Source: Arenicola marina (lineage: Eukaryota; Annelida; Polychaeta; Arenicolidae). Taken from it: DNA of 64,000 nt. Below the pieces are notes generated by a model that was not told the DNA's origin, searched no databases, and was given only the letters and a program-made list of their open reading frames with translations. This document shows positions 1-64,000 of this stretch, piece by piece. Where the stretch lies: contig OZ025248.1 of NCBI GenBank assembly GCA_964019135.1, forward strand, positions 54,677,670 through 54,741,669. Reading direction: 5' to 3'. Position 1 is the stretch's first letter. Each line of letters starts with the position of its first letter. The translations under genes were made by a program, and so were the position numbers.

Positions 1-262
1 TGGGAGGGAGGAATACAACAGCGATGGTGGTGGTGGTGGTGGTGGGAGGGAGGAATACAACAGCGATGGTGGTGGTGGTGGTGGTGGGAGGGAGGAATAC
101 AACAGCGATGGTGGTGCTGGTGGTGGTGGAAGGATGGAGAGGGGAGCCCAACAGCGGTAATGGGTGGTGGTGAGGGGGAGGGTGGAGCACAACAGCGGTG
201 GTGGTGGTGGTGAGCGGGAGGGTGGAGCACAACAGCGGTGGTGGTGGTGGTGGTGGTGGGAG
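1..262. repeat. G-rich 42-bp minisatellite with GGT runs
   Basis: The first three units repeat with a 42-bp period (GAATACAACAG recurs at 11, 53 and 95), each followed by a GGT trinucleotide run. After about 130 the units become degenerate (AGCACAACAGCGG variants) and the array fades out near 262. It continues off the left edge of the window, so its true length is unknown. Confidence 0.85.
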
Positions 263-2513
263 GGAGGAGTGGCATGGTGAATTTGGTCAATAGTGTTGCG
301 TCACGCGTCTGTCCGCCATTTTAAAGGACCCGATAGTGCCCGGATGATGGCTATTCCGTCAACTTCGGGTGGTCTACGAAGCGCCGGATAGCTATCGTAT
401 GGCTCAACTATTATAACACAAGCAGTATGTGTAGGACAGATAAGATTGACTGGTTCCTTCTCAATGATCGCTGGTGATCGTTAAAGGTCTCTCCAGGCCG
501 CGACCCCCCCCCCCCTCCTACATCCTTCCAGGCAGCATTTGGGGCAAGTTTTGTGGATCCTTAGCTGAATTGTGACCCTTTCAATTCCCTTTAAATGTGA
601 CTGAAAATTCACGTAGCTGTGAATTTTCGTGTCACAGCCGTGTCAAGCTGTGTTTTATTTCTTTAAAAAAAAAGGTTAGGTCGGCAATTCATAGAGCCTT
701 GTAGCATTTCATAATGGATGCGTCGTGAGTATTCCAGGGGCAAAACGGGTTAAATATGGCAAGAAATAAAATGTTTAAACGCCTATTCTGGAACCCAACC
801 ATGCAAAAGAAAATTGGTACCTAGGGTCGGATACAAAATGCTTTAGTATTTTTTGCTTCGCTTGTTCACTGGGGTCGAACAATTACTACTAAAGCTCTCG
901 AGCATTGGTTTGCTCCGTGATATTCCAATTATAATTGACTGTAGCGGCAAGAATACCAAATGCAAATTAGGAAGTGCTGGCACGAGTTTTGGCAATCAGG
1001 ACGCTTGTGGCACGTGAGTTGCGACAGGATTACAAATACGGCGGCCCGACTGCAAGTTGCATGAATATAAGCAATTTATAGTTCAAACTTCACGATAATG
1101 AAGCATTGAAGAATTGTAAATAATAAGACAATTTTGTAACAAAAGCCAGTCGTTCTAGGATCAAAAAAATTATTGTCCACATGTTGTTATTATGCCACGT
1201 ATTAATCCGCCTCGTTCAATATTCACAATACGACGCGCATATATCCTACTTACCAAGCCATTGATAAAAACAATCTAAATTGCTTATTTATGGCACATAC
1301 TTGTCATGTCTTTTTACATCGTTGTGGTCGCTGCTACCATTGCTACACTCTGTGAGGGAAAGTCAGGGAAATTATTGGCACAAATTGCCCAGCGAACATC
1401 AAAGCCCGCTGTCTCAACCCGCTGTTAGAGAGTTGTCGTACATTATGTGTTATGGCCGAAGGCAATAATGAAGTTGAAATCTGGGTGGTAAGTCGATCAA
1501 AGTATGCTTTTATGTGGCTTGATCCCTATTGGCTGACATTTTAAGCATTTCCGCAGCCCCACGTGACCTGAATGACGAACGACACTAAAAAGAGAAACGA
1601 ACATATTCACCGAAAACAAAAAATCGCCCGCATAAATCACATCATTCACCGTTGTGTTTTGTTGTTCCATATCAATGATTAGTGTCCGATTTTATCTTTG
1701 GCAAAAACGCAATTACATCTTTTTTGGAAGGGTGGGTTGGTAGGGGAGGGGGTGGAGGGGTGCGGGGGTCAATCTAGGGGCCGCGGGGGAAGGTGGCGGC
1801 ATGATCAGGGTGGAAGATGACGCTGGCGTGGAGGTTCAAATGAAATCTATGCTGACTGAATTATCTACCGTATCATACCAGCAAACTTTACGGTCGTTAC
1901 GTTGCGACGAGGCGACAAATATCACATTGCTGAGCCCTTCGCACGCTTCTCCAGCGCGGGGGAGAACAGTGAATGCTTTCAGCCAACGTTTTCTCTTGTG
2001 GAGTGGCAAAACAATCGGTAAGCGATAAACGTTTCATGGCATCTTGCCATGGAACTCATTCAATCAGCCCCACGCCTTTAGCGCGGCCAGTTTATTGTGC
2101 GGGAACCGGAGGCAGAATTGATTCCAAATGCCATGCGTTTGCCTTATTGCGTCCAGTCAGCTAGACTAGCAGGGAATTCCCTTCTGCGACAAGGAATGGA
2201 CGACCGGGCGGCTCTGGGAGAGGATGGCATAGTAATGGAAGGAAACGACTGTGCCACTGAGGCGAAGAAAAAGGCCAAAAGGAGGTTGGATAGAGAGGCA
2301 TAGGGCGAGTGGCGGGAGGGCTAGGGTGATGTACAGACTTAACACTATAAGAGGGAAATAGCGTGAAGGCGTTAAATACAAACATTTCGAAATAACGCGT
2401 TTAGGGGCAACCAAGAATGTTGAATGGAACTAAACCATAAAAAGATGTAGATGATTTGAACGCAACGCAATGACGCGAAGAAATGAGCTCACTTGTGTGC
2501 ACGTGACGGCTAA
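263..2513. other. No gene recognised; unique-looking sequence
   Basis: Open frames here are all under 85 codons, overlap one another on both strands and have no recognisable domain or supporting splice pattern. A C-run at about 504-515 and a G-rich stretch at about 1730-1800 are the only compositional features. I see no RNA gene. Confidence 0.6.
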
Positions 2514-2665
2514 GGGAGCCGGCCCGATAGCTCAGTGGGCCAGATCACTCGCAGTGCTCTGGTCACCTGAGAGCCTAACGGCACGTGGGTCGGTTGGGCG
2601 CGAGCGCCCCGCTGTGGCCATGTGTGTGTGGTCGCAGGATAAACGTCCCATAATCTGCTGCTGTA
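2514..2665 (+). mobile_element. tRNA-derived SINE-like sequence (family A)
   Basis: The segment opens with a tRNA-like head containing the A-box-like string TAGCTCAGTGGG followed by a region resembling a tRNA D-arm and anticodon arm. The expected B-box region is degraded. A related head lies on the minus strand at 38950-39040, which argues for a dispersed SINE rather than a functional tRNA. No clear target-site duplication was found. Confidence 0.5.
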
Positions 2666-3063
2666 AGTCAACTACATACTAGTTCAAACGCCATAATTAT
2701 ATTGCATAGCCTCCCACTGGCAGCTTCATTGTTGTCACTATGGAAGTATTTAGTTATGATGCCTCTGAGCAAATTTAATACTAGCGATATACTAGCACAG
2801 CACATCTCGAAAGGTCTATGTTGACATTTGTAATTGAAGCACGGTGTCTCCGTCTGGTGGCCGATGACATTAGTTTTCTGACGATACCGTTGCACATCCT
2901 GCCACGTGGATACGCCATCACCATGGATACAGGTCTATTACCAGTGTGACATTGGCACACGGCGTGTGGAGGTGGGTAGTGTGATGTGATATGGCGCAAT
3001 GGGCCGCCGCTGCGGGGAATCATCGCTTGGCCACATAATTGCGAAGCTCTATCTATCTGTATG
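2666..3063. other. No gene recognised; left flank of the pyrimidine array
   Basis: Unique-looking sequence of mixed composition. Long frames that begin here are open only because they run into the stop-free array on the right. Confidence 0.55.
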
Positions 3064-6000
3064 TCTCTCACTTTCTATCCCGCTCTCGCTACCATTCTCT
3101 CTCACTTTCTATCTCGCTCTCGCTACCATTCTCTCACTTTCTATCTCGCTCTCGCTACCATTCTCTCTCACTTTCTATCCCGCTCTCGCTACCATTCTCT
3201 CACTTTCTATCCCGCTCTCGCTACCATTCTCTCACTTTCTATCTCGCTCTCGCTACCATTCTCTCTCACTTTCTATCCCGCTCTCGCTACCATTCTCTCT
3301 CACTTTCTATCCCGCTCTCGCTACCATTCTCTCACTTTCTATCTCGCTCTCGCTACCATTCTCTCTCACTTTCTATCCCGCTCTCGCTACCATTCTCTCT
3401 CACTTTCTATCCCGCTCTCGCTATCATTCTCTCACTTTCTATCCCGCTCTCGCTACCATTCTCTCTCACTTTCTATCCCGCTCTCGCTACCATTCTCTCT
3501 TTATTTCTATCCCGCTCTCGCTACCATTCTCTCTTTCTTTCTATCCCGCTCTCGCTACCATTCTCTCACTTTCTATCCCGCTCTCGCTACCGTTCTCTCT
3601 TTCTTTCTATCCCGCTCTCGCTACCATTCTCTCTCACTTTCTATCCCGCTCTCGCTACCATTCTCTCACTTTCTATCACGCTCTCGCTACCATTCTCTCA
3701 CTTTCTATCCCGCTCTCGCTACCGTTCTCTCTTTCTTTCTATCCCGCTCTCGCTACCATTCTCTCTCACTTTCTATCCCGCTCTCGCTACCATTCTCTCA
3801 CTTTCTATCACGCTCTCGCTACCATTCTCTCACTTTCTATCACGCTCTCGCTACCATTCTCTCTCACTTTCTATCCCGCTCTCGCTACCATTCTCCCTCA
3901 CTTTCTATCCCGCTCTCGCTACCATTCTCTCACTTTCTATCCCGCTCTCGCTACCATTCTCTCACTTTCTATCACGCTCTCGCTACCATTCTCTCACTTT
4001 CTATCACGCTCTCGCTACCATTCTCTCTCACTTTCTATCACGCTCTCGCTACCATTCTCTCTCACTTTCCATCCCGCTCTCGCTACCATTCTCTCTCACT
4101 TTCTATCCCGCTCTCGCAACCATTCTCTCACTTTCTATCCCGCTCTCGCTACCATTCTCTCACTTTCTATCCCGCTCTCGCTACCATTCTCTCTCACTTT
4201 CTATCTCGCTCTCGCTACCATTCTCTCTCACTTTCTATCCCGCTCTCGCTACCATTCTCTCACTTTCTATCCCGCTCTCGCTACCATTCTCTCACTTTCT
4301 ATCCCGCTCTCGCTACCATTCTCTCACTTTCTATCCCGCTCTCGCTACCATTCTCTCTCACTTTCTATCACGCTCTCGCTACCATTCTCTCACTTTCTAT
4401 CCCGCTCTCGCTACCATTCTCTCACTTTCTATCACGCTCTCGCTACCATTCTCTCTCACTTTCCATCCCGCTCTCGCTACCATTCTCTCACTTTCTATCC
4501 CGCTCTCGCTACCATTCTCTCTCACTTTCTATCTCGCTCTCGCTACCATTCTCTCTCACTTTCTATCCCGCTCTCGCTACCATTCTCTCTCACTTTCTAT
4601 CCCGCTCTCGCTACCATTCTCTCACTTTCTATCCCGCTCTCGCTACCATTCTCCCTCACTTTCTATCCCGCTCTCGCTACCATTCTCTCACTTTCTATCC
4701 CGCTCTCGCTATTATTCTCTCACTTTCTATCCCGCTCTCGCTACCATTCTCTCTCACTTTCTATCCCGCTCTCGCTACCATTCTCTCTCACTTTCTATCC
4801 CGCTCTCGCTACCATTCTCTCTCACTTTCTATCCCGCTCTCGCTACCATTCTCCCTCACTTTCTATCCCGCTCTCGCTACCATTCTCTCACTTTCTATCC
4901 CGCTCTCGCTACCATTCTCTCACTTTCTATCCCGCTCTCGCTACCATTCTCTCACTTTCTATCCCGCTCTCGCTACCATTCTCTCTCACTTTCTATCCCG
5001 CTCTCGCTACCATTCTCTCTCACTTTCTATCCCGCTCTCGCTACCATTCTCTCTCACTTTCTATCCCGCTCTCGCTACCATTCTCTCACTTTCTATCCCG
5101 CTCTCGCTACCATTCTCTCTCACTTTCTATCTCGCTCTCGCTACCATTCTCTCTCACTTTCTATCCCGCTCTCGCTACCATTCTCTCTCACTTTCTATCC
5201 CGCTCTCGCTATTATTCGCTCTCACTTTCTATCACGCTCTCGCTACCATTCTCTCACTTTCTATCCCGCTTTCGCTACCATTCTCCCTCACTTTCTATCC
5301 CGCTCTCGCTACCATTCTCCCTCACTTTCTATCCCGCTCTCGCTACCATTCTCTCACTTTCTATCCCGCTCTCGCTATTATTCTCTCACTTTCTATCCCG
5401 CTCTCGCTACCATTCTCTCTCACTTTCTATCCCGCTCTCGCTACCATTCTCTCACTTTCTATCTCGCTCTCGCTACCATTCTCTCTCACTTTCTATCCCG
5501 CTCTCGCTACCATTCTCTCTCACTTTCTATCCCGCTCTCGCTACCATTCTCTCTCACTTTCTATCCCGCTCTCGCTACCATTCTCTCACTTTCTATCCCG
5601 CTCTCGCTACCATTCTCTCTCACTTTCTATCTCGCTCTCGCTACCATTCTCTCTCACTTTCTATCCCGCTCTCGCTACCATTCTCTCTCACTTTCTATCC
5701 CGCTCTCGCTACCATTCTCTCTCACTTTCTATCCCGCTCTCGCTACCATTCTCTCACTTTCTATCCCGCTCTCGCTACCATTCTCCCTCACTTTCTATCC
5801 CGCTCTCGCTACCATTCTCTCTCACTTTCTATCCCGCTCTCGCTATTATTCGCTCTCACTTTCTATCACGCTCTCGCTACCATTCTCTCACTTTCTATCC
5901 CGCTTTCGCTACCATTCTCCCTCACTTTCTATCCCGCTCTCGCTACCATTCTCTCTCACTTTCTATCTCGCTCTCGCTACCATTCTCTCTCACTTTCTAT

Positions 6001-9000
6001 CCCGCTCTCGCTACCATTCTCTCTCACTTTCTATCCCGCTCTCGCTACCATTCTCTCTCACTTTCTATCCCGCTCTCGCTACCATTCTCTCACTTTCTAT
6101 CCCGCTCTCGCTACCATTCTCTCTCACTTTCTATCTCGCTCTCGCTACCATTCTCTCTCACTTTCTCTCCCGCTCTCGCTATTATTCGCTCTCACTTTCT
6201 ATCACGCTCTCGCTACCATTCTCTCACTTTCTATCCCGCTTTCGCTACCATTCTCCCTCACTTTCTATCCCGCTCTCGCTACCATTCTCTCACTTTCTAT
6301 CACGCTCTCGCTACCATTCTCTCTCACTCTCTATCCCGCTCTCGCTACCATTCTCTCTCACTTTCTATCTCGCTCTCGCTACCATTCTCTCTCACTTTCT
6401 ATCCCGCTCTCGCTATTATTCGCTCTCACTTTCTATCACGCTCTCGCTACCATTCTCGCACTTTCTATCCCGCTCTCGCTACCATTCTCTCTCACTTTCT
6501 ATCCCGCTCTCGCTACCATTCTCTCACTTTCTATCCCGCTTTCGCTACCATTCTCCCTCACTTTCTATCCCGCTCTCGCTACCATTCTCTCTCACTTTCT
6601 ATCCCGCTCTCGCTACCATTCTCTCTCACTTTCTATCCCGCTCTCGCTACCATTCTCTCACTTTCTATCCCGCTTTCGCTACCATTCTCCCTCACTTTCT
6701 ATCCCGCTCTCGCTACCATTCTCTCTCACTTTCTATCCCGCTCTCGCTACCATTCTCTCTCACTTTCTATCCCGCTCTCGCTACCATTCTCTCTCACTTT
6801 CTATCTCGCTCTCGCTACCATTCTCTCTCACTTTCTATCCCGCTTTCGCTACCATTCTCCCTCACTTTCTATCCCGCTCTCGCTACCATTCTCTCTCACT
6901 TTCTATCCCGCTCTCGCTACCATTCTCTCTCACTTTCTCTCCCGCTCTCGCTATTATTCGCTCTCACTTTCTATCCCGCTCTCGCTACCATTCTCTCACT
7001 TTCTATCCCGCTCTCGCTACCATTCTCTCTCACTTTCTATCCCGCTCTCGCTACCATTCTCTCTCACTTTCTATCCCGCTCTCGCTACCATTCTCTCACT
7101 TTCTATCCCGCTCTCGCTACCATTCTCTCTCACTTTCTATCTCGCTCTCGCTACCATTCTCTCTCACTTTCTCTCCCGCTCTCGCTATTATTCGCTCTCA
7201 CTTTCTATCCCGCTCTCGCTACCATTCTCTCACTTTCTATCCCGCTCTCGCTACCATTCTCTCTCACTTTCTATCTCGCTCTCGCTACCATTCTCTCTCA
7301 CTTTCTATCCCGCTCTCGCTACCATTCTCCCTCACTTTCTATCCCGCTCTCGCTACCATTCTCTCTCACTTTCTATCCCGCTCTCGCTACCATTCTCTCT
7401 CACTTTCTATCCCGCTTTCGCTACCATTCTCCCTCACTTTCTATCCCGCTCTCGCTACCATTCTCTCTTTCTTTCTATCCCGCTCTCGCTACCGTTCTCT
7501 CTTTCTTTCTATCCCGCTCTCGCTACCATTCTCTCTCACTTTCTATCTCGCTCTCGCTACCATTCTCTCTCACTTTCTATCCCGCTTTCGCTACCATTCT
7601 CCCTCACTTTCTATCCCGCTCTCGCTACCATTCTCTCACCTTCTATCCCGCTTTCGCTACCATTCTCTCTCACTTTCTATCTCGCTCTCGCTACCATTCT
7701 CTCACCTTCTATCCCGCTTTCGCTACCATTCTCCCTCACTTTCTATCCCGCTCTCGCTACCATTCTCTCACCTTCTATCCCGCTTTCGCTACCGTTCTCT
7801 CTTTCTTTCTATCCCGCTCTCGCTACCATTCTCTCTCACTTTCTATCTCGCTCTCGCTACCATTCTCTCTCACTTTCTATCCCGCTTTCGCTACCATTCT
7901 CCCTCACTTTCTATCCCGCTCTCGCTACCATTCTCTCACCTTCTATCCCGCTCTCGCTACCATTCTCTCTCACTTTCTATCTCGCTCTCGCTACCATTCT
8001 CTCTCACTTTCTATCCCGCTTTCGCTACCATTCTCCCTCACTTTCTATCCCGCTCTCGCTACCATTCTCTCACTTTCTATCCCGCTTTCGCTACCATTCT
8101 CCCTCACTTTCTATCCCGCTCTCGCTACCATTCTCTCTCACTTTCTATCCCGCTCTCGCTACCATTCTCTCTCACTCTCTATCCCGCTCTCGCTACCATT
8201 CTCTCTCACTTTCTATCCCGCTCTCGCTACCATTCTCTCTCACTTTCTATCCCGCTTTCGCTACCATTCTCCCTCACTTTCTATCCCGCTCTCGCTACCA
8301 TTCTCTCTTTCTTTCTATCCCGCTCTCGCTACCGTTCTCTCTTTCTTTCTATCCCGCTCTCGCTACCATTCTCTCTCACTTTCTATCTCGCTCTCGCTAC
8401 CATTCTCTCTCACTTTCTATCCCGCTCTCGCTACCATTCTCCCTCACTTTCTATCCCGCTCTCGCTACCATTCTCTCTCACTTTCTATCCCGCTCTCGCT
8501 ACCATTCTCTCTCACTTTCTATCCCGCTTTCGCTACCATTCTCCCTCACTTTCTATCCCGCTCTCGCTACCATTCTCTCTTTCTTTCTATCCCGCTCTCG
8601 CTACCGTTCTCTCTTTCTTTCTATCCCGCTCTCGCTACCATTCTCTCTCACTTTCTATCTCGCTCTCGCTACCATTCTCTCTCACTTTCTATCCCGCTTT
8701 CGCTACCATTCTCTCTCACTTTCTATCCCGCTCTCGCTACCATTCTCTCTCACTTTCTATCCCGCTCTCGCTACCATTCTCTCTCACTTTCTATCCCGCT
8801 CTCGCTACCATTCTCTCTCACTTTCTATCCCGCTCTCGCTACCATTCTCTCTCACTTTCTATCCCGCTCTCGCTACCATTCTCTCTCACTTTCTATCCCG
8901 CTTTCGCTACCATTCTCCCTCACTTTCTATCCCGCTCTCGCTACCATTCTCTCTTTCTTTCTATCCCGCTCTCGCTACCGTTCTCTCTTTCTTTCTATCC

Positions 9001-9260
9001 CGCTCTCGCTACCATTCTCTCTCACTTTCTATCTCGCTCTCGCTACCATTCTCTCTCACATTCTATCCCGCTCTCGCTACCATTCTCCCTCACTTTCTAT
9101 CCCGCTCTCGCTACCATTCTCCCTCACTTTCTATCCCGCTCTCGCTACCATTCTCTCTTTCTTTCTATCCCGCTCTCGCTACCGTTCTCTCTTTCTTTCT
9201 ATCCCGCTCTCGCTACCATTCTCTCTCACTTTCTATCCCGCTCTTGCTACCATTCTCTCT
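3064..9260. repeat. 6.2 kb pyrimidine-rich tandem array (32/34-bp units)
   Basis: Roughly 190 head-to-tail units with a core of CTTTCTATCCCGCTCTCGCT followed by ACCATT and CTCTCA or CTCTCTCA. The optional extra CT makes units 32 or 34 bp long. About 80 percent of bases on the plus strand are pyrimidine. Variants (TATCACG, TATCTCG, GCTTTCGC, TTTCTTTC, CTATTATT) recur in blocks, as expected from unequal exchange. The unit has no stop triplet in any forward frame and neither 32 nor 34 is divisible by three, so all three forward frames stay open for more than 2100 codons. This is an artefact and not a coding sequence. Confidence 0.97.
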
Positions 9261-10018
9261 TATTATATCCGTCACTTTCAAATTATGTCAATGTATCGTT
9301 CCGCACCTATTTCAGCGTCACAATTTCTCGAAATATATTTTTCATCCAATCTGCCCTTTTCCATTCCTACATCTCTCCATCGCTTTGTTTTCATCGCTCT
9401 ATCTGTGCGTCTCACCCACTCTTTCCATCCTGCTAACATTCTCCCTTTGCAATGCTGCAGGTATTCCGTTACAGACAGACCTCCTGAACGTATGATGCTT
9501 AACTGATACCTAGCGTTCTTTTAGCCATAGGAGACAGCGGCCAAAAGCAATTAACCAAGTATGCCGTGCAGAATTCTGTGTCACTGGTGGGAGACCGAGG
9601 TGCCCGGCATGTTGCTAGGCAACCGCTGACCAACCCCTCAAGCCGCCAGGGACCTGGCCTTTCCCCCTATAGACCCAACCCGCCTGCCCGCGGTTCAGGG
9701 GAGGGGATAAGTCAGGGGTGAATGTGGGGGTGGGGGGGGGGGGGGGTGTGCGTGGAGGATGGCTATGGTGAGGGTGGAGGATTGCTATGGTGAGGGTAGG
9801 GTCGCGTTTGCTTTTGTGTCTTGGTGGGGGTGGGGGATGGAGGAATGCCAACGCCGAGGTGCCCCTCGCGATCAGCAAGTACGGGTGTGATATACAATAC
9901 GTGGGGGCCGGTTTTGCTGCCATTTCCCAGCAGGATTAAAACTGGTTATTGGCCATGTATAGCGTTACAGTAAAAGGGACATGAATCCTCCCCCCCCCCC
10001 CCCCCGCCGTCCTCCTGA
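9261..10018. other. No gene recognised; G-rich spacer between arrays
   Basis: Includes a branch-point-like TGCTAAC at 9431 followed by a pyrimidine tract and TGCAG at 9456-9460, which has the form of a 3' splice site, but no exon could be linked to it. A G-run lies at about 9729-9746, and a short direct repeat with the core TGCTATGGTGAGGGT lies at about 9758-9800. Confidence 0.5.
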
Positions 10019-10978
10019 CACAGCCCCAGCCCCAGCCCCAGCTCGAACTCCAGCCCCAGCCCCAGCCCCAGCCCCAGCCCCAGCCCCAGCCCCTGCCCCA
10101 GCCCCAGGCCCAGCTCGAACTCCAGCCCCAGCCCCAGCCCCAGCCCCAGCCCCAGCCCCAGCCCCAGCCCCAGCCCCAGCTCGAACTCCAGCCCCAGCCT
10201 CAGCCCCAGCCCCAGCCCCAGGCCCCAGCCCCAGCCCCAGCCCCAGCCCCAGCCCCAGCTCGAACTCCAGCCTCAGCCCCAGTCCGAGCCCCAGCCCCAG
10301 CCCCAGCCCCAGCCCCAGCCCCAGCCCCAGCCCCAGCTCGAACTCCAGCCTCAGCCCCAGTCCGAGCCCCAGCCCCAGCCCCAGCCCCAGCCCCAGCCCC
10401 AGCCCCAGCCCGAGCCCCAGCCCCAGCCCCAGCCCCAGCCCCAGCCCCAGCCCCAGCCCCAGCCCCAGCCCCAGCCCCAGCCCCAGCCCCAGCCCCAGCC
10501 CCAGCTCGAACTCCAGCCCCAGCCTCAGCCCCAGCCCCAGCCCCAGGCCCCAGCCCCAGCCCCAGCCCCAGCCCCAGCCCCAGCTCGAACTCCAGCCTCA
10601 GCCCCAGTCCGAGCCCCAGCCCCAGCCCCAGCCCCAGCCCCAGCCCCAGCCCCAGCCCAGCTCGAACTCCAGCCTCAGCCCAGTCCGAGCCCCAGCCCCA
10701 GCCCCAGCCCCAGCCCCAGCCCCAGCCCGAGCCCCAGCCCCAGCCCCAGCCCCAGCCCCAGCCCCAGCCCCAGCCCCAGCCCCAGCCCCAGCCCCAGCCC
10801 CAGCCCCAGCCCCAGCTCGAACTCCAGTCCCAGCCCCAGCCCCAGCCCCAGCCCCAGCTCGAACTCCAGTCCCAGCCCCGGCCCCAACCCCAGCCCCAGC
10901 CCCAGCCCCAGCCCCAGCCCCAGCCCCAGCCCCAGCCCCAGCTCCAGCCCCAGCCCCAGCCCAAGCCCGAGCCCCTGC
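10019..10978. repeat. CCCCAG hexamer array
   Basis: About 960 bp of near-perfect AGCCCC hexamers, interrupted at irregular intervals by AGCTCGAACTCC and AGTCCGAGCCC variants. The low-complexity open frames on both strands (Pro-Ala and Gly-Ala types) come from the six-base period and are not genes. Confidence 0.96.
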
Positions 10979-11251
10979 TGCCATCAACAAAACGCAATAC
11001 TATCAATATGGAGTGCCATTCCATCCAAAGAGATGCAATATTAATACAGCCGGCACCGCCACAGAGGGGCCGTCATAGGGAGAATAATTAATATGTTACA
11101 AGTGTCCATTGTCACGAAACGAAACGCGACTGAGTACCCCCCGACCCGATCCCCGTACCCGACCCCAACGCACCCTCCCGCACCAATGCCCCCATCCCAC
11201 CAATTCCACCTCCATCCTTCCGATATATCAGCGCCACTAGATAACGAGTTA

Positions 11252-12750
11252 CTTGTCACTGGATGAGTCACTGGATGAGTCACTGGATGAGTCGCTGAAT
11301 GAGCCACTGGATGAGTCACTGGATGAGTCACTGGATGAGTCACTGGATGAGTCGCTGGATGAGTCGCTGGATGAGCCACTGGATGAGTCACTGGATGAGT
11401 CACTGGATGAGCCACTGGATGAGTCGCTGGATGAGTCACTGGATGAGTCACTGGATGAGTCGCTGGATGAGTCACTGGATGAGTCACTGGATGAGTCACT
11501 GGATGAGTCACTGGATGAGTCGCTGGACGAGTCACTGGATGAGTCACTGGATGAGTCGCTGGATGAGTCGCTGGACGAGTCACTGGATGAGTCACTGGAT
11601 GAGTCGCTGGATGAGTTGCTGGATGAGTTGCTGGATGAGTCACTGGATGAGTCACTGGATGAGTCACTGGATGAGTCACTGGATGAGTCGCTGGACGAGT
11701 CACTGGATGAGTCGCTGGATGAGTCGCTGGACGAGTCACTGGATGAGTCACTGGATGAGTCGCTGGATGAGTCACTGGATGAGTCACTGGATGAGTCACT
11801 GGATGAGCCACTGGATGAGCCACTGGATGAGTCACTGGATGAGTCACTGGATGAGTCGCTGGATGAGCCGCTGGATGAGTTGCTGGATGAGTCACTGGAT
11901 GAGCCGCTGGATGATTCGCTGGATGAGTCACTGGATGAGTCACTGGATGAGTCACTGGATGAGTCGCTGGATGAGCCACTGGATGAGTCACTGGATGAGT
12001 CACTGGATGAGTCGCTGGATGAGTTGCTGGATGAGTCACTGGATGAGCCGCTGGATGAGTCGCTGGATGAGTCACTGGATGAGTTGCTGGATGAGTCACT
12101 GGATGAGTCGCTGGATGAGCCGCTGAATGAGTCACTGGATGAGTCACTGGATGAGTCACTGGGTGAGCCACTGGATGAGTCGCTGGATGAGTCGCTGGAT
12201 GAGTCACTGGATGAGTCGCTGGATGAGCCGCTGGATGAGTCACTGGATGAGTCACTGGATGAGTCGCCGGATGAGTCACTGGATGAGCCGCTGGATGAGT
12301 CGCTGGATGAGTCGCTGGATGAGTCACTGGATGAGTCACTGGATGAGTCACTGGATGAGCCACTGGATGAGTCGCTGGATGAGTCGCTGGATGAGTCACT
12401 GGATGAGTCACTGGATGAGCCACTGGATGAGTCGCTGGATGAGTCACTGGATGAGTCGCTGGATGAGTCGCTGGATGAGTCACTGGATGAGTCGCTGGAT
12501 GAGTCACTGGATGAGTCACTGGATGAGTCACTGGATGAGTCGCTGGATGAGTCGCTGGATGAGTCGCTGGATGAGTCACTGGATGAGTCGCTGGATGAGT
12601 CGCTGGATGAGTCACTGGATGAGTCGCTGGATGAGTCGCTGGATGAGTCGCTGGATGAGTCACTGGATGAGTCACTGGATGAGTCACTGGATGAGTCGCT
12701 GGATGAGTCACTGGATGAGGCACTGGATGAGTCACTGGATGAGTCACTTG
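11252..12750. repeat. 12-bp tandem array containing AP-1-like heptamers
   Basis: About 125 copies of a 12-bp unit with consensus CACTGGATGAGT. The third codon-like position varies between TCA, TCG, CCA, CCG and TTG. Because the period is a multiple of three, two forward and two reverse frames stay open and give periodic four-residue peptides; none shows a conserved domain. Roughly half the units contain TGAGTCA, the consensus of AP-1 binding sites. Confidence 0.96.
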
Positions 12751-13539
12751 TTGCCGGCGCCCACGAGGACAATAATTTCAGAGTCATTCTGTTGTCCCGG
12801 GGCTTCTATTCCAAGACACAGGGCATTCGGTACATAACGGTTGGCTAGGGAAGGCATAGTGAGGATTGATACGAGGGCTAATCCCACCTTAATAGGATTT
12901 ACCGTTGATTCATGCCTTAAATAAACCATGAATTCTCGGTTTAGACCTGGTGCCTACCCGTATAGACCCATATATCTGTATAGACCCTATTATTGTTCCA
13001 TTTTGCCACGGTCTAAAAACGTACTGCCCATCCGCGAATGTTTAGAGCCGAGCTTCTCTCTCCTCAACCGAGAAACATTTCCGGAGCAATCTCACAGTGG
13101 CCGGATCCACTGCTTACCTTAGCATAAGAGAACATCATTCAGTGATCTCTATGAGCTTAATGAGTCGTGCTGATCCTCGCTTTCCGCTCAGTCGGGGGTG
13201 GCGTTTACCATGGTTGTGGCCGCACCCAGAGCCCTGCACTGCACGGAGTCTTGCAGCTTTCCGGCGCCTCACTAAGTGCATGTTATTTTTGTATCCGACC
13301 TATTTCGCGTCAGGCGAGCATCCTTCACCCCCCCACCACCCCCCCTCTCGCCTCCGTCTCTGTATTTTTCTGACGTGGATATGGAAAGTGTTATCATGTT
13401 ACTTTCTGCAGCCACTGGCACGGGCGATATGTGTCATAAATTCAGCTACAAATGGGACATTTTATGTTTTTATACAGCTGTCCATTGGCTTTTAGTCGGA
13501 TCCCGTTCACATATTTCCTTACTATAGATCTTGTCCTCT
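12751..13539. other. No gene recognised
   Basis: Unique-looking sequence with only short overlapping open frames. C-runs occur around 13330-13350. No splice-consistent coding segment was found. Confidence 0.5.
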
Positions 13540-14140
13540 TTGTCTCCTGGTCGGTTCCTCCTATCCTGCATTACTTTAGCTCTTTCCTCTTGTTTTTTGT
13601 TGGTTTTGCCTCCTCTGATTTGCTTTCTCTCGTCTTAACCTGGTCTTTCTTTTTATCTTACGTTAGCCTTTCTACTTGTCTTAATTTGACCCTGCCTCTT
13701 GTCTTACTTTGGCATTTTCTCTTGCCTTGTCATTTTCTCTTGTTTTACTTTGGCAATTGCTTTCGTCTTACGTTCTTCTGACGTTCGTTTTTTTTCTCGC
13801 CTTACGTGGGCCTTTTTAGCGGTTGAACGTTAGCATGTTCGCTTGTCTTATGTTGACTTTTCCGCGTGTCTTACGTTCGTCTTTCCTTCTGTCTTATTCT
13901 GGGTTTGCATCTTGTCTTACGTTGGCCTGTCCACCGGTTTTATGTCGTTTTCCTTCCTTCTTCATTCCTTCTTCCTTCTTCATTCCTTCTCGTCTTACGT
14001 TGGTCTTACCCTCCTGTGTTATTCTGGCTTTCCGTCTTGTCTTACGTTTGCATTTTCTCTTCATTGACGTTGGCATTCCTTCTTGTCTTACGTTGGCCTT
14101 TCCTCCTGTATCATTTTGGCTTTTCATCTTATCTCTGTCC
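13540..14140. repeat. Degenerate ~24-bp tandem array (TCTTGTCTTACGTTGGC)
   Basis: Variants of TCTTGTCTTACGTTGGC followed by a short T/C-rich tail recur about every 24 bp, with many substitutions and length changes. The pattern suggests an old minisatellite that has decayed. The hydrophobic open frames across it (Leu/Phe-rich) follow from the T/C-rich composition and are not convincing as membrane proteins. Confidence 0.7.
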
Positions 14141-17100
14141 CTTGTTCTTGTTTTGCCTATTATTTGTCCTACCCAGACTTGGTCTGGTGTAATATTCGGA
14201 CCCATACATTAAGCAAACGGACATGACACATCGCACGTTTTATTAACCATTTAACCATTTATTAATACAGCCTTGCATTCATCCCAGCGCGTGGCAAAGT
14301 CCAGTGTTGATAACCAGACTCTCACCATGGAAGAAACTCGTTCATTTGACAGAGAGTGATAAAGGTGTCTCAGACCAGATGAACCGGAAATTTGACGGCC
14401 TCGGGGTTTTTGGACCTGACCAGGGAGTTGCAGCACAGATTGTCTACCCAGGACATTCCCCTGGTGCAGTAAGCCTGTCTGGAGTTTCAGCGTATGCCGC
14501 AGCATAGGGTGTCATATATATATAGTGGCATTAGGAAAAGGACCCCCAAAAAAGAGGCAAGGTGAAATTTGATCGACACTGACCCCATTTAAATAAATCG
14601 CAAAAATATAATGCCCATCTGAAGCCTATGGTCACTCAGTGGATATTCATATGAGGCAGCTGCTCTTGAATATGTTATGCAACGCCGGAAGCCACCTGGT
14701 TGATGACGTATTGGTGTCAGCGCCGCGAGGCCATATATCATACTGTGGGCCAAGGCTGATGTATACTTATAGCTTTCTATAACACTGCTATAAATTCGGC
14801 ATCTGCTTCATGTCTTCAGCCTTGCCTCAATGACTCACTGTTGTAAACTGCCATCGGTTGAGCCATTCTTCTTAAAGATGGTCATACGTGACGGTAAGGG
14901 CGGTGGGAAGATTGCTAGCTGGTATAGAGGCCAAGGGTGGAACTAGGTGTAGGCGAACATGTTTTTGCTTAAACGTTGATTTTCACAAACTAGGTTTTCC
15001 ACTCACTTGCTTGCACACGCTGAGGGACCAATCTGTGCCCTGTGTGCTTCAACACTTGCTCCACCTATTCCAGGCGTGACTACGTTTTCCCCATTTTTTT
15101 CAATCTTCTCAGTATTTTTATTACATTTAAACATTATTTAACGAGATTCATTATTTTGAGTTATTATGAAATGGCCAATTACCGTAGTATGTTACATTAC
15201 AGTAATATACCTTTGAACCGTGGAAACATGCAACATTTCTTGTCATTGTCATACAGACATGCAGTAAATAATTTAGTTAAATTGCGTATTTCATGCGTCA
15301 TAGGCGTATTTGTCTAAAACCTTTCCCAATCCGAATTTTTTTCCTTTCAGAATAAGCGAACGTAGTTACAATTAATTAGTTCTGCGAATAGTGAACTGGA
15401 TAGCGTCCAATTTCTCTTTTTGCAATAATTAATGTACTCAATCGCATTACGCTTACGGTTCTCGATCAACAATTCGTGAAGACGTTCCCAGAAATAGCTC
15501 GAATCCAATCAGATGTGAGCCGAATGATATACACCAGTGGCTCTTTGGACTAACAAACCACAAGTGGCACACGTAACTCCTTTAACTCCTTCAACTAGCG
15601 TTCAGGACTGATTTCTCAAAAATGGTATGATGCAGTCGCACTGGATACCACATCAGATTGGCGGGTTGGACTAATGAAGCACAGGCCTCGAGGAGAGCCC
15701 TCTTGCGACGGCCACTTCCGGTCGTTCTATCTTTGCACCTGCCTTATCAGCGTGGTTACTGGGAAATGTCTCACGAACAGTCCAAGCCAAGCCGCTCTTT
15801 ATGCTCCTCGCTGCACTCGTTGACCTTTTCTGCTGAATAGCTTCCCTTCTTTCCGTTGTGCCGTTAGCTTTATGCTAATTAAGATACGTAAAAATTAAAA
15901 AATTAAAACGACAAATGAGAGAATTAATGAATGGGTTAAAACTGCCCAGCCGGTCTGAATTTTGGTTCATTCGACAACATGAGGCTTCCTGAGTCTGGCG
16001 TGCCGTCATGGTAGTATCAATGTTGCAGCTGACAAGTTGTTAACTGGTCACTGAATAACACATACCTGGTTATCAGACCTCATTATTCAAACGTCCCAAT
16101 TAGATGTAAACAGATATCTTGTTTCATCAGCTCCTTCATAAACATCTCGCTTATCGTGTCTATCATCGTTTGCAGACCAAAACAGACGCCAGTAATATGT
16201 GCATTTTAATTATTTATTTGACAAGCAATACCGATACAGTTTCGATCACAGACGGCGGATAAGCGGTCATAACATTACCCATTTAATATTATTTTATACA
16301 AATACTACATCGAACAGTGCAAAAACGGTGCAACACCAGATTAGGGGTTTACTTTCCATGCGAACCATTGTAAACACTGTACCGCGGGGTAACTGTAAGA
16401 ACACAGCCTAACAAGTTGTAAAAACAAGTTGTTTCAAGAGCTGTAATGGAGAATGATGGATTTTGACAGGGGCCAGCCACGTTTTAAAATGTGCCAGTGT
16501 AGACTACAATGATTAGAACATTGATACTATTGCCCTGCTTTTTTCAACTTTCAAAGGGGGGAATTATAACGATGCAAGCTTACTAAAAATCACCTCATCA
16601 TTATGGTTATAAATCGCTCACAGCTCAAGCTTTTCGCAGGAATATCATATTGATGCTAAGCAAAAGGCAGAAAAACTTATTTTAACGCAGACGTTCTTTG
16701 TGATGGTAATAGTAATCTGTATGAAACCGGATTCATCGTCCACATTTTTTCTTTTTTGTATATAAATATTAAATTATTATTTTTATTATGGCATAAATAG
16801 GTTTTTGATGGGGCAAATAGATGCGATGATCATATCCTATATTCATATACGTAAATGATTAAAGCCGCCAAATCATGGTATAAACAACCAATTCGTACCC
16901 AAAATAATTGAAGTTTATCTGAAGGTTAAGCGGTAAAACGCGTCAACAGTTCCCACAGACTGATGAGGTAGTGCAGGAACAGGTGTACTCATCTGTACCA
17001 GAATGTTTCTAAAAACGTGCACTGTACTAATTTTACATTCGCGTGTACTTCCACATGAACGTGTTTTCCCATGAGCGATACTGTTGTATAGTTCTTTCAT

Positions 17101-17366
17101 TTTTCACCTCCAAAATCGGAACGCTTTCTGTTGACCCGTTCTAGTTTAGGCTTCGTGTGCGAAAAAACAGCCTAAAACAAACAGATTAAAAACAAAAATT
17201 ATTTCTTTTCTTGACACAATGGTTTGAAACGATTGGACAATTGCGCAAAGATCTTGGCGAATGCTCAGACGTCAAGAAGTGGCACGGCGTAAGGGACGGA
17301 AGTGAATGAAGCAACAAGTCGAGTGACACGAGTCCGCTGTGTGGTATATATATCGCCCTGCCGTAA
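14141..17366. other. No gene recognised
   Basis: About 3.2 kb of mostly AT-rich, unique-looking sequence. The best minus-strand frame (14251-14505, 84 codons) has no recognised domain and no flanking splice evidence. I see no RNA gene. Confidence 0.5.
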
Positions 17367-18101
17367 GTGCTGACGCCCACTGGACGCGTTTGCGGCGCGG
17401 CGACGGAACTGACGCGGCGCGGAAAAATAGGACAGTTGAGTTGCGCTTGGCTAACGCCCACTGCACGCGTCAGCGAGACGGCACCGCCGCGGTGCCGTCG
17501 CGGTACCGTCGAGCCTCCGCGGTGAGATAGGACATGTTCTATTTTTCGGTCGTCGGTCGGCGCGCCGTCGACATTCAGCCAATCAAAAAAAAGAATGAAA
17601 TTCAGCGCAATGCACACTCTCCAACCTGGCGGCAAAAGCGTTTGTTTCGGACACAAAGACGCGCAAAAGTTGGTGGAGACATGATACCAGATCCAGCAAC
17701 TCCTGAAACTGCGCTGCATGGTGTCAATCTGAAGTAAATTTAAGTCCTAAACCTCTCATCGTTTGCAATTTTTAGCTCCTGTATGAGCCTGTGGTATTCT
17801 CCCAGCGTCAGTCTTCTTTGAAGGGTGCGATGAATCCAATATCTCTTCCTTCTGCGACGTCCTTACGTTGCAACATGAGTGCGTCCTTATCAGAAGAATC
17901 TATCTTTCATTTGTTACAAAATACCGCCAATATCTAAAAATAACCTAAGCCGTTAATTCAGATAGCTGCTATACGGTCACGCACCGCGCGACCACCGCGT
18001 GCAGTGGGCTATAGCCACCGCGACCTAACCGCGCCGCCTCGGTTCCGTCGTCGCGTCAGTTCCGTCACCGCGCCGCGAACGCGTCCAGTGGGCGTCAGCA
18101 C
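17367..18101. mobile_element. Harbinger-like DNA transposon remnant with nested inverted repeats
   Basis: The left end (17367 onward) and the right end (to 18101) are inverted copies: about 50 bases match with roughly two mismatches, outermost GTGCTGACGCCCACTGGACG. A second inner inverted pair lies at about 17450-17470 and 17995-18015 (CCCACTGCACGCG). The element is bordered on both sides by TAA (17364-17366 and 18102-18104), the three-base target duplication typical of PIF/Harbinger. A short plus-strand frame around 17555-17640 has an Arg-rich, Pro-Ile-containing stretch that might be a transposase N-terminus, but this is weak. Without an intact transposase it looks non-autonomous. Confidence 0.7.
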
Positions 18102-18104
18102 TAA

Positions 18105-19435
18105 GGGTGACTTTCACTTCTGTCTCGTGTTGTTCCGTCCTCTCGACACCCAATGCCACGTGGCATCTCCGAAATGCTATATACCGGAAACATTAATCCA
18201 CCAACCCCACCTCTTCTCACAAGAAATGGATGCGTTATCGTAGACATGTTCACGGCTTAAACCGGAGTGTGTATTGCTGTTCCAAAGTCGGTTGTATTAT
18301 ATACCTCTTTATATACTTTACGTCCATCTTGTTGTGTTTTGCCCAGAGTTGATAATACTAGTCGTGCATATTATCCATGGCAAAAATGGAGCAGATGTCT
18401 AAAACACTCGTTGCTTTATAAATCTACCAGTCTACATAATGCTTGGCATAAACAAATTGAAATAACTCAAAATTACTATTTGATTTTGTCGCTTTTGACC
18501 TTAGACACTCAACAACGCCTAAATAAGTAGCAGCGTTGTCTTGACGACTTTTACGTAGCTGAAAGGTGGGGGTCTCCATTACGATGCTTGCAATATACAT
18601 GGGTTGCTCCTGTAGCGGTGACGTTGGATGACCTTGGCTTCATCACGTGACGGTAGCAATCGAATAACGATAGTAACCCCCTAGTGATGGGAAACATCCG
18701 GACTGGGGTGACCGCGGCCTTGACGGGAGAATCTCCACATAGTTGCCACTCACAATAAAGATGTAGAGACACCGGGGGAGGTGTTGTACGTTGCTGGTGC
18801 GAAATGAAGTTAGACCTTGGTCGTCATGACGCACTTAAAGTGACGCAAGTGTAAATGTGGTAGCCAACGAGAAGCTTACTACCGGAAGTAGGGTTGATAA
18901 GGCGAGTGGGTGTGCGTATGTAAAAAAATTCATGACCGGATGTCTGCAACCTCATTACCGGAAGTGCGAAACTACATGGCCTGCATCTGCAAGACCGGAT
19001 TTACGAAAGCTCGTGAATTTTCATCAAGTTCGTCAAACTTCTTGCCTCTCAGGCCAATTACCGCCGCAGACTGACATCAATTATGCACCAAACAGCTATT
19101 ACACCAGGATGGGTCAGGGTGGTGTCAAAGTGATGACGAAGACGGGCTTACAAGATAAGATGATGATGAGGTTACCAATGATGAGGGTCAGGTCATGTGG
19201 CGATATATGGTGATGGAGCACATTTCCAATTACCCTGTGGCCGGAGTCTACAATCAAGGGTCATATGGCCTTGGACCACGCGGGGACATTACCAGCTCCA
19301 TGTGTCGACCCACACACACACGCGCCGCAGGGGTCTGGGTAAGCCGGAGTGACGTGTTCACGTATCCGGCCCGTTATGGCCCAATGTCCGTGCTGGAGGG
19401 GAAGGTTAATGTTTATCGGGGTCAGTGAACCCCCA
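18105..19435. other. No gene recognised
   Basis: Unique-looking sequence with short overlapping frames only. Two CCGGAAGT motifs (about 18881 and 18959) match the ETS-family consensus, but there is no gene nearby to connect them to. Confidence 0.45.
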
Positions 19436-19790
19436 CCGAGCCCGGTCGAGTCGGGTCGAGTCGGGTCGGGTAAGATCGGGTCGGGTCGGGTCGGGTCGGT
19501 TCAGGTAAGGTAAGGTAAGGTCAGGTCGAGTGGGTCGGGTGGGTCGGGTCGGGTCGAGTCTGGTCGGGTGGGGTCGGGTCGAGTCGGGTCGGGTCGGGTC
19601 GGGTCGGGTCGGGTCGGATCGGGTCGGATCGGGTCGGGTCGGGTCGGGTCGGGTCGGGTCGGGTCGGGTCGGGTCGGGTCGGGTCGGGTCGGGTCGGGTC
19701 GGGTCGGGTCGGGTCGGGTCGGGTCGGGTCGGGTCGGGTCGGGTCGGGTCGGGTCGGTCGGTCGGTCGGTTTGGTTCGGGTCGGGGGCCA
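19436..19790. repeat. TCGGG pentamer array
   Basis: About 350 bp of GGGTC pentamers, with variants (GAGTC, AGGTA, GGATC) at the left end and a pure core from about 19620 to 19765. The plus strand carries long series of GGG runs separated by two bases, and every unit contains one CpG. Open frames on both strands are five-residue periodic artefacts. Confidence 0.95.
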
Positions 19791-20545
19791 GTGGTCTTCA
19801 CACAGCCCAGTGCTTTATTAACGGGGACCTTAGCCGACTTTCGTGGTCTTCCGCTTCGTAACGGGTATCAAGGTCTTACGCCAATGGTTATTAGTGGTGT
19901 TTGGGCCGTAATGGGTCCATTGATTTATGGAACACTTCATATTAACGCGTCAACACGGGAACCTTATTGGCGATACGTGGTGAAGCGGAGGTCCCCGGAT
20001 GTCACGGGAAAGGGGCATGTGGGGGGAAAACCGGCCACCCGAAAGATCGCTTTGTGATTGTTCTGCGGTCTGGTTAAAGCTAAAGCTGACCGTTCACTCG
20101 CAGTGGTCTCACTTGCCTGTAACCAAGTCCAATGTATGTAATGCAAATAATCGCTGGTTCTGGTAAGGCACGTCAATGTGGGCCGTTAATTTAGTTTCGT
20201 GCGAAAAAGAAACCAGGCCGCTAATGCCGACTCTACGTACTTGACTATCACGGTCACCCATATAATAATATTAGGAGGCAGACGAAAGAGAATTGAAGCC
20301 ATCTATTTTCTGCAATGGAATCACTAATAGCAGTTAAAATATATAAGCACCCATATTTTTCATGACAATACGGTTGTGCGTCGAACGTTGGATATCGGTA
20401 CGAATACAAGGCGATCTATGATTTAGAATACACATTATTGCAGATTAATGCGCCTAATGTCAACACAAATAGTTCCCACATTAGTATACGAATTGTTTGT
20501 GCTATGGCATTTATGGTGCTGCGTGACAGACGTTGTTCGCAAGAT
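19791..20545. other. No gene recognised
   Basis: Unique-looking sequence between the pentamer array and the MITE. No coding or RNA feature is supported. Confidence 0.45.
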
Positions 20546-20549
20546 TTAA

Positions 20550-20914
20550 AGCAACATACTTACATGTGCCAGATTTTTTAAAACTTAGAATCACGACCAA
20601 AAATATCTGAAAATTATGAAGCATATATGTGTTATATCTCTGAAAGTCTGTAAAACAACAATTTCAACATAAAACTGCCCGGTTTATTTATATCGCGCTC
20701 GGACGTGATAGCGAGCTGCGGTCGACATCGCACACAAAATACCGAACAGCAAACAGGCGCAGGGATAAAAAGCCGGCCACCAACTTCTGCTCCGGTGACC
20801 AAATTGCTTCTCTCCGGATAGCCCACAGGCTTTCAGGATTTAAATTCAAGACAGAATATACTTATTTGACATGGGGAAGAGGTTGGTAATACAAAAAATT
20901 ACAGAATATATGCT
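20550..20914 (+). mobile_element. TTAA-flanked MITE, copy 1
   Basis: A 365-bp segment bordered by TTAA at 20546-20549 and 20915-20918. It aligns over its whole length with 44033-44402, including the core CGCGGTCGACATC-type block and the closing segment around TTGGTAATACAAAAAATT. Its ends (AGCAACATA and TATATGCT) are imperfect inverted repeats. There is no coding capacity. The TTAA flanks resemble piggyBac target duplications, but the termini do not match the piggyBac ends I know, so the superfamily is left open. Confidence 0.75.
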
Positions 20915-20918
20915 TTAA

Positions 20919-23900
20919 ATAAGCGGTTAGCATTAAATTATTGATTGCAAACACAGGTTTAATATCCGTAGGCGAATGCGTTACAAGATACCTTAATATG
21001 ACGCGTGTGCTCGTACGCTAGTATATTTATATTTTATTAATGACTTGCACGATACGTTTCCTCTTTAATGCCATCCCTTTACACTTATTTCAGCTGTACG
21101 GTGTATTTCTCCCTGGATGGCGGCCGCGGCGACACACTGCTAAAGCCCATACGGCTTGATTTACCGCCTGAGACTGATCTGGCTTGCGAGATTGTCTGTG
21201 GAATAGATGCTCTGGACACGGACAAATGCGGTCTAGGTCAGGCGGCTAGCAGGTAATCAGCTTGCGGAAGCCTCTTAGGCAAAAGGGGATGAGATGAGAC
21301 CAGGATCCGATGAGACGTCCCCCCCCCCATGTCCTAGCCAGGGCTTCAGCGTGGCCACTGCCACAGCTAGGGCTTCAGCCTGGCCGTGGGGACGCCAGCA
21401 GACGGCTAGTGGTGGATGCCGGGGTTAAGACGGTAGGAGCATTCCAACGTGCTTCTGTCGGCGACAGACAGGAGGCAGGCAGGCACACAGGATAAAGCGG
21501 CCGCTAGTGACTAGCGATGCAAACAAGACATTTGTTTCTTGTCCTTCCTGTCGTCTCCTCGCGTTAACCACCACATGTTCACCAAACGAGGATTATTTCA
21601 GTGTTTTGCCCTTAGTGGATGAATATGTGGATTGATAATGACCTCTTGACAGAAATGCCGTCAAATCCACCAGAGCAATGGTACCCAGATCAGATAAATC
21701 GTTGGGGCAGCTATAAAGGAAATTGTCTCGACTGCGTTTCTTTAACGATAACGCCGGTGGCATGCAATATCCCCACGGTTTTAAACATTTAAAACACTAA
21801 TTGACGTATTACAGAAGGAGACTGTTCTTCATGAATATTACTCATCTTACTACTTACATCTTAGTACTCATCCCACGCACAAGCATATATACATTTTGAT
21901 CATCTTCGCGAGGATACCATATACTGCCTGCAGCGTGAGATGAGAAGGCGGCTAGAGTGATGTAAACTGTGAAGTGAAGGACGAGATTGGAACCTATGGA
22001 TCGTGTGTGAGACTGGAAACAGGGGCAAAGCATGACCTACCATGCTAAGGGACAGCGGTGATCAAGTCTCTCAGTTGGATCTCACCTTTCGAGGACCAAG
22101 CTCAGGTAACGTGTTCATAGGTCACTTCGAGGAATTAATACTGACTGTGATATTCTCTCCGTCCCTGTCCCGGTGACCCATCGTTTAGTTTACTTCTCCC
22201 CTGATCATTCTTGTTAACACGAATAAGGTCTGTTTCGTGTGCCGGGTAATGACGATTGTTTTCAATGTACTTTTTTTTGTCCTTGACATTTAGACCCAAT
22301 GAGGCAGCACAAAAAGTCTTTGCATTATTTTTTTTTCAGGAGAAGACTATCCATTTCAAAATATACGTATTTTTGACCAACTTAAAGCGGGTGTCAAACC
22401 TAATCTAATCGCGATTTGCACGGAGAGTTTACATCTTTAACTTAAATTGGCAAGTCTTAACACTTCGTTTTGGTAAGGAGAAAAAAATTAAGGCAAACCC
22501 GCCCCCATCAATGTCGAGCAGCGCGCCATTTTGCCGGAGCAAGTGACGTATATTGTGACCCTTCAGGTGTCGCCGCGTTATAACCGGAAGTTATCTCGCG
22601 AAAGGAACTCTTAACACTAGAGGTAGTCTTCAGGGAAAACGCGTGAAACGAGAGATCGGGGCCGCGATTTTTGGATGAATTGCGGCAGTTCCAAGCCGCG
22701 CACTAGACCATTATCTTAGTGTTTCATGGAAAAATGGCATCCAATCATATTGATATATCTCCGGGCACCGATTGTCCATGTAAAAAAACCCATGATTGGA
22801 GTTATAATCGCAGCTATTTATATTAGCGATGACCACGCGCTCTTGTTGTTGCTCACACAGTAGGCGTCATTTCCGGTTTCAATATAATGAAAGTATCGCC
22901 TCCCGATTGGTCAATCGTGGACACACCTCCAAACAGAGCTGCCGCCTGGTTACGCGGCGAAATCGTGGCTGGCGGTCACTTACAAATTTTATTTTTATTG
23001 TGAGCTACAGACAGGAGGGAAAATTCTGTGATTTGGCGGATAGACACCTGGGTATTATATGAATCGGTAAAGCAGCGTTAAGGCTAGACTGGCAGCTTCC
23101 TTTAAGACAATGCTTTATGGGATCATATCGATCGAACGTCTCCCCATGCGTTGGCCTTAATACCAAAATATTACCCTTAGTTGCAACCACTATACACTGT
23201 CCTGTTATCATATGTTATCAGCATTGTTATCATATGACATCCAGTAACAGGTGAACTTTCGTTGTAAGACGGACACGATGGCGTCTTAAACACACCGTTT
23301 GAATAATAATTAGTAAGGCATCGGAATTTGCTGTAGATTGCTAGAATGTACCGTTTGGGATCAATCACAAAACATGCTGCGTTTTCTGTGCTTACTCAAG
23401 CCTCTCATAAGCCAATGCTCTTTTATTTAGTTTACAAGTTTTGATCTCTGAACTTTTTGGGGGGTTCTTGGCTGCGATGGTTGGATTTGTGTTTTATCTG
23501 CAAGACGTATTCACCTTAGTGTGAGGGCATGATTTTTTTAACGAACTAGAGGACAAATTGTTTTTCAAATTGTTTTTTCTCCTTGGTATTAAATGTTCTG
23601 TCCCTAAGTAAAATGGCTAAATATTCATGATGGTATTATATCGGTCGTGTTAATAGATGACGATGACAGGTTTTGTGAAGGCAGAAATAATATTGGATGA
23701 TATTTATAAAGTTTTGCTTGAAAGACTGAAGTTTCATATGAATTGATGTGTATAGTCGATCAAGGATTGTCATACTGATGGCTGGACATGGCTTGCTATT
23801 GTAGTCGGTTCATGGGTACAAATTCATCTCCTCCTTACCATCCAATGATAATATCCAGTGTCAGATAAGATTTGTGAAAACATTCATGTATCGAACACGG

Positions 23901-26139
23901 AGCGGCTCAGCGTTGTCATAGGTTACCATGCGTGGGGCGAGGGTATATGGAGAGTGGTCATACTTTTTTATGCGCTTCCGGTTTTTGTGGCGACAATAAA
24001 AAACGGAAAGGTCGCTCGTTAGTGCCGATAAAAGACGCCAGATGTCTCTGCAAGCACCCTGCCTGATTAACAACTATTGACGAACTACGCGTAGGAGGAA
24101 TACAAGGTAAAGTGCCAGGCTGGTACCTTGCTCAAGGACGTGGAGCGGCACAGGGAACAGGATGCCACTTTGTTGAAGGGCACCGAGGACATGTTATATA
24201 CCAGGTGCAACACCGGGGGGTGGGGGTGGGGGGGGGGAGGGTAAGGGAGAAATTGGCCGCTGAAATTACATGCCGGGTCTGCCGGTAACAGAAGGGACTT
24301 GCATGTTGATCTATGGTTGGCCGGCTTGAGGGGCAAGGAATGATGACCCCGTGGGGAGCATTTCCTCATATTATTAACGTTCATTGCCAGGAAGCCACTG
24401 TTGCAGGACGCAGCAGGCTGCATATTGGGCGGTCGGTCCCCATCCATTTGGGAAGGAACTGTCCTTACATTTAAGGCACGGCTGTCGACATGAAGGATAC
24501 TGAACAACAGATCCTCATACGGGCATTCTGCCCTCTTGGTTGAATCAATCTCCTTGTTCCGCTAGAAGTCGCTCCGTTCTGCTGAGACGGATGCATGGAC
24601 GGCCGGGTAGTGAATGCGTTCCGTCTTCTTGATAAGCCTTCACCTCAGTTTTTCTGTTTAAGTATGGCCATAAAGACGTAGGTGCCGGTGGCTAACCGGT
24701 GCATTTATGGAACGATGGTCAACATGAAACAAGGTGTCGTCATCTAAACAAGCATGGCATCAAGTGCACATCTCGTGGCGTCATTATCCAAAGCGCATAC
24801 GCTGTTTAGAATCCACATACGTTCTGTATGCATAATTTTATTAATGAAGCCCCTTTTCTGGCATGAATATGCGACACGAGGCCGATAAGCACCCCCCTCC
24901 CCCCCTCCCTCCTCCTCCCGCCCCCCACCCCCACCCCTCCCGTTATATTGTGCCCCGCGCGTGCGGTCGCCATGGTGCATATTTCAGGACGCCGTTGGAC
25001 ATGGCGTGTTGTTTTCTGACAAGGGTGTCTGTAGAGGCTGTCAAGGGCAGGGTCTCTCCTCCGCGGGGGGGGGGGGGTCCAAGGTGTGCGCGCGAGGAGG
25101 GATGGGGGGGGGGGGGCGAGGGGACCGGCACGATGGCGAGGTCAGCTAGGGTTCAGGGTTCCGAGCCTTCCTTTGCTATGGATGTGCTATATCGTTGCCA
25201 TGGATACATGTTGTTGAATTATGAAGGTACGCATGTGTTGAATTGCAAGCCAACGCCGCTACGTGCTCGTTAATTGACCGCGTGTGACATTTCATCAGAA
25301 GATATCAATTACTATACAAAATATTCAATAGGCATCGGGATGCATTTTTTGGAAAACATATCAAAACCCAAATCATGAATTTATTTGATTTCATCGGTTC
25401 AACTATGTCGTACATAGCGAGTTCCTATAAAAAAAAATATTACAAAGACTGGAGCAATTTCCAAGATGCATCTTTTTCTTCAGCAACGAAAGCTACATAC
25501 ATATATAAATATAGGCAATGCCATTGCTGGTCGAGGCCGACAACAGACAAAATTACTGATTACACAAAGATGCACATTCCCTTTGCGCGACCAGGACATG
25601 CCTTCATGTACAGATATGTAATTGCATGTCCGATAAACAATGTTTATAAATATCATCATGTTGTGTAATGGAAAACTCAATCCATTGTCCAGGGTTACTA
25701 TGAATATACTCTTTGCAAAAGAGGTACTGGCAAAAGCGACAATACAAAGCGATTTACCGGCGTTAGAGCACCTTACTCCGCCACATGTCGCTACGCAGAT
25801 ATCGTAAGAAAGTGGCCTGGCCCCATCCCCAAGGGACAATAGAAGCTATTAAGGGTGCTTTTGTTGAGTCATCTCTAACCCAAGGCCACCTCGAGGTGCT
25901 AGGCCGCTGTCCTATTCTCCCGACTGCCGATAGATCTTCCTCCTTAATGCTACTGGGAGGAGTGGCTGCCGGCAGCCGTCACGGGGGTGCGTGAGGACCA
26001 GGATGTGAGACAGGATGGCTTGCGGATTGCATATTACCATGCAAGCAAATTACATTACCATTGGTCTGTGGGTAGAGTTCTGTAAGAATCTACACAAAAA
26101 TAAGAAGAAAGCCGTCCTAAGATGTCAATACAAGTCTCC
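20919..26139. other. No gene recognised; 5.2 kb intergenic
   Basis: Unique-looking sequence. The two longest minus-strand frames (24085-24507 and around 24744-24980) and the overlapping plus frame at 24863-25273 depend on C/G-rich low-complexity stretches (C-runs near 24895-24940, G-runs near 25065-25117) and show no domain. Partial direct repeats such as AGGGCTTCAGC occur at about 21339-21380. Confidence 0.45.
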
Positions 26140-26149
26140 GTCAGTATTA

Positions 26150-26348
26150 GGGGGCCTCCCTGGTGTAGTGGTTAGCGCACTAGACCGCAGATCAATAGGT
26201 CCTGGGTTCGAATCCGGGCTCGGGCACCTAATCTGGGGCATGTTTCATTCCTTCATCCTTCATCGTCTCGGGAGGTTCCTTGGCCCAATTTAGCCTGTAT
26301 GTGCACAAAAGTGGCCTAAAACACCAACATTCCATTCCATTCCATTCC
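26150..26348 (+). mobile_element. tRNA-derived SINE (family B) with ATTCC tail and target-site duplication
   Basis: The head (about 26152-26228) is tRNA-like: A box TGGTGTAGTGG at 26161 and a perfect B box GGTTCGAATCC near 26205-26215, ending in GGGCACC. A ~100-base tRNA-unrelated body follows, and the element ends in tandem ATTCC. The ten bases GTCAGTATTA occur immediately before (26140-26149) and after (26349-26358), so this is a recent LINE-mobilised insertion. The extra body and tail argue against a functional tRNA gene. Confidence 0.88.
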
Positions 26349-26358
26349 GTCAGTATTA

Positions 26359-26821
26359 TGTTTCTTGTTATTAAATTGGGCTGGCGCTAACTAACATGGC
26401 AGCATCTAGTAAGTCGTTGACATTTCTAGAGCTCTGGGGATTTATAATATTATATTTTCCTGGAAATGAGAGAATAAAATGTGGGCCTCGCTATAACGTG
26501 GTACATATGTTGAATAGTAAATAACTCAATTAATGATGTCAACATGGATTTAATTATCGGTATTGCTCGGCATATTGACTTAACTGAGAGACCGCTGGTG
26601 TATCTGTATAAAATAGTGCGCTATATAGCACAATACTGCACCAGAACCGTATTAAATGATATTTTGTAATAGATACTAAATGTGACACCCTTGTCTTAGA
26701 CTGTACCGTCATACTTGCCCTACCATATTCCGCCATGATCGTTGGCGACAATCGATGCAATGATAAATTCTATCAATTTGTCACTGACAGAGATAACTCT
26801 TGATCCTGCTATCGCCCAGCG
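26359..26821. other. No gene recognised
   Basis: AT-rich unique-looking sequence between the SINE and the 38-bp array. Confidence 0.45.
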
Positions 26822-27700
26822 TCCATAGTAACACCCACTTGTCGCTGACAACTATCTCCCCCATAGTAACACCACCCGCCTGTGGCTGACAACTATCTCC
26901 CCCATAGTAACACCCACCTGTGGCTGACAACTATCTCCCCCATAGTTACACCCACCTGTGGCTGACAACTATCTCCCCCATAGTAACACCCACTTGTGGC
27001 TGACAACTATTTCCCCCATAGTAACACTCACCTGTGGCTGACAACTATCTCCCCCATAGTAACACCCACCTGTGGCTGACAACTATCTCTACCATAGTAA
27101 CACCACCCACCTGTGGCTGACAACTATCTTCCTCATAGTAACACCCACATGTGGCTGACAACTATCTCCCCCATAGTAACACCCACCTGTGGCTGACAAC
27201 TATCTCCCCCATAGTAACACCTACCTGTGGCTGATAACTATCTCCCCCATAGTAACACCCACCTGTGGCGGACAACTATCTCCCCCATAGTAACACTCAC
27301 CTGTGGCTGACAACTATCTCCCCCATAGTAACACTCACCTGTGGCTGACAACTATCTCCCCCATAGTAACACCCAGCTGTGGCTGACAACTATCTCCCCC
27401 ATAGTAACACCCACCTGTGGCTGACAACTATCTCCCCCATAGTAACACTCACCTGTGGCTGACAACTATCTCTCCCATAGTAACACGCACCTATGGCTGA
27501 CAACTATCTCCCCCATAGTAACACCCACCTGTGGCTAACAACTATCTCCCCCATAGTAACACCCACTTGTGGCTGACAACTATCTCCCCCATAGTAACAC
27601 CCACTTGTGGCTGACAACTATCTCCCCCATAGTAACACCCACCTGTGGCTGACAACTATCTCCCCCATAGTAACACCACCCACCTGTGGCTGACAACTAT
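26822..27700. repeat. 38-bp tandem array ending each unit in a splice-acceptor-like CCCCCATAG
   Basis: About 23 units of 38 bp; CATAGTAACAC recurs at 26824, 26862 and so on, with a few units three bases longer (ACACCACCC). Each unit contains TATCTCCCCCATAG, a pyrimidine tract followed by AG that looks like a 3' splice site. No exon follows, because the array runs directly into a GGCGT array. Confidence 0.93.
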
Positions 27701-27702
27701 CT

Positions 27703-28140
27703 GGCGTGGGGTGGCGTGGCGTGGCGTGGCGGCTTAGGGGTGCGTGGCGTGGCGTGGCGTGGCGTAGCGTGGCGTGGCGTGGCGTGACGTGGCGTGGCGT
27801 GGCGTGGCGTGGCGTGGCGTGGTGTGGCGTGGCGTGGCGTGGCGTTGCGTGGCGTGGCGTGGCGTGGCGTAGGGTGGCGTGGCGTGGCGTGGCGTGGCGT
27901 GGAAGCGTAGGGTTGCGTGGCGTGGCGTGGCGTGGCGTGGCGTGGCGTGGCGGCGTAAGGTTGCGTAGGGTTGCGTAGCGTGGCGTGGCGTGGCGTGGCG
28001 TAGCGTGGCGTGGCGTGACGTGGCGTGGCGTGGCGTAGCGTGGCGTGGCGTGGCGTAGCGTGGCGTGGCGTGACGTGGCGTGGCGTGGCGTGGCGTGGCG
28101 TGGCGTGGCGTGGCGTAGCGTGGCGTGGCGTGGCGTGGCG
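27703..28140. repeat. GGCGT pentamer array
   Basis: About 440 bp of GGCGT units with scattered variants (AGCGT, GACGT, GGTGT, AGGGT). It abuts the preceding 38-bp array without any spacer. Each unit carries a CpG on a five-base spacing. Frames through it are period artefacts. Confidence 0.95.
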
Positions 28141-29550
28141 CAAGGTGTGCCTTGCTTCGGATAGGTAAAATGTCAAAACTCAATTAACAATAGGATCTCG
28201 ATTGCAGCAGTGTTGTCAGAAGGCTTACCTGATGGTCACGATTATTATTAATACCATGATGACCACCAACATAGACGATGAGCCTTGAACTGTAAATAGC
28301 TTGATCGTGCTATGTTTGTCCATATATATCTCATTTCAAAGTAACTATAACTGAGTTGCGTCAAAGAAACGTCACTTTGATGAACAAAATGACTCCCCAG
28401 TTAGGAGTATTATATTCGAACTCAATGCAGTATAATTGTGGCTTTAATGGAACTTACGTAGCGCCGTCTGACGATGACACCTTGGCAATGCCACCCTAGC
28501 CCAGTTAAACCCAAGAAGCACAACGATTTTCCCTTTTTGTCACGGCCGTTTATTTGTGCCTCACCCAACCCAAGCCGTTTCCTGCGCCAATGCAGCTGAT
28601 TTATTCGTGTCAAGCCAGAGTCCCACACCAGTTCATGCCATTGTCCCCTGGGTTTCTGGGGCCGGTTCAGCCATAAAACATTAATCCACCCATCCATCGT
28701 ACATGCCAGATTGTGTCCCGGTTCCACGGGCCGCCGCATCCCTCTGAAGGAATATCCGTTCCGACGGAATAAATACCCAAAGTCCCTTTTTGAAAACAAT
28801 ATGGGATCACGTGGTTCTCTGATCCTTGCTTCTTCTCGCTAATGTGAAATGACCTGACAGAATAATGTTCCCCGCAAGCTTACCACACAACTATAACACT
28901 ATTCGATCGGGACGCTTGCATATGCGGTGGTCGCAGCTCCTGCGAAGCAAAATGTTATGATTGTTTTAAAGGAATTTCTACCTATTGTTGAACGAGTAAT
29001 ATATGGGTTTAATAAAAGAAACGAACGCCATTTAAAAATTTAATGCAATGTGATATTTTATTCTTTCAACTTGATCAGCATATGCGAGCCGAGCCTTGGA
29101 TCTCGTTGCCAGTCTGTATTTCTCCAGAAGAATAGCCGCATTTGGGAATTCTGCTATATATATCAATTCCTTAGCAATCCACATTTAAAAAAATAGTTCC
29201 GATGAATTTGATAATTAAAGGACTAGTCTATACGGAAATATGATATGTAACAACAATGTGCTTCCCAAGTCTGAATTCCCAAACGCGCCTATTCTTGTTT
29301 CAAAGGAAAAAATATACAGGCTGGAACCGATACCCAACGAAGTGGGTCTCCCTAGGCTAATACAAGCATATACCTGCCTGTCATGTACCCGTGGACATTG
29401 GGATCATGTCGATTATGTTCATTAGTGCCATAGTGTTGAGTGTCTGTCTCATGTTATGGCGCTTACACGCTTCCGTGTGTTTCAATACATGCCACTGATT
29501 AATCATTGTTTAATATGAGAACCGGAATTATTTACTGGCATGCCTGTAAT
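28141..29550. other. No exon recognised upstream of synaptotagmin
   Basis: This stretch should contain the 5' end of the synaptotagmin transcription unit or part of its first intron. No coding exon or promoter could be identified. The minus-strand frame at 28422-28799 has no domain I recognise. Confidence 0.4.
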
Positions 29551-29554
29551 TCAG

Positions 29555-30476
29555 TACAATACCTTGACATGGGTACCGCCGCTGTTGTGTTTACAGGCAT
29601 GTCTCTACATGGTTACCGTTAATGTTGTGTTTACATGCATGTCTCTACATGGGTACCGCCACTGTTGTGTTTACAGGCATGTCTCTACATGGTTACCGTT
29701 AATGTTGTGTTTACATGCATGTCTCTACATGGGTACCGTTACTGTTGTGTTTACAGGCATGTCTCTACATGGGTACCGTTACTGTTGTGTTTACTGGCAT
29801 GTCTCTACATGGTTACCGTTACGGTTGTGTTTACAGGCATGTCTCTACATGGTAACCGTTACGGTTGTGTTTACAGGCATGTCTCTACATGGTTACCGTT
29901 ACTGTTGTGTTTACAGGCATGTCTCTACATGGTTACCGTTACGGTTGTGTTTACTGGCATGTCTCTACATGGTTACCGTTACGGTTGTGTTTACAGGCAT
30001 GTCTCTACATGGGTACCGTTACTGTTGTGTTTACAGGCATGTCTCTACATGGGTACCATTACTGTTGTGTTTACAGGCATGTCTCTACATGGGTACCGTT
30101 ACTGTTGTGTTTACAGGCATGTCTCTACATGGGTACCGTTACTGTTGTGTTTACAGGCATGTCTCTACATGGTTACCGTTACTGTTGTGTTTACAGGCAT
30201 GTCTCTACATGGGTACCGTTACTGTTGTGTTTACAGGCATGTCTCTACATGGGTACCGTTACTGTTGTGTTTACAGGCATGTTTCTACATGGGTACCGTT
30301 ACTGTTGTGTTTACAGGCATGTCTCTACATGGTTACCGTTACTGTTCTGTTTACAGGCATGTTTCTACATGGGTACCGTTACTGTTGTGTTTACAGGCAT
30401 GTCTCTACATGGTTACCGTTACTGTTCTGTTTACAGGCATGTCTCTACATGAGTACCGTTACTGTTGTGTTTACAG
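29555..30476 (+). repeat. 40-bp minisatellite repeating a 3' splice site and ATG
   Basis: An exact 40-bp period from the TTACAGGCAT at 29591 to the last one at 30471 (22 full steps). Each unit contains TGTTGTGTTTACAG followed by GCATG, so it repeats a pyrimidine tract, an AG acceptor and a start codon. The last unit supplies the acceptor and ATG of the synaptotagmin exon at 30477. A few units carry TTACATGCAT or TTACTGGCAT and so lose the CAG. No unit has a stop in any forward frame, which leaves the array open in all three frames. Confidence 0.95.
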
Positions 30477-31354
30477 GCATGCCGCTGCCGCTGCTAATCG
30501 GGCTCCTGAGCGGCACCTCGCTCCTGGTGGTCAGCTTGGTCGCCTACTGCTCCGTCAAATGCTGGAAGGGCCGCTGGCCCCATTCGTCGGGATCCTCCTC
30601 CGGGGCAAATGATTCCCCATTCCAGATCCACAGTCCGGGACACCTCAAGATTTCCCAAAGCGTTCCGGATCTCATCGACGGGGACGTCCGATTAGCGGAC
30701 ATGGTCCGCGCCGAGGAACGGATCGGGAAAAATCTGTATAAGACCGTAATTAAGCAGTCGACGTTACCAACCGTTCCGCAGCGCCACCTATCGTTCCAGA
30801 GACAGCTCTCCCATAAACTGGATCTGTCCAACGTCGCTTTCACCATCCATAGCGTTAAGTATAAGGAACAACCGGAAACGGGGAGGATAAAACCGGAACT
30901 CTACCGACAGAACGCGCAAGACACAGTCGCGACACAAGGCACCGGAGTCCAAGCCGATCCAACGCAAACGTGTGGTAAACTCCATTTCTCATTGCTCTAT
31001 TATCAGCAGACTGAAACTCTCGTCGTGAACGTGATTAGCGCCGAGAAACTCCCGGCGAAGGACTTTTCGGGTACGTCGGATCCGTACGTCAAAGTCTACG
31101 TGTTACCCGATAGGAAAAATAAAGTCCATACAAAAGTGCACCGGAAGACACTAAACCCCGAATTCAACGAAAAATTCAATTTCAATGTGACCTACAGCGA
31201 CTTGATGCAACGTGCCCTTCAGTTCAGCGTTTATGACTTTGACCGATTCTCTCGCCATGACCTCATCGGGGTCGTGCTGGTGAAGGATATGGGCCAGGAA
31301 ACGGCTTTGACGTATGAGCAGCACTACACGAGGGACATCATATCCGTGCAGCAG
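30477..31354 (+). CDS. Synaptotagmin exon 1 of those visible: TM, linker, C2A
   Basis: The acceptor TTTACAG ends at 30476 and the donor CAGCAG/GTAAAG follows 31354. The exon carries the ATG at 30479, the membrane segment, a ~140-residue linker and the complete C2A domain with all five acidic calcium ligands. It ends in phase 0. The frame is also open upstream through the 40-bp array to 29540, so the start at 30479 is chosen because it lies just inside the exon and directly precedes the membrane segment. An earlier start cannot be excluded. Confidence 0.88.
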
Positions 31355-34300
31355 GTAAAGGCCAAAGCCATTGCTACGGCAAACGCAGCTGTTCCCCTTT
31401 CAATATTGTCAACACTATAGCGCTGCATACCTCTTAGGAAGACGGCTCTGTAGTATTGATTTTATCTTTTCATAGACGACATTATTTCATATATATTTTA
31501 TATATATATAGATATACATCTATGCATGCATAGTTTTATATTGGTATATTCATATATATATATGCATTTTCATATCTCTTATGGAATACGTATATTCTGT
31601 TTCTTCCTTATGGATTTCATTTTCTTGATTGTGATACATTCAGCTTACCATATGGAGACTGATTACCATATATAGACTGATTAATACGCTACAACCCCCA
31701 TGTGGTAACTATATGACCATTGTATGTTATAAAACCCAGACGGGATGGCGCGGTGCTGCACCCTCGAGAGCTTCTATGGCTAGGCTGCCCACTTAGATAA
31801 TGGCACCAGACTCCATGATGCACTGGTAGCTTCTAACTATGCTTACGGGTATCGCTAGGCGGATGCATGTTTCCTGGGATTGTCAGAGAAGCGGTGTCAT
31901 AATTTGATATTTGCCCATGGCGATTTGATTACTGTCACCGATGCCCTGGGTTTGTGTTGTGGGATGTTGCTGCACTGAATCCTATACCCCTTGCACTGAG
32001 ACCACTTCGCTTCTTTCATTGTGCGCATCCAGTCGTGGCTGAAAAAAACAAAGTAGTGCAATTGACAATTACACATTAGTTATTCCCTTTATCCTGGTAA
32101 CACTGTGATTATAGTCTGGAGTTGTCCTCATAAACGATGGTGGATAAATAACAATATAATGCAATTAAACCAGTTATTCACATATTCATGTAACACTGTG
32201 ATTAGAGTCTGGACTATCTGACCTTGTCAAAAGTATTCACGTTGATAAATACATTAGCAACGGCCACGATGTAACGAAAAAGTGATTTTGTTTGTAGAAA
32301 ACACCGTTATTATCCTTCAATTATTTATATTTTATTCCATATGCAGTTCAAATATTGTCAACGGTGCTTTCGGCATACTATCACGTTGATCCTTACTCTG
32401 GTTTAAATGAGGAAAGTACCGGCCAACGCGGTTCTAATTTTAGTGAGGAAGCGATATGCCAATATAATATTCCCCATCTCCCCTGTCCCCTCCCCTCCTG
32501 TCCTCAGTATCAAATTGCTTTAGCCATGTGGTACGCGTACAAACAATGAAAGCTATAATCGAATTGTGCGCATGTGCATAAAGGACGAGCTAATCAGTTG
32601 GCCAGCGAGATGGGACCAATGATTAGCTAATATATCAGATGACTATTATATCAATGTCAAGGTACAACATGACACAAAGAGGGTATGTGGTCAACGGCCT
32701 TCAGCCTGGGGGAACAAAACACGTTCAATAGCACGCTTTCATAGGGCAACTATCAGTGATTCATGAAACACAAGGGGAAGCCTGCGGCCTGCACAAGCTC
32801 CCCCCCCCCCTTCCCCCATCCGACCCACTCCTCCACCACCCCGACAAACCACCTCGCTATCAACAAATAATACTTTCCCGCTCCCCAGCATGGTTCCTCC
32901 AGTGCCTAAGTAAGGTGATATTAGCGGGTACCCCCCCCCCACCACCCCCACCCATCGCCGAGAGACTTGTTGCTACCTAGGAAGCCTTCATGCATCTCCA
33001 CGCGGCTGCCGCTTTGTTGCGAGCCATAACAGGCGGCCTGATGAACCAGGAAGGCTGACCGGCATGAGTGCCCGGCAGCATGGCCAATGAGTGCCATGTG
33101 CAAAAACAAACCGTTGAAATAATAATGTGCCTGCCATAGTGCATTTATATCCGGGAAATAGGTCAATGAAGTGCCGACATGGTGACTCCAAGAGATAAAG
33201 ATAGGCAATGGTATTTAGGGGTTATGAGAAAAGTGTGTTCGGTGGGAGTGGGGGGTGGGGGGGGGGGGGGGGTGGTGGACGAAGTGGGGGCGGGCTGGTG
33301 GGGGGTAAAGCGGTTAGGACTCTAATCGGTTCCCCAAGCAATATTGTTCACCCTAATTGATGGATATCTATAATGTATAGCCAATATAACTCCTATATCA
33401 GACAAGAGAGTACGTGAAAAGCCGTAATATACTAATGGCGTTGCACATCCAGAGGCCGCGATATAATATATCTGATTTATGTAATTGAAATAAGATATCC
33501 ATCAGTCATACACTATATAGACATGGTTCTTCCAGCCGCGGTTTGTGTTAGTGCGGTGCGAAAAGAATCTTCCCATCTTTACGTTGCCATACATGACCGT
33601 CTCCGTGCCCTTGACATGGTGACCTGATTACATGGTCGGCGCCTAATGTGATCCCTTGGTATCTCCAGGAGCAGGTGGATCTCGGGGAAGTGATGTTGTC
33701 GCTATGCTACCTACCGACCGCCGGGCGGCTGACGGTCACCATTATAAAGGCGCGTAACCTCAAGGCAATGGACCTGTCAGGGACATCAGGTAAGCCTGTC
33801 TGTCGCCATTATAAAGGCGCGTAACCTCAAGACTGTAGACCTGTCAGGGACATCAGGTAAGCCTGTCTGTCGCCATTATAAAGAGGCGTAACCTCAAGAC
33901 TGTAGACCTGTCAGGGACATCAGGTAAGCCTGTCTGTCGCCATTATAAAGAGGCGTAACCTCAAGGCAATGGACCTGTCAGGGACATCAGGTAAGCCTGT
34001 CTGTCGCCATTATAAAGAAGCGTAACCTCAAGACTGTAGACCTGTCAGGGACATCAGGTAAGCCTGTCTGTCGCCATTATAAAGAGGCGTAACCTCAAGA
34101 CTGTAGACCTGTCAGGGACATCAGGTAAGCCTGTCTGTCGCCATTATAAAGAGGCGTAACCTCAAGACTGTAGACCTGTCAGGGACATCAGGTAAGCCTG
34201 TCTGTCGCCATTATAAAGAGGCGTAACCTCAAGACTGTAGACCTGTCAGGGACATCAGGTAAGCCTGTCTGTCGCCATTATAAAGGCGCGTAACCTCAAG

Positions 34301-37140
34301 ACTGTAGACCTGTCAGGGACATCAGGTAAGCCTGTCTGTCGCCATTATAAAGAGGCGTAACCTCAAGACTGTAGACCTGTCAGGGACATCAGGTAAGCCT
34401 GTCTGTCGCCATTATAAAGAGGCGTAACCTCAAGACTGTAGACCTGTCAGAGACATCAGGTAAGCCTGTTTGTCGCCATTATAAAGAGGCGTAACCTCAA
34501 GACTGTAGACCTGTCAGAGACATCAGGTAAGCCTGTCTGTCGCCATTATAAAGAGGCGTAACCTCAAGACTGTAGACCTGTCAGGGACATCAGGTAAGCC
34601 TGTCTGTCGCCATTATAAAGAGGCGTAACCTCAAGACTGTAGACCTGTCAGGGACATCAGGTAAGCCTGTCTGTCGCCATTATAAAGAGGCGTAACCTCA
34701 AGACTGTAGACCTGTCAGGGACATCAGGTAAGCCTGTCTGTCGCCATTATAAAGAGGCGTAACCTCAAGACTGTAGACCTGTCAGGGACATCAGGTAAGC
34801 CTGTCTGTCGCCATTATAAAGAGGCGTAACCTCAAGACTGTAGACCTGTCAGAGACATCAGGTAAGCCTGTCTGTCGCCATTATAAAGAGGCGTAACCTC
34901 AAGACTGTAGACCTGTCAGGGACATCAGGTAAGCCTGTCTGTCGCCATTATAAAGAGGCGTAACCTCAAGACTGTAGACCTGTCAGGGACATCAGGTAAG
35001 CCTGTTTGTCGCCATTATAAAGGCGCGTAACCTCAAGACTGTAGACCTGTCAGAGACATCAGGTAAGCCTGTCTGTCGCCATTATAAAGAGGCGTAACCT
35101 CAAGACTGTAGACCTGTCAGGGACATCAGGTAAGCCTGTCTGTCGCCATTATAAAGAGGCGTAACCTCAAGACTGTAGACCTGTCAGCGACATCAGGTAA
35201 GCCTGTCTGTCGCCATTATAAAGAGGCGTAACCTCAAGACTGTAGACCTGTCAGGGACATCAGGTAAGCCTGTCTGTCGCCATTATAAAGAGGCGTAACC
35301 TCAAGACTGTAGACCTGTCAGGGACATCAGGTAAGCCTGTCTGTCGCCATTATAAAGAGGCGTAACCTCAAGACTGTAGACCTGTCAGGGACATCAGGTA
35401 AGCCTGTCTGTCGCCATTATAAAGAGGCGTAACCTCAAGACTGTAGACCTGTCAGGGACATCAGGTAAGCCTGTCTGTCGCCATTATAAAGAGGCGTAAC
35501 CTCAAGACTGTAGACCTGTCAGGGACATCAGGTAAGCCTGTCTGTCGCCATTATAAAGAGGCGTAACCTCAAGACTGTAGACCTGTCAGAGACATCAGGT
35601 AAGTTACAGGAAAAAAAATTCAAATGATTAGTCGCATAAAGAGTTTAAAACCTTACTGTCAATACATAGTGTTTTATCTTGCAAATGTTGTATGCTTGAT
35701 GTGTCACTTAGCTAATGGATGAAATTGGATAGGGTAGGCTAATGGGTAGGAAATGAATATATGTAAAACGGTTGTTTGTTTTTTATTGTTATATGTACTA
35801 CATAATTTATCACTATTATCATCATTATCAGTGTCAGGTGAAAAACATTTACCGAAAGCTTCATCTTATATAATGTTATATAATACTCCTCTTGATTTAC
35901 GTACACGTCATCTTGTCTAAATATAATGAAAGAAAATGTAATAAATATATTTAGCATTCATTATGCATTCAATTCTTCGAAACACTCCAGATGCCGCATT
36001 ATATTCCACCGTTTCATAAAAGACTTGCATCATGCATCAGATCTGACCATCCTTTGAACCGCTTGAACTTTGACATTTCGGTGGTCTAGACCCCTACGTG
36101 AAGGTGTCTCTGATGTGTCACGGGCGACGCATTAAGAAGAAGAAGACGTCCGTGAAGAAGAACAGCCTGACGCCAGTCTACAACGAGGCCATTGTCTTCG
36201 ACGTGCCGCAGGAAAACATCGAGGAGATCCTGCTCGTCATCAAGGTCATTGACTACGACAGGTCGGTCACGCACTCCACGGCAGCAGCGGATTCTCTGCT
36301 AATTTTGATCCATATGATTGTCACTGTTGATCGTTACAATAATTTATGTGTTCAAATGCTTAAGTGATGAAGATGTGGACATAGGCGTTCGTTAATAGGA
36401 CACGCTTAGAACACATTGTATAATGGAACAACGCATAATGACCACCATCATGACATAATGACCGCCATCATGACATAATGACCGCCATCATGACATAATG
36501 ACCGCCATCATGCCATAATGACCGCCATCATGCCATAATGACCGCCATCATGACATAATGACCGCCATCATGACATAATGACCGCCATCATGACATAATG
36601 ACCGCCATCATGACATAATGACCGCCATCATGACATAATGACCGCCATCATGCCATAATGACCACCATCATGACATAATGACCGCCATCATGACATAATG
36701 ACCGCCATCATGCCATAATGACCACCATCATGCCATAATGACCACCATCATGACATAATGACCACCATCATGACAAGGAGACATATCACTTTAGATGAAA
36801 CACGAATAAATTATATTTCTTACAATATGGCCGCAGTTTATGTATATATCCATGAATAATTAAGTGATTAATATATTCAAGCTTCCTATTGGATCTCCCC
36901 AGGGTGGGGAGCAATGAGGTGATGGGCTGCTGCGTCGTGGGTTCCCAGGCCCCGGGCCCGGGGGCCGACCACTGGTTCGAGATGTTGAACAACTCCCGCC
37001 GTCCTGTGGCCCAGTGGTACACTCTCCTTGACCAGGTGCCCGGCGCCGCCTTCGAGAAGACCCCTAACGGCGGCGGCGGCGGCGGCAACCGGAAGCAGGG
37101 GAAGAGCTCGCCCGCCAAAGGCGTCGTGGGCACGACATAA
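30479..37140 (+). CDS. Synaptotagmin, SYT3/6/9/10-like (4 exons, 468 aa)
   Basis: Joining 30479-31354, 33669-33789, 36090-36261 and 36903-37140 keeps phase at every junction and gives 468 residues. Residues 3-24 form a membrane segment followed by a Cys-containing juxtamembrane stretch. C2A spans about 165-285 with acidic calcium ligands D195, D201, D253, D255 and D261. C2B spans about 297-445 with D327, D333, D387, D389 and a KKKK polybasic patch at 348-351. The last ~25 residues are Gly/Lys-rich. By family, it should be a membrane-anchored calcium sensor for regulated exocytosis, binding acidic phospholipids and SNAREs. The C2B sequence resembles the SYT3/6/9/10 group more than SYT1 or SYT7. 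Oddities: the luminal N-terminus is very short, so an upstream coding exon is possible, and minisatellites lie on two splice junctions. No AATAAA was seen in the first kilobase after the stop. Confidence 0.9.
31355..33668 (+). other. Synaptotagmin intron 1 of those visible
   Basis: A 2.3 kb intron bounded by GTAAAG and TATCTCCAG. It holds AT-rich TATA repeats (about 31485-31570), C-runs (32800-32812, 32932-32940) and a G-run (about 33248-33272). No additional coding segment was found. The protein is continuous across it: the end of C2A joins the short linker to C2B. Confidence 0.75.
33669..33789 (+). CDS. Synaptotagmin exon 2: first part of C2B
   Basis: A 121-bp exon, acceptor TATCTCCAG/GAGCAG and donor ATCAG/GTAAGC. 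It encodes residues 293-332 ([14 protein letters not shown] and the [10 protein letters not shown] calcium loop) and the first base of D333. Its last 51 bases are the parent of the 67-bp array that follows. Confidence 0.92.
33790..35598 (+). repeat. 67-bp minisatellite repeating the exon 2 end and its 5' splice site
   Basis: GT donors occur every 67 bp from 33790 to 35599, exactly 27 periods. Each unit is 16 nt of intron (GTAAGCCTGTCTGTCG) plus 51 nt that copy the 3' end of exon 2, including the CAG/GTAAGC junction. Most units differ from the exon by AAGACTGTAGAC for AAGGCAATGGAC and GAGGCG for GGCGCG; the unit ending near 33990 keeps the parental GCAATG. The last junction reads GTAAGT. Reading through the first donor meets TAA after 11 further codons, so only the first donor gives a full C2B. 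Confidence 0.96.
35599..36089 (+). other. Remainder of synaptotagmin intron 2
   Basis: AT-rich unique sequence from the last donor copy to the acceptor GGTGGTCTAG at 36089. No coding segment. Confidence 0.7.
36090..36261 (+). CDS. Synaptotagmin exon 3: C2B core
   Basis: A 172-bp exon from acceptor GTGGTCTAG to donor GACAG/GTCGGT. It encodes the rest of D333 through R390: the [11 protein letters not shown] strand, the KKKK polybasic patch and the VIDYDR loop with D387 and D389. The donor GTCGGT is a weak match to consensus, but the boundary after the DYDR motif joins the next exon in the correct phase and restores the family sequence. Confidence 0.92.
36262..36902 (+). other. Synaptotagmin intron 3
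   Basis: A 641-bp intron. Its central part is a 20-bp tandem array (listed separately); the rest is unique AT-rich sequence ending in the acceptor GGATCTCCCCAG. Confidence 0.8.
36422..36775. repeat. 20-bp tandem array inside synaptotagmin intron 3
   Basis: About 17 units of CATAATGACCGCCATCATGA, with variants CCACC for CCGCC and TGCC for TGAC. Unlike the other two arrays of this gene it does not overlap a splice junction: it begins 160 bp after the donor and ends 125 bp before the acceptor. Confidence 0.95.
36903..37140 (+). CDS. Synaptotagmin last coding exon: end of C2B and tail
   Basis: Acceptor ATCTCCCCAG at 36902, stop TAA at 37138-37140. It completes R390 and encodes VGSNEVMG, the HWFEML motif and PVAQWYTL that close the C2B domain, then a Gly-rich tail encoded by a GGC repeat near 37070-37086. 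The tail is not typical of vertebrate members and may be lineage-specific. Confidence 0.92.
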
Positions 37141-37281
37141 CACGAGAACCGCCCATTACCCTGATGGGGGGAGAGGGGGGGGGGTATAGTATTTAATATT
37201 GCATGGGATCAGTGTCATGCACGCCTTGATAAGGCGGTGGTCATTTTGGTTCGGCTTTCACGCGGGGAATCCGTTAAGAGG

Positions 37282-37317
<36 letters not shown>

Positions 37318-38949
37318 TTACTACTTGGAAGGGTGGTATTTTGTCAACCACACAACCTTCTGGTGGATTTAGTAGGTACACTTTGTAGTGAATACTAGAT
37401 TGGAACTACAAACTGCACGTTTGTCATGAGCCATATAATCGAGGCCAATGTACCCGTGGCTACACTTGACCGCGGCGCACAAAGAGATGCGAGATAAACG
37501 ATTAGTGAGACTCACATCAGACGCGAAGTACCAGAGAAAGGAGACACCAGATAGGAGACACAAGAAACAAACTACCACAAGGGAGAAACCAGACACCACG
37601 TGACACATGGCGGCGTCTAGCTGCAGCCTACGAGATGGCGCTTGTCTTCTTCGCCCGATGGCTTCTTCCTCAGGCCGTCATTAACAGAGGATTACGAGGC
37701 ACAAAAAGCACCAATTGATCATTACCAAGCGCCAGACTTGAGGGTATGGTGGCTGTGTTCTGCCGGAGCCCAGATACTAGCGGAATGACGACTAGTTCGT
37801 TAGGCACAGAGTCTGCCTCTGCTTGGTGTCCTCCCGCGTGCTGCAGTCCGCCGCAAGCAGAAGGACTTTGCCCCGGTTATTATAATGATGAATGACTTCA
37901 TTAGCCGCAAGCTATAGCTGCCTCAACAGGCTTAGCCGAACCTTAGTGTATTTATACTTGGGCTGCCAAACACCGTGGGGCTACTATTCGTTCATTGTCA
38001 CACGGGCGATGTAATGCACTAACACAACAATCAGGCTTGTTCAATGGAATCACCCATAATCACATCGGATCAGAGCTTGATATGTGGTCAATCGGTCACG
38101 GCAAATGCAATGAAGTGAATGTTGATAACAAGAACGCTAAGAAAACTGTTTCGATTTAGTTGTTTGGCTGGAAACCCCAGCCGTCATGCTATATTACATA
38201 AATCTATTCATCGTTGAAATCTTAGTCGGTAGATATAATATGAGATATAATAATAACTTAAACAGAATATGGTCTTTTTATTATTTAGAGCGGAATCTAT
38301 TTTGTTTTCACTATTGTAAACGCGTTTTTGTATTGATGAGCAGTATTATGTGTAGGAAACGTTGTCTTTACAAGCAACTGTTATTTCATACTGACAATGG
38401 TATTTTGGTATACATAGATATTTTATACAAGGAGTGTCACTTGCAAGCTCCATTTTGTGGTAAAATTTGAGGTTGTCTATGAAAGCGCTTCATTAGTTGT
38501 AACCTGCTGATAATATCCATTTTTTATTTGAAGTTTAGTAATCACCTTTAGCTGATAATGGTTGCACTACCCATACAAACGTACTAAGAAGTCCCATGTG
38601 CATCTTAGAGTAATCAAATCTGATAATGATGTAAAATTACTCATCCCGCCGCCGCAAGCGTCTTCGTACTGCCACGAACTGGTCAACAGCCGGCCTACCT
38701 ATTCCTCTGCTTTTTATCCCGAGGACAGATTGGCGGGAACCAAATGTCAAGTATCACCTGCTCTTCTTGTCAAGCGCGTGCCGCGGAGTAATTAGCCGTT
38801 TCTTTGCTGATTGTGTGGTTAAAGTCTTTATATTGGTGGTGATATAGCCTGGTCTCTCTCTGGGCCCTATTGCCTCCCCTCGTATGATGCATGGTCCGGG
38901 GAGAACGCCAAAGCTGTTTTGCTGTTTTTGCTGCGTGTTTTGATTTCTG
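37141..38949. other. 3' flank of synaptotagmin; no gene recognised
   Basis: Contains a G-run near 37170-37182 and a CTA trinucleotide run at 37288-37322. Presumably includes the synaptotagmin 3' UTR, but I find no AATAAA in the first kilobase. No other coding feature is supported. Confidence 0.5.
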
Positions 38950-39040
38950 TTGTTTGCTTTGGGAACCATGCAGATGTCAAACACACGCTAGAGCACTCAA
39001 TGCGAGCGCTCTAACCCACTGAGCTGTCGCGCCGGCCCCC
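38950..39040 (-). mobile_element. tRNA-derived SINE head (family A), minus strand
   Basis: Read on the minus strand, it begins with a GGCCGGCGCGA stretch, then CAGCTCAGTGGGTTAGAG (A-box-like) and GCTCGCATTGAGTGCTCT. This matches the head of the element at 2514, so the two belong to one dispersed family. The B-box region is degraded and the 3' limit is uncertain. Confidence 0.5.
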
Positions 39041-40196
39041 AAACATACGCGATAGTCGATTATTCGCTGGCAAAATGAACTCGAGTGATTTAAAAAACAG
39101 CGTAAAGTTATATCAAAAACGACTATGTAAAGTTGGAATCTAAAGGCCGAACACAATGATAGAGCTGGCGTACAAGTGAGTGGCAAAACCACACAACACA
39201 TACAACGGAGATGAGTTGGGATTAGGCAGGAGGGCGGGGGGGGCGGGGGGGGCTCATCGTAACACTATCGACCAGGAGCGGGTGACCAAACCAATCTGCC
39301 CCCACCCCTGTCCGCTTGCCACGCCGACCTTCCAGGATCGTGTTATGTAGCCTACGTCATGAGCGTGGGGTACGTAGATTAAGTTGTCATGCTTAATAAT
39401 TTGCTATTATCAAACTTAACGGTTTGTTATACAACTATTTTTTGATGAAATGTTTTCGCGACCATCAGCTGGATTATCGGGTGGGAAAACTCGTTGTTTG
39501 TGTAAGACACATCTTTGCAGCCTTCTTGTACGGGTTCTGGAGTATATTTATCGTTTACATACGACTATTGAGAGTGTTAACGTTATATAACGAGTGCATA
39601 TATTCTTCCCGTTGTATTCAGCATTATATTATGTAGGCGTATAGCTGGGATCGTGTCAAACCTAAATAGGTTAAATATTTTTAGGACTCCCATCCTAGCC
39701 AAATCGATGTAGTGCCGTAATGTATGTGTCGCTATGACCTCATTCTAAACATAAACGTAATGACCGCTTCATTGAGCTAAATCAGAGTAAATAATCGCCG
39801 GTATTGTGTATTGATAAGATGTCATCATTGTATGTATTTTCTTCATATTAACGGATAACTGGTGTATTTTAGCATATTTAAATTGGTGCTGTTCTAGTGT
39901 TGTGTCGTACTGTCAACAAAGGATGTGATAACATACAATAGTATAATAGTTGATATTTTTAACGAAGAGTTAATTAGTAGTCCACTAATACATGTGTAAG
40001 GAACGCTGTATATTACAAGATGCATTGAACATTTATCGATGGCTAAGTGAATGCTAACACTTGATTATGTACAAAATGTATCGTTAATTTATCTTTTCCG
40101 AGATAAATGCAGAACTTGAGTATGTGTTGTTATTTTGCTTCGACATGTATGTGTTGCATGATAACAAAATCAAAGAATAAAATATACCTAGACTAG
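39041..40196. other. No gene recognised
   Basis: AT-rich unique-looking sequence with a G/C-rich patch at 39232-39255. No coding or RNA feature is supported. Confidence 0.45.
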
Positions 40197-40535
40197 GGTT
40201 CCAGCGAAGAGGCTGGTTCCAGCGAATAGGCTGGTTCCAGTGAATAGGCTGGTTCCAGCGAATAAGTTGGTTCCAGCGAATAGGCTGCTTACAGCGAATA
40301 AGTTGGTTCCAGCGAATAGGCTGGTTCCAGCGAATAGGCGGATTCCAGCGAATAGCTAGCTTCCAGCGAATAGGCTGGTCCAGCGAATAGGCGGATTCCA
40401 GCGAATAGCTAGCTTGCTCCCAGCGAATAGGCTGGTTCCAGCGGGTAGGCTGGTACCGGCGGGTCGGCTGCTTCCATCTAAAAGGTGGTTTCGTCGAATA
40501 CGTTGGTTCTAACGAAGACACTGGTTCCAGCGAAT
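40197..40535. repeat. 18-bp tandem array (GGCTGGTTCCAGCGAATA)
   Basis: About 19 units of 18 bp, with more divergence toward the right end (GCGGGTAGG, GTCGAATACG variants). The minus-strand frame with a six-residue period is an artefact of the period being a multiple of three. Confidence 0.92.
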
Positions 40536-43142
40536 ATATCTTTAGTATCCACTTATGCCCACCTGGCCTCAGACGGAATGTCACTGCAACAACCATAACG
40601 CAAGCGGTCATACTGATGTAATAAAGGATTTCGTTAGTTTCTTTGAGCTTCCATATGATGGAGAAAATGTCACAGGATCATCGCTGTTCACCTTCATATT
40701 CGTGTGGCGCTTCCATGGACTGCATGGGCGTCTTCATGGATTGGTTAGAACTGTCAATTGCTGAATGCAGCATAAGAGACTTTAGCTGGTGAGGGAAAAC
40801 ATAATTTAACGTGTTTTGTCCCTTAAAACCTCAAATTTTTAAAATATATAAGTGAAGTCTTGGTAGGTTGGTAATGTTTTGGTCCCGAAAGCAACGTTGC
40901 AAACAAGACAAGTCTTAGAGAACAAAGGGTTTAAACAAATAAATTCGCAATCTTTCAATAGTAATCCGCCGTAAATTCAAACCCGGCGCTATTTTGAATA
41001 GATAGACCGGGGCCTCGCTCGATTCAGCAACCAACAAATTTAAGAATTGTCTCCATCTGATGGTATGCTTGCTTAAGATTTTAAACTGCGGCTATTTATA
41101 ATGTGTTGCATATGGGCGAAGTTGGGAGAACCGCACCCTTGTGGTCACTTTCGATTTGGACTTCGCTATCTGATTGGCTAGCGCCAGTCCCGCCGACAAA
41201 GGTGGTTGCACACCGGAAACCAGGGCGTTCACGACAGAAATTTGCGAGCTACTGGGGTGTCAGAAAGGTATGTGCTGTGGCGGGTTGACTCATGGATAGC
41301 AAATAAAATGCTTGAGGAAACTACAGGGGCTACTGTGACTAATTTCTTTAATGACATTTTCGGTGAACGGGATCATTTAAGTTCACTTTAGGGTAACATT
41401 CCTATGTCATTTTTCACAACAGGAAGTGGTTTACATTACACGAAAGAAAGAAATGTTGTAGAAATAATTACGCGGAGATTTAATTTGAAAGCAGAAGGCC
41501 AGTAAATAAACAAACCAGTTTCCAATGAAAGCGACGATTTTTACTATATTTCGTGCCACCTATCGGCTATAGTTCTGCCAAACTGAAGCATTGATTTGCA
41601 GCGAGTAAGCGAAAACGAAATCACCTCCACAGACTAATAACCACTAAGTGATCAACGACTAAATTTCTACCAGCTGTGTTTCTCTACATTACATTCGGTG
41701 TTGCATATAGACCCAATTCAAGATTTAATTCTTTTTCCATTTTACCAGACTAAATGGATAACATTACATTTGGTTACCAAATTAGACTATTTTGTTATTC
41801 TGAAACATATTAGAGAAATAACAATGGCTTAATAAGTCTATCATTGTCTAGCAATATAACAAGGAGCATTGCATGTAATTCGAAAACCACTCCTGCTGCA
41901 CTGATAATTCACATGCCATGTTCACGTATTGGCTATAGCAGATCATTGCAAGTATACCTTTATTATGTGAGACAAAAATATTGAATGAAATGTTGGATGT
42001 CTTGGCCGCGTGCACGAAGACTACATTTGGTAATAAGACGCCTCTCGGGAAAATAAAATTGTGGTTGGATGAACCTTGCCCAAGATGACAAGGCTACGTA
42101 AGACAAAACATACACATCAGTGACAACGTGAGCTAACATGATGCGTCGTCGCTGTCGCTGTCCATGGCAGCATCAGATATAACAAACTTTACCCCCAATA
42201 CAATGTCACGGCTTGTACCCTGTGTAAGATATCTGGACACGATAAAACAGCCAGACTTACCGGAGCTCACAGGAATTAACACGTTTAACACGATAGTCAT
42301 CAGTGAGTAATGGGTTTAAACACACCCACGTGCGCATCTGATATACATGCACTACCCATAAATGACACTCAAACATAATAAATAACTGTTATAGGCACAT
42401 GACGTAATATGACGAGACCTAGATACAAGTGATAATGTATTACAGTTATTTATACAGATATTTCCCGCCAAATAACAACAAAATTGATGCGGTGATCGAA
42501 GATTAGTATTCACATTCAGTACAACTGTAACATGCGCTTTAAATGGAATGATAAAACAGCATTTTGGCCTTGAAAACAGATAGTTAATTGGAAGTTACGT
42601 GTACTACGTCACTGATGTGTGTGCAATCCGCTGTCGCATTGCATTTTAGGGATGCCAATAAATTTTAGTGACAAGACTAGATCATTGTAAAGCAAGCATA
42701 AAGCAAGCCATAAATGTAAATGTAGCAAGTTTAGAAGATCATGACGAGCATTTGACGGGAAACAACCGTATGAATATCTTTAACACACGCATTACCAACT
42801 TATTTAAACTTGACGCACACATATTTTGCAATCGTATCACTTAAGTTTGTTAATCGGTATAATATTGGCAAAGAAGTTCGTTCTATATGCATAAAAGCTT
42901 TCATAAATATATGAAATACATGTGTCTAGTCTAGCGGTATACTTGAGCGGTATATTTGGATCATACAGTATCGTCGGTTGAATCACTCTCGAAAAAAAAT
43001 GTGATATATCAGTGAACTATTGAAATTATTCAGGGCAAAAACTTTCCCAATGACCACCAGGAAGCACAATTACTATTGGGCACTACGGTGAATTTGAAGC
43101 AAATACCCCAATTAACGTGAGGCTGTACGGGTGACTGACACG
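40536..43142. other. No gene recognised; intergenic between convergent genes
   Basis: About 2.6 kb of AT-rich unique-looking sequence with no open frame over 70 codons that shows a domain. Confidence 0.5.
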
Positions 43143-43236
43143 GCCTCATTCATGACCTGTCTCATTCATGACCTGTCTCATTCATGACCCGTCTCATTCA
43201 TGACCTGTCTCATTCATGACCTGTCTTATTCATGTC
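43143..43236. repeat. 16-bp tandem array (TCATTCATGACCTGTC)
   Basis: Six near-perfect 16-bp units with single-base variants (CCCGTC, GTCTTA). Confidence 0.93.
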
Positions 43237-44028
43237 ACTGAATCGATACAATATCTCGCACATACCAATCGATACCTAATAACTATAACCATACGTAAAT
43301 ATGAACATTCGGAAGCTCATATTTACATGTGGAATAATATCAGGAGTATTCGCACTATTCCATAGCGATCGACTATACCGCTTACTTTGAAAGGCATTAC
43401 AACAAGCTCTCATTACAAAAAATGCCGGCTCGAGGGGTTTTATATTACAAATGTTGATACTTTTTTACGATTTCAGTCATGACAGGGTGTACAAGAGTAG
43501 CATAGAGGATTGCTTGGTCGGTTGGTGGCTTTGACCTTGCTGCTTAAAAAGCAATACGTAATGTTGTAAAGATGATACGATAGCAGTGTTTTTGCAGCTT
43601 AGGATATGATCATCGGAGACGTACGCTATATGCTCTCCCGACGGCTGTGCAAGCCTCTGAGCAACACCCAATGACGCACCAACATGCGAACAGGCATACT
43701 CTAGCATTAATATGGTTTATCGTGAGATCAGACGTACACTAGTTTACTGGTAGCACATTTCCATGTAAATGCAAAAGCCACTTCAGCGCCACATAGTATT
43801 TCCTTCTGGTATGCTCTCTTATACCACTGAATGGCATCATGGCTATGATGGTAATTACATCCAGGTTAGGTAGGAATATTGACAGTGGACGCACTCTTGG
43901 GCTTAGACCGCGGAAGGAAGCCTCGGCGTTGGCTATTCGGGTTTTTGGAATCGTCCCCCATCAGTCTGCAACAATGGAAGACCAGAACATAAGTGACTAG
44001 CTGTCCCCTTATTTATCCCAGTTACACT
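43237..44028. other. No gene recognised
   Basis: Unique-looking sequence between the 16-bp array and the second MITE copy. No coding or RNA feature is supported. Confidence 0.45.
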
Positions 44029-44032
44029 TTAA

Positions 44033-44402
44033 AGCAATATACTTACATGCGCCATCTTACATTTTTTACATTTTAGAATCGAGACTTAAAGTATCACAAC
44101 ATTTTTTATGCCTATGTTTTATATCTCTTTGAGTCTGTAAAACAAATATGTCAACATATAACTACGCGGTTTATTTATATCGCGCGCGGACGTGATAGCG
44201 AGCCGCGGTCGACATCACACACAAAATAGCGAACAGCGCACAGGCGCAGGGATATAAAGCCGGCCACCAACTTCTGCTCCGTTGACCAAAATGCTTCTCT
44301 CCGGATAGCCCGCAGGCTTTCTGGATTTAAATTCAAGACAGAATGTGCTTATTTGGCATGGAGAAGAGGTTGGTAATACAAAAAATTGTGGAATATATTG
44401 CT
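44033..44402 (+). mobile_element. TTAA-flanked MITE, copy 2
   Basis: A 370-bp element bordered by TTAA at 44029-44032 and 44403-44406. Termini AGCAATATA and TATATTGCT form a 9-bp perfect inverted repeat. It aligns end to end with 20550-20914 in the same orientation. It carries TTTATT at 44170-44175, which is AATAAA on the minus strand and is the first such hexamer downstream of the minus-strand gene's stop codon. Confidence 0.8.
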
Positions 44403-44699
44403 TTAAGTTACATTCAATTGGTTACTGGTGGAAAATTAGTAGTATATATTGGACATGTGAGGCATTGTGCATAGCATATTACGGCATGTGTGAATGGTGT
44501 ATGTCCTAGTTCTCAACACAGTTGTCCTGCTGTGCCAGAGATATATAGTGATGGGTCTGATTCAACTACAAATAATGCCTATGCATTCAAGTTTTACTTA
44601 TGATATATATTTCCAAATGTATTTCCGGTCCAGATGAATCACAAATACCTATCATAATCGTTTGCCATTGCAGGAAAGCGGGCACAATATCTCTGTGGC

Positions 44700-44897
44700 T
44701 TACTTTTCATATGTCTCCCTGGGCCAGGGCGTGTAGTAGGAAAAGACCCAGGGTCGGGAGACGCCCTGGCGTTCCCGGATGCTGTCCAGATTACCCCGCC
44801 GCTCCACGTTGGCATCCCGACGCTTCAGCAACATCTGACGTCGCTTCATCATTTCCTGGCGCATGCGCTCTCGCGCCTCCTCCTCCTGTTGTCGGAG
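44700..44897 (-). CDS. Coiled-coil gene, exon 17 (last coding exon)
   Basis: 198 bp including the stop, acceptor TGATTGTGCAG. Encodes 65 residues: a charged helix (LRQQEEEARERMRQEMMKRR) and a C-terminal segment with aromatic residues (RPWVFSYYTPWPRETYEK). Phase 0 entry agrees with exon 16. Confidence 0.88.
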   Translation of the reverse strand, partial: LRQQEEEARERMRQEMMKRRQMLLKRRDANVERRGNLDSIRERQGVSRPWVFSYYTPWPRETYEK

Positions 44898-47800
44898 CTG
44901 CACAATCAGGCGAAATAACACCGGTTAGGGAGATATTGCACACAATTTGTCAATGTCATGTTTTCCGTTGCATTGGCAGGGGCGCGAATCTAGCGGAGGA
45001 GGGGAGGGTGGTGAGGGAGGTCTCATCCTCCAGCAACAAGGGGATGTCACTGTTAAAGTCGCAAATCCTCCCCCCGCGGTTGTAGTAGTAGTAAGTTTTA
45101 TTCAAGAGCCCCCGGCTCGGTCGCACCACTAAATTCCTAGATCAGCCCCAGATTGGATATTTTGATTCATCTTTTCTGTTTATTATTTATGGGAAATTAT
45201 TTACAATGGAGATGGAGCAGTTGTCAGGAAGGTCGAGGTGGTTACCGCTAGGTAGCGCTGCCGTTCCTCCTCTCTTTGCTTTTCTTCCTCCTCTTCTCTT
45301 AATCGTTGTTCTTCCGCTAGGCGGCTCTGCTCCTCTAACAACGCCTGTCTGAAAGGCGGAGGAAGTATAAAACTCTCTAACACAATATAAATAGAGGTAT
45401 TGTATAGACTTATATAGATCAGTTGCGCCTACTAAAAGATTGCAATAACTGTCATATGCAATACAAGTTCAGGCCGTACACAACGGAAAAAGATATTTGA
45501 ACAACATACATTCGTCTTTTAGTGAATATCGATTAATATAAAGATAGAGGACGAAAATGTTAATAACGGAAAATACATCGCGTGACGCCGAAATTGAAAA
45601 TAGTAAGATACATTTCAAGGATGGATCATGGGAATACAATAGTTAATGTATGCATACACATAGACTTATAACTTACTGTTAATGTATGCATACACATAGA
45701 CATATAACTTACTGTTAATGTATGCATACACATAGACTTATAACTTACTGTTAATGTATGCATACACATAGACATATAACTTACTGTTAATGCATGCATA
45801 CACATAGACATATAACTTACTGTTAATGTATGCATACACATAGACATATAACTTACTGTTAATGTATGCATACACATAGACATATAACTTACTGTTAATG
45901 TATGCATACACATAGACTTATAACTTACTGTTAATGTATGCATACACATAGACATATAACTTACTGTTAATGTATGCATACACATAGACTTATAACTTAC
46001 TGTTAATGTATGCATACACATAGACATATAACTTACTGTTAATGTATGCATACACATAGACATATAACTTACTGTTAATGTATACATACACATAGACATA
46101 TAACTTACTGTTAATGTATGCATACACATAGACATATAACTTACTGTTAATGTATGCATACACATAGGCATATAACTTACTGTTAATGTATGCATACACA
46201 TAGACATATAACTTACTGTTAATGTATGCATACACATAGACATATAACTTACTGTTAATGTATGCATACACATAGACTTATAACTTACTGTTAATGTATG
46301 CATACACATAGACATATAACTTACTGTTAATGTAAACATACACATAGACTTATAACTTACTGTTAATGTATGCATACACATAGACTTATAACTTACTGTT
46401 AATGTATGCATACACATAGACATATAACTTACTGTTAATGTATGCATACACATAGACTTATAACTTACTGTTAATGTATGCATACACATAGACTTATAAC
46501 TTACTGTTAATGTATGCATACACATAGACATATAACTTACTGTTAATGTATGCATACACATAGACTTATAACTTACTGTTAATGTATGCATACACATAGA
46601 CTTATAACTTACTGTTAAGGTATGCATACACATAGACTTATAACTTACTGTTAATGTATGCATACACATAGACTTATAACTTACTGTTAATGTATGCATA
46701 CACATAGACATATAACTTACTGTTAATGTATGCATACACATAGACTTATAACTTACTGTTAATGTATGCATACACATAGACATATAACTTACTATTAATG
46801 TATGCATACACATAGACTTATAACTTACTGTTAATGTATGCATACACATAGACTTATAACTTACTGTTAATGTATGCATACACATAGACATATAACTTAC
46901 TGTTAATGTATGCATACACATAGACATATAACTTACTGTTAATGTATGCATACACATAGACATATTAGTTACTGCTAATGTATGCATACACATAGACTTA
47001 TAACTTACTGTTAATGTATGCATACACATAGACATATAACTTACTGTTAATGTATGCATACACATAGACTTATAACTTACTGTTAATGTATGCATACACA
47101 TAGACATATAACTTACTGTTAATGTATGCATACACATAGACATATAACTTACTGTTAATGTATGCATACACATAGACATATAACTTACTGTTAATGTATG
47201 CATACACATAGACATATAACTTACTGTTAATGTATGCATACACATAGACATATAACTTACTGTTAATGTATGCATACACATAGACTTATAACTTACTGTT
47301 AATGTATGCATACACATAGACATATAACTTACTATTAATGTATGCATACACATAGACTTATAACTTACTGTTAATGTATGCATACACATAGACTTATAAC
47401 TTACTGTTAATGTATGCATACACATATACTTATAACTTACTGTTAATGTATGCATACACATAGACATATAACTTACTGTTAATGTATGCATACACATAGA
47501 CATATAACTTACTGTTAATGTATGCATACACATAGACTTATAACTTACTGTTAATGTATGCATACACATAGACATATAACTTACTGTTAATGTATAAGCA
47601 TACACATAGACTTATAACTTACTGTTAATGTATGTATACACATAGACATATAACTTACTGTTAATGTATGCATACACATAGACATATAACTTACTGTTAA
47701 TGTATGCATACACATAGGCATATAACTTACTGTTAATGTATGCATACACATAGACATATAACTTACTGTTAATGTATGCATACACATAGACTTATAACTT

Positions 47801-50800
47801 ACTGTTAATGTATGCATACACATAGACATATAACTTACTGTTAATGTATGCATACACATAGACTTATAACTTACTGTTAATGTATGCATACACATAGACA
47901 TATAACTTACTGTTAATGTATACATACACATAGACTTATAACTTACTGTTAATGTATGCATACACATAGACTTATAACTTACTGTTAATGTATGCATACA
48001 CATAGACATATAACTTACTGTTAATGTATACATACACATAGACTTATAACTTACTGTTAATGTATGCATACACATAGACATATAACTTACTGTTAATGTA
48101 TGCATACACATAGACATATAACTTACTGTTAATGTATGCATACACATAGACTTATAACTTACTGTTAATGTATGCATACACATAGACATATAACTTACTG
48201 TTTGTTCTCTTCCTCCTCCTTGGCTCTCCACGCCATTCTCTGTAGCTCCAGCTGCTTATCCTCTGCTTCCTCCCTCTCTCGAACAAGTCTGGCCAGGGCT
48301 TCCTCCTCCCCCTATGGACCGTCCATTACAACTCATGAGCATATCACCTCCACATTGATAACATTAATTGTGGTTAATTTCCTATCATAGAAAGTAAACA
48401 GGCGGAAAATAAAATGTTTGCACCTTTAAACGCAAAAATGTCCCACCAAGGGGACAAGGGTAAATTTTCAAATAACTTAGAAATGAACTTCCGTGATATA
48501 TCATTATTAACCTTTAATTACAGTAACGCTTGCGTCCGTTTAGATCGCATATTGGTTATTCAACGATAGGGACAGTTTGGTCTTGCAGCAGTACAAACGA
48601 ACCGTCAACGACAATGTAATGCGATGGAATGGATAGTGTAGTTCCACGAATCACAGAATGGTGAATCAGAACAAACACGTCTTATTACATTTAAACACGG
48701 GCAAACGTGATCCCAGAGAAAATCAAGATATCAACATGTCAATGTGTATCGATCCCCATGCATTTTTTATAGATAATCACGCATTACCAAAGGTTTCTGG
48801 CAAATTATCCAAATATCAAATTCGGCTAAAAGAAACTGGAACATGATGCACATATTAGACCTGTCAAGACACTGCTCAACCCCATAGAATGTAGAACATC
48901 ACTGGACACGTTGGTTTAAGCGTGCAACAATACAAATAATATTACGATCGAAAACCCGGGAGTACTGTATAGGCCTATGAAGACATGCAGGAAACTAAAC
49001 ACACCTTCGGCTCAGATGTATGACAAAAAATTTCAACTTCCAACATGCTATAACAGGATTTCTGACAGAAAAAGTCACCTTATGAATATTCCCTGCAACT
49101 AATAATCATTGTACATGCCCATGCGCTCTATTCCACGGTCAAGGTCATTACCCGTCGTCTGACTGCCCCCATCTTGAAGAGTTCCTACAGATGACCAAAT
49201 GGGTACAAGTCGAGGCAAATATGACAAATCGGATCCTTTATTCAAGTGTCAACCTTGTTAAGATTACCTGGCGGATATATATTCTGCAACAGCAAGGCCT
49301 GGGTCCGTATTCATAAACCATGCACAGCCCTACACAGATCTATATAGTTAGTGCCAAATAGAAATTTGAATCGGATTTCCCCGCCACTAACAGAAATATA
49401 TCACTCACCAAAAGCATATTCAGGATGAGGCATGTGACACAATTGAAGTAATTGTGGATTACGAACGCCACTGCGACGAGCTGGCGAGAAATGCGCCGCG
49501 AGCGAAAGCACTTACCGTGCGAAACTAACGCCATTATTGGAAATACCGTTCCTGATGAATATCAAAAGTAGACGCGGTCGAAAGATTTGTGTAGCCAAAG
49601 ACTACTGGCAAAAGGCCCCCCCCCCAGTTCCAGTCAGTCAGTCAAGTTTTACAGTACAGTACGTTTCACCTAAATACCTTAGTTATTACCTGACGGGGGT
49701 AATTATTTGACAATGACAAACAGGACGCAAAAATGTTCACTTCCTGTCTTGAAACATGCAGGAGGAAAGACAAAAAAAGGAAGCAAATAATACGGTTACG
49801 CAATCTAGATAAAGTTGAAAGAGCTTTATTCGCACATTGCGGCGACTCATAAAACAACACTTTACGGGGTATGCCGGTAACGATAATGATAGTTTATTGT
49901 CTTAGAAGCACTGAGGCGTTAAAAATAAATACCTGCTTCTCCATTTCCCTTATTCGTTCCTCCTCTTCTTCTGCTCGCGCCCTGGCCATGATTTCTTCTT
50001 CCTGTGACAACACCATACGGCAAAATATTATTAGGTCAAAGTGTCATCTGCCAATATATTCTCACTAGAAAATGAACAATAGAATAGTTTGGGTTTGGGG
50101 TTGGGCCAATATACTATAGGTTACGCGAGAATATTACACCTGGCGCTTTCTAAAGTAATCAAGTTCTCCACATTTAATGACATCAAAATTATAATGCCAT
50201 TTGCGTAGAAAGTCGGAACAGGATTTTCACCGACCCAGAATAGGTTTCGATACAGAGCAATCACGTAATTCTTTAAGTTACGAAGTCATCATCTTCATAG
50301 TATCACGCTGACTAACCTCCATTCTCTCCTGCTCTAATCGCTCGTCTTCTTCCCGTCTAAGTCGCTCTGCCTCCGCCATGTGGCGCTGCTCCTCAGCATC
50401 GGCCAGCTGCATCAACATTTCGTGTTCCTTGCGACGCGCAGCCTCACCCATTGCCTTCTCCTCAGCACGGCGTCTAAACACAGAAAACAAGGTTTTAATC
50501 GCATCGAGCATAACTAATAGGTGGGTCATAATAACACTGTCTAGATTAATCCGGATAACTTGACTTGATCTAATTGACGAGTAAATCAAGGTCATGGGGT
50601 GATTTCATATCCAGTAGGAAGCATTGGTAAGATGCACAGGAGAGTCACTAACTTTTTACGTGGTTGTGAAATATCAAGAACAGGGCATCGGCTACGTTGA
50701 ACTGTGTCATTAGCGCAGCCTCTCAAGCTCAGCTGGTAAGCAGCGAATCGACAGGTCATGGATTTGCGCCCTGGCACCTACACCTGGGGCATGTGTCATT

Positions 50801-53800
50801 CAACCCATTTTATGTTTATAAAGGTCTTTGCTAATATTTTAGCTCCCCTCGATTAAATCACAACATTCTAGGAGATTCTAAGAATGGGGACAAAAGAGCC
50901 TTTCATTGTTCTTAAGATCGATCTAGGTTCTTCCCAAGAGCCTTTCATGCAGCTTATAACGTCACGACGACGCTAATTAGGGTAAATGTCACACACGTGC
51001 TGGACTAGTTCAGGGGCCGTATGCACACTCCCCTCGTAAGTTACGCACGAAGAGTGCATTTTCGTCTTAGCCTCACCAGTTCGGTGTGGTGGCGCTCATG
51101 ATTAAGGAATCCTTTTCAATATAAGTTTAGCATTTTCTTAATTAAAAAAATTCACTTCGCGGGTGACTTGTGATGTATTTTGAACCCGATAATCACTCGA
51201 ATTTTTTTGCACTTAGCGCTAAGTCTAGTCAAAGAGCTTGTATAGTTCTGTAAATTCTGTGATCTAGTGGCGTAGCCTAAGTGGCAGTTATGACTACTGC
51301 CCCAGGAGTCGTTGGAGATGACGTCCCTACCGGATGGCTTCCTGCTTCTTCAGCTCCAGGTCGGCTTTCCGCTTGGCCTCACGTTCAATGCGCGCCGCCT
51401 TGCGTGCCTCATCCAGGGCCTCTCTGGCGTCCTCCTCAGCTTGGCGGGCTTCCTCCGCCGCCTGCTCCATTTCCAAGATATCGCGGTCCAACCCCTGAAT
51501 GAGGCGTGAGAGACCACTTAATAGGCGTCTTAATTGGCTACAGACGTATTTAGGTGTTTAAATCACAACCGATTATACTGCAAGGCTCGAATATATATAG
51601 AACGGGTTAAGCCGAGCGCCCGCTATATATGTTATAGCGCTTCTGGATCCCCAGAGCAAGGGCTTTAATTGATAGAAATACAAATTATTACAAAAAACAT
51701 GTACTTCAAGCCAGCTTCTGTCTTAGTTCTGATACTATACATTAGATGCACTTCATATATAAAATTAAGAAATTAGGAGGTTTAAACTTAATAACACGCA
51801 TTTACTGGCAAAGATTAAAAATTAGAACATATTGTAGAAGCCTTTACAAACCTTATACGATGGATATATATACTTCAAATATAGGCAATAATACGATTAA
51901 GATAACAGGTTATATATATGTTCAAATGTATAAGTAAATGATGTCACAACTTACGTAACGCACATGAGACAAAAGGAACCAACATGAAATTTTACTTATC
52001 ATGCGTAAGCAAATTTTATGCTAAACATCATTTAAGTAGTTTGTAAGCATCACGTTTCGCTTGCAAATAAGTCTAAAAGGGAAGCATAAATGGCACATAT
52101 GGAAAACAGGTTGTAATGTCGAAAGAAGAAAAACCGCCCTTCTTTCATATGGTGTCATGTTGTTGCAATACAATACAATGCCATACAACATCGTTATATT
52201 TTATGTTACAACAAGTACGAAGCTAAAAATTGTCACAAAACTCAGCTGCCATTCTGGTACCAAAGTACGTATTCTCATACGTAATATTCATGTTCCCCAG
52301 ACCATCGAAAGATATACGGTACACAATATGAAGGCTGATATCAAGTTGAAAATATTAACATAGTCTTCTACATGCTCCTCGTATATTTATGTAGTAATTC
52401 CATTTTGTTGCGTGATAACGGGCAGCTTATTTCAGAATTATATTTAAACCGATATACTAAAATTGTTGACCTTTCGGCAATGTGAGTCAAGTACATCGTC
52501 ATTTTTAAATCAGTTTAACGTTGTGTATTTAAGATACATAATCAAGATACATAATCAGGCCCTGCATGCACTCGAATCAATGGGAATTCTTTATAGTCAC
52601 GTGTACATTGATACTTTTTGGGGGGCCTTTTTTCATCCTGAACAAAAATGAACATTTGCACAGGTGAGGATGGAACCACGCACCAGCTGTTTGGGCGCAC
52701 ACGGACATAGCCGAACACGCTACCCACTAGACCATAAATTGTTGGATTTTCATCTAATGTTTAATATATAGTTGGTAAGTTTTGTCTGTACCGTGAAGAT
52801 TTGATAAGTGATCATAACTGCTGAACGGTGGATTCATTCATTGGTCATAGAAGGATACCTCATATATCGCCAATGTGGACGATCATGAGTAAAGCGGAAC
52901 CATGTCCCCGGGGAAATCCATTATCAGTTTAATCTTTTCGATAAATGATATGGGGTCAGAGGTATTATTTAAACGCCTATAGTCTCACAAAATAATGTCC
53001 ATAAAAATACGAGTGTCAACGGAAGTAGCCATCCGCAAGAGTGATCCTCTCTGTGAGATCAATAATGGGTGACATGATCCTCGCTATCACGCCGTATCGA
53101 CATTTAGCTACACTTTGCCGATCTTCACCGGTATAGTTTCCCTCAATTGTAGGTGCATAATCGGAAGAATGCTTCTCGGAAAGTATACAGGTACACGCGG
53201 TACATGTTTCTAACATCTGGCTGTTATATCGTTAGTCTTCGCAAAACGAAGTGACTGCCATGAACTGTGGCTGTAATTAAATAACCCATTTCTGTGCACT
53301 AGTCATCATTATTTAACTTCATGATGATTTTTCACTTAATAGCCCATTTGCAGCTTTCCCAATTTATTAGGTGAAGTAAGGTCAGTTTTTGAAACAGGGG
53401 GGTAGGCCAGAACATTTTCCATATGACTCCTTAATGATTAAATGTTTCCTAAAAGTGAATCTATATCTATCGACGATGGTGTGTCACCAGGCATGAGCCA
53501 GATACGCCCGCCCCCCCCCCCCGCCCAGATACTGCGGTCATTTCTTGGGGTCATATCCCTACGTTGATTACGTAACACCGACACAAGGCAATGCCACTGA
53601 CGTGTTATAAATTATATAAATAGATTGCCTTGATATCATACCAAGCCGCAAACCATAATTCGGAATGTCTGAGGAATTATGAATGCGAAAGATACAAGCA
53701 TCAAAATTGTTATGGCAAAACACTAATATGTAGAGTAAAAGGAGCAAATGATAACTTCAGAAGTTTCGTAAATACGTTAGTTCGTGTATTTACGAACTAA

Positions 53801-56800
53801 CTGCAGAAACAACATCGGCGTATATGTAAAAATGTATAGTATGAAATACATATTCACAGGAAATACAAGATAATACATTGTTTCTTACTTCAGGTTTGTC
53901 TGGTTGCTGTAATATACAATATCATCGAACACAGTGTATGGTAAGCGGAATACCACGCGAAACTGTAGTTAAAATACCGTAATGTGAGTGCAGATGACTT
54001 ACCAATTTGCCGTCATTAAAGTGCGAGCCGTTTCAAGAACTGTAGTCTAATTGTCGATATACCCCTTTGCTATGTCTTACCATAGAACGCAATTGTAAGC
54101 TGACATTTACCAAAAGACAATCTATGTAACAACCAAACCATCAAACGAACGGAACTAGGGTCCATTTGGGCCAAGACGGAAGCAGAATATCGCATCTGTT
54201 CGATACAATTTTCACACACATTTCTGTTGCTGCATTCTGCCGTCGGAAATCACGATAGGAGCTCGGATTCTATTCCCTGACACATCTCGGTGCAATAAAT
54301 ATAAATTAATTGCAAATTTAGATGAATCTGGCCACACCACAAAACAGGGGAGTAACAACCTAATCCAGATAAATGGAGGGATGGTAAAGCTTATGGTAGA
54401 TGTGTGTGCGTGTGTGATCACTAGTTTATGAAGACGCACGTGCGTACCTCTTTGCGGCGGCGCGCTTTCTCTTCCTGCTGCGCGGCTAGTTGCTGCTTAT
54501 TCTTAATCTCGGCATTTAGACGTCGGGATTCCTCCTGGCGTTTCTACATTTCGGTAGGTTACAAAACACCATGATATATGGGAACAATTTAAATGTGATC
54601 CCAACTAAACCATATTTAAAGTTTGTTTTCAGAAAGTAACCTACATGTGAATATTTAGATAAATTTGGACATATAAATAAATGACTAAATAAATATCAAA
54701 ATCCAGTAACGTTATCATGACGTATGTAGGCCTATGCATAATATTTTATTCAAATTAAGCTTAACGTGATGAATGATGAGGCTCATAACGACACTTTTTG
54801 CATGAGATATATTACCTGTTTCTCTTGTCTGCGTGCCTCCCGTAGAGCCTGTCTCTCCTTCTCCAGTGCTTCCCTCTCCAAATCCTTGGCAGTTTTAACT
54901 TCCTTTATAACTTTCTTGTTCTTTGCCGCATGTCCTCGCTTTGACCCAGCTGATTGTTTGGCAGACTGGGGCGGGGAACGCAATTTGCGTTCCGCCTCTT
55001 CCATTTTTTCCTTAATTGTGGGCAAGAGAAAGACAAATTGGAGAGGCAAAATGGAAGTGCCATATAAGCATAAGTTATTATGCAATACAGACTAATTGTA
55101 AGCGAGTGATTGCATTTAATTATTCAAGCGCAAATGCAGCTCTGAATGACAAAACTAAAACTAAATACACGAAAAATTTAGGGATGAAGAGATTTAATTT
55201 GAGCAAATCACATTAATACGGTATTTCGGAATTTTATGTGATTCCCATAAAACGTACGTCCTAACATATGAAAGGGACTAGAGTAAACTGCTGAACATCG
55301 TAAATAGTTCTAAATTAAAATACCATTGTGAGTGTCTTTGGTTGATTATGTTATTATTCATGGCCTGAATCAAAATCGCAGGTAACAGTTCATTCAAGTG
55401 ATTGAACATTGATTTATTCAGTGGGCATTTTTGATTAAGTCTGGCAAGTCATTTACCCATGTACAAACTATACATTATATTACCTGCAGAATTCTCTGTT
55501 CAAGTGCCATTTCCTCGGCGGTTAATTCCTCATCATCAGCACCAAGATCCGAGTCCAGAATATCGGTTACTATGAAAACAACAGTGATATTTCAGTATAA
55601 AGTGTTTAAATCATTATTCGAAAATACGTACAATTTTGCACAGTTTTACAAGATAAATCCATAGAAATGTACCTTGTTTTCGTCTCTTGGTGAACAATAA
55701 TGTTATTATTATTATTAATTATTATTATTATTAATATTGACCCTATTCCTAATCAACGGGTTTCCCATCAGCAATTTATAATCCTACAGCTACCGACCGA
55801 ATGTAAAATCTTAGGTAACTCAAGGCGTCCACATAATAATTAAACTTGTTCCTGAAAATATAACTGTGTCACACCAGAACACAAATATTGATGATGCAAT
55901 GAAATTCACCACCGCCATTAGATCAAAATTGTGCTTCGCGAAAATTAATCAAGCAATCAGAATATCATTATATCATTTGAAATCAATTGAAAACTCGAGG
56001 ATGTTTCTCAATTAACGTAAACACCAAATGCAACCACACAACTTTGATTTTGCGGCCTCGGCTTATTCTGAACATTCGCACCGATTCCCGCCTGTCCTGA
56101 CCGAGGCACGAACCTACGACCCTCCGGTCCAGGGGCAAATCTAGGGGGGAGGGGGTAGGGATGTTGCACCCCCCCCCCCCTCTTGGGAACCAGAACATAC
56201 AACATACATGCTAACATACATGGTAAAGTCCCAAGTCTTAAGAGAGCAACCCCCCACCTTGGGAAACTGAACATACACTGTTAAAGTCAGGTTTTCTAAG
56301 CCCAAGCCCCCACCCCCCCGGTCACCCCCCTCTTGGGAACCTGAATATACAGAATATACACTGTTAAAGTCGGCTTCACCGAGTATGCCCCCCCCCCCAG
56401 GTCGCAAGTTTTTCAGAGAGCACACCGCCCGGTCAGACGTTTTCAGAGAGCAACCCCCCCACCCCTGGTAAATTCCTAGATCCGCCCCTGCGGTCAGCGG
56501 ACACATTAGCTCTTGGGCTGCAAAGGAATGTTCTCACAGCCTGGTCACTCACGCGTCTACTTATATCAGCGACAAGCAGGGTATTAGCCAGAATTTTTTT
56601 TGTCCAGCCAAACTTTCGGACATGTTCAGTGCTGCCCGCCTCATATTGCAATTCCTAATAAGATATTTCTGCGTGAAATATGCATAACAGCATTGCATTT
56701 TCACGATCGGCCTTTACGTTACATATATATATGAGTATATGAGGTAAACACCAGCAGTTATCGTCATATAAAATTGTGAGTGCTATAATTTCCACACAAA

Positions 56801-59800
56801 CTATAAACCGACTTTTGCTGACGAATACGAGGTCATTCTTTCATGTTGATGCGAACCATGGCTTCAGCATAGCTCACGTATGACTGACGCCTAACATTCG
56901 TTACGATAACTCCCTTCGTGGGGTCTAACATGGAATATGGACAGACTACGAACAGAATATCGAATTGAAAAAGCAAGTTCTATAATAATGTAATTGCTTA
57001 TTCCAGGATTCGACAATTTCAAGAGAGCCGATATGAGAGTGCATTTTATGGTAAGAGTGACTAATGCCCACCACCTTTAGTGTTTGTCATATATTATTGT
57101 CGCGACTACTGCAACGTTACCTGAAGCTTCATCTAAGCAGCGTGAAAGAAACACACGGAATCGATTAAAGATTGGTATGTCAACGAGCATAAATCATATG
57201 GATGAATAAATAAGATGTAAATATTTGTTTAATTCGATATTTTGGTTCAGCACACTGGCATTTTATTTATGGGGACTGTGATATAAGAAATGTTTTATGA
57301 AGGATCACATTGCCCTCTTGGACTACCGCTGACCCAATCGGGACGTGCGCGTAAAAGCCCACCAAGAAGTTTTTTTTGGAGGACGCAAATTAATTCTTGA
57401 GATGTATCCAATCTCGATGTGCTCAATGCTGCATCGGAAATTTCATATCAAATAATACCAATTCTATTACTGTACTAAATATTTCTTGACGTCTTGTAAT
57501 GATGTAATACGTTTTGTTATGCGTTGAAACCATCAGTTGAAGAGAGTCGTGTGAACGAGATAGAAATTGTTCAACATTATGCCACTAAGTAAAAAAGTAA
57601 TGACCCGTGACTAGATAACTATATACGTGATGAAAGAAACCGGCCATCGGTGGCCTAAAAGCCCCGACAGGCCTCACAGGGTTACAGTGCTATTAACAGC
57701 ACGATTACCCCCAATGGACTGCAGTTCAAGCACACTTCCGGAACGTTCAGGTCGCATTCCTGCGCGCTCTGACTGCTTGTAAACCTCAGCAACTTTTGTT
57801 TGAAGCATAAATAAGTGTGATAATTACATGTTCCACGAAGTTATATTATGCCACGTTAGTCAGAACATAGTTCCAATGTATATATACATAAATGGTTGTG
57901 TTAGCTGCTAAGCCTAATATCATATATATAATGAACATGGTACATACGAGAAAAAACACAGCATATACATATTGAACAGCATCATTTTCTATACAATAAG
58001 CAATATTAGTTTCTTATGGCGCACTATTGTAAATGACATGAATTGGCCACTTACATTCTTTCTCGAGCTTGTCCACAGCAGCGTCTTCCAAAGTCTTCTG
58101 CCCAGGAGGCATCGGGTGAAAGCGCAGAGATTTGACTTTGGTCTGACTTTTCTTAGCCTTCTTTACTCCACCCTTCTTGTGGGCCAGGGAAGGATGTAGC
58201 ATTCGCTGGAGATCTTCCTTGGACATGACACTCGGACTCTCAGAGTGTATGGAGGACTGAAATATAAAATAATACATTAAAAATAACTAGCTCAATTAAA
58301 GACGCCGAACGTGTTTTTTTTATAGCAAAATAATGAAACCAGATACGAATATTACTTTGGTTTGATTGGATTATATACATGTATATATATATATAGCGTT
58401 TCTGTAATGAAATACTTTAACCACTAATCAATGTTAATCGTTTTAATTACGATTTGGGCGGATAATTCGGCAGCAGTCGCTGTCATAAAGGTACCCCAAA
58501 GCCCACAGCTCAATATCGCCGTGCAGTCTACTTTAAGCACGTGATTGGCCGTTTACCTTTGATGATACTTTTGGCGCAGTCGTCGTGTCTAGCCCAGAAA
58601 CCATCTGCGAAACATCCAGGGCATTGGTATATTGCAAGCTGCTTCTGGGTCCCGTTCCAGTCGGACTATTGCCAGCTTCGTTATTCCCATTACCCTCCGC
58701 CTTGTGCAGCCTCTCGCGGTCGTGTTTCAAGATGTGAGAATCATCCGCACGACCCTGCGACAACCCTTTAGCGTTACCTACGTTCTTGGCATCTAGGCTG
58801 TGATAATTATCACTCGGAACACGCGTTTGATTATCAACCAATGGAATATCTGCCACCGAAACCCCTTGGGGACTTGCTACATCTTCGTCGATGCTCTTCT
58901 CCGCCCAAGAATCCGTCGCCCCTTTAGTGTCTATCACAACATCGATCGTGCGACCCTGAGCGCCACCTTTCTTTCCAACTAGGCTATTCCTATCATCGAG
59001 CGCATTCCCTCTGCCGAGTTCGTCCAATTCGTAAACTGGATCAACCGTAGTCACACATTCGTCTTGCATATTACTACTATCATCGCCACCAACTTCTTCA
59101 TTAGCCACACGAGACTCTAGAAGGTGTTGTTCAGGGACTTGCGTGTCTAGTCCTGATTTCTGGCTACCATCATGATCGACATCATTCGCCGTATCCTGTA
59201 CAGCATCGTCCGCATCTTCGGCATTTTGGCTGTCTTCGAAGACTTCCTCGTGGTGCCCGAGGTCGTTGTGGTCCTTGTGCTCCTTGCGGTTTTTGTGGTC
59301 CTTGCGGTCGTTGTGGTTCTTGTAGTCCTCGCGGTCGTTGTGTTCCTCGTGGCCCTCTTGGCCCTCCTTGGCCGCCCGAGGCCACGGCTCTGGGACTTCG
59401 TCCCCGTCATCGTCTTCGCCATTGTAGGACTCCTGATCCAGATGGTGCTCCAGCTGCTCCGGAAAGCTTCCCATGTTGATGTCGGTTACATTGTTACCGT
59501 CGACGTCGTGGGTTGGAGACGCGGACCTCGTGCTGGGAGGCGCTGGGGGAGCTCGGGACCCGGCAGCTGAGGAGTCGCATCAGGCACAACGCCATAGTTA
59601 TGGGTCACATACGACATGTTTAATACGTTAATTTCATGTTATGAATAACATTTCTTCGACGCTAGATATTGAAGTTAAGATTTAATATATCAATTGATAT
59701 TCAAGAGCAATACGATTTATATCAAGTATTTGTATTCATTTAATAAGTGTATTATTATAAGTTATTTTGAATGCAAGCTACGCATTCAGCACACATATAG

Positions 59801-62800
59801 CCGGGACATATAGAATCTGAGGCCTGATATAAATGCCAATGATTACTAGTCTATAGTTTCACGCATAAAATCATTCACGGTTACCTATCGAGGCCGGGGA
59901 GGCCCTTTCAAAGGACTTCAGGGAATCTGTTCTGGTAGATGATGCTCTTCGGGATACGACAGACCCTGGTCTTGTGTTTCCGCGCCAATCAATGTCTGGA
60001 TCGGCTGGTTAAATAATACGCACATAAATAAGTTTATGAGGTGCAGGAATCGTGATGCGAGAGGTCAGTGTCCTATGAATCACATGCTTCCAAAAGGTAT
60101 CGTTGTACATGTTGGACACTTAATCCCAAGTGATCGAGATGCAAACCAACTATCGGTATTTGAAGCACAAACCAGATGTCATTATGGTCATTATGATTTC
60201 ATAAAGACATATATATTCATGAATCATGCAAACGTTCCGTTTATGTTCAGAACAGAATGTTGTATTATTGTCCAATCCACATGTGCTTCAATATATTCAA
60301 TGCCACACGCTTTCCGTCTTAGCAACGAAGATGTGTTTTACTTGTCGCAAAGAGTTTGCCACAAAGAGGTCCAAATAGGTCTTGATTAAGTTTGCCAGTC
60401 TCAAGGTCTGGAGTGAAATGATAGGATGGAAGCCTTACATCATAGGGTCGATTGTCTAATCATGAATGTATCTTAAGGTAATGAGTAGATCAATCCCCAA
60501 CGTATATCATGGTACATGCGTTACCTTCCCCGTCGTGTTCGTGCTCGCCACCACCAGGGTCCTGCAACGTATCGGCTTCCGGGGAACTTCTCCCGACTAG
60601 AAAGGACCTCGTGTCTCCAATAGACATGTGCCCTACTGTGAACAATATACATTATATATATATCTATATAGACCATCATCATATGCAACGTTCGTCTTCA
60701 AGGACAAAATATACAAAGTTGTTGCGAGGCGTCATAAACTGGTGGATCATATACAGTATATAGTATTGCATAGTACTTAGGACCAAATGAGGGGTTGTTG
60801 TGTTGTATTGCATCTGCATTGTTCGTGTGTGCCACATATAGATATACAAAAAACAGTTTCCTTGCAAAATATACAGTACAAAATGACATTAACTCCCACA
60901 ACGACCCAGGCATATGCCCTGGCCAGGGTCTGAGGGGACTTACCCGAGGCGTACATCGGCATCAGCGGCTGTGTAACACTCGACACGGCCTGCTCAACCA
61001 CGTGTTCCAGTAAATCACCTCTCTCGTCATCTTCATGCAGCTCAACACTGCCACCCAGACGACTGCTGGTGTCACTGACGAATGAATCTTTCATTTATGA
61101 TGGTTCACTTAATTCACTGTGTTTCAACTCAGTGGATATAAATTCATTGTCACATGTGTGGAGGGAGAACTTTTGTACTCGGCACACATGGGTCATTTCT
61201 TCATCAGGTAGAACCACAGTGGTTTCTACGGCATTCGGCGACCAAATGAATATAGCCCGATTATCCCACTTTAACAACTGATATGTGCTTACCTACTACT
61301 TCATGTAACCCATGTCCTGGTTCGACCGAGCTTTATCACCGATTAAAAAAACATGGTCCGGTATAACCGATGTGTGTACAAAGGTGGCCTATCTACCCAC
61401 CAATTTATTGAAATCCATGCTCTCGTATAATCATTATTACACTGCCCTCATGCGTTAAATACGTTGATGTTATGCCAATTAATGTTCAATAGACCTAGCA
61501 TTGATCACCGTGATATTGGATATTTTAGCTGATATATATGGCTCGTTCCAGGATCAGACCGAATCTCACCTGTAGACGCTGCTGACGTCATCCTGAGCGT
61601 TGTCTTGTGATTGGGAATGTGAGTTCTCTGAGGAAATATAGGCCAAGTAAGACACAGTGATGTATTACGTTGACGTGTAGAACAATCTATAGGAAGAACA
61701 TTTATACGGATACAGACACTCAAGCTATTGACTACACACTGCACGCTGATCGTCAGAGCATTGAGGGTATTTAACAGTATTAGTATTCCCCAAGAAAGTT
61801 TTGTGTTATTATTGACATCATTTATTATCGGAATTAGATACAGCAAAATTATATTTGACTTTCGGAGTTACATTACATTTACAGTTCCTAATGGTAGATT
61901 TCCACAAAAGCATTACTAATTTAGAGTGATATATTCTTGACTTTCTGCCTGAACTACTCATTCCAAGAAAGAACCACGTAGCAAGTAATGTGTAAGCCAA
62001 GAAAAGTGGCGAAACATCATGGCAGAATGGGCGTCGTTACAGATCAGGTAACAAGTCTACAAGAGGCCGCAACGGTGTAACACTGACAAAACAAGTCACA
62101 AGCCGTAAGTCAAATGATGAATGCACAACATGTAGAAGTCACAAGCCCAACGTGAGCCATATTAATACACAACATGTAGATGGACGTATAGCTTCGTGAA
62201 ACCACCCGCTTATGTATTTTGGTTTACATCGATCACAAACACAAAAGTGTCGAACAGCAACCTTAGTTTATTTGTATCACACGCGCACTCTGTAACTTAG
62301 CCGGGGAAACAAAACTGTCATAAGACAGTTGGGGAAGGCAAGAGCGGATCCAGGGGCGTAACCAGGGGTTCCGTCCCCCCCCCCCTTTTTCCTGAATCTG
62401 CCCTGGAAGGGACGACTTTCGTTCCTACCCCGAAAGACAGAACGTTTCAGAACGACAGCAACGTGTTGGTTTCTGTAGCGTTGACTAAACCTCTATCTCC
62501 TAATAAGGTGAGGACATAAATTCATAATGACGACACATGCATCGTGACATGCAAGAGTGATGGGGTGAATTAATTTACTGCAACACAATAACATGCTGTC
62601 AGAGAAATCGACAAGTGACCGCACGCGGTTTGGGACCAACCTGCTGGTTGCTTAGCAACGATCGAAGCGCATTCATCGTTATGTTGTGTACATTCTGTGG
62701 TTGACGCAGTGGATTCTATTGGGGAGATGGTAGGTTTGTATGCGTGTAACGGATTGACCGGGGGGAGAAGATCAAGGTCGAAAGAAAAATCAAATGCCGC

Positions 62801-63886
62801 AGTTGGAGATGGACCATCATCCTTCTCCTCGTCGTTGTGTTTTGCAGAAACAGTAGAAGTATCAATATCAGCCGCAGTGGCGGAAGTAGAAGCGATAGGA
62901 AGAGAAGAAGCAGATGAGGTTAAAGAACTAGCAGACGAAGTAGAGTGACCCGGGGACTTTGAAGACCTATCGGCTGCAATCTCATCGGCCTCAATCGGTT
63001 GATTCTTGGCTCTGGCGGCATCGGGGGCGTCCCCCATGACGTCAGCAGTGGGGAATCCACTTGTGTTCGCGTCATAATTTGCATCGTTGGTCATGCGCTG
63101 CAATGACGTCACGCTGGTCGCGTCTCCTGATTGGCTGAGAGCGGATTGCGAAGTAGCGGAGCTGCTACTCGACACGGACTCCTTAGAGAAAGGAACAGTT
63201 GGTAAGAAAGCATCTACCAGATCCCCGTCTACCATCACAACCCGCCTGATTATATCGGGGGAGCTGTTACCCGGACATCCGTTGCTCACGCCAGCCATTG
63301 ACGCATTCGACTGCATGCGTGGCAGACATGACCCTGGCCTCCTGTTGTTTGATTGACGGGCCGAGGTCGCCCTCGATCTTGTGGCAGGCGTCTCCGGGTG
63401 TGAAACTGTGACGTCAACAACGTTACTGTCGTCGCCTGGCAACCAAATGAAACATGAAACTACATATGGTATAGCGCCAAAAAACAATTCGGATGCGGTT
63501 TTTGTTAGTTTACTGCGCGTTTACTGATGGAAACCCCCCGTATTTTCTCTGAAAAATATGGTCCTGCCCACGGTCGTCCTTGAAGAAACATTCTTGGACG
63601 TAATGTGCCATTCTAATTGGCGGCCCAGCCCGAACCGCTTGATTAGGCTATATAGTGTCAAAATGAAAGCTTTAAGCAACATAACCTGACCCATGTTTTG
63701 ACCCAAGTGGTCAGAAACACCAATATCTCATGTCATTCACATCATGGTGCGCCTTCTATACCTGCCAGTGATGGTTGTGGGGAGGCCGGTGACCTGGGTA
63801 GGTAGGCGGCAGACATCAGTGATGCCGTTAGCTTCTCTGCAGACAACACGCTGTAAGCTCGCTGGGTGCCACCCACCGTTGACGGC
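44700..63886 (-). CDS. Large coiled-coil protein, 3' 17 exons (5' end outside window)
   Basis: Seventeen exons with GT-AG borders on the minus strand join in phase at all sixteen junctions and give 1243 residues ending in TAA at 44700. Counting from the first complete codon, residues 1-450 are Ser/Thr/Ala/Pro-rich and look disordered; 447-783 come from one 1010-bp exon rich in Asp, Asn and His-Lys repeats; 784-850 contain a basic Lys/Gly block; about 850-1220 are a charged Glu/Arg/Lys coiled coil with AEEEER-type runs; the end is RPWVFSYYTPWPRETYEK. No enzymatic or membrane domain is visible. The layout recalls vertebrate KIAA2012-type proteins, but I cannot confirm homology. The upstream exons lie beyond 64000. 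Confidence 0.82.
44977..45151. mobile_element. Short inverted-repeat element, copy A (5-bp TSD ATTGG)
   Basis: Begins CAGGGGCGCGAATCTAG and ends with the inverse of CTGGGGCTGATCTAGG. ATTGG flanks both sides (44972-44976 and 45152-45156). It lies inside the last intron of the coiled-coil gene. The termini match the element at 56130. The CAGGGGCG start resembles hAT ends, but hAT duplications are usually 8 bp, so the superfamily is left open. Confidence 0.72.
45246..45348 (-). CDS. Coiled-coil gene, exon 16
   Basis: 103 bp, acceptor CCGCCTTTCAG, donor TAGCG/GTAACC. The first base completes the Gln codon begun in exon 15. Encodes LLEEQSRLAEEQRLREEEEE and KQREEERQRYLA, a near-uninterrupted charged helix. 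Confidence 0.88.
45349..45641 (-). other. Remainder of the intron between exons 15 and 16
   Basis: AT-rich unique sequence between the 36-bp array and the acceptor CCGCCTTTCAG at 45349. Confidence 0.7.
45642..48198 (-). repeat. 36-bp minisatellite repeating a 5' splice site (about 71 units)
   Basis: On the minus strand each 36-bp unit contains AACAGTAAGTTATA, which matches the exon 15 donor region, followed by TGTCTATG or AGTCTATG and TGTATGCATACATT. The array starts at the donor itself and runs for about 2.56 kb with few changes; one unit near 47595 is two bases longer. Because 36 is a multiple of three, minus-strand frames of 659, 214 and 93 codons stay open. They are in a different frame from the exon and are not genes. 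Confidence 0.97.
48199..48311 (-). CDS. Coiled-coil gene, exon 15, donor inside a minisatellite
   Basis: 113 bp, acceptor GGTCCATAG, donor AAACA/GTAAGT. Encodes 37 coiled-coil residues (LARLVREREEAEDKQLELQR) and two bases that pair with exon 16. The donor is the first of about 71 copies in the 36-bp array that follows. If the intron is retained the true frame stops at once (CAG TAA). Confidence 0.85.
48312..49932 (-). other. Intron between exons 14 and 15
   Basis: 1.6 kb, AT-rich, with a C-run at 49617-49626. No additional in-phase exon was recognised. Confidence 0.65.
49933..50001 (-). CDS. Coiled-coil gene, exon 14
   Basis: 69 bp, phase 0 to 0, acceptor TGTTGTCACAG, donor AGCAG/GTATTT. 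Encodes 23 residues, EEEIMARARAEEEEERIREM then EKQ. Confidence 0.85.
50317..50473 (-). CDS. Coiled-coil gene, exon 13
   Basis: 157 bp, acceptor TTCTGTGTTTAG, donor TGGAG/GTTAGT. Encodes a charged coiled coil with two Met-rich turns (HEMLMQLADAEEQRHMAEAE). Confidence 0.88.
50712..50806 (+). mobile_element. Diverged SINE family B copy in an intron
   Basis: Shares the AGCTCAGCTGG-type head, the CTGGCACCTA junction and CTGGGGCATGTGTCATTC with the intact element at 26150-26348. It lies in the intron between exons 12 and 13 of the minus-strand gene, in the opposite orientation. No target duplication or tail was recognised. Confidence 0.55.
51331..51494 (-). CDS. Coiled-coil gene, exon 12
   Basis: 164 bp, acceptor CGCCTCATTCAG, donor ATCCG/GTAGGG. 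Encodes a regular Ala/Glu/Arg coiled coil (EEARQAEEDAREALDEARKA) ending inside an Arg codon completed by the next exon. Confidence 0.88.
52661..52736 (-). mobile_element. tRNA-like sequence, probably a SINE head
   Basis: On the minus strand it has an A box (TGGTCTAGTGGGTAGCG) and, about 35 bases later, a B box (GGTTCCATCC), with spacing like a tRNA gene. The acceptor-stem ends do not pair convincingly, so a SINE head or tRNA pseudogene is more likely than a working tRNA. Confidence 0.5.
53776..53801. other. Perfect 10-bp hairpin in an intron
   Basis: GTTAGTTCGT (53776-53785) and ACGAACTAAC (53792-53801) are perfectly complementary around the six-base loop GTATTT. Function unknown. Confidence 0.8.
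54448..54543 (-). CDS. Coiled-coil gene, exon 11
   Basis: 96 bp, phase 0 to 0, acceptor CCGAAATGTAG, donor AGAG/GTACGC. Encodes 32 charged coiled-coil residues (RRLNAEIKNKQQLAAQQEEK). Confidence 0.82.
54816..55010 (-). CDS. Coiled-coil gene, exon 10
   Basis: 195 bp, phase 0 to 0, acceptor CCCACAATTAAG, donor AACAG/GTAATA. Encodes a basic spacer (SKRGHAAKNKKVIKEVK) followed by a heptad-like charged helix (LEREALEKERQALREARRQE). The acceptor has a modest pyrimidine tract; a start a few codons further in is possible. Confidence 0.8.
55484..55569 (-). CDS. Coiled-coil gene, exon 9
   Basis: 86 bp, acceptor GTTTTCATAG, donor TGCAG/GTAATA. Encodes TDILDSDLGADDEELTAEEM and ALEQRILQ, an acidic helix that begins the coiled-coil half. 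Confidence 0.85.
55570..58054 (-). other. Intron between exons 8 and 9
   Basis: About 2.5 kb containing an ATT-rich run (55698-55738) and the inverted-repeat element at 56130-56490. Otherwise unique AT-rich sequence with no further in-phase exon. Confidence 0.65.
56130..56490. mobile_element. Short inverted-repeat element, copy B (5-bp TSD CGGTC)
   Basis: Begins CAGGGGCAAATCTAGG and ends with the inverse of CAGGGGCGGATCTAGG. CGGTC flanks both sides (56125-56129 and 56491-56495). The interior holds about three imperfect copies of a block with CTTGGGAACCTGAA and CACTGTTAAAGTC and several C-runs; copy A at 44977 also contains CACTGTTAAAGTC. No coding capacity; the minus-strand frames here are artefacts. 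Confidence 0.78.
58055..58256 (-). CDS. Coiled-coil gene, exon 8: basic Lys/Gly block
   Basis: 202 bp, acceptor TTATATTTCAG, donor AGAAT/GTAAGT. Encodes SKEDLQRMLHPSLAHKKGG, a Lys-rich stretch and TLEDAAVDKLEKE. Phase 0 entry matches exon 7. Confidence 0.85.
58557..59566 (-). CDS. Coiled-coil gene, exon 7: large acidic and HND-repeat exon
   Basis: 1010 bp, acceptor GACTCCTCAG, donor CAAAG/GTAAAC. It encodes about 337 residues: a Pro/Ser start, an acidic block, a stretch of short Asn-Asp-Arg and Lys-His repeats, then a long Asp/Ser/Gly-rich tail. Strongly hydrophilic and probably disordered. The hydrophobic Val/Leu frame on the opposite strand at 59172-59570 is its shadow. Confidence 0.85.
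59885..60004 (-). CDS. Coiled-coil gene, exon 6 (symmetric phase)
   Basis: 120 bp, acceptor TATTTAACCAG, donor GATAG/GTAACC. Encodes 40 residues with Arg/Ser repeats (VVSRRASSTRTDSLKSFERA). The RRASS and similar motifs are possible basophilic kinase sites. Like exon 5 it is frame-neutral if skipped. Confidence 0.78.
60525..60635 (-). CDS. Coiled-coil gene, exon 5 (symmetric phase)
   Basis: 111 bp, acceptor TTGTTCACAG, donor GGAAG/GTAACG. It enters and leaves in the same phase, so skipping it would keep the frame. Encodes 37 residues including SIGDTRSFLVGRSSPEAD. Confidence 0.75.
60944..61074 (-). CDS. Coiled-coil gene, exon 4
   Basis: 131 bp, acceptor TTCATTCGTCAG, donor CTCGG/GTAAGT (full U1 match in the intron). 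It encodes an acidic helix-prone stretch (VELHEDDERGDLLEHVVEQA). Confidence 0.82.
61570..61627 (-). CDS. Coiled-coil gene, exon 3
   Basis: 58 bp, acceptor TATTTCCTCAG, donor TACAG/GTGAGA. Encodes SHSQSQDNAQDDVSSVY and joins both neighbours in phase. Confidence 0.75.
61628..62640 (-). other. Intron between exons 2 and 3
   Basis: About 1 kb, AT-rich, with a C-run at 62374-62387 beside a possible small inverted-repeat fragment (CAGGGGCGTAACC). No in-phase exon recognised. Confidence 0.6.
62641..63435 (-). CDS. Coiled-coil gene, exon 2: Ser-rich low-complexity segment
   Basis: 795 bp, acceptor TTGGTTGCCAG, donor GCAG/GTTGGT (a weak donor). It encodes about 265 residues dominated by Ser, Ala, Thr and Asp, with an acidic, hydrophobic patch near its end (AFDFSFDLDLLPPVNP). 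The frame stays open past the donor to 62570, so intron retention would add a short tail. Confidence 0.78.
63762..63886 (-). CDS. Coiled-coil gene, exon 1 of those visible
   Basis: 125 bp, acceptor CCCTCTTCAG, donor GGCAG/GTATAG. The first base completes a codon from an exon outside the window. It encodes 41 residues including RAYSVLSAEKLTASLMSAAY, and leaves one base that pairs with the next exon. Confidence 0.7.
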
Positions 63887-63957
63887 CTGAAGAGGGGACA
63901 CGTAATGTTAAATTACTCCGGCACCCTCCCGTCCCATCACACATTAAGTAATCTGGA

Positions 63958-63988
<31 letters not shown>

Positions 63989-64000
63989 TCCAGTGCACAC
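63887..64000 (-). other. Start of the next upstream intron
   Basis: Pyrimidine-rich acceptor region of exon 1 on the minus strand, then a GT dinucleotide run and a G-run at 63957-63989 at the window edge. Confidence 0.6.

Follow-up and report, generated by a model that had tools for sequence, protein, structure and literature searches.

A minisatellite of apparent mirage type places 28 near-identical splice donors at an exon/intron boundary of an annelid synaptotagmin gene

The window (the 64,000-nt stretch of Arenicola marina DNA analysed here) carries a synaptotagmin gene on its forward strand. Joining 30477-31354, 33669-33789, 36090-36261 and 36903 onward gives a synaptotagmin of 468 amino acids with a transmembrane segment and two C2 domains. 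The first of these exons (30477-31354, +), placed by reading frame and alignment, encodes the transmembrane segment and C2A and has an ATG at 30479. Exon 2 (33669-33789, +), placed by reading frame and alignment with 11 relatives, is 121 nt long, encodes the start of C2B and terminates at the first of the donors described below (donor 1). Exon 3 (36090-36261, +; reading frame and alignment) starts inside the codon of D333 (G/AC), and the coding part of exon 4 (36903-37140, +; reading frame) extends up to the stop codon. The introns around exon 2 measure 2314 and 2300 nt, the downstream one being 491 nt if counted from donor 28. The name exon 2 is provisional; translation may begin at the ATG at 30479, or there may be an extra 5' exon upstream of 30477.

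Among the 120 homologues listed, the top protein match was from Paralvinella palmiformis (65% identity), followed by Capitella teleta, and synaptotagmin-3 was the best solved relative. In a tree of 21 proteins, made up of the window protein and 20 named relatives picked from these 120, the window protein clustered with the two annelids (support 100/99), apart from the lancelet row. The C2 domains were assigned by Pfam and alignment, whereas the transmembrane segment was read off the sequence and the alignment. The order of transmembrane segment, linker and tandem C2A-C2B is that of the synaptotagmin-9/10 type. The gene resembles those of synaptotagmin-9/10 (and -3/-6) in its transmembrane segment and two C2 domains but is set apart by the array where exon 2 meets intron 2, the comparison with the relatives being at the protein level. 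The C2B Ca2+-loop aspartates D327, D333, D387 and D389, which we take to be calcium ligands by analogy with rat synaptotagmin-1, are all present, and their columns are invariant in the alignment with 11 relatives. An earlier reading, made from the sequence only, had recognised a synaptotagmin gene with a junction in C2B, and this is supported by the homologues, the solved relative and Pfam.

The end of exon 2 is repeated in tandem through most of intron 2. The donor CAG/GTAAG occurs 28 times, all 27 spacings are 67 nt, and the exon-end base lies at 33789 in copy 1 and at 35598 in copy 28, so that 33790-35598 spans 27 x 67 = 1809 nt. This exact register confirms the 67-bp minisatellite with 27 extra copies of the exon-intron junction that the sequence-only reading had described. 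Its account of the unit as the last 51 nt of exon 2 plus 16 nt of intron was borne out in all 27 full units, each of which crosses the exon-intron boundary with 51 exon-type and 16 intron-type nucleotides. Unit 1 (33739-33805, +) comprises the final 51 nt of exon 2 itself and 16 nt of intron, encodes KAMD and holds the sole donor that yields the full protein. Units 2-27 (33806-35547, +) are decoy junctions with CAG/GTAAGC in each, and the partial unit 28 (35548-35603, +) consists of the exon part and GTAAG, immediately past which it diverges from the consensus into unique intron (GTAAGTTACAGG). The donor signal is thus repeated in 28/28 units, and the donors are nearly identical as had been stated, 27 of them reading GTAAGC and the final one GTAAGT. 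TRF gave 27.9 copies with 97% matches and 0% indels. The consensus is matched exactly by 16 of the 27 full units. Just 24 of 1809 cells deviate from it; 22 of these fall in the part derived from the exon, and the donor 9-mer is free of changes. Such near-identity suggests turnover within the array. Each unit also contains TATAAA, which resembles a TATA box or a weak poly(A) signal and might be masked by nearby U1 sites; 27 copies of it lie inside intron 2 (33806-35603).

Donor 1 gives the protein of 468 amino acids, and donors 2-28 give one identical truncated product of 343 amino acids. Reading past donor 1 runs for 11 codons and then meets an in-frame TAA at 33822-33824 (+), where it had been predicted. 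Because this stop precedes donor 2, the product of all later donors is the same, and the frame-restoring donors 4, 7, 10 and so on cannot rescue it. The earlier claims that only the first donor keeps the frame, and that C2B would otherwise be cut before D333, both hold: the full protein comes from donor 1 alone, and the junction is followed by D333, numbered from the ATG at 30479. Use of donor 2, 3 or 28 would make an exon of 188, 255 or 1930 nt. With donor 2, the first downstream junction would by arithmetic follow the stop at a distance of 32 nt, and the exon 3/4 junction at 204 nt. A stop that far before an exon junction is expected to trigger nonsense-mediated decay (NMD), and the decoy-donor mRNA of this case would be an expected NMD target. 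A gene predictor could set the exon end wrongly at any of the 28 donors.

The copies can be told apart by a short coding tract. Copies 1 and 4 encode KAMD (...NLKAMDL...), and the other 26 of 28 encode KTVD. K324, A325, M326 and D327 are shared without change by the window protein and 11/11 aligned relatives. Among the 120 homologues listed LKAMD occurs in 94 and KTVD in none, the remainder having forms such as NLKKMD and NLKGMD or being unmatched by the pattern. It follows that copy 1 retains the ancestral coding sequence, and by this coding constraint copy 1 is marked as the coding copy. The bulk of the array would then have descended from a diverged copy, and nowhere else in the window is the KTVD tract repeated exactly. 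Copy 4, together with a GC variant common to copies 1, 2, 9 and 20, points to exchange between units. The tail of copy 28 suggests an old intron edge that was retained, and the C at +6 in copies 1-27 would derive from the duplication joint; that the array ends in its strongest donor would thereby be accounted for. The junction/intron part of the unit has three exact 13-14-nt matches outside the array, at 14469-14481 (+), 21460-21472 (-) and 28221-28234 (-), compared with 0.4 expected from shuffled units. At least three such matches occurred in 0.4% of 2000 shuffles, but the count is post hoc and concerns three different places, and we therefore draw no conclusion from it; none of the matches extended further, and there was no longer similarity around them.

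Two further arrays in the window adjoin inferred splice sites. The first, with a 40-bp unit in 23 copies (29567-30481, +), carries TTTACAG in 19 of them, and its last copy is the putative acceptor of the C2A exon (exon from 30477), where eight of the first ten exon nucleotides agree with the unit. This acceptor array is without stops in the frame of the C2A exon, giving a 633-codon open reading frame at 29519-31420. Just 5' of it, TTTACTGGCATGCCTG at 29533-29550 resembles the C2A exon junction and is possibly a remnant of the founding duplication.

The second lies in a gene for a coiled-coil protein (44704-58256, -), modelled with 8 exons in a continuous frame of 394 amino acids, the end being uncertain (a donor or a stop at 44704). 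A 36-bp array (45642-48202, -) holds about 70 GTAAGT, with 67/69 of their spacings equal to 36, and the first of them (exon end 48199) is the putative donor of exon 6. This exon ends CA/GTAAGT and its frame continues into the next exon (CA/A), and a TAA is met at once if the first donor is passed. The unit has only about four nucleotides (AACA) in common with the end of exon 6, so this is better described as an array of donors than as a copy of an exon edge. No homologue of the coiled-coil protein was scored, one of the searches having scored just the 7994 candidates with most shared words, and no Pfam family was assigned, so that the gene model is drawn from frame continuity and splice signals. 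There are thus probably three splice-site arrays (67-bp, 40-bp and 36-bp) within 64 kb.

Judged by its structure, the 67-bp array is a mirage-type (splice-junction) minisatellite. Mirages, as described in PMC3087553, are such arrays at 5' and 3' boundaries in lancelet globin genes and Adh3, and PGBD5 and TnC also have them (PMC3902484). The lancelet arrays (Adh3, BflGb6/BflGb9, TnC, PGBD5) have in common with those of the window, as far as the published accounts describe them, tandem units spanning a boundary, repeated splice signals, occurrence at 5' and 3' boundaries, and unit size (10-160 bp in lancelets). They differ in copy number, with 28, 23 and about 70 copies in the window against 6 and 3 units in two described BflGb6 haplotypes, and in host, the window protein grouping with annelids. 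Splicing in the lancelet cases is reported as normal. Data on Adh3 and RT-PCR of globins suggest that it is undisturbed, with length and somatic instability also mentioned (PMC3087553), and the account in PMC3902484 has the Adh and TnC mirages generating no aberrant mRNAs and considers that of PGBD5 non-interfering. Human internal tandem repeats in segmental duplications (PMC2812944) are likewise minisatellites at gene boundaries, able to alter introns. They average about four 30-bp units, are often kept in an alternative transcript and, by their description there, are not arrays of a copied authentic donor. In earthworm metallothionein genes, tandem repeats were described in intron 1 and exon-4 duplications were unseen in the transcript (PMC12783039); that description, too, is not of arrays of a copied exon-intron junction. 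No annelid mirage was found in the literature searched, which covered few subscription papers. What appears to be new here is therefore the annelid host, the high copy number and, probably, the presence of three arrays in 64 kb; mirage-type arrays as such are known from lancelets, and the question of donor choice likely has a known answer.

The copy number of such arrays is error-prone in assemblies, and the draft-genome version of one lancelet mirage was seemingly misassembled (PMC3087553), so that the true array could be far shorter or absent. We regard such an artefact as unlikely. Variants occur in 11/27 full units, several of them common to scattered units, unlike what a looped single copy would give, and the two other arrays stand likewise to inferred splice sites.

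How, then, is one of 28 donors chosen? Pairing with U1 gave -11.1 kcal/mol for donor 1 and -12.2 kcal/mol for the last donor, in agreement with the sequence-only reading that the final GTAAGT is the better U1 match. Ten other modelled donors in the window, copy 28 aside, ranged from -4.5 to -8.6 kcal/mol. The same reading had left the choice wholly open. This we could not support, given a 121-nt exon between long introns, the lancelet precedents and the published minigene work. In the latter, when two identical CAG/guaagu donors competed in HeLa minigenes whose flanking introns were 365 nt long, splicing was exclusively from the upstream one (PMC9225289). In the transcriptome, where donor strengths were near-equal, the upstream donor was favoured under exon definition, placed at introns longer than about 250 nt (PMC9225289), a mark that the 2314- and 2300-nt introns of exon 2 exceed. 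Since exon 2 is short with long introns on either side, its nearest donor would be defined first, and donor 1 is most likely the one used. The close strengths of the first and last donors, and the 1930-nt exon needed for donor 28, lead us to think that donor 1 is used nearly always.

Some observations speak against exclusive use of donor 1. Donors 2 and 3 would give exons of a still definable length, and the last donor is stronger. In a survey of human alternative 5' sites with no strength filter, the downstream site was preferred in about 60% and predominated in each of the four intron-length classes; the stronger site prevailed in 86% (PMC9225289). Furthermore, the published rule concerns two donors in HeLa cells, and the case here is one of 28 donors in an annelid. 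For 3' sites the same source describes an upstream preference that is weaker under exon definition, so that the acceptor array would fit a proximity rule less well than the donor arrays.

The best explanation, which we hold to be likely, is that of a mirage-type passenger minisatellite at the exon 2/intron 2 boundary, with donor 1 chosen by cross-exon proximity. A short duplication across this boundary of a synaptotagmin-9/10-type gene would have founded the array, and slippage or unequal exchange would have amplified it into the intron, where it persists as a passenger. The donor nearest the single acceptor of exon 2, which is also the first to be transcribed, would be defined first. Copies 2-28 would stay within the intron, and rare leakage would produce one truncated, NMD-prone mRNA. 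The lack of decay in the donors of units 1-27 is what a young passenger predicts, without proving it.

The decoys could instead serve a function if they take a share of splicing, so that array length sets synaptotagmin output through unproductive transcripts. CAG/GTAAG is intact in every decoy, with 0/243 changed cells in the donor 9-mers of units 1-27, all 27 decoys lead to the same truncated product, and the strongest donor is the last. Homogenisation predicts intact decoys as well, however: at 24/1809 about 3 changes are expected in 243 cells, fewer if clusters count once, and 0 against about 3 is too weak to claim selection on the decoy donors. Cross-exon proximity favours donor 1 (PMC9225289), and lancelet mirages are reported to produce no aberrant mRNA (PMC3087553, PMC3902484). 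Such copy-number-tuned splicing is, in our judgement, quite improbable.

Masking of the decoys by RNA structure, leaving donor 1 exposed, is very improbable. A local hairpin is able to form over each GTAAGC donor, but the same hairpin forms at unit 1. Folding z-scores lay between -0.8 and -0.9 for the 67-bp unit, its hairpin and the last donor, while the units of the 40-bp and 36-bp arrays scored 0.7 and 0.4 (in either order); the accessibility of donor 1 (0.0015) falls within the range of all 28 (0.0002 to 0.0071). Neither measure gave a signal for RNA structure as a donor selector.

CAG joined to GTAAG, as found in each unit, is the core of recursive splice sites. Splicing could therefore ratchet through successive CAG/GTAAG with the same mRNA as the result, or small pseudo-exons could arise at AGs in the units, the AG at unit position 11 having a pyrimidine fraction of 0.69, as in real acceptors, and a predicted pseudo-exon of 40 nt. 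Hidden splicing of either kind is the most improbable of the explanations considered. The pyrimidine fraction ahead of CAG/GTAAG is 0.38, compared with 0.50 to 0.81 for 12 modelled acceptors, so that a recursive site, with its pyrimidine-rich acceptor directly before GTAAG, was rejected.

With donor 1 chosen by proximity, as we prefer, copy number is predicted not to matter, and 28 to 70 near-identical donors probe splice-site choice well past two-site minigenes. Mirages have been put forward as one way in which introns are gained (PMC3087553), and an annelid case with probably three arrays would also broaden the range over which they are known. We put forward, tentatively and as the less probable outcome, that minisatellites in this genome originate by preference at splice junctions and spread from the exon edge into the intron, mirages being part of a wider bilaterian mutational process or a tolerated niche. 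If so, such arrays would supply natural multi-donor and multi-acceptor splicing experiments.

The association with junctions was noticed before testing, and the three tests, none of them clean for that reason, disagree (P 0.90, 0.066 and 0.00011). By circular shift, 3/23 junction bases lay within any array against 6.3 expected (P 0.90), a test biased against association because exons avoid arrays. Three of 11 long arrays (at least 300 nt) had an end within 60 nt of a junction (P 0.066). For at least 3 of the 4 long arrays in the two gene models to abut a splice site (within 5 nt), random placement in their own introns gave P 0.00011, assuming an upstream intron of 1600 nt. The fourth array, with a 20-bp unit, lies off splice sites in synaptotagmin intron 3 (36434-36775). 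Elsewhere in the window a 34-bp unit forms an array of 6.2 kb with about 185 copies (3064-9260), and further long arrays are found at 10021-10975, 11255-12748, 26823-27702 and 27702-28140.
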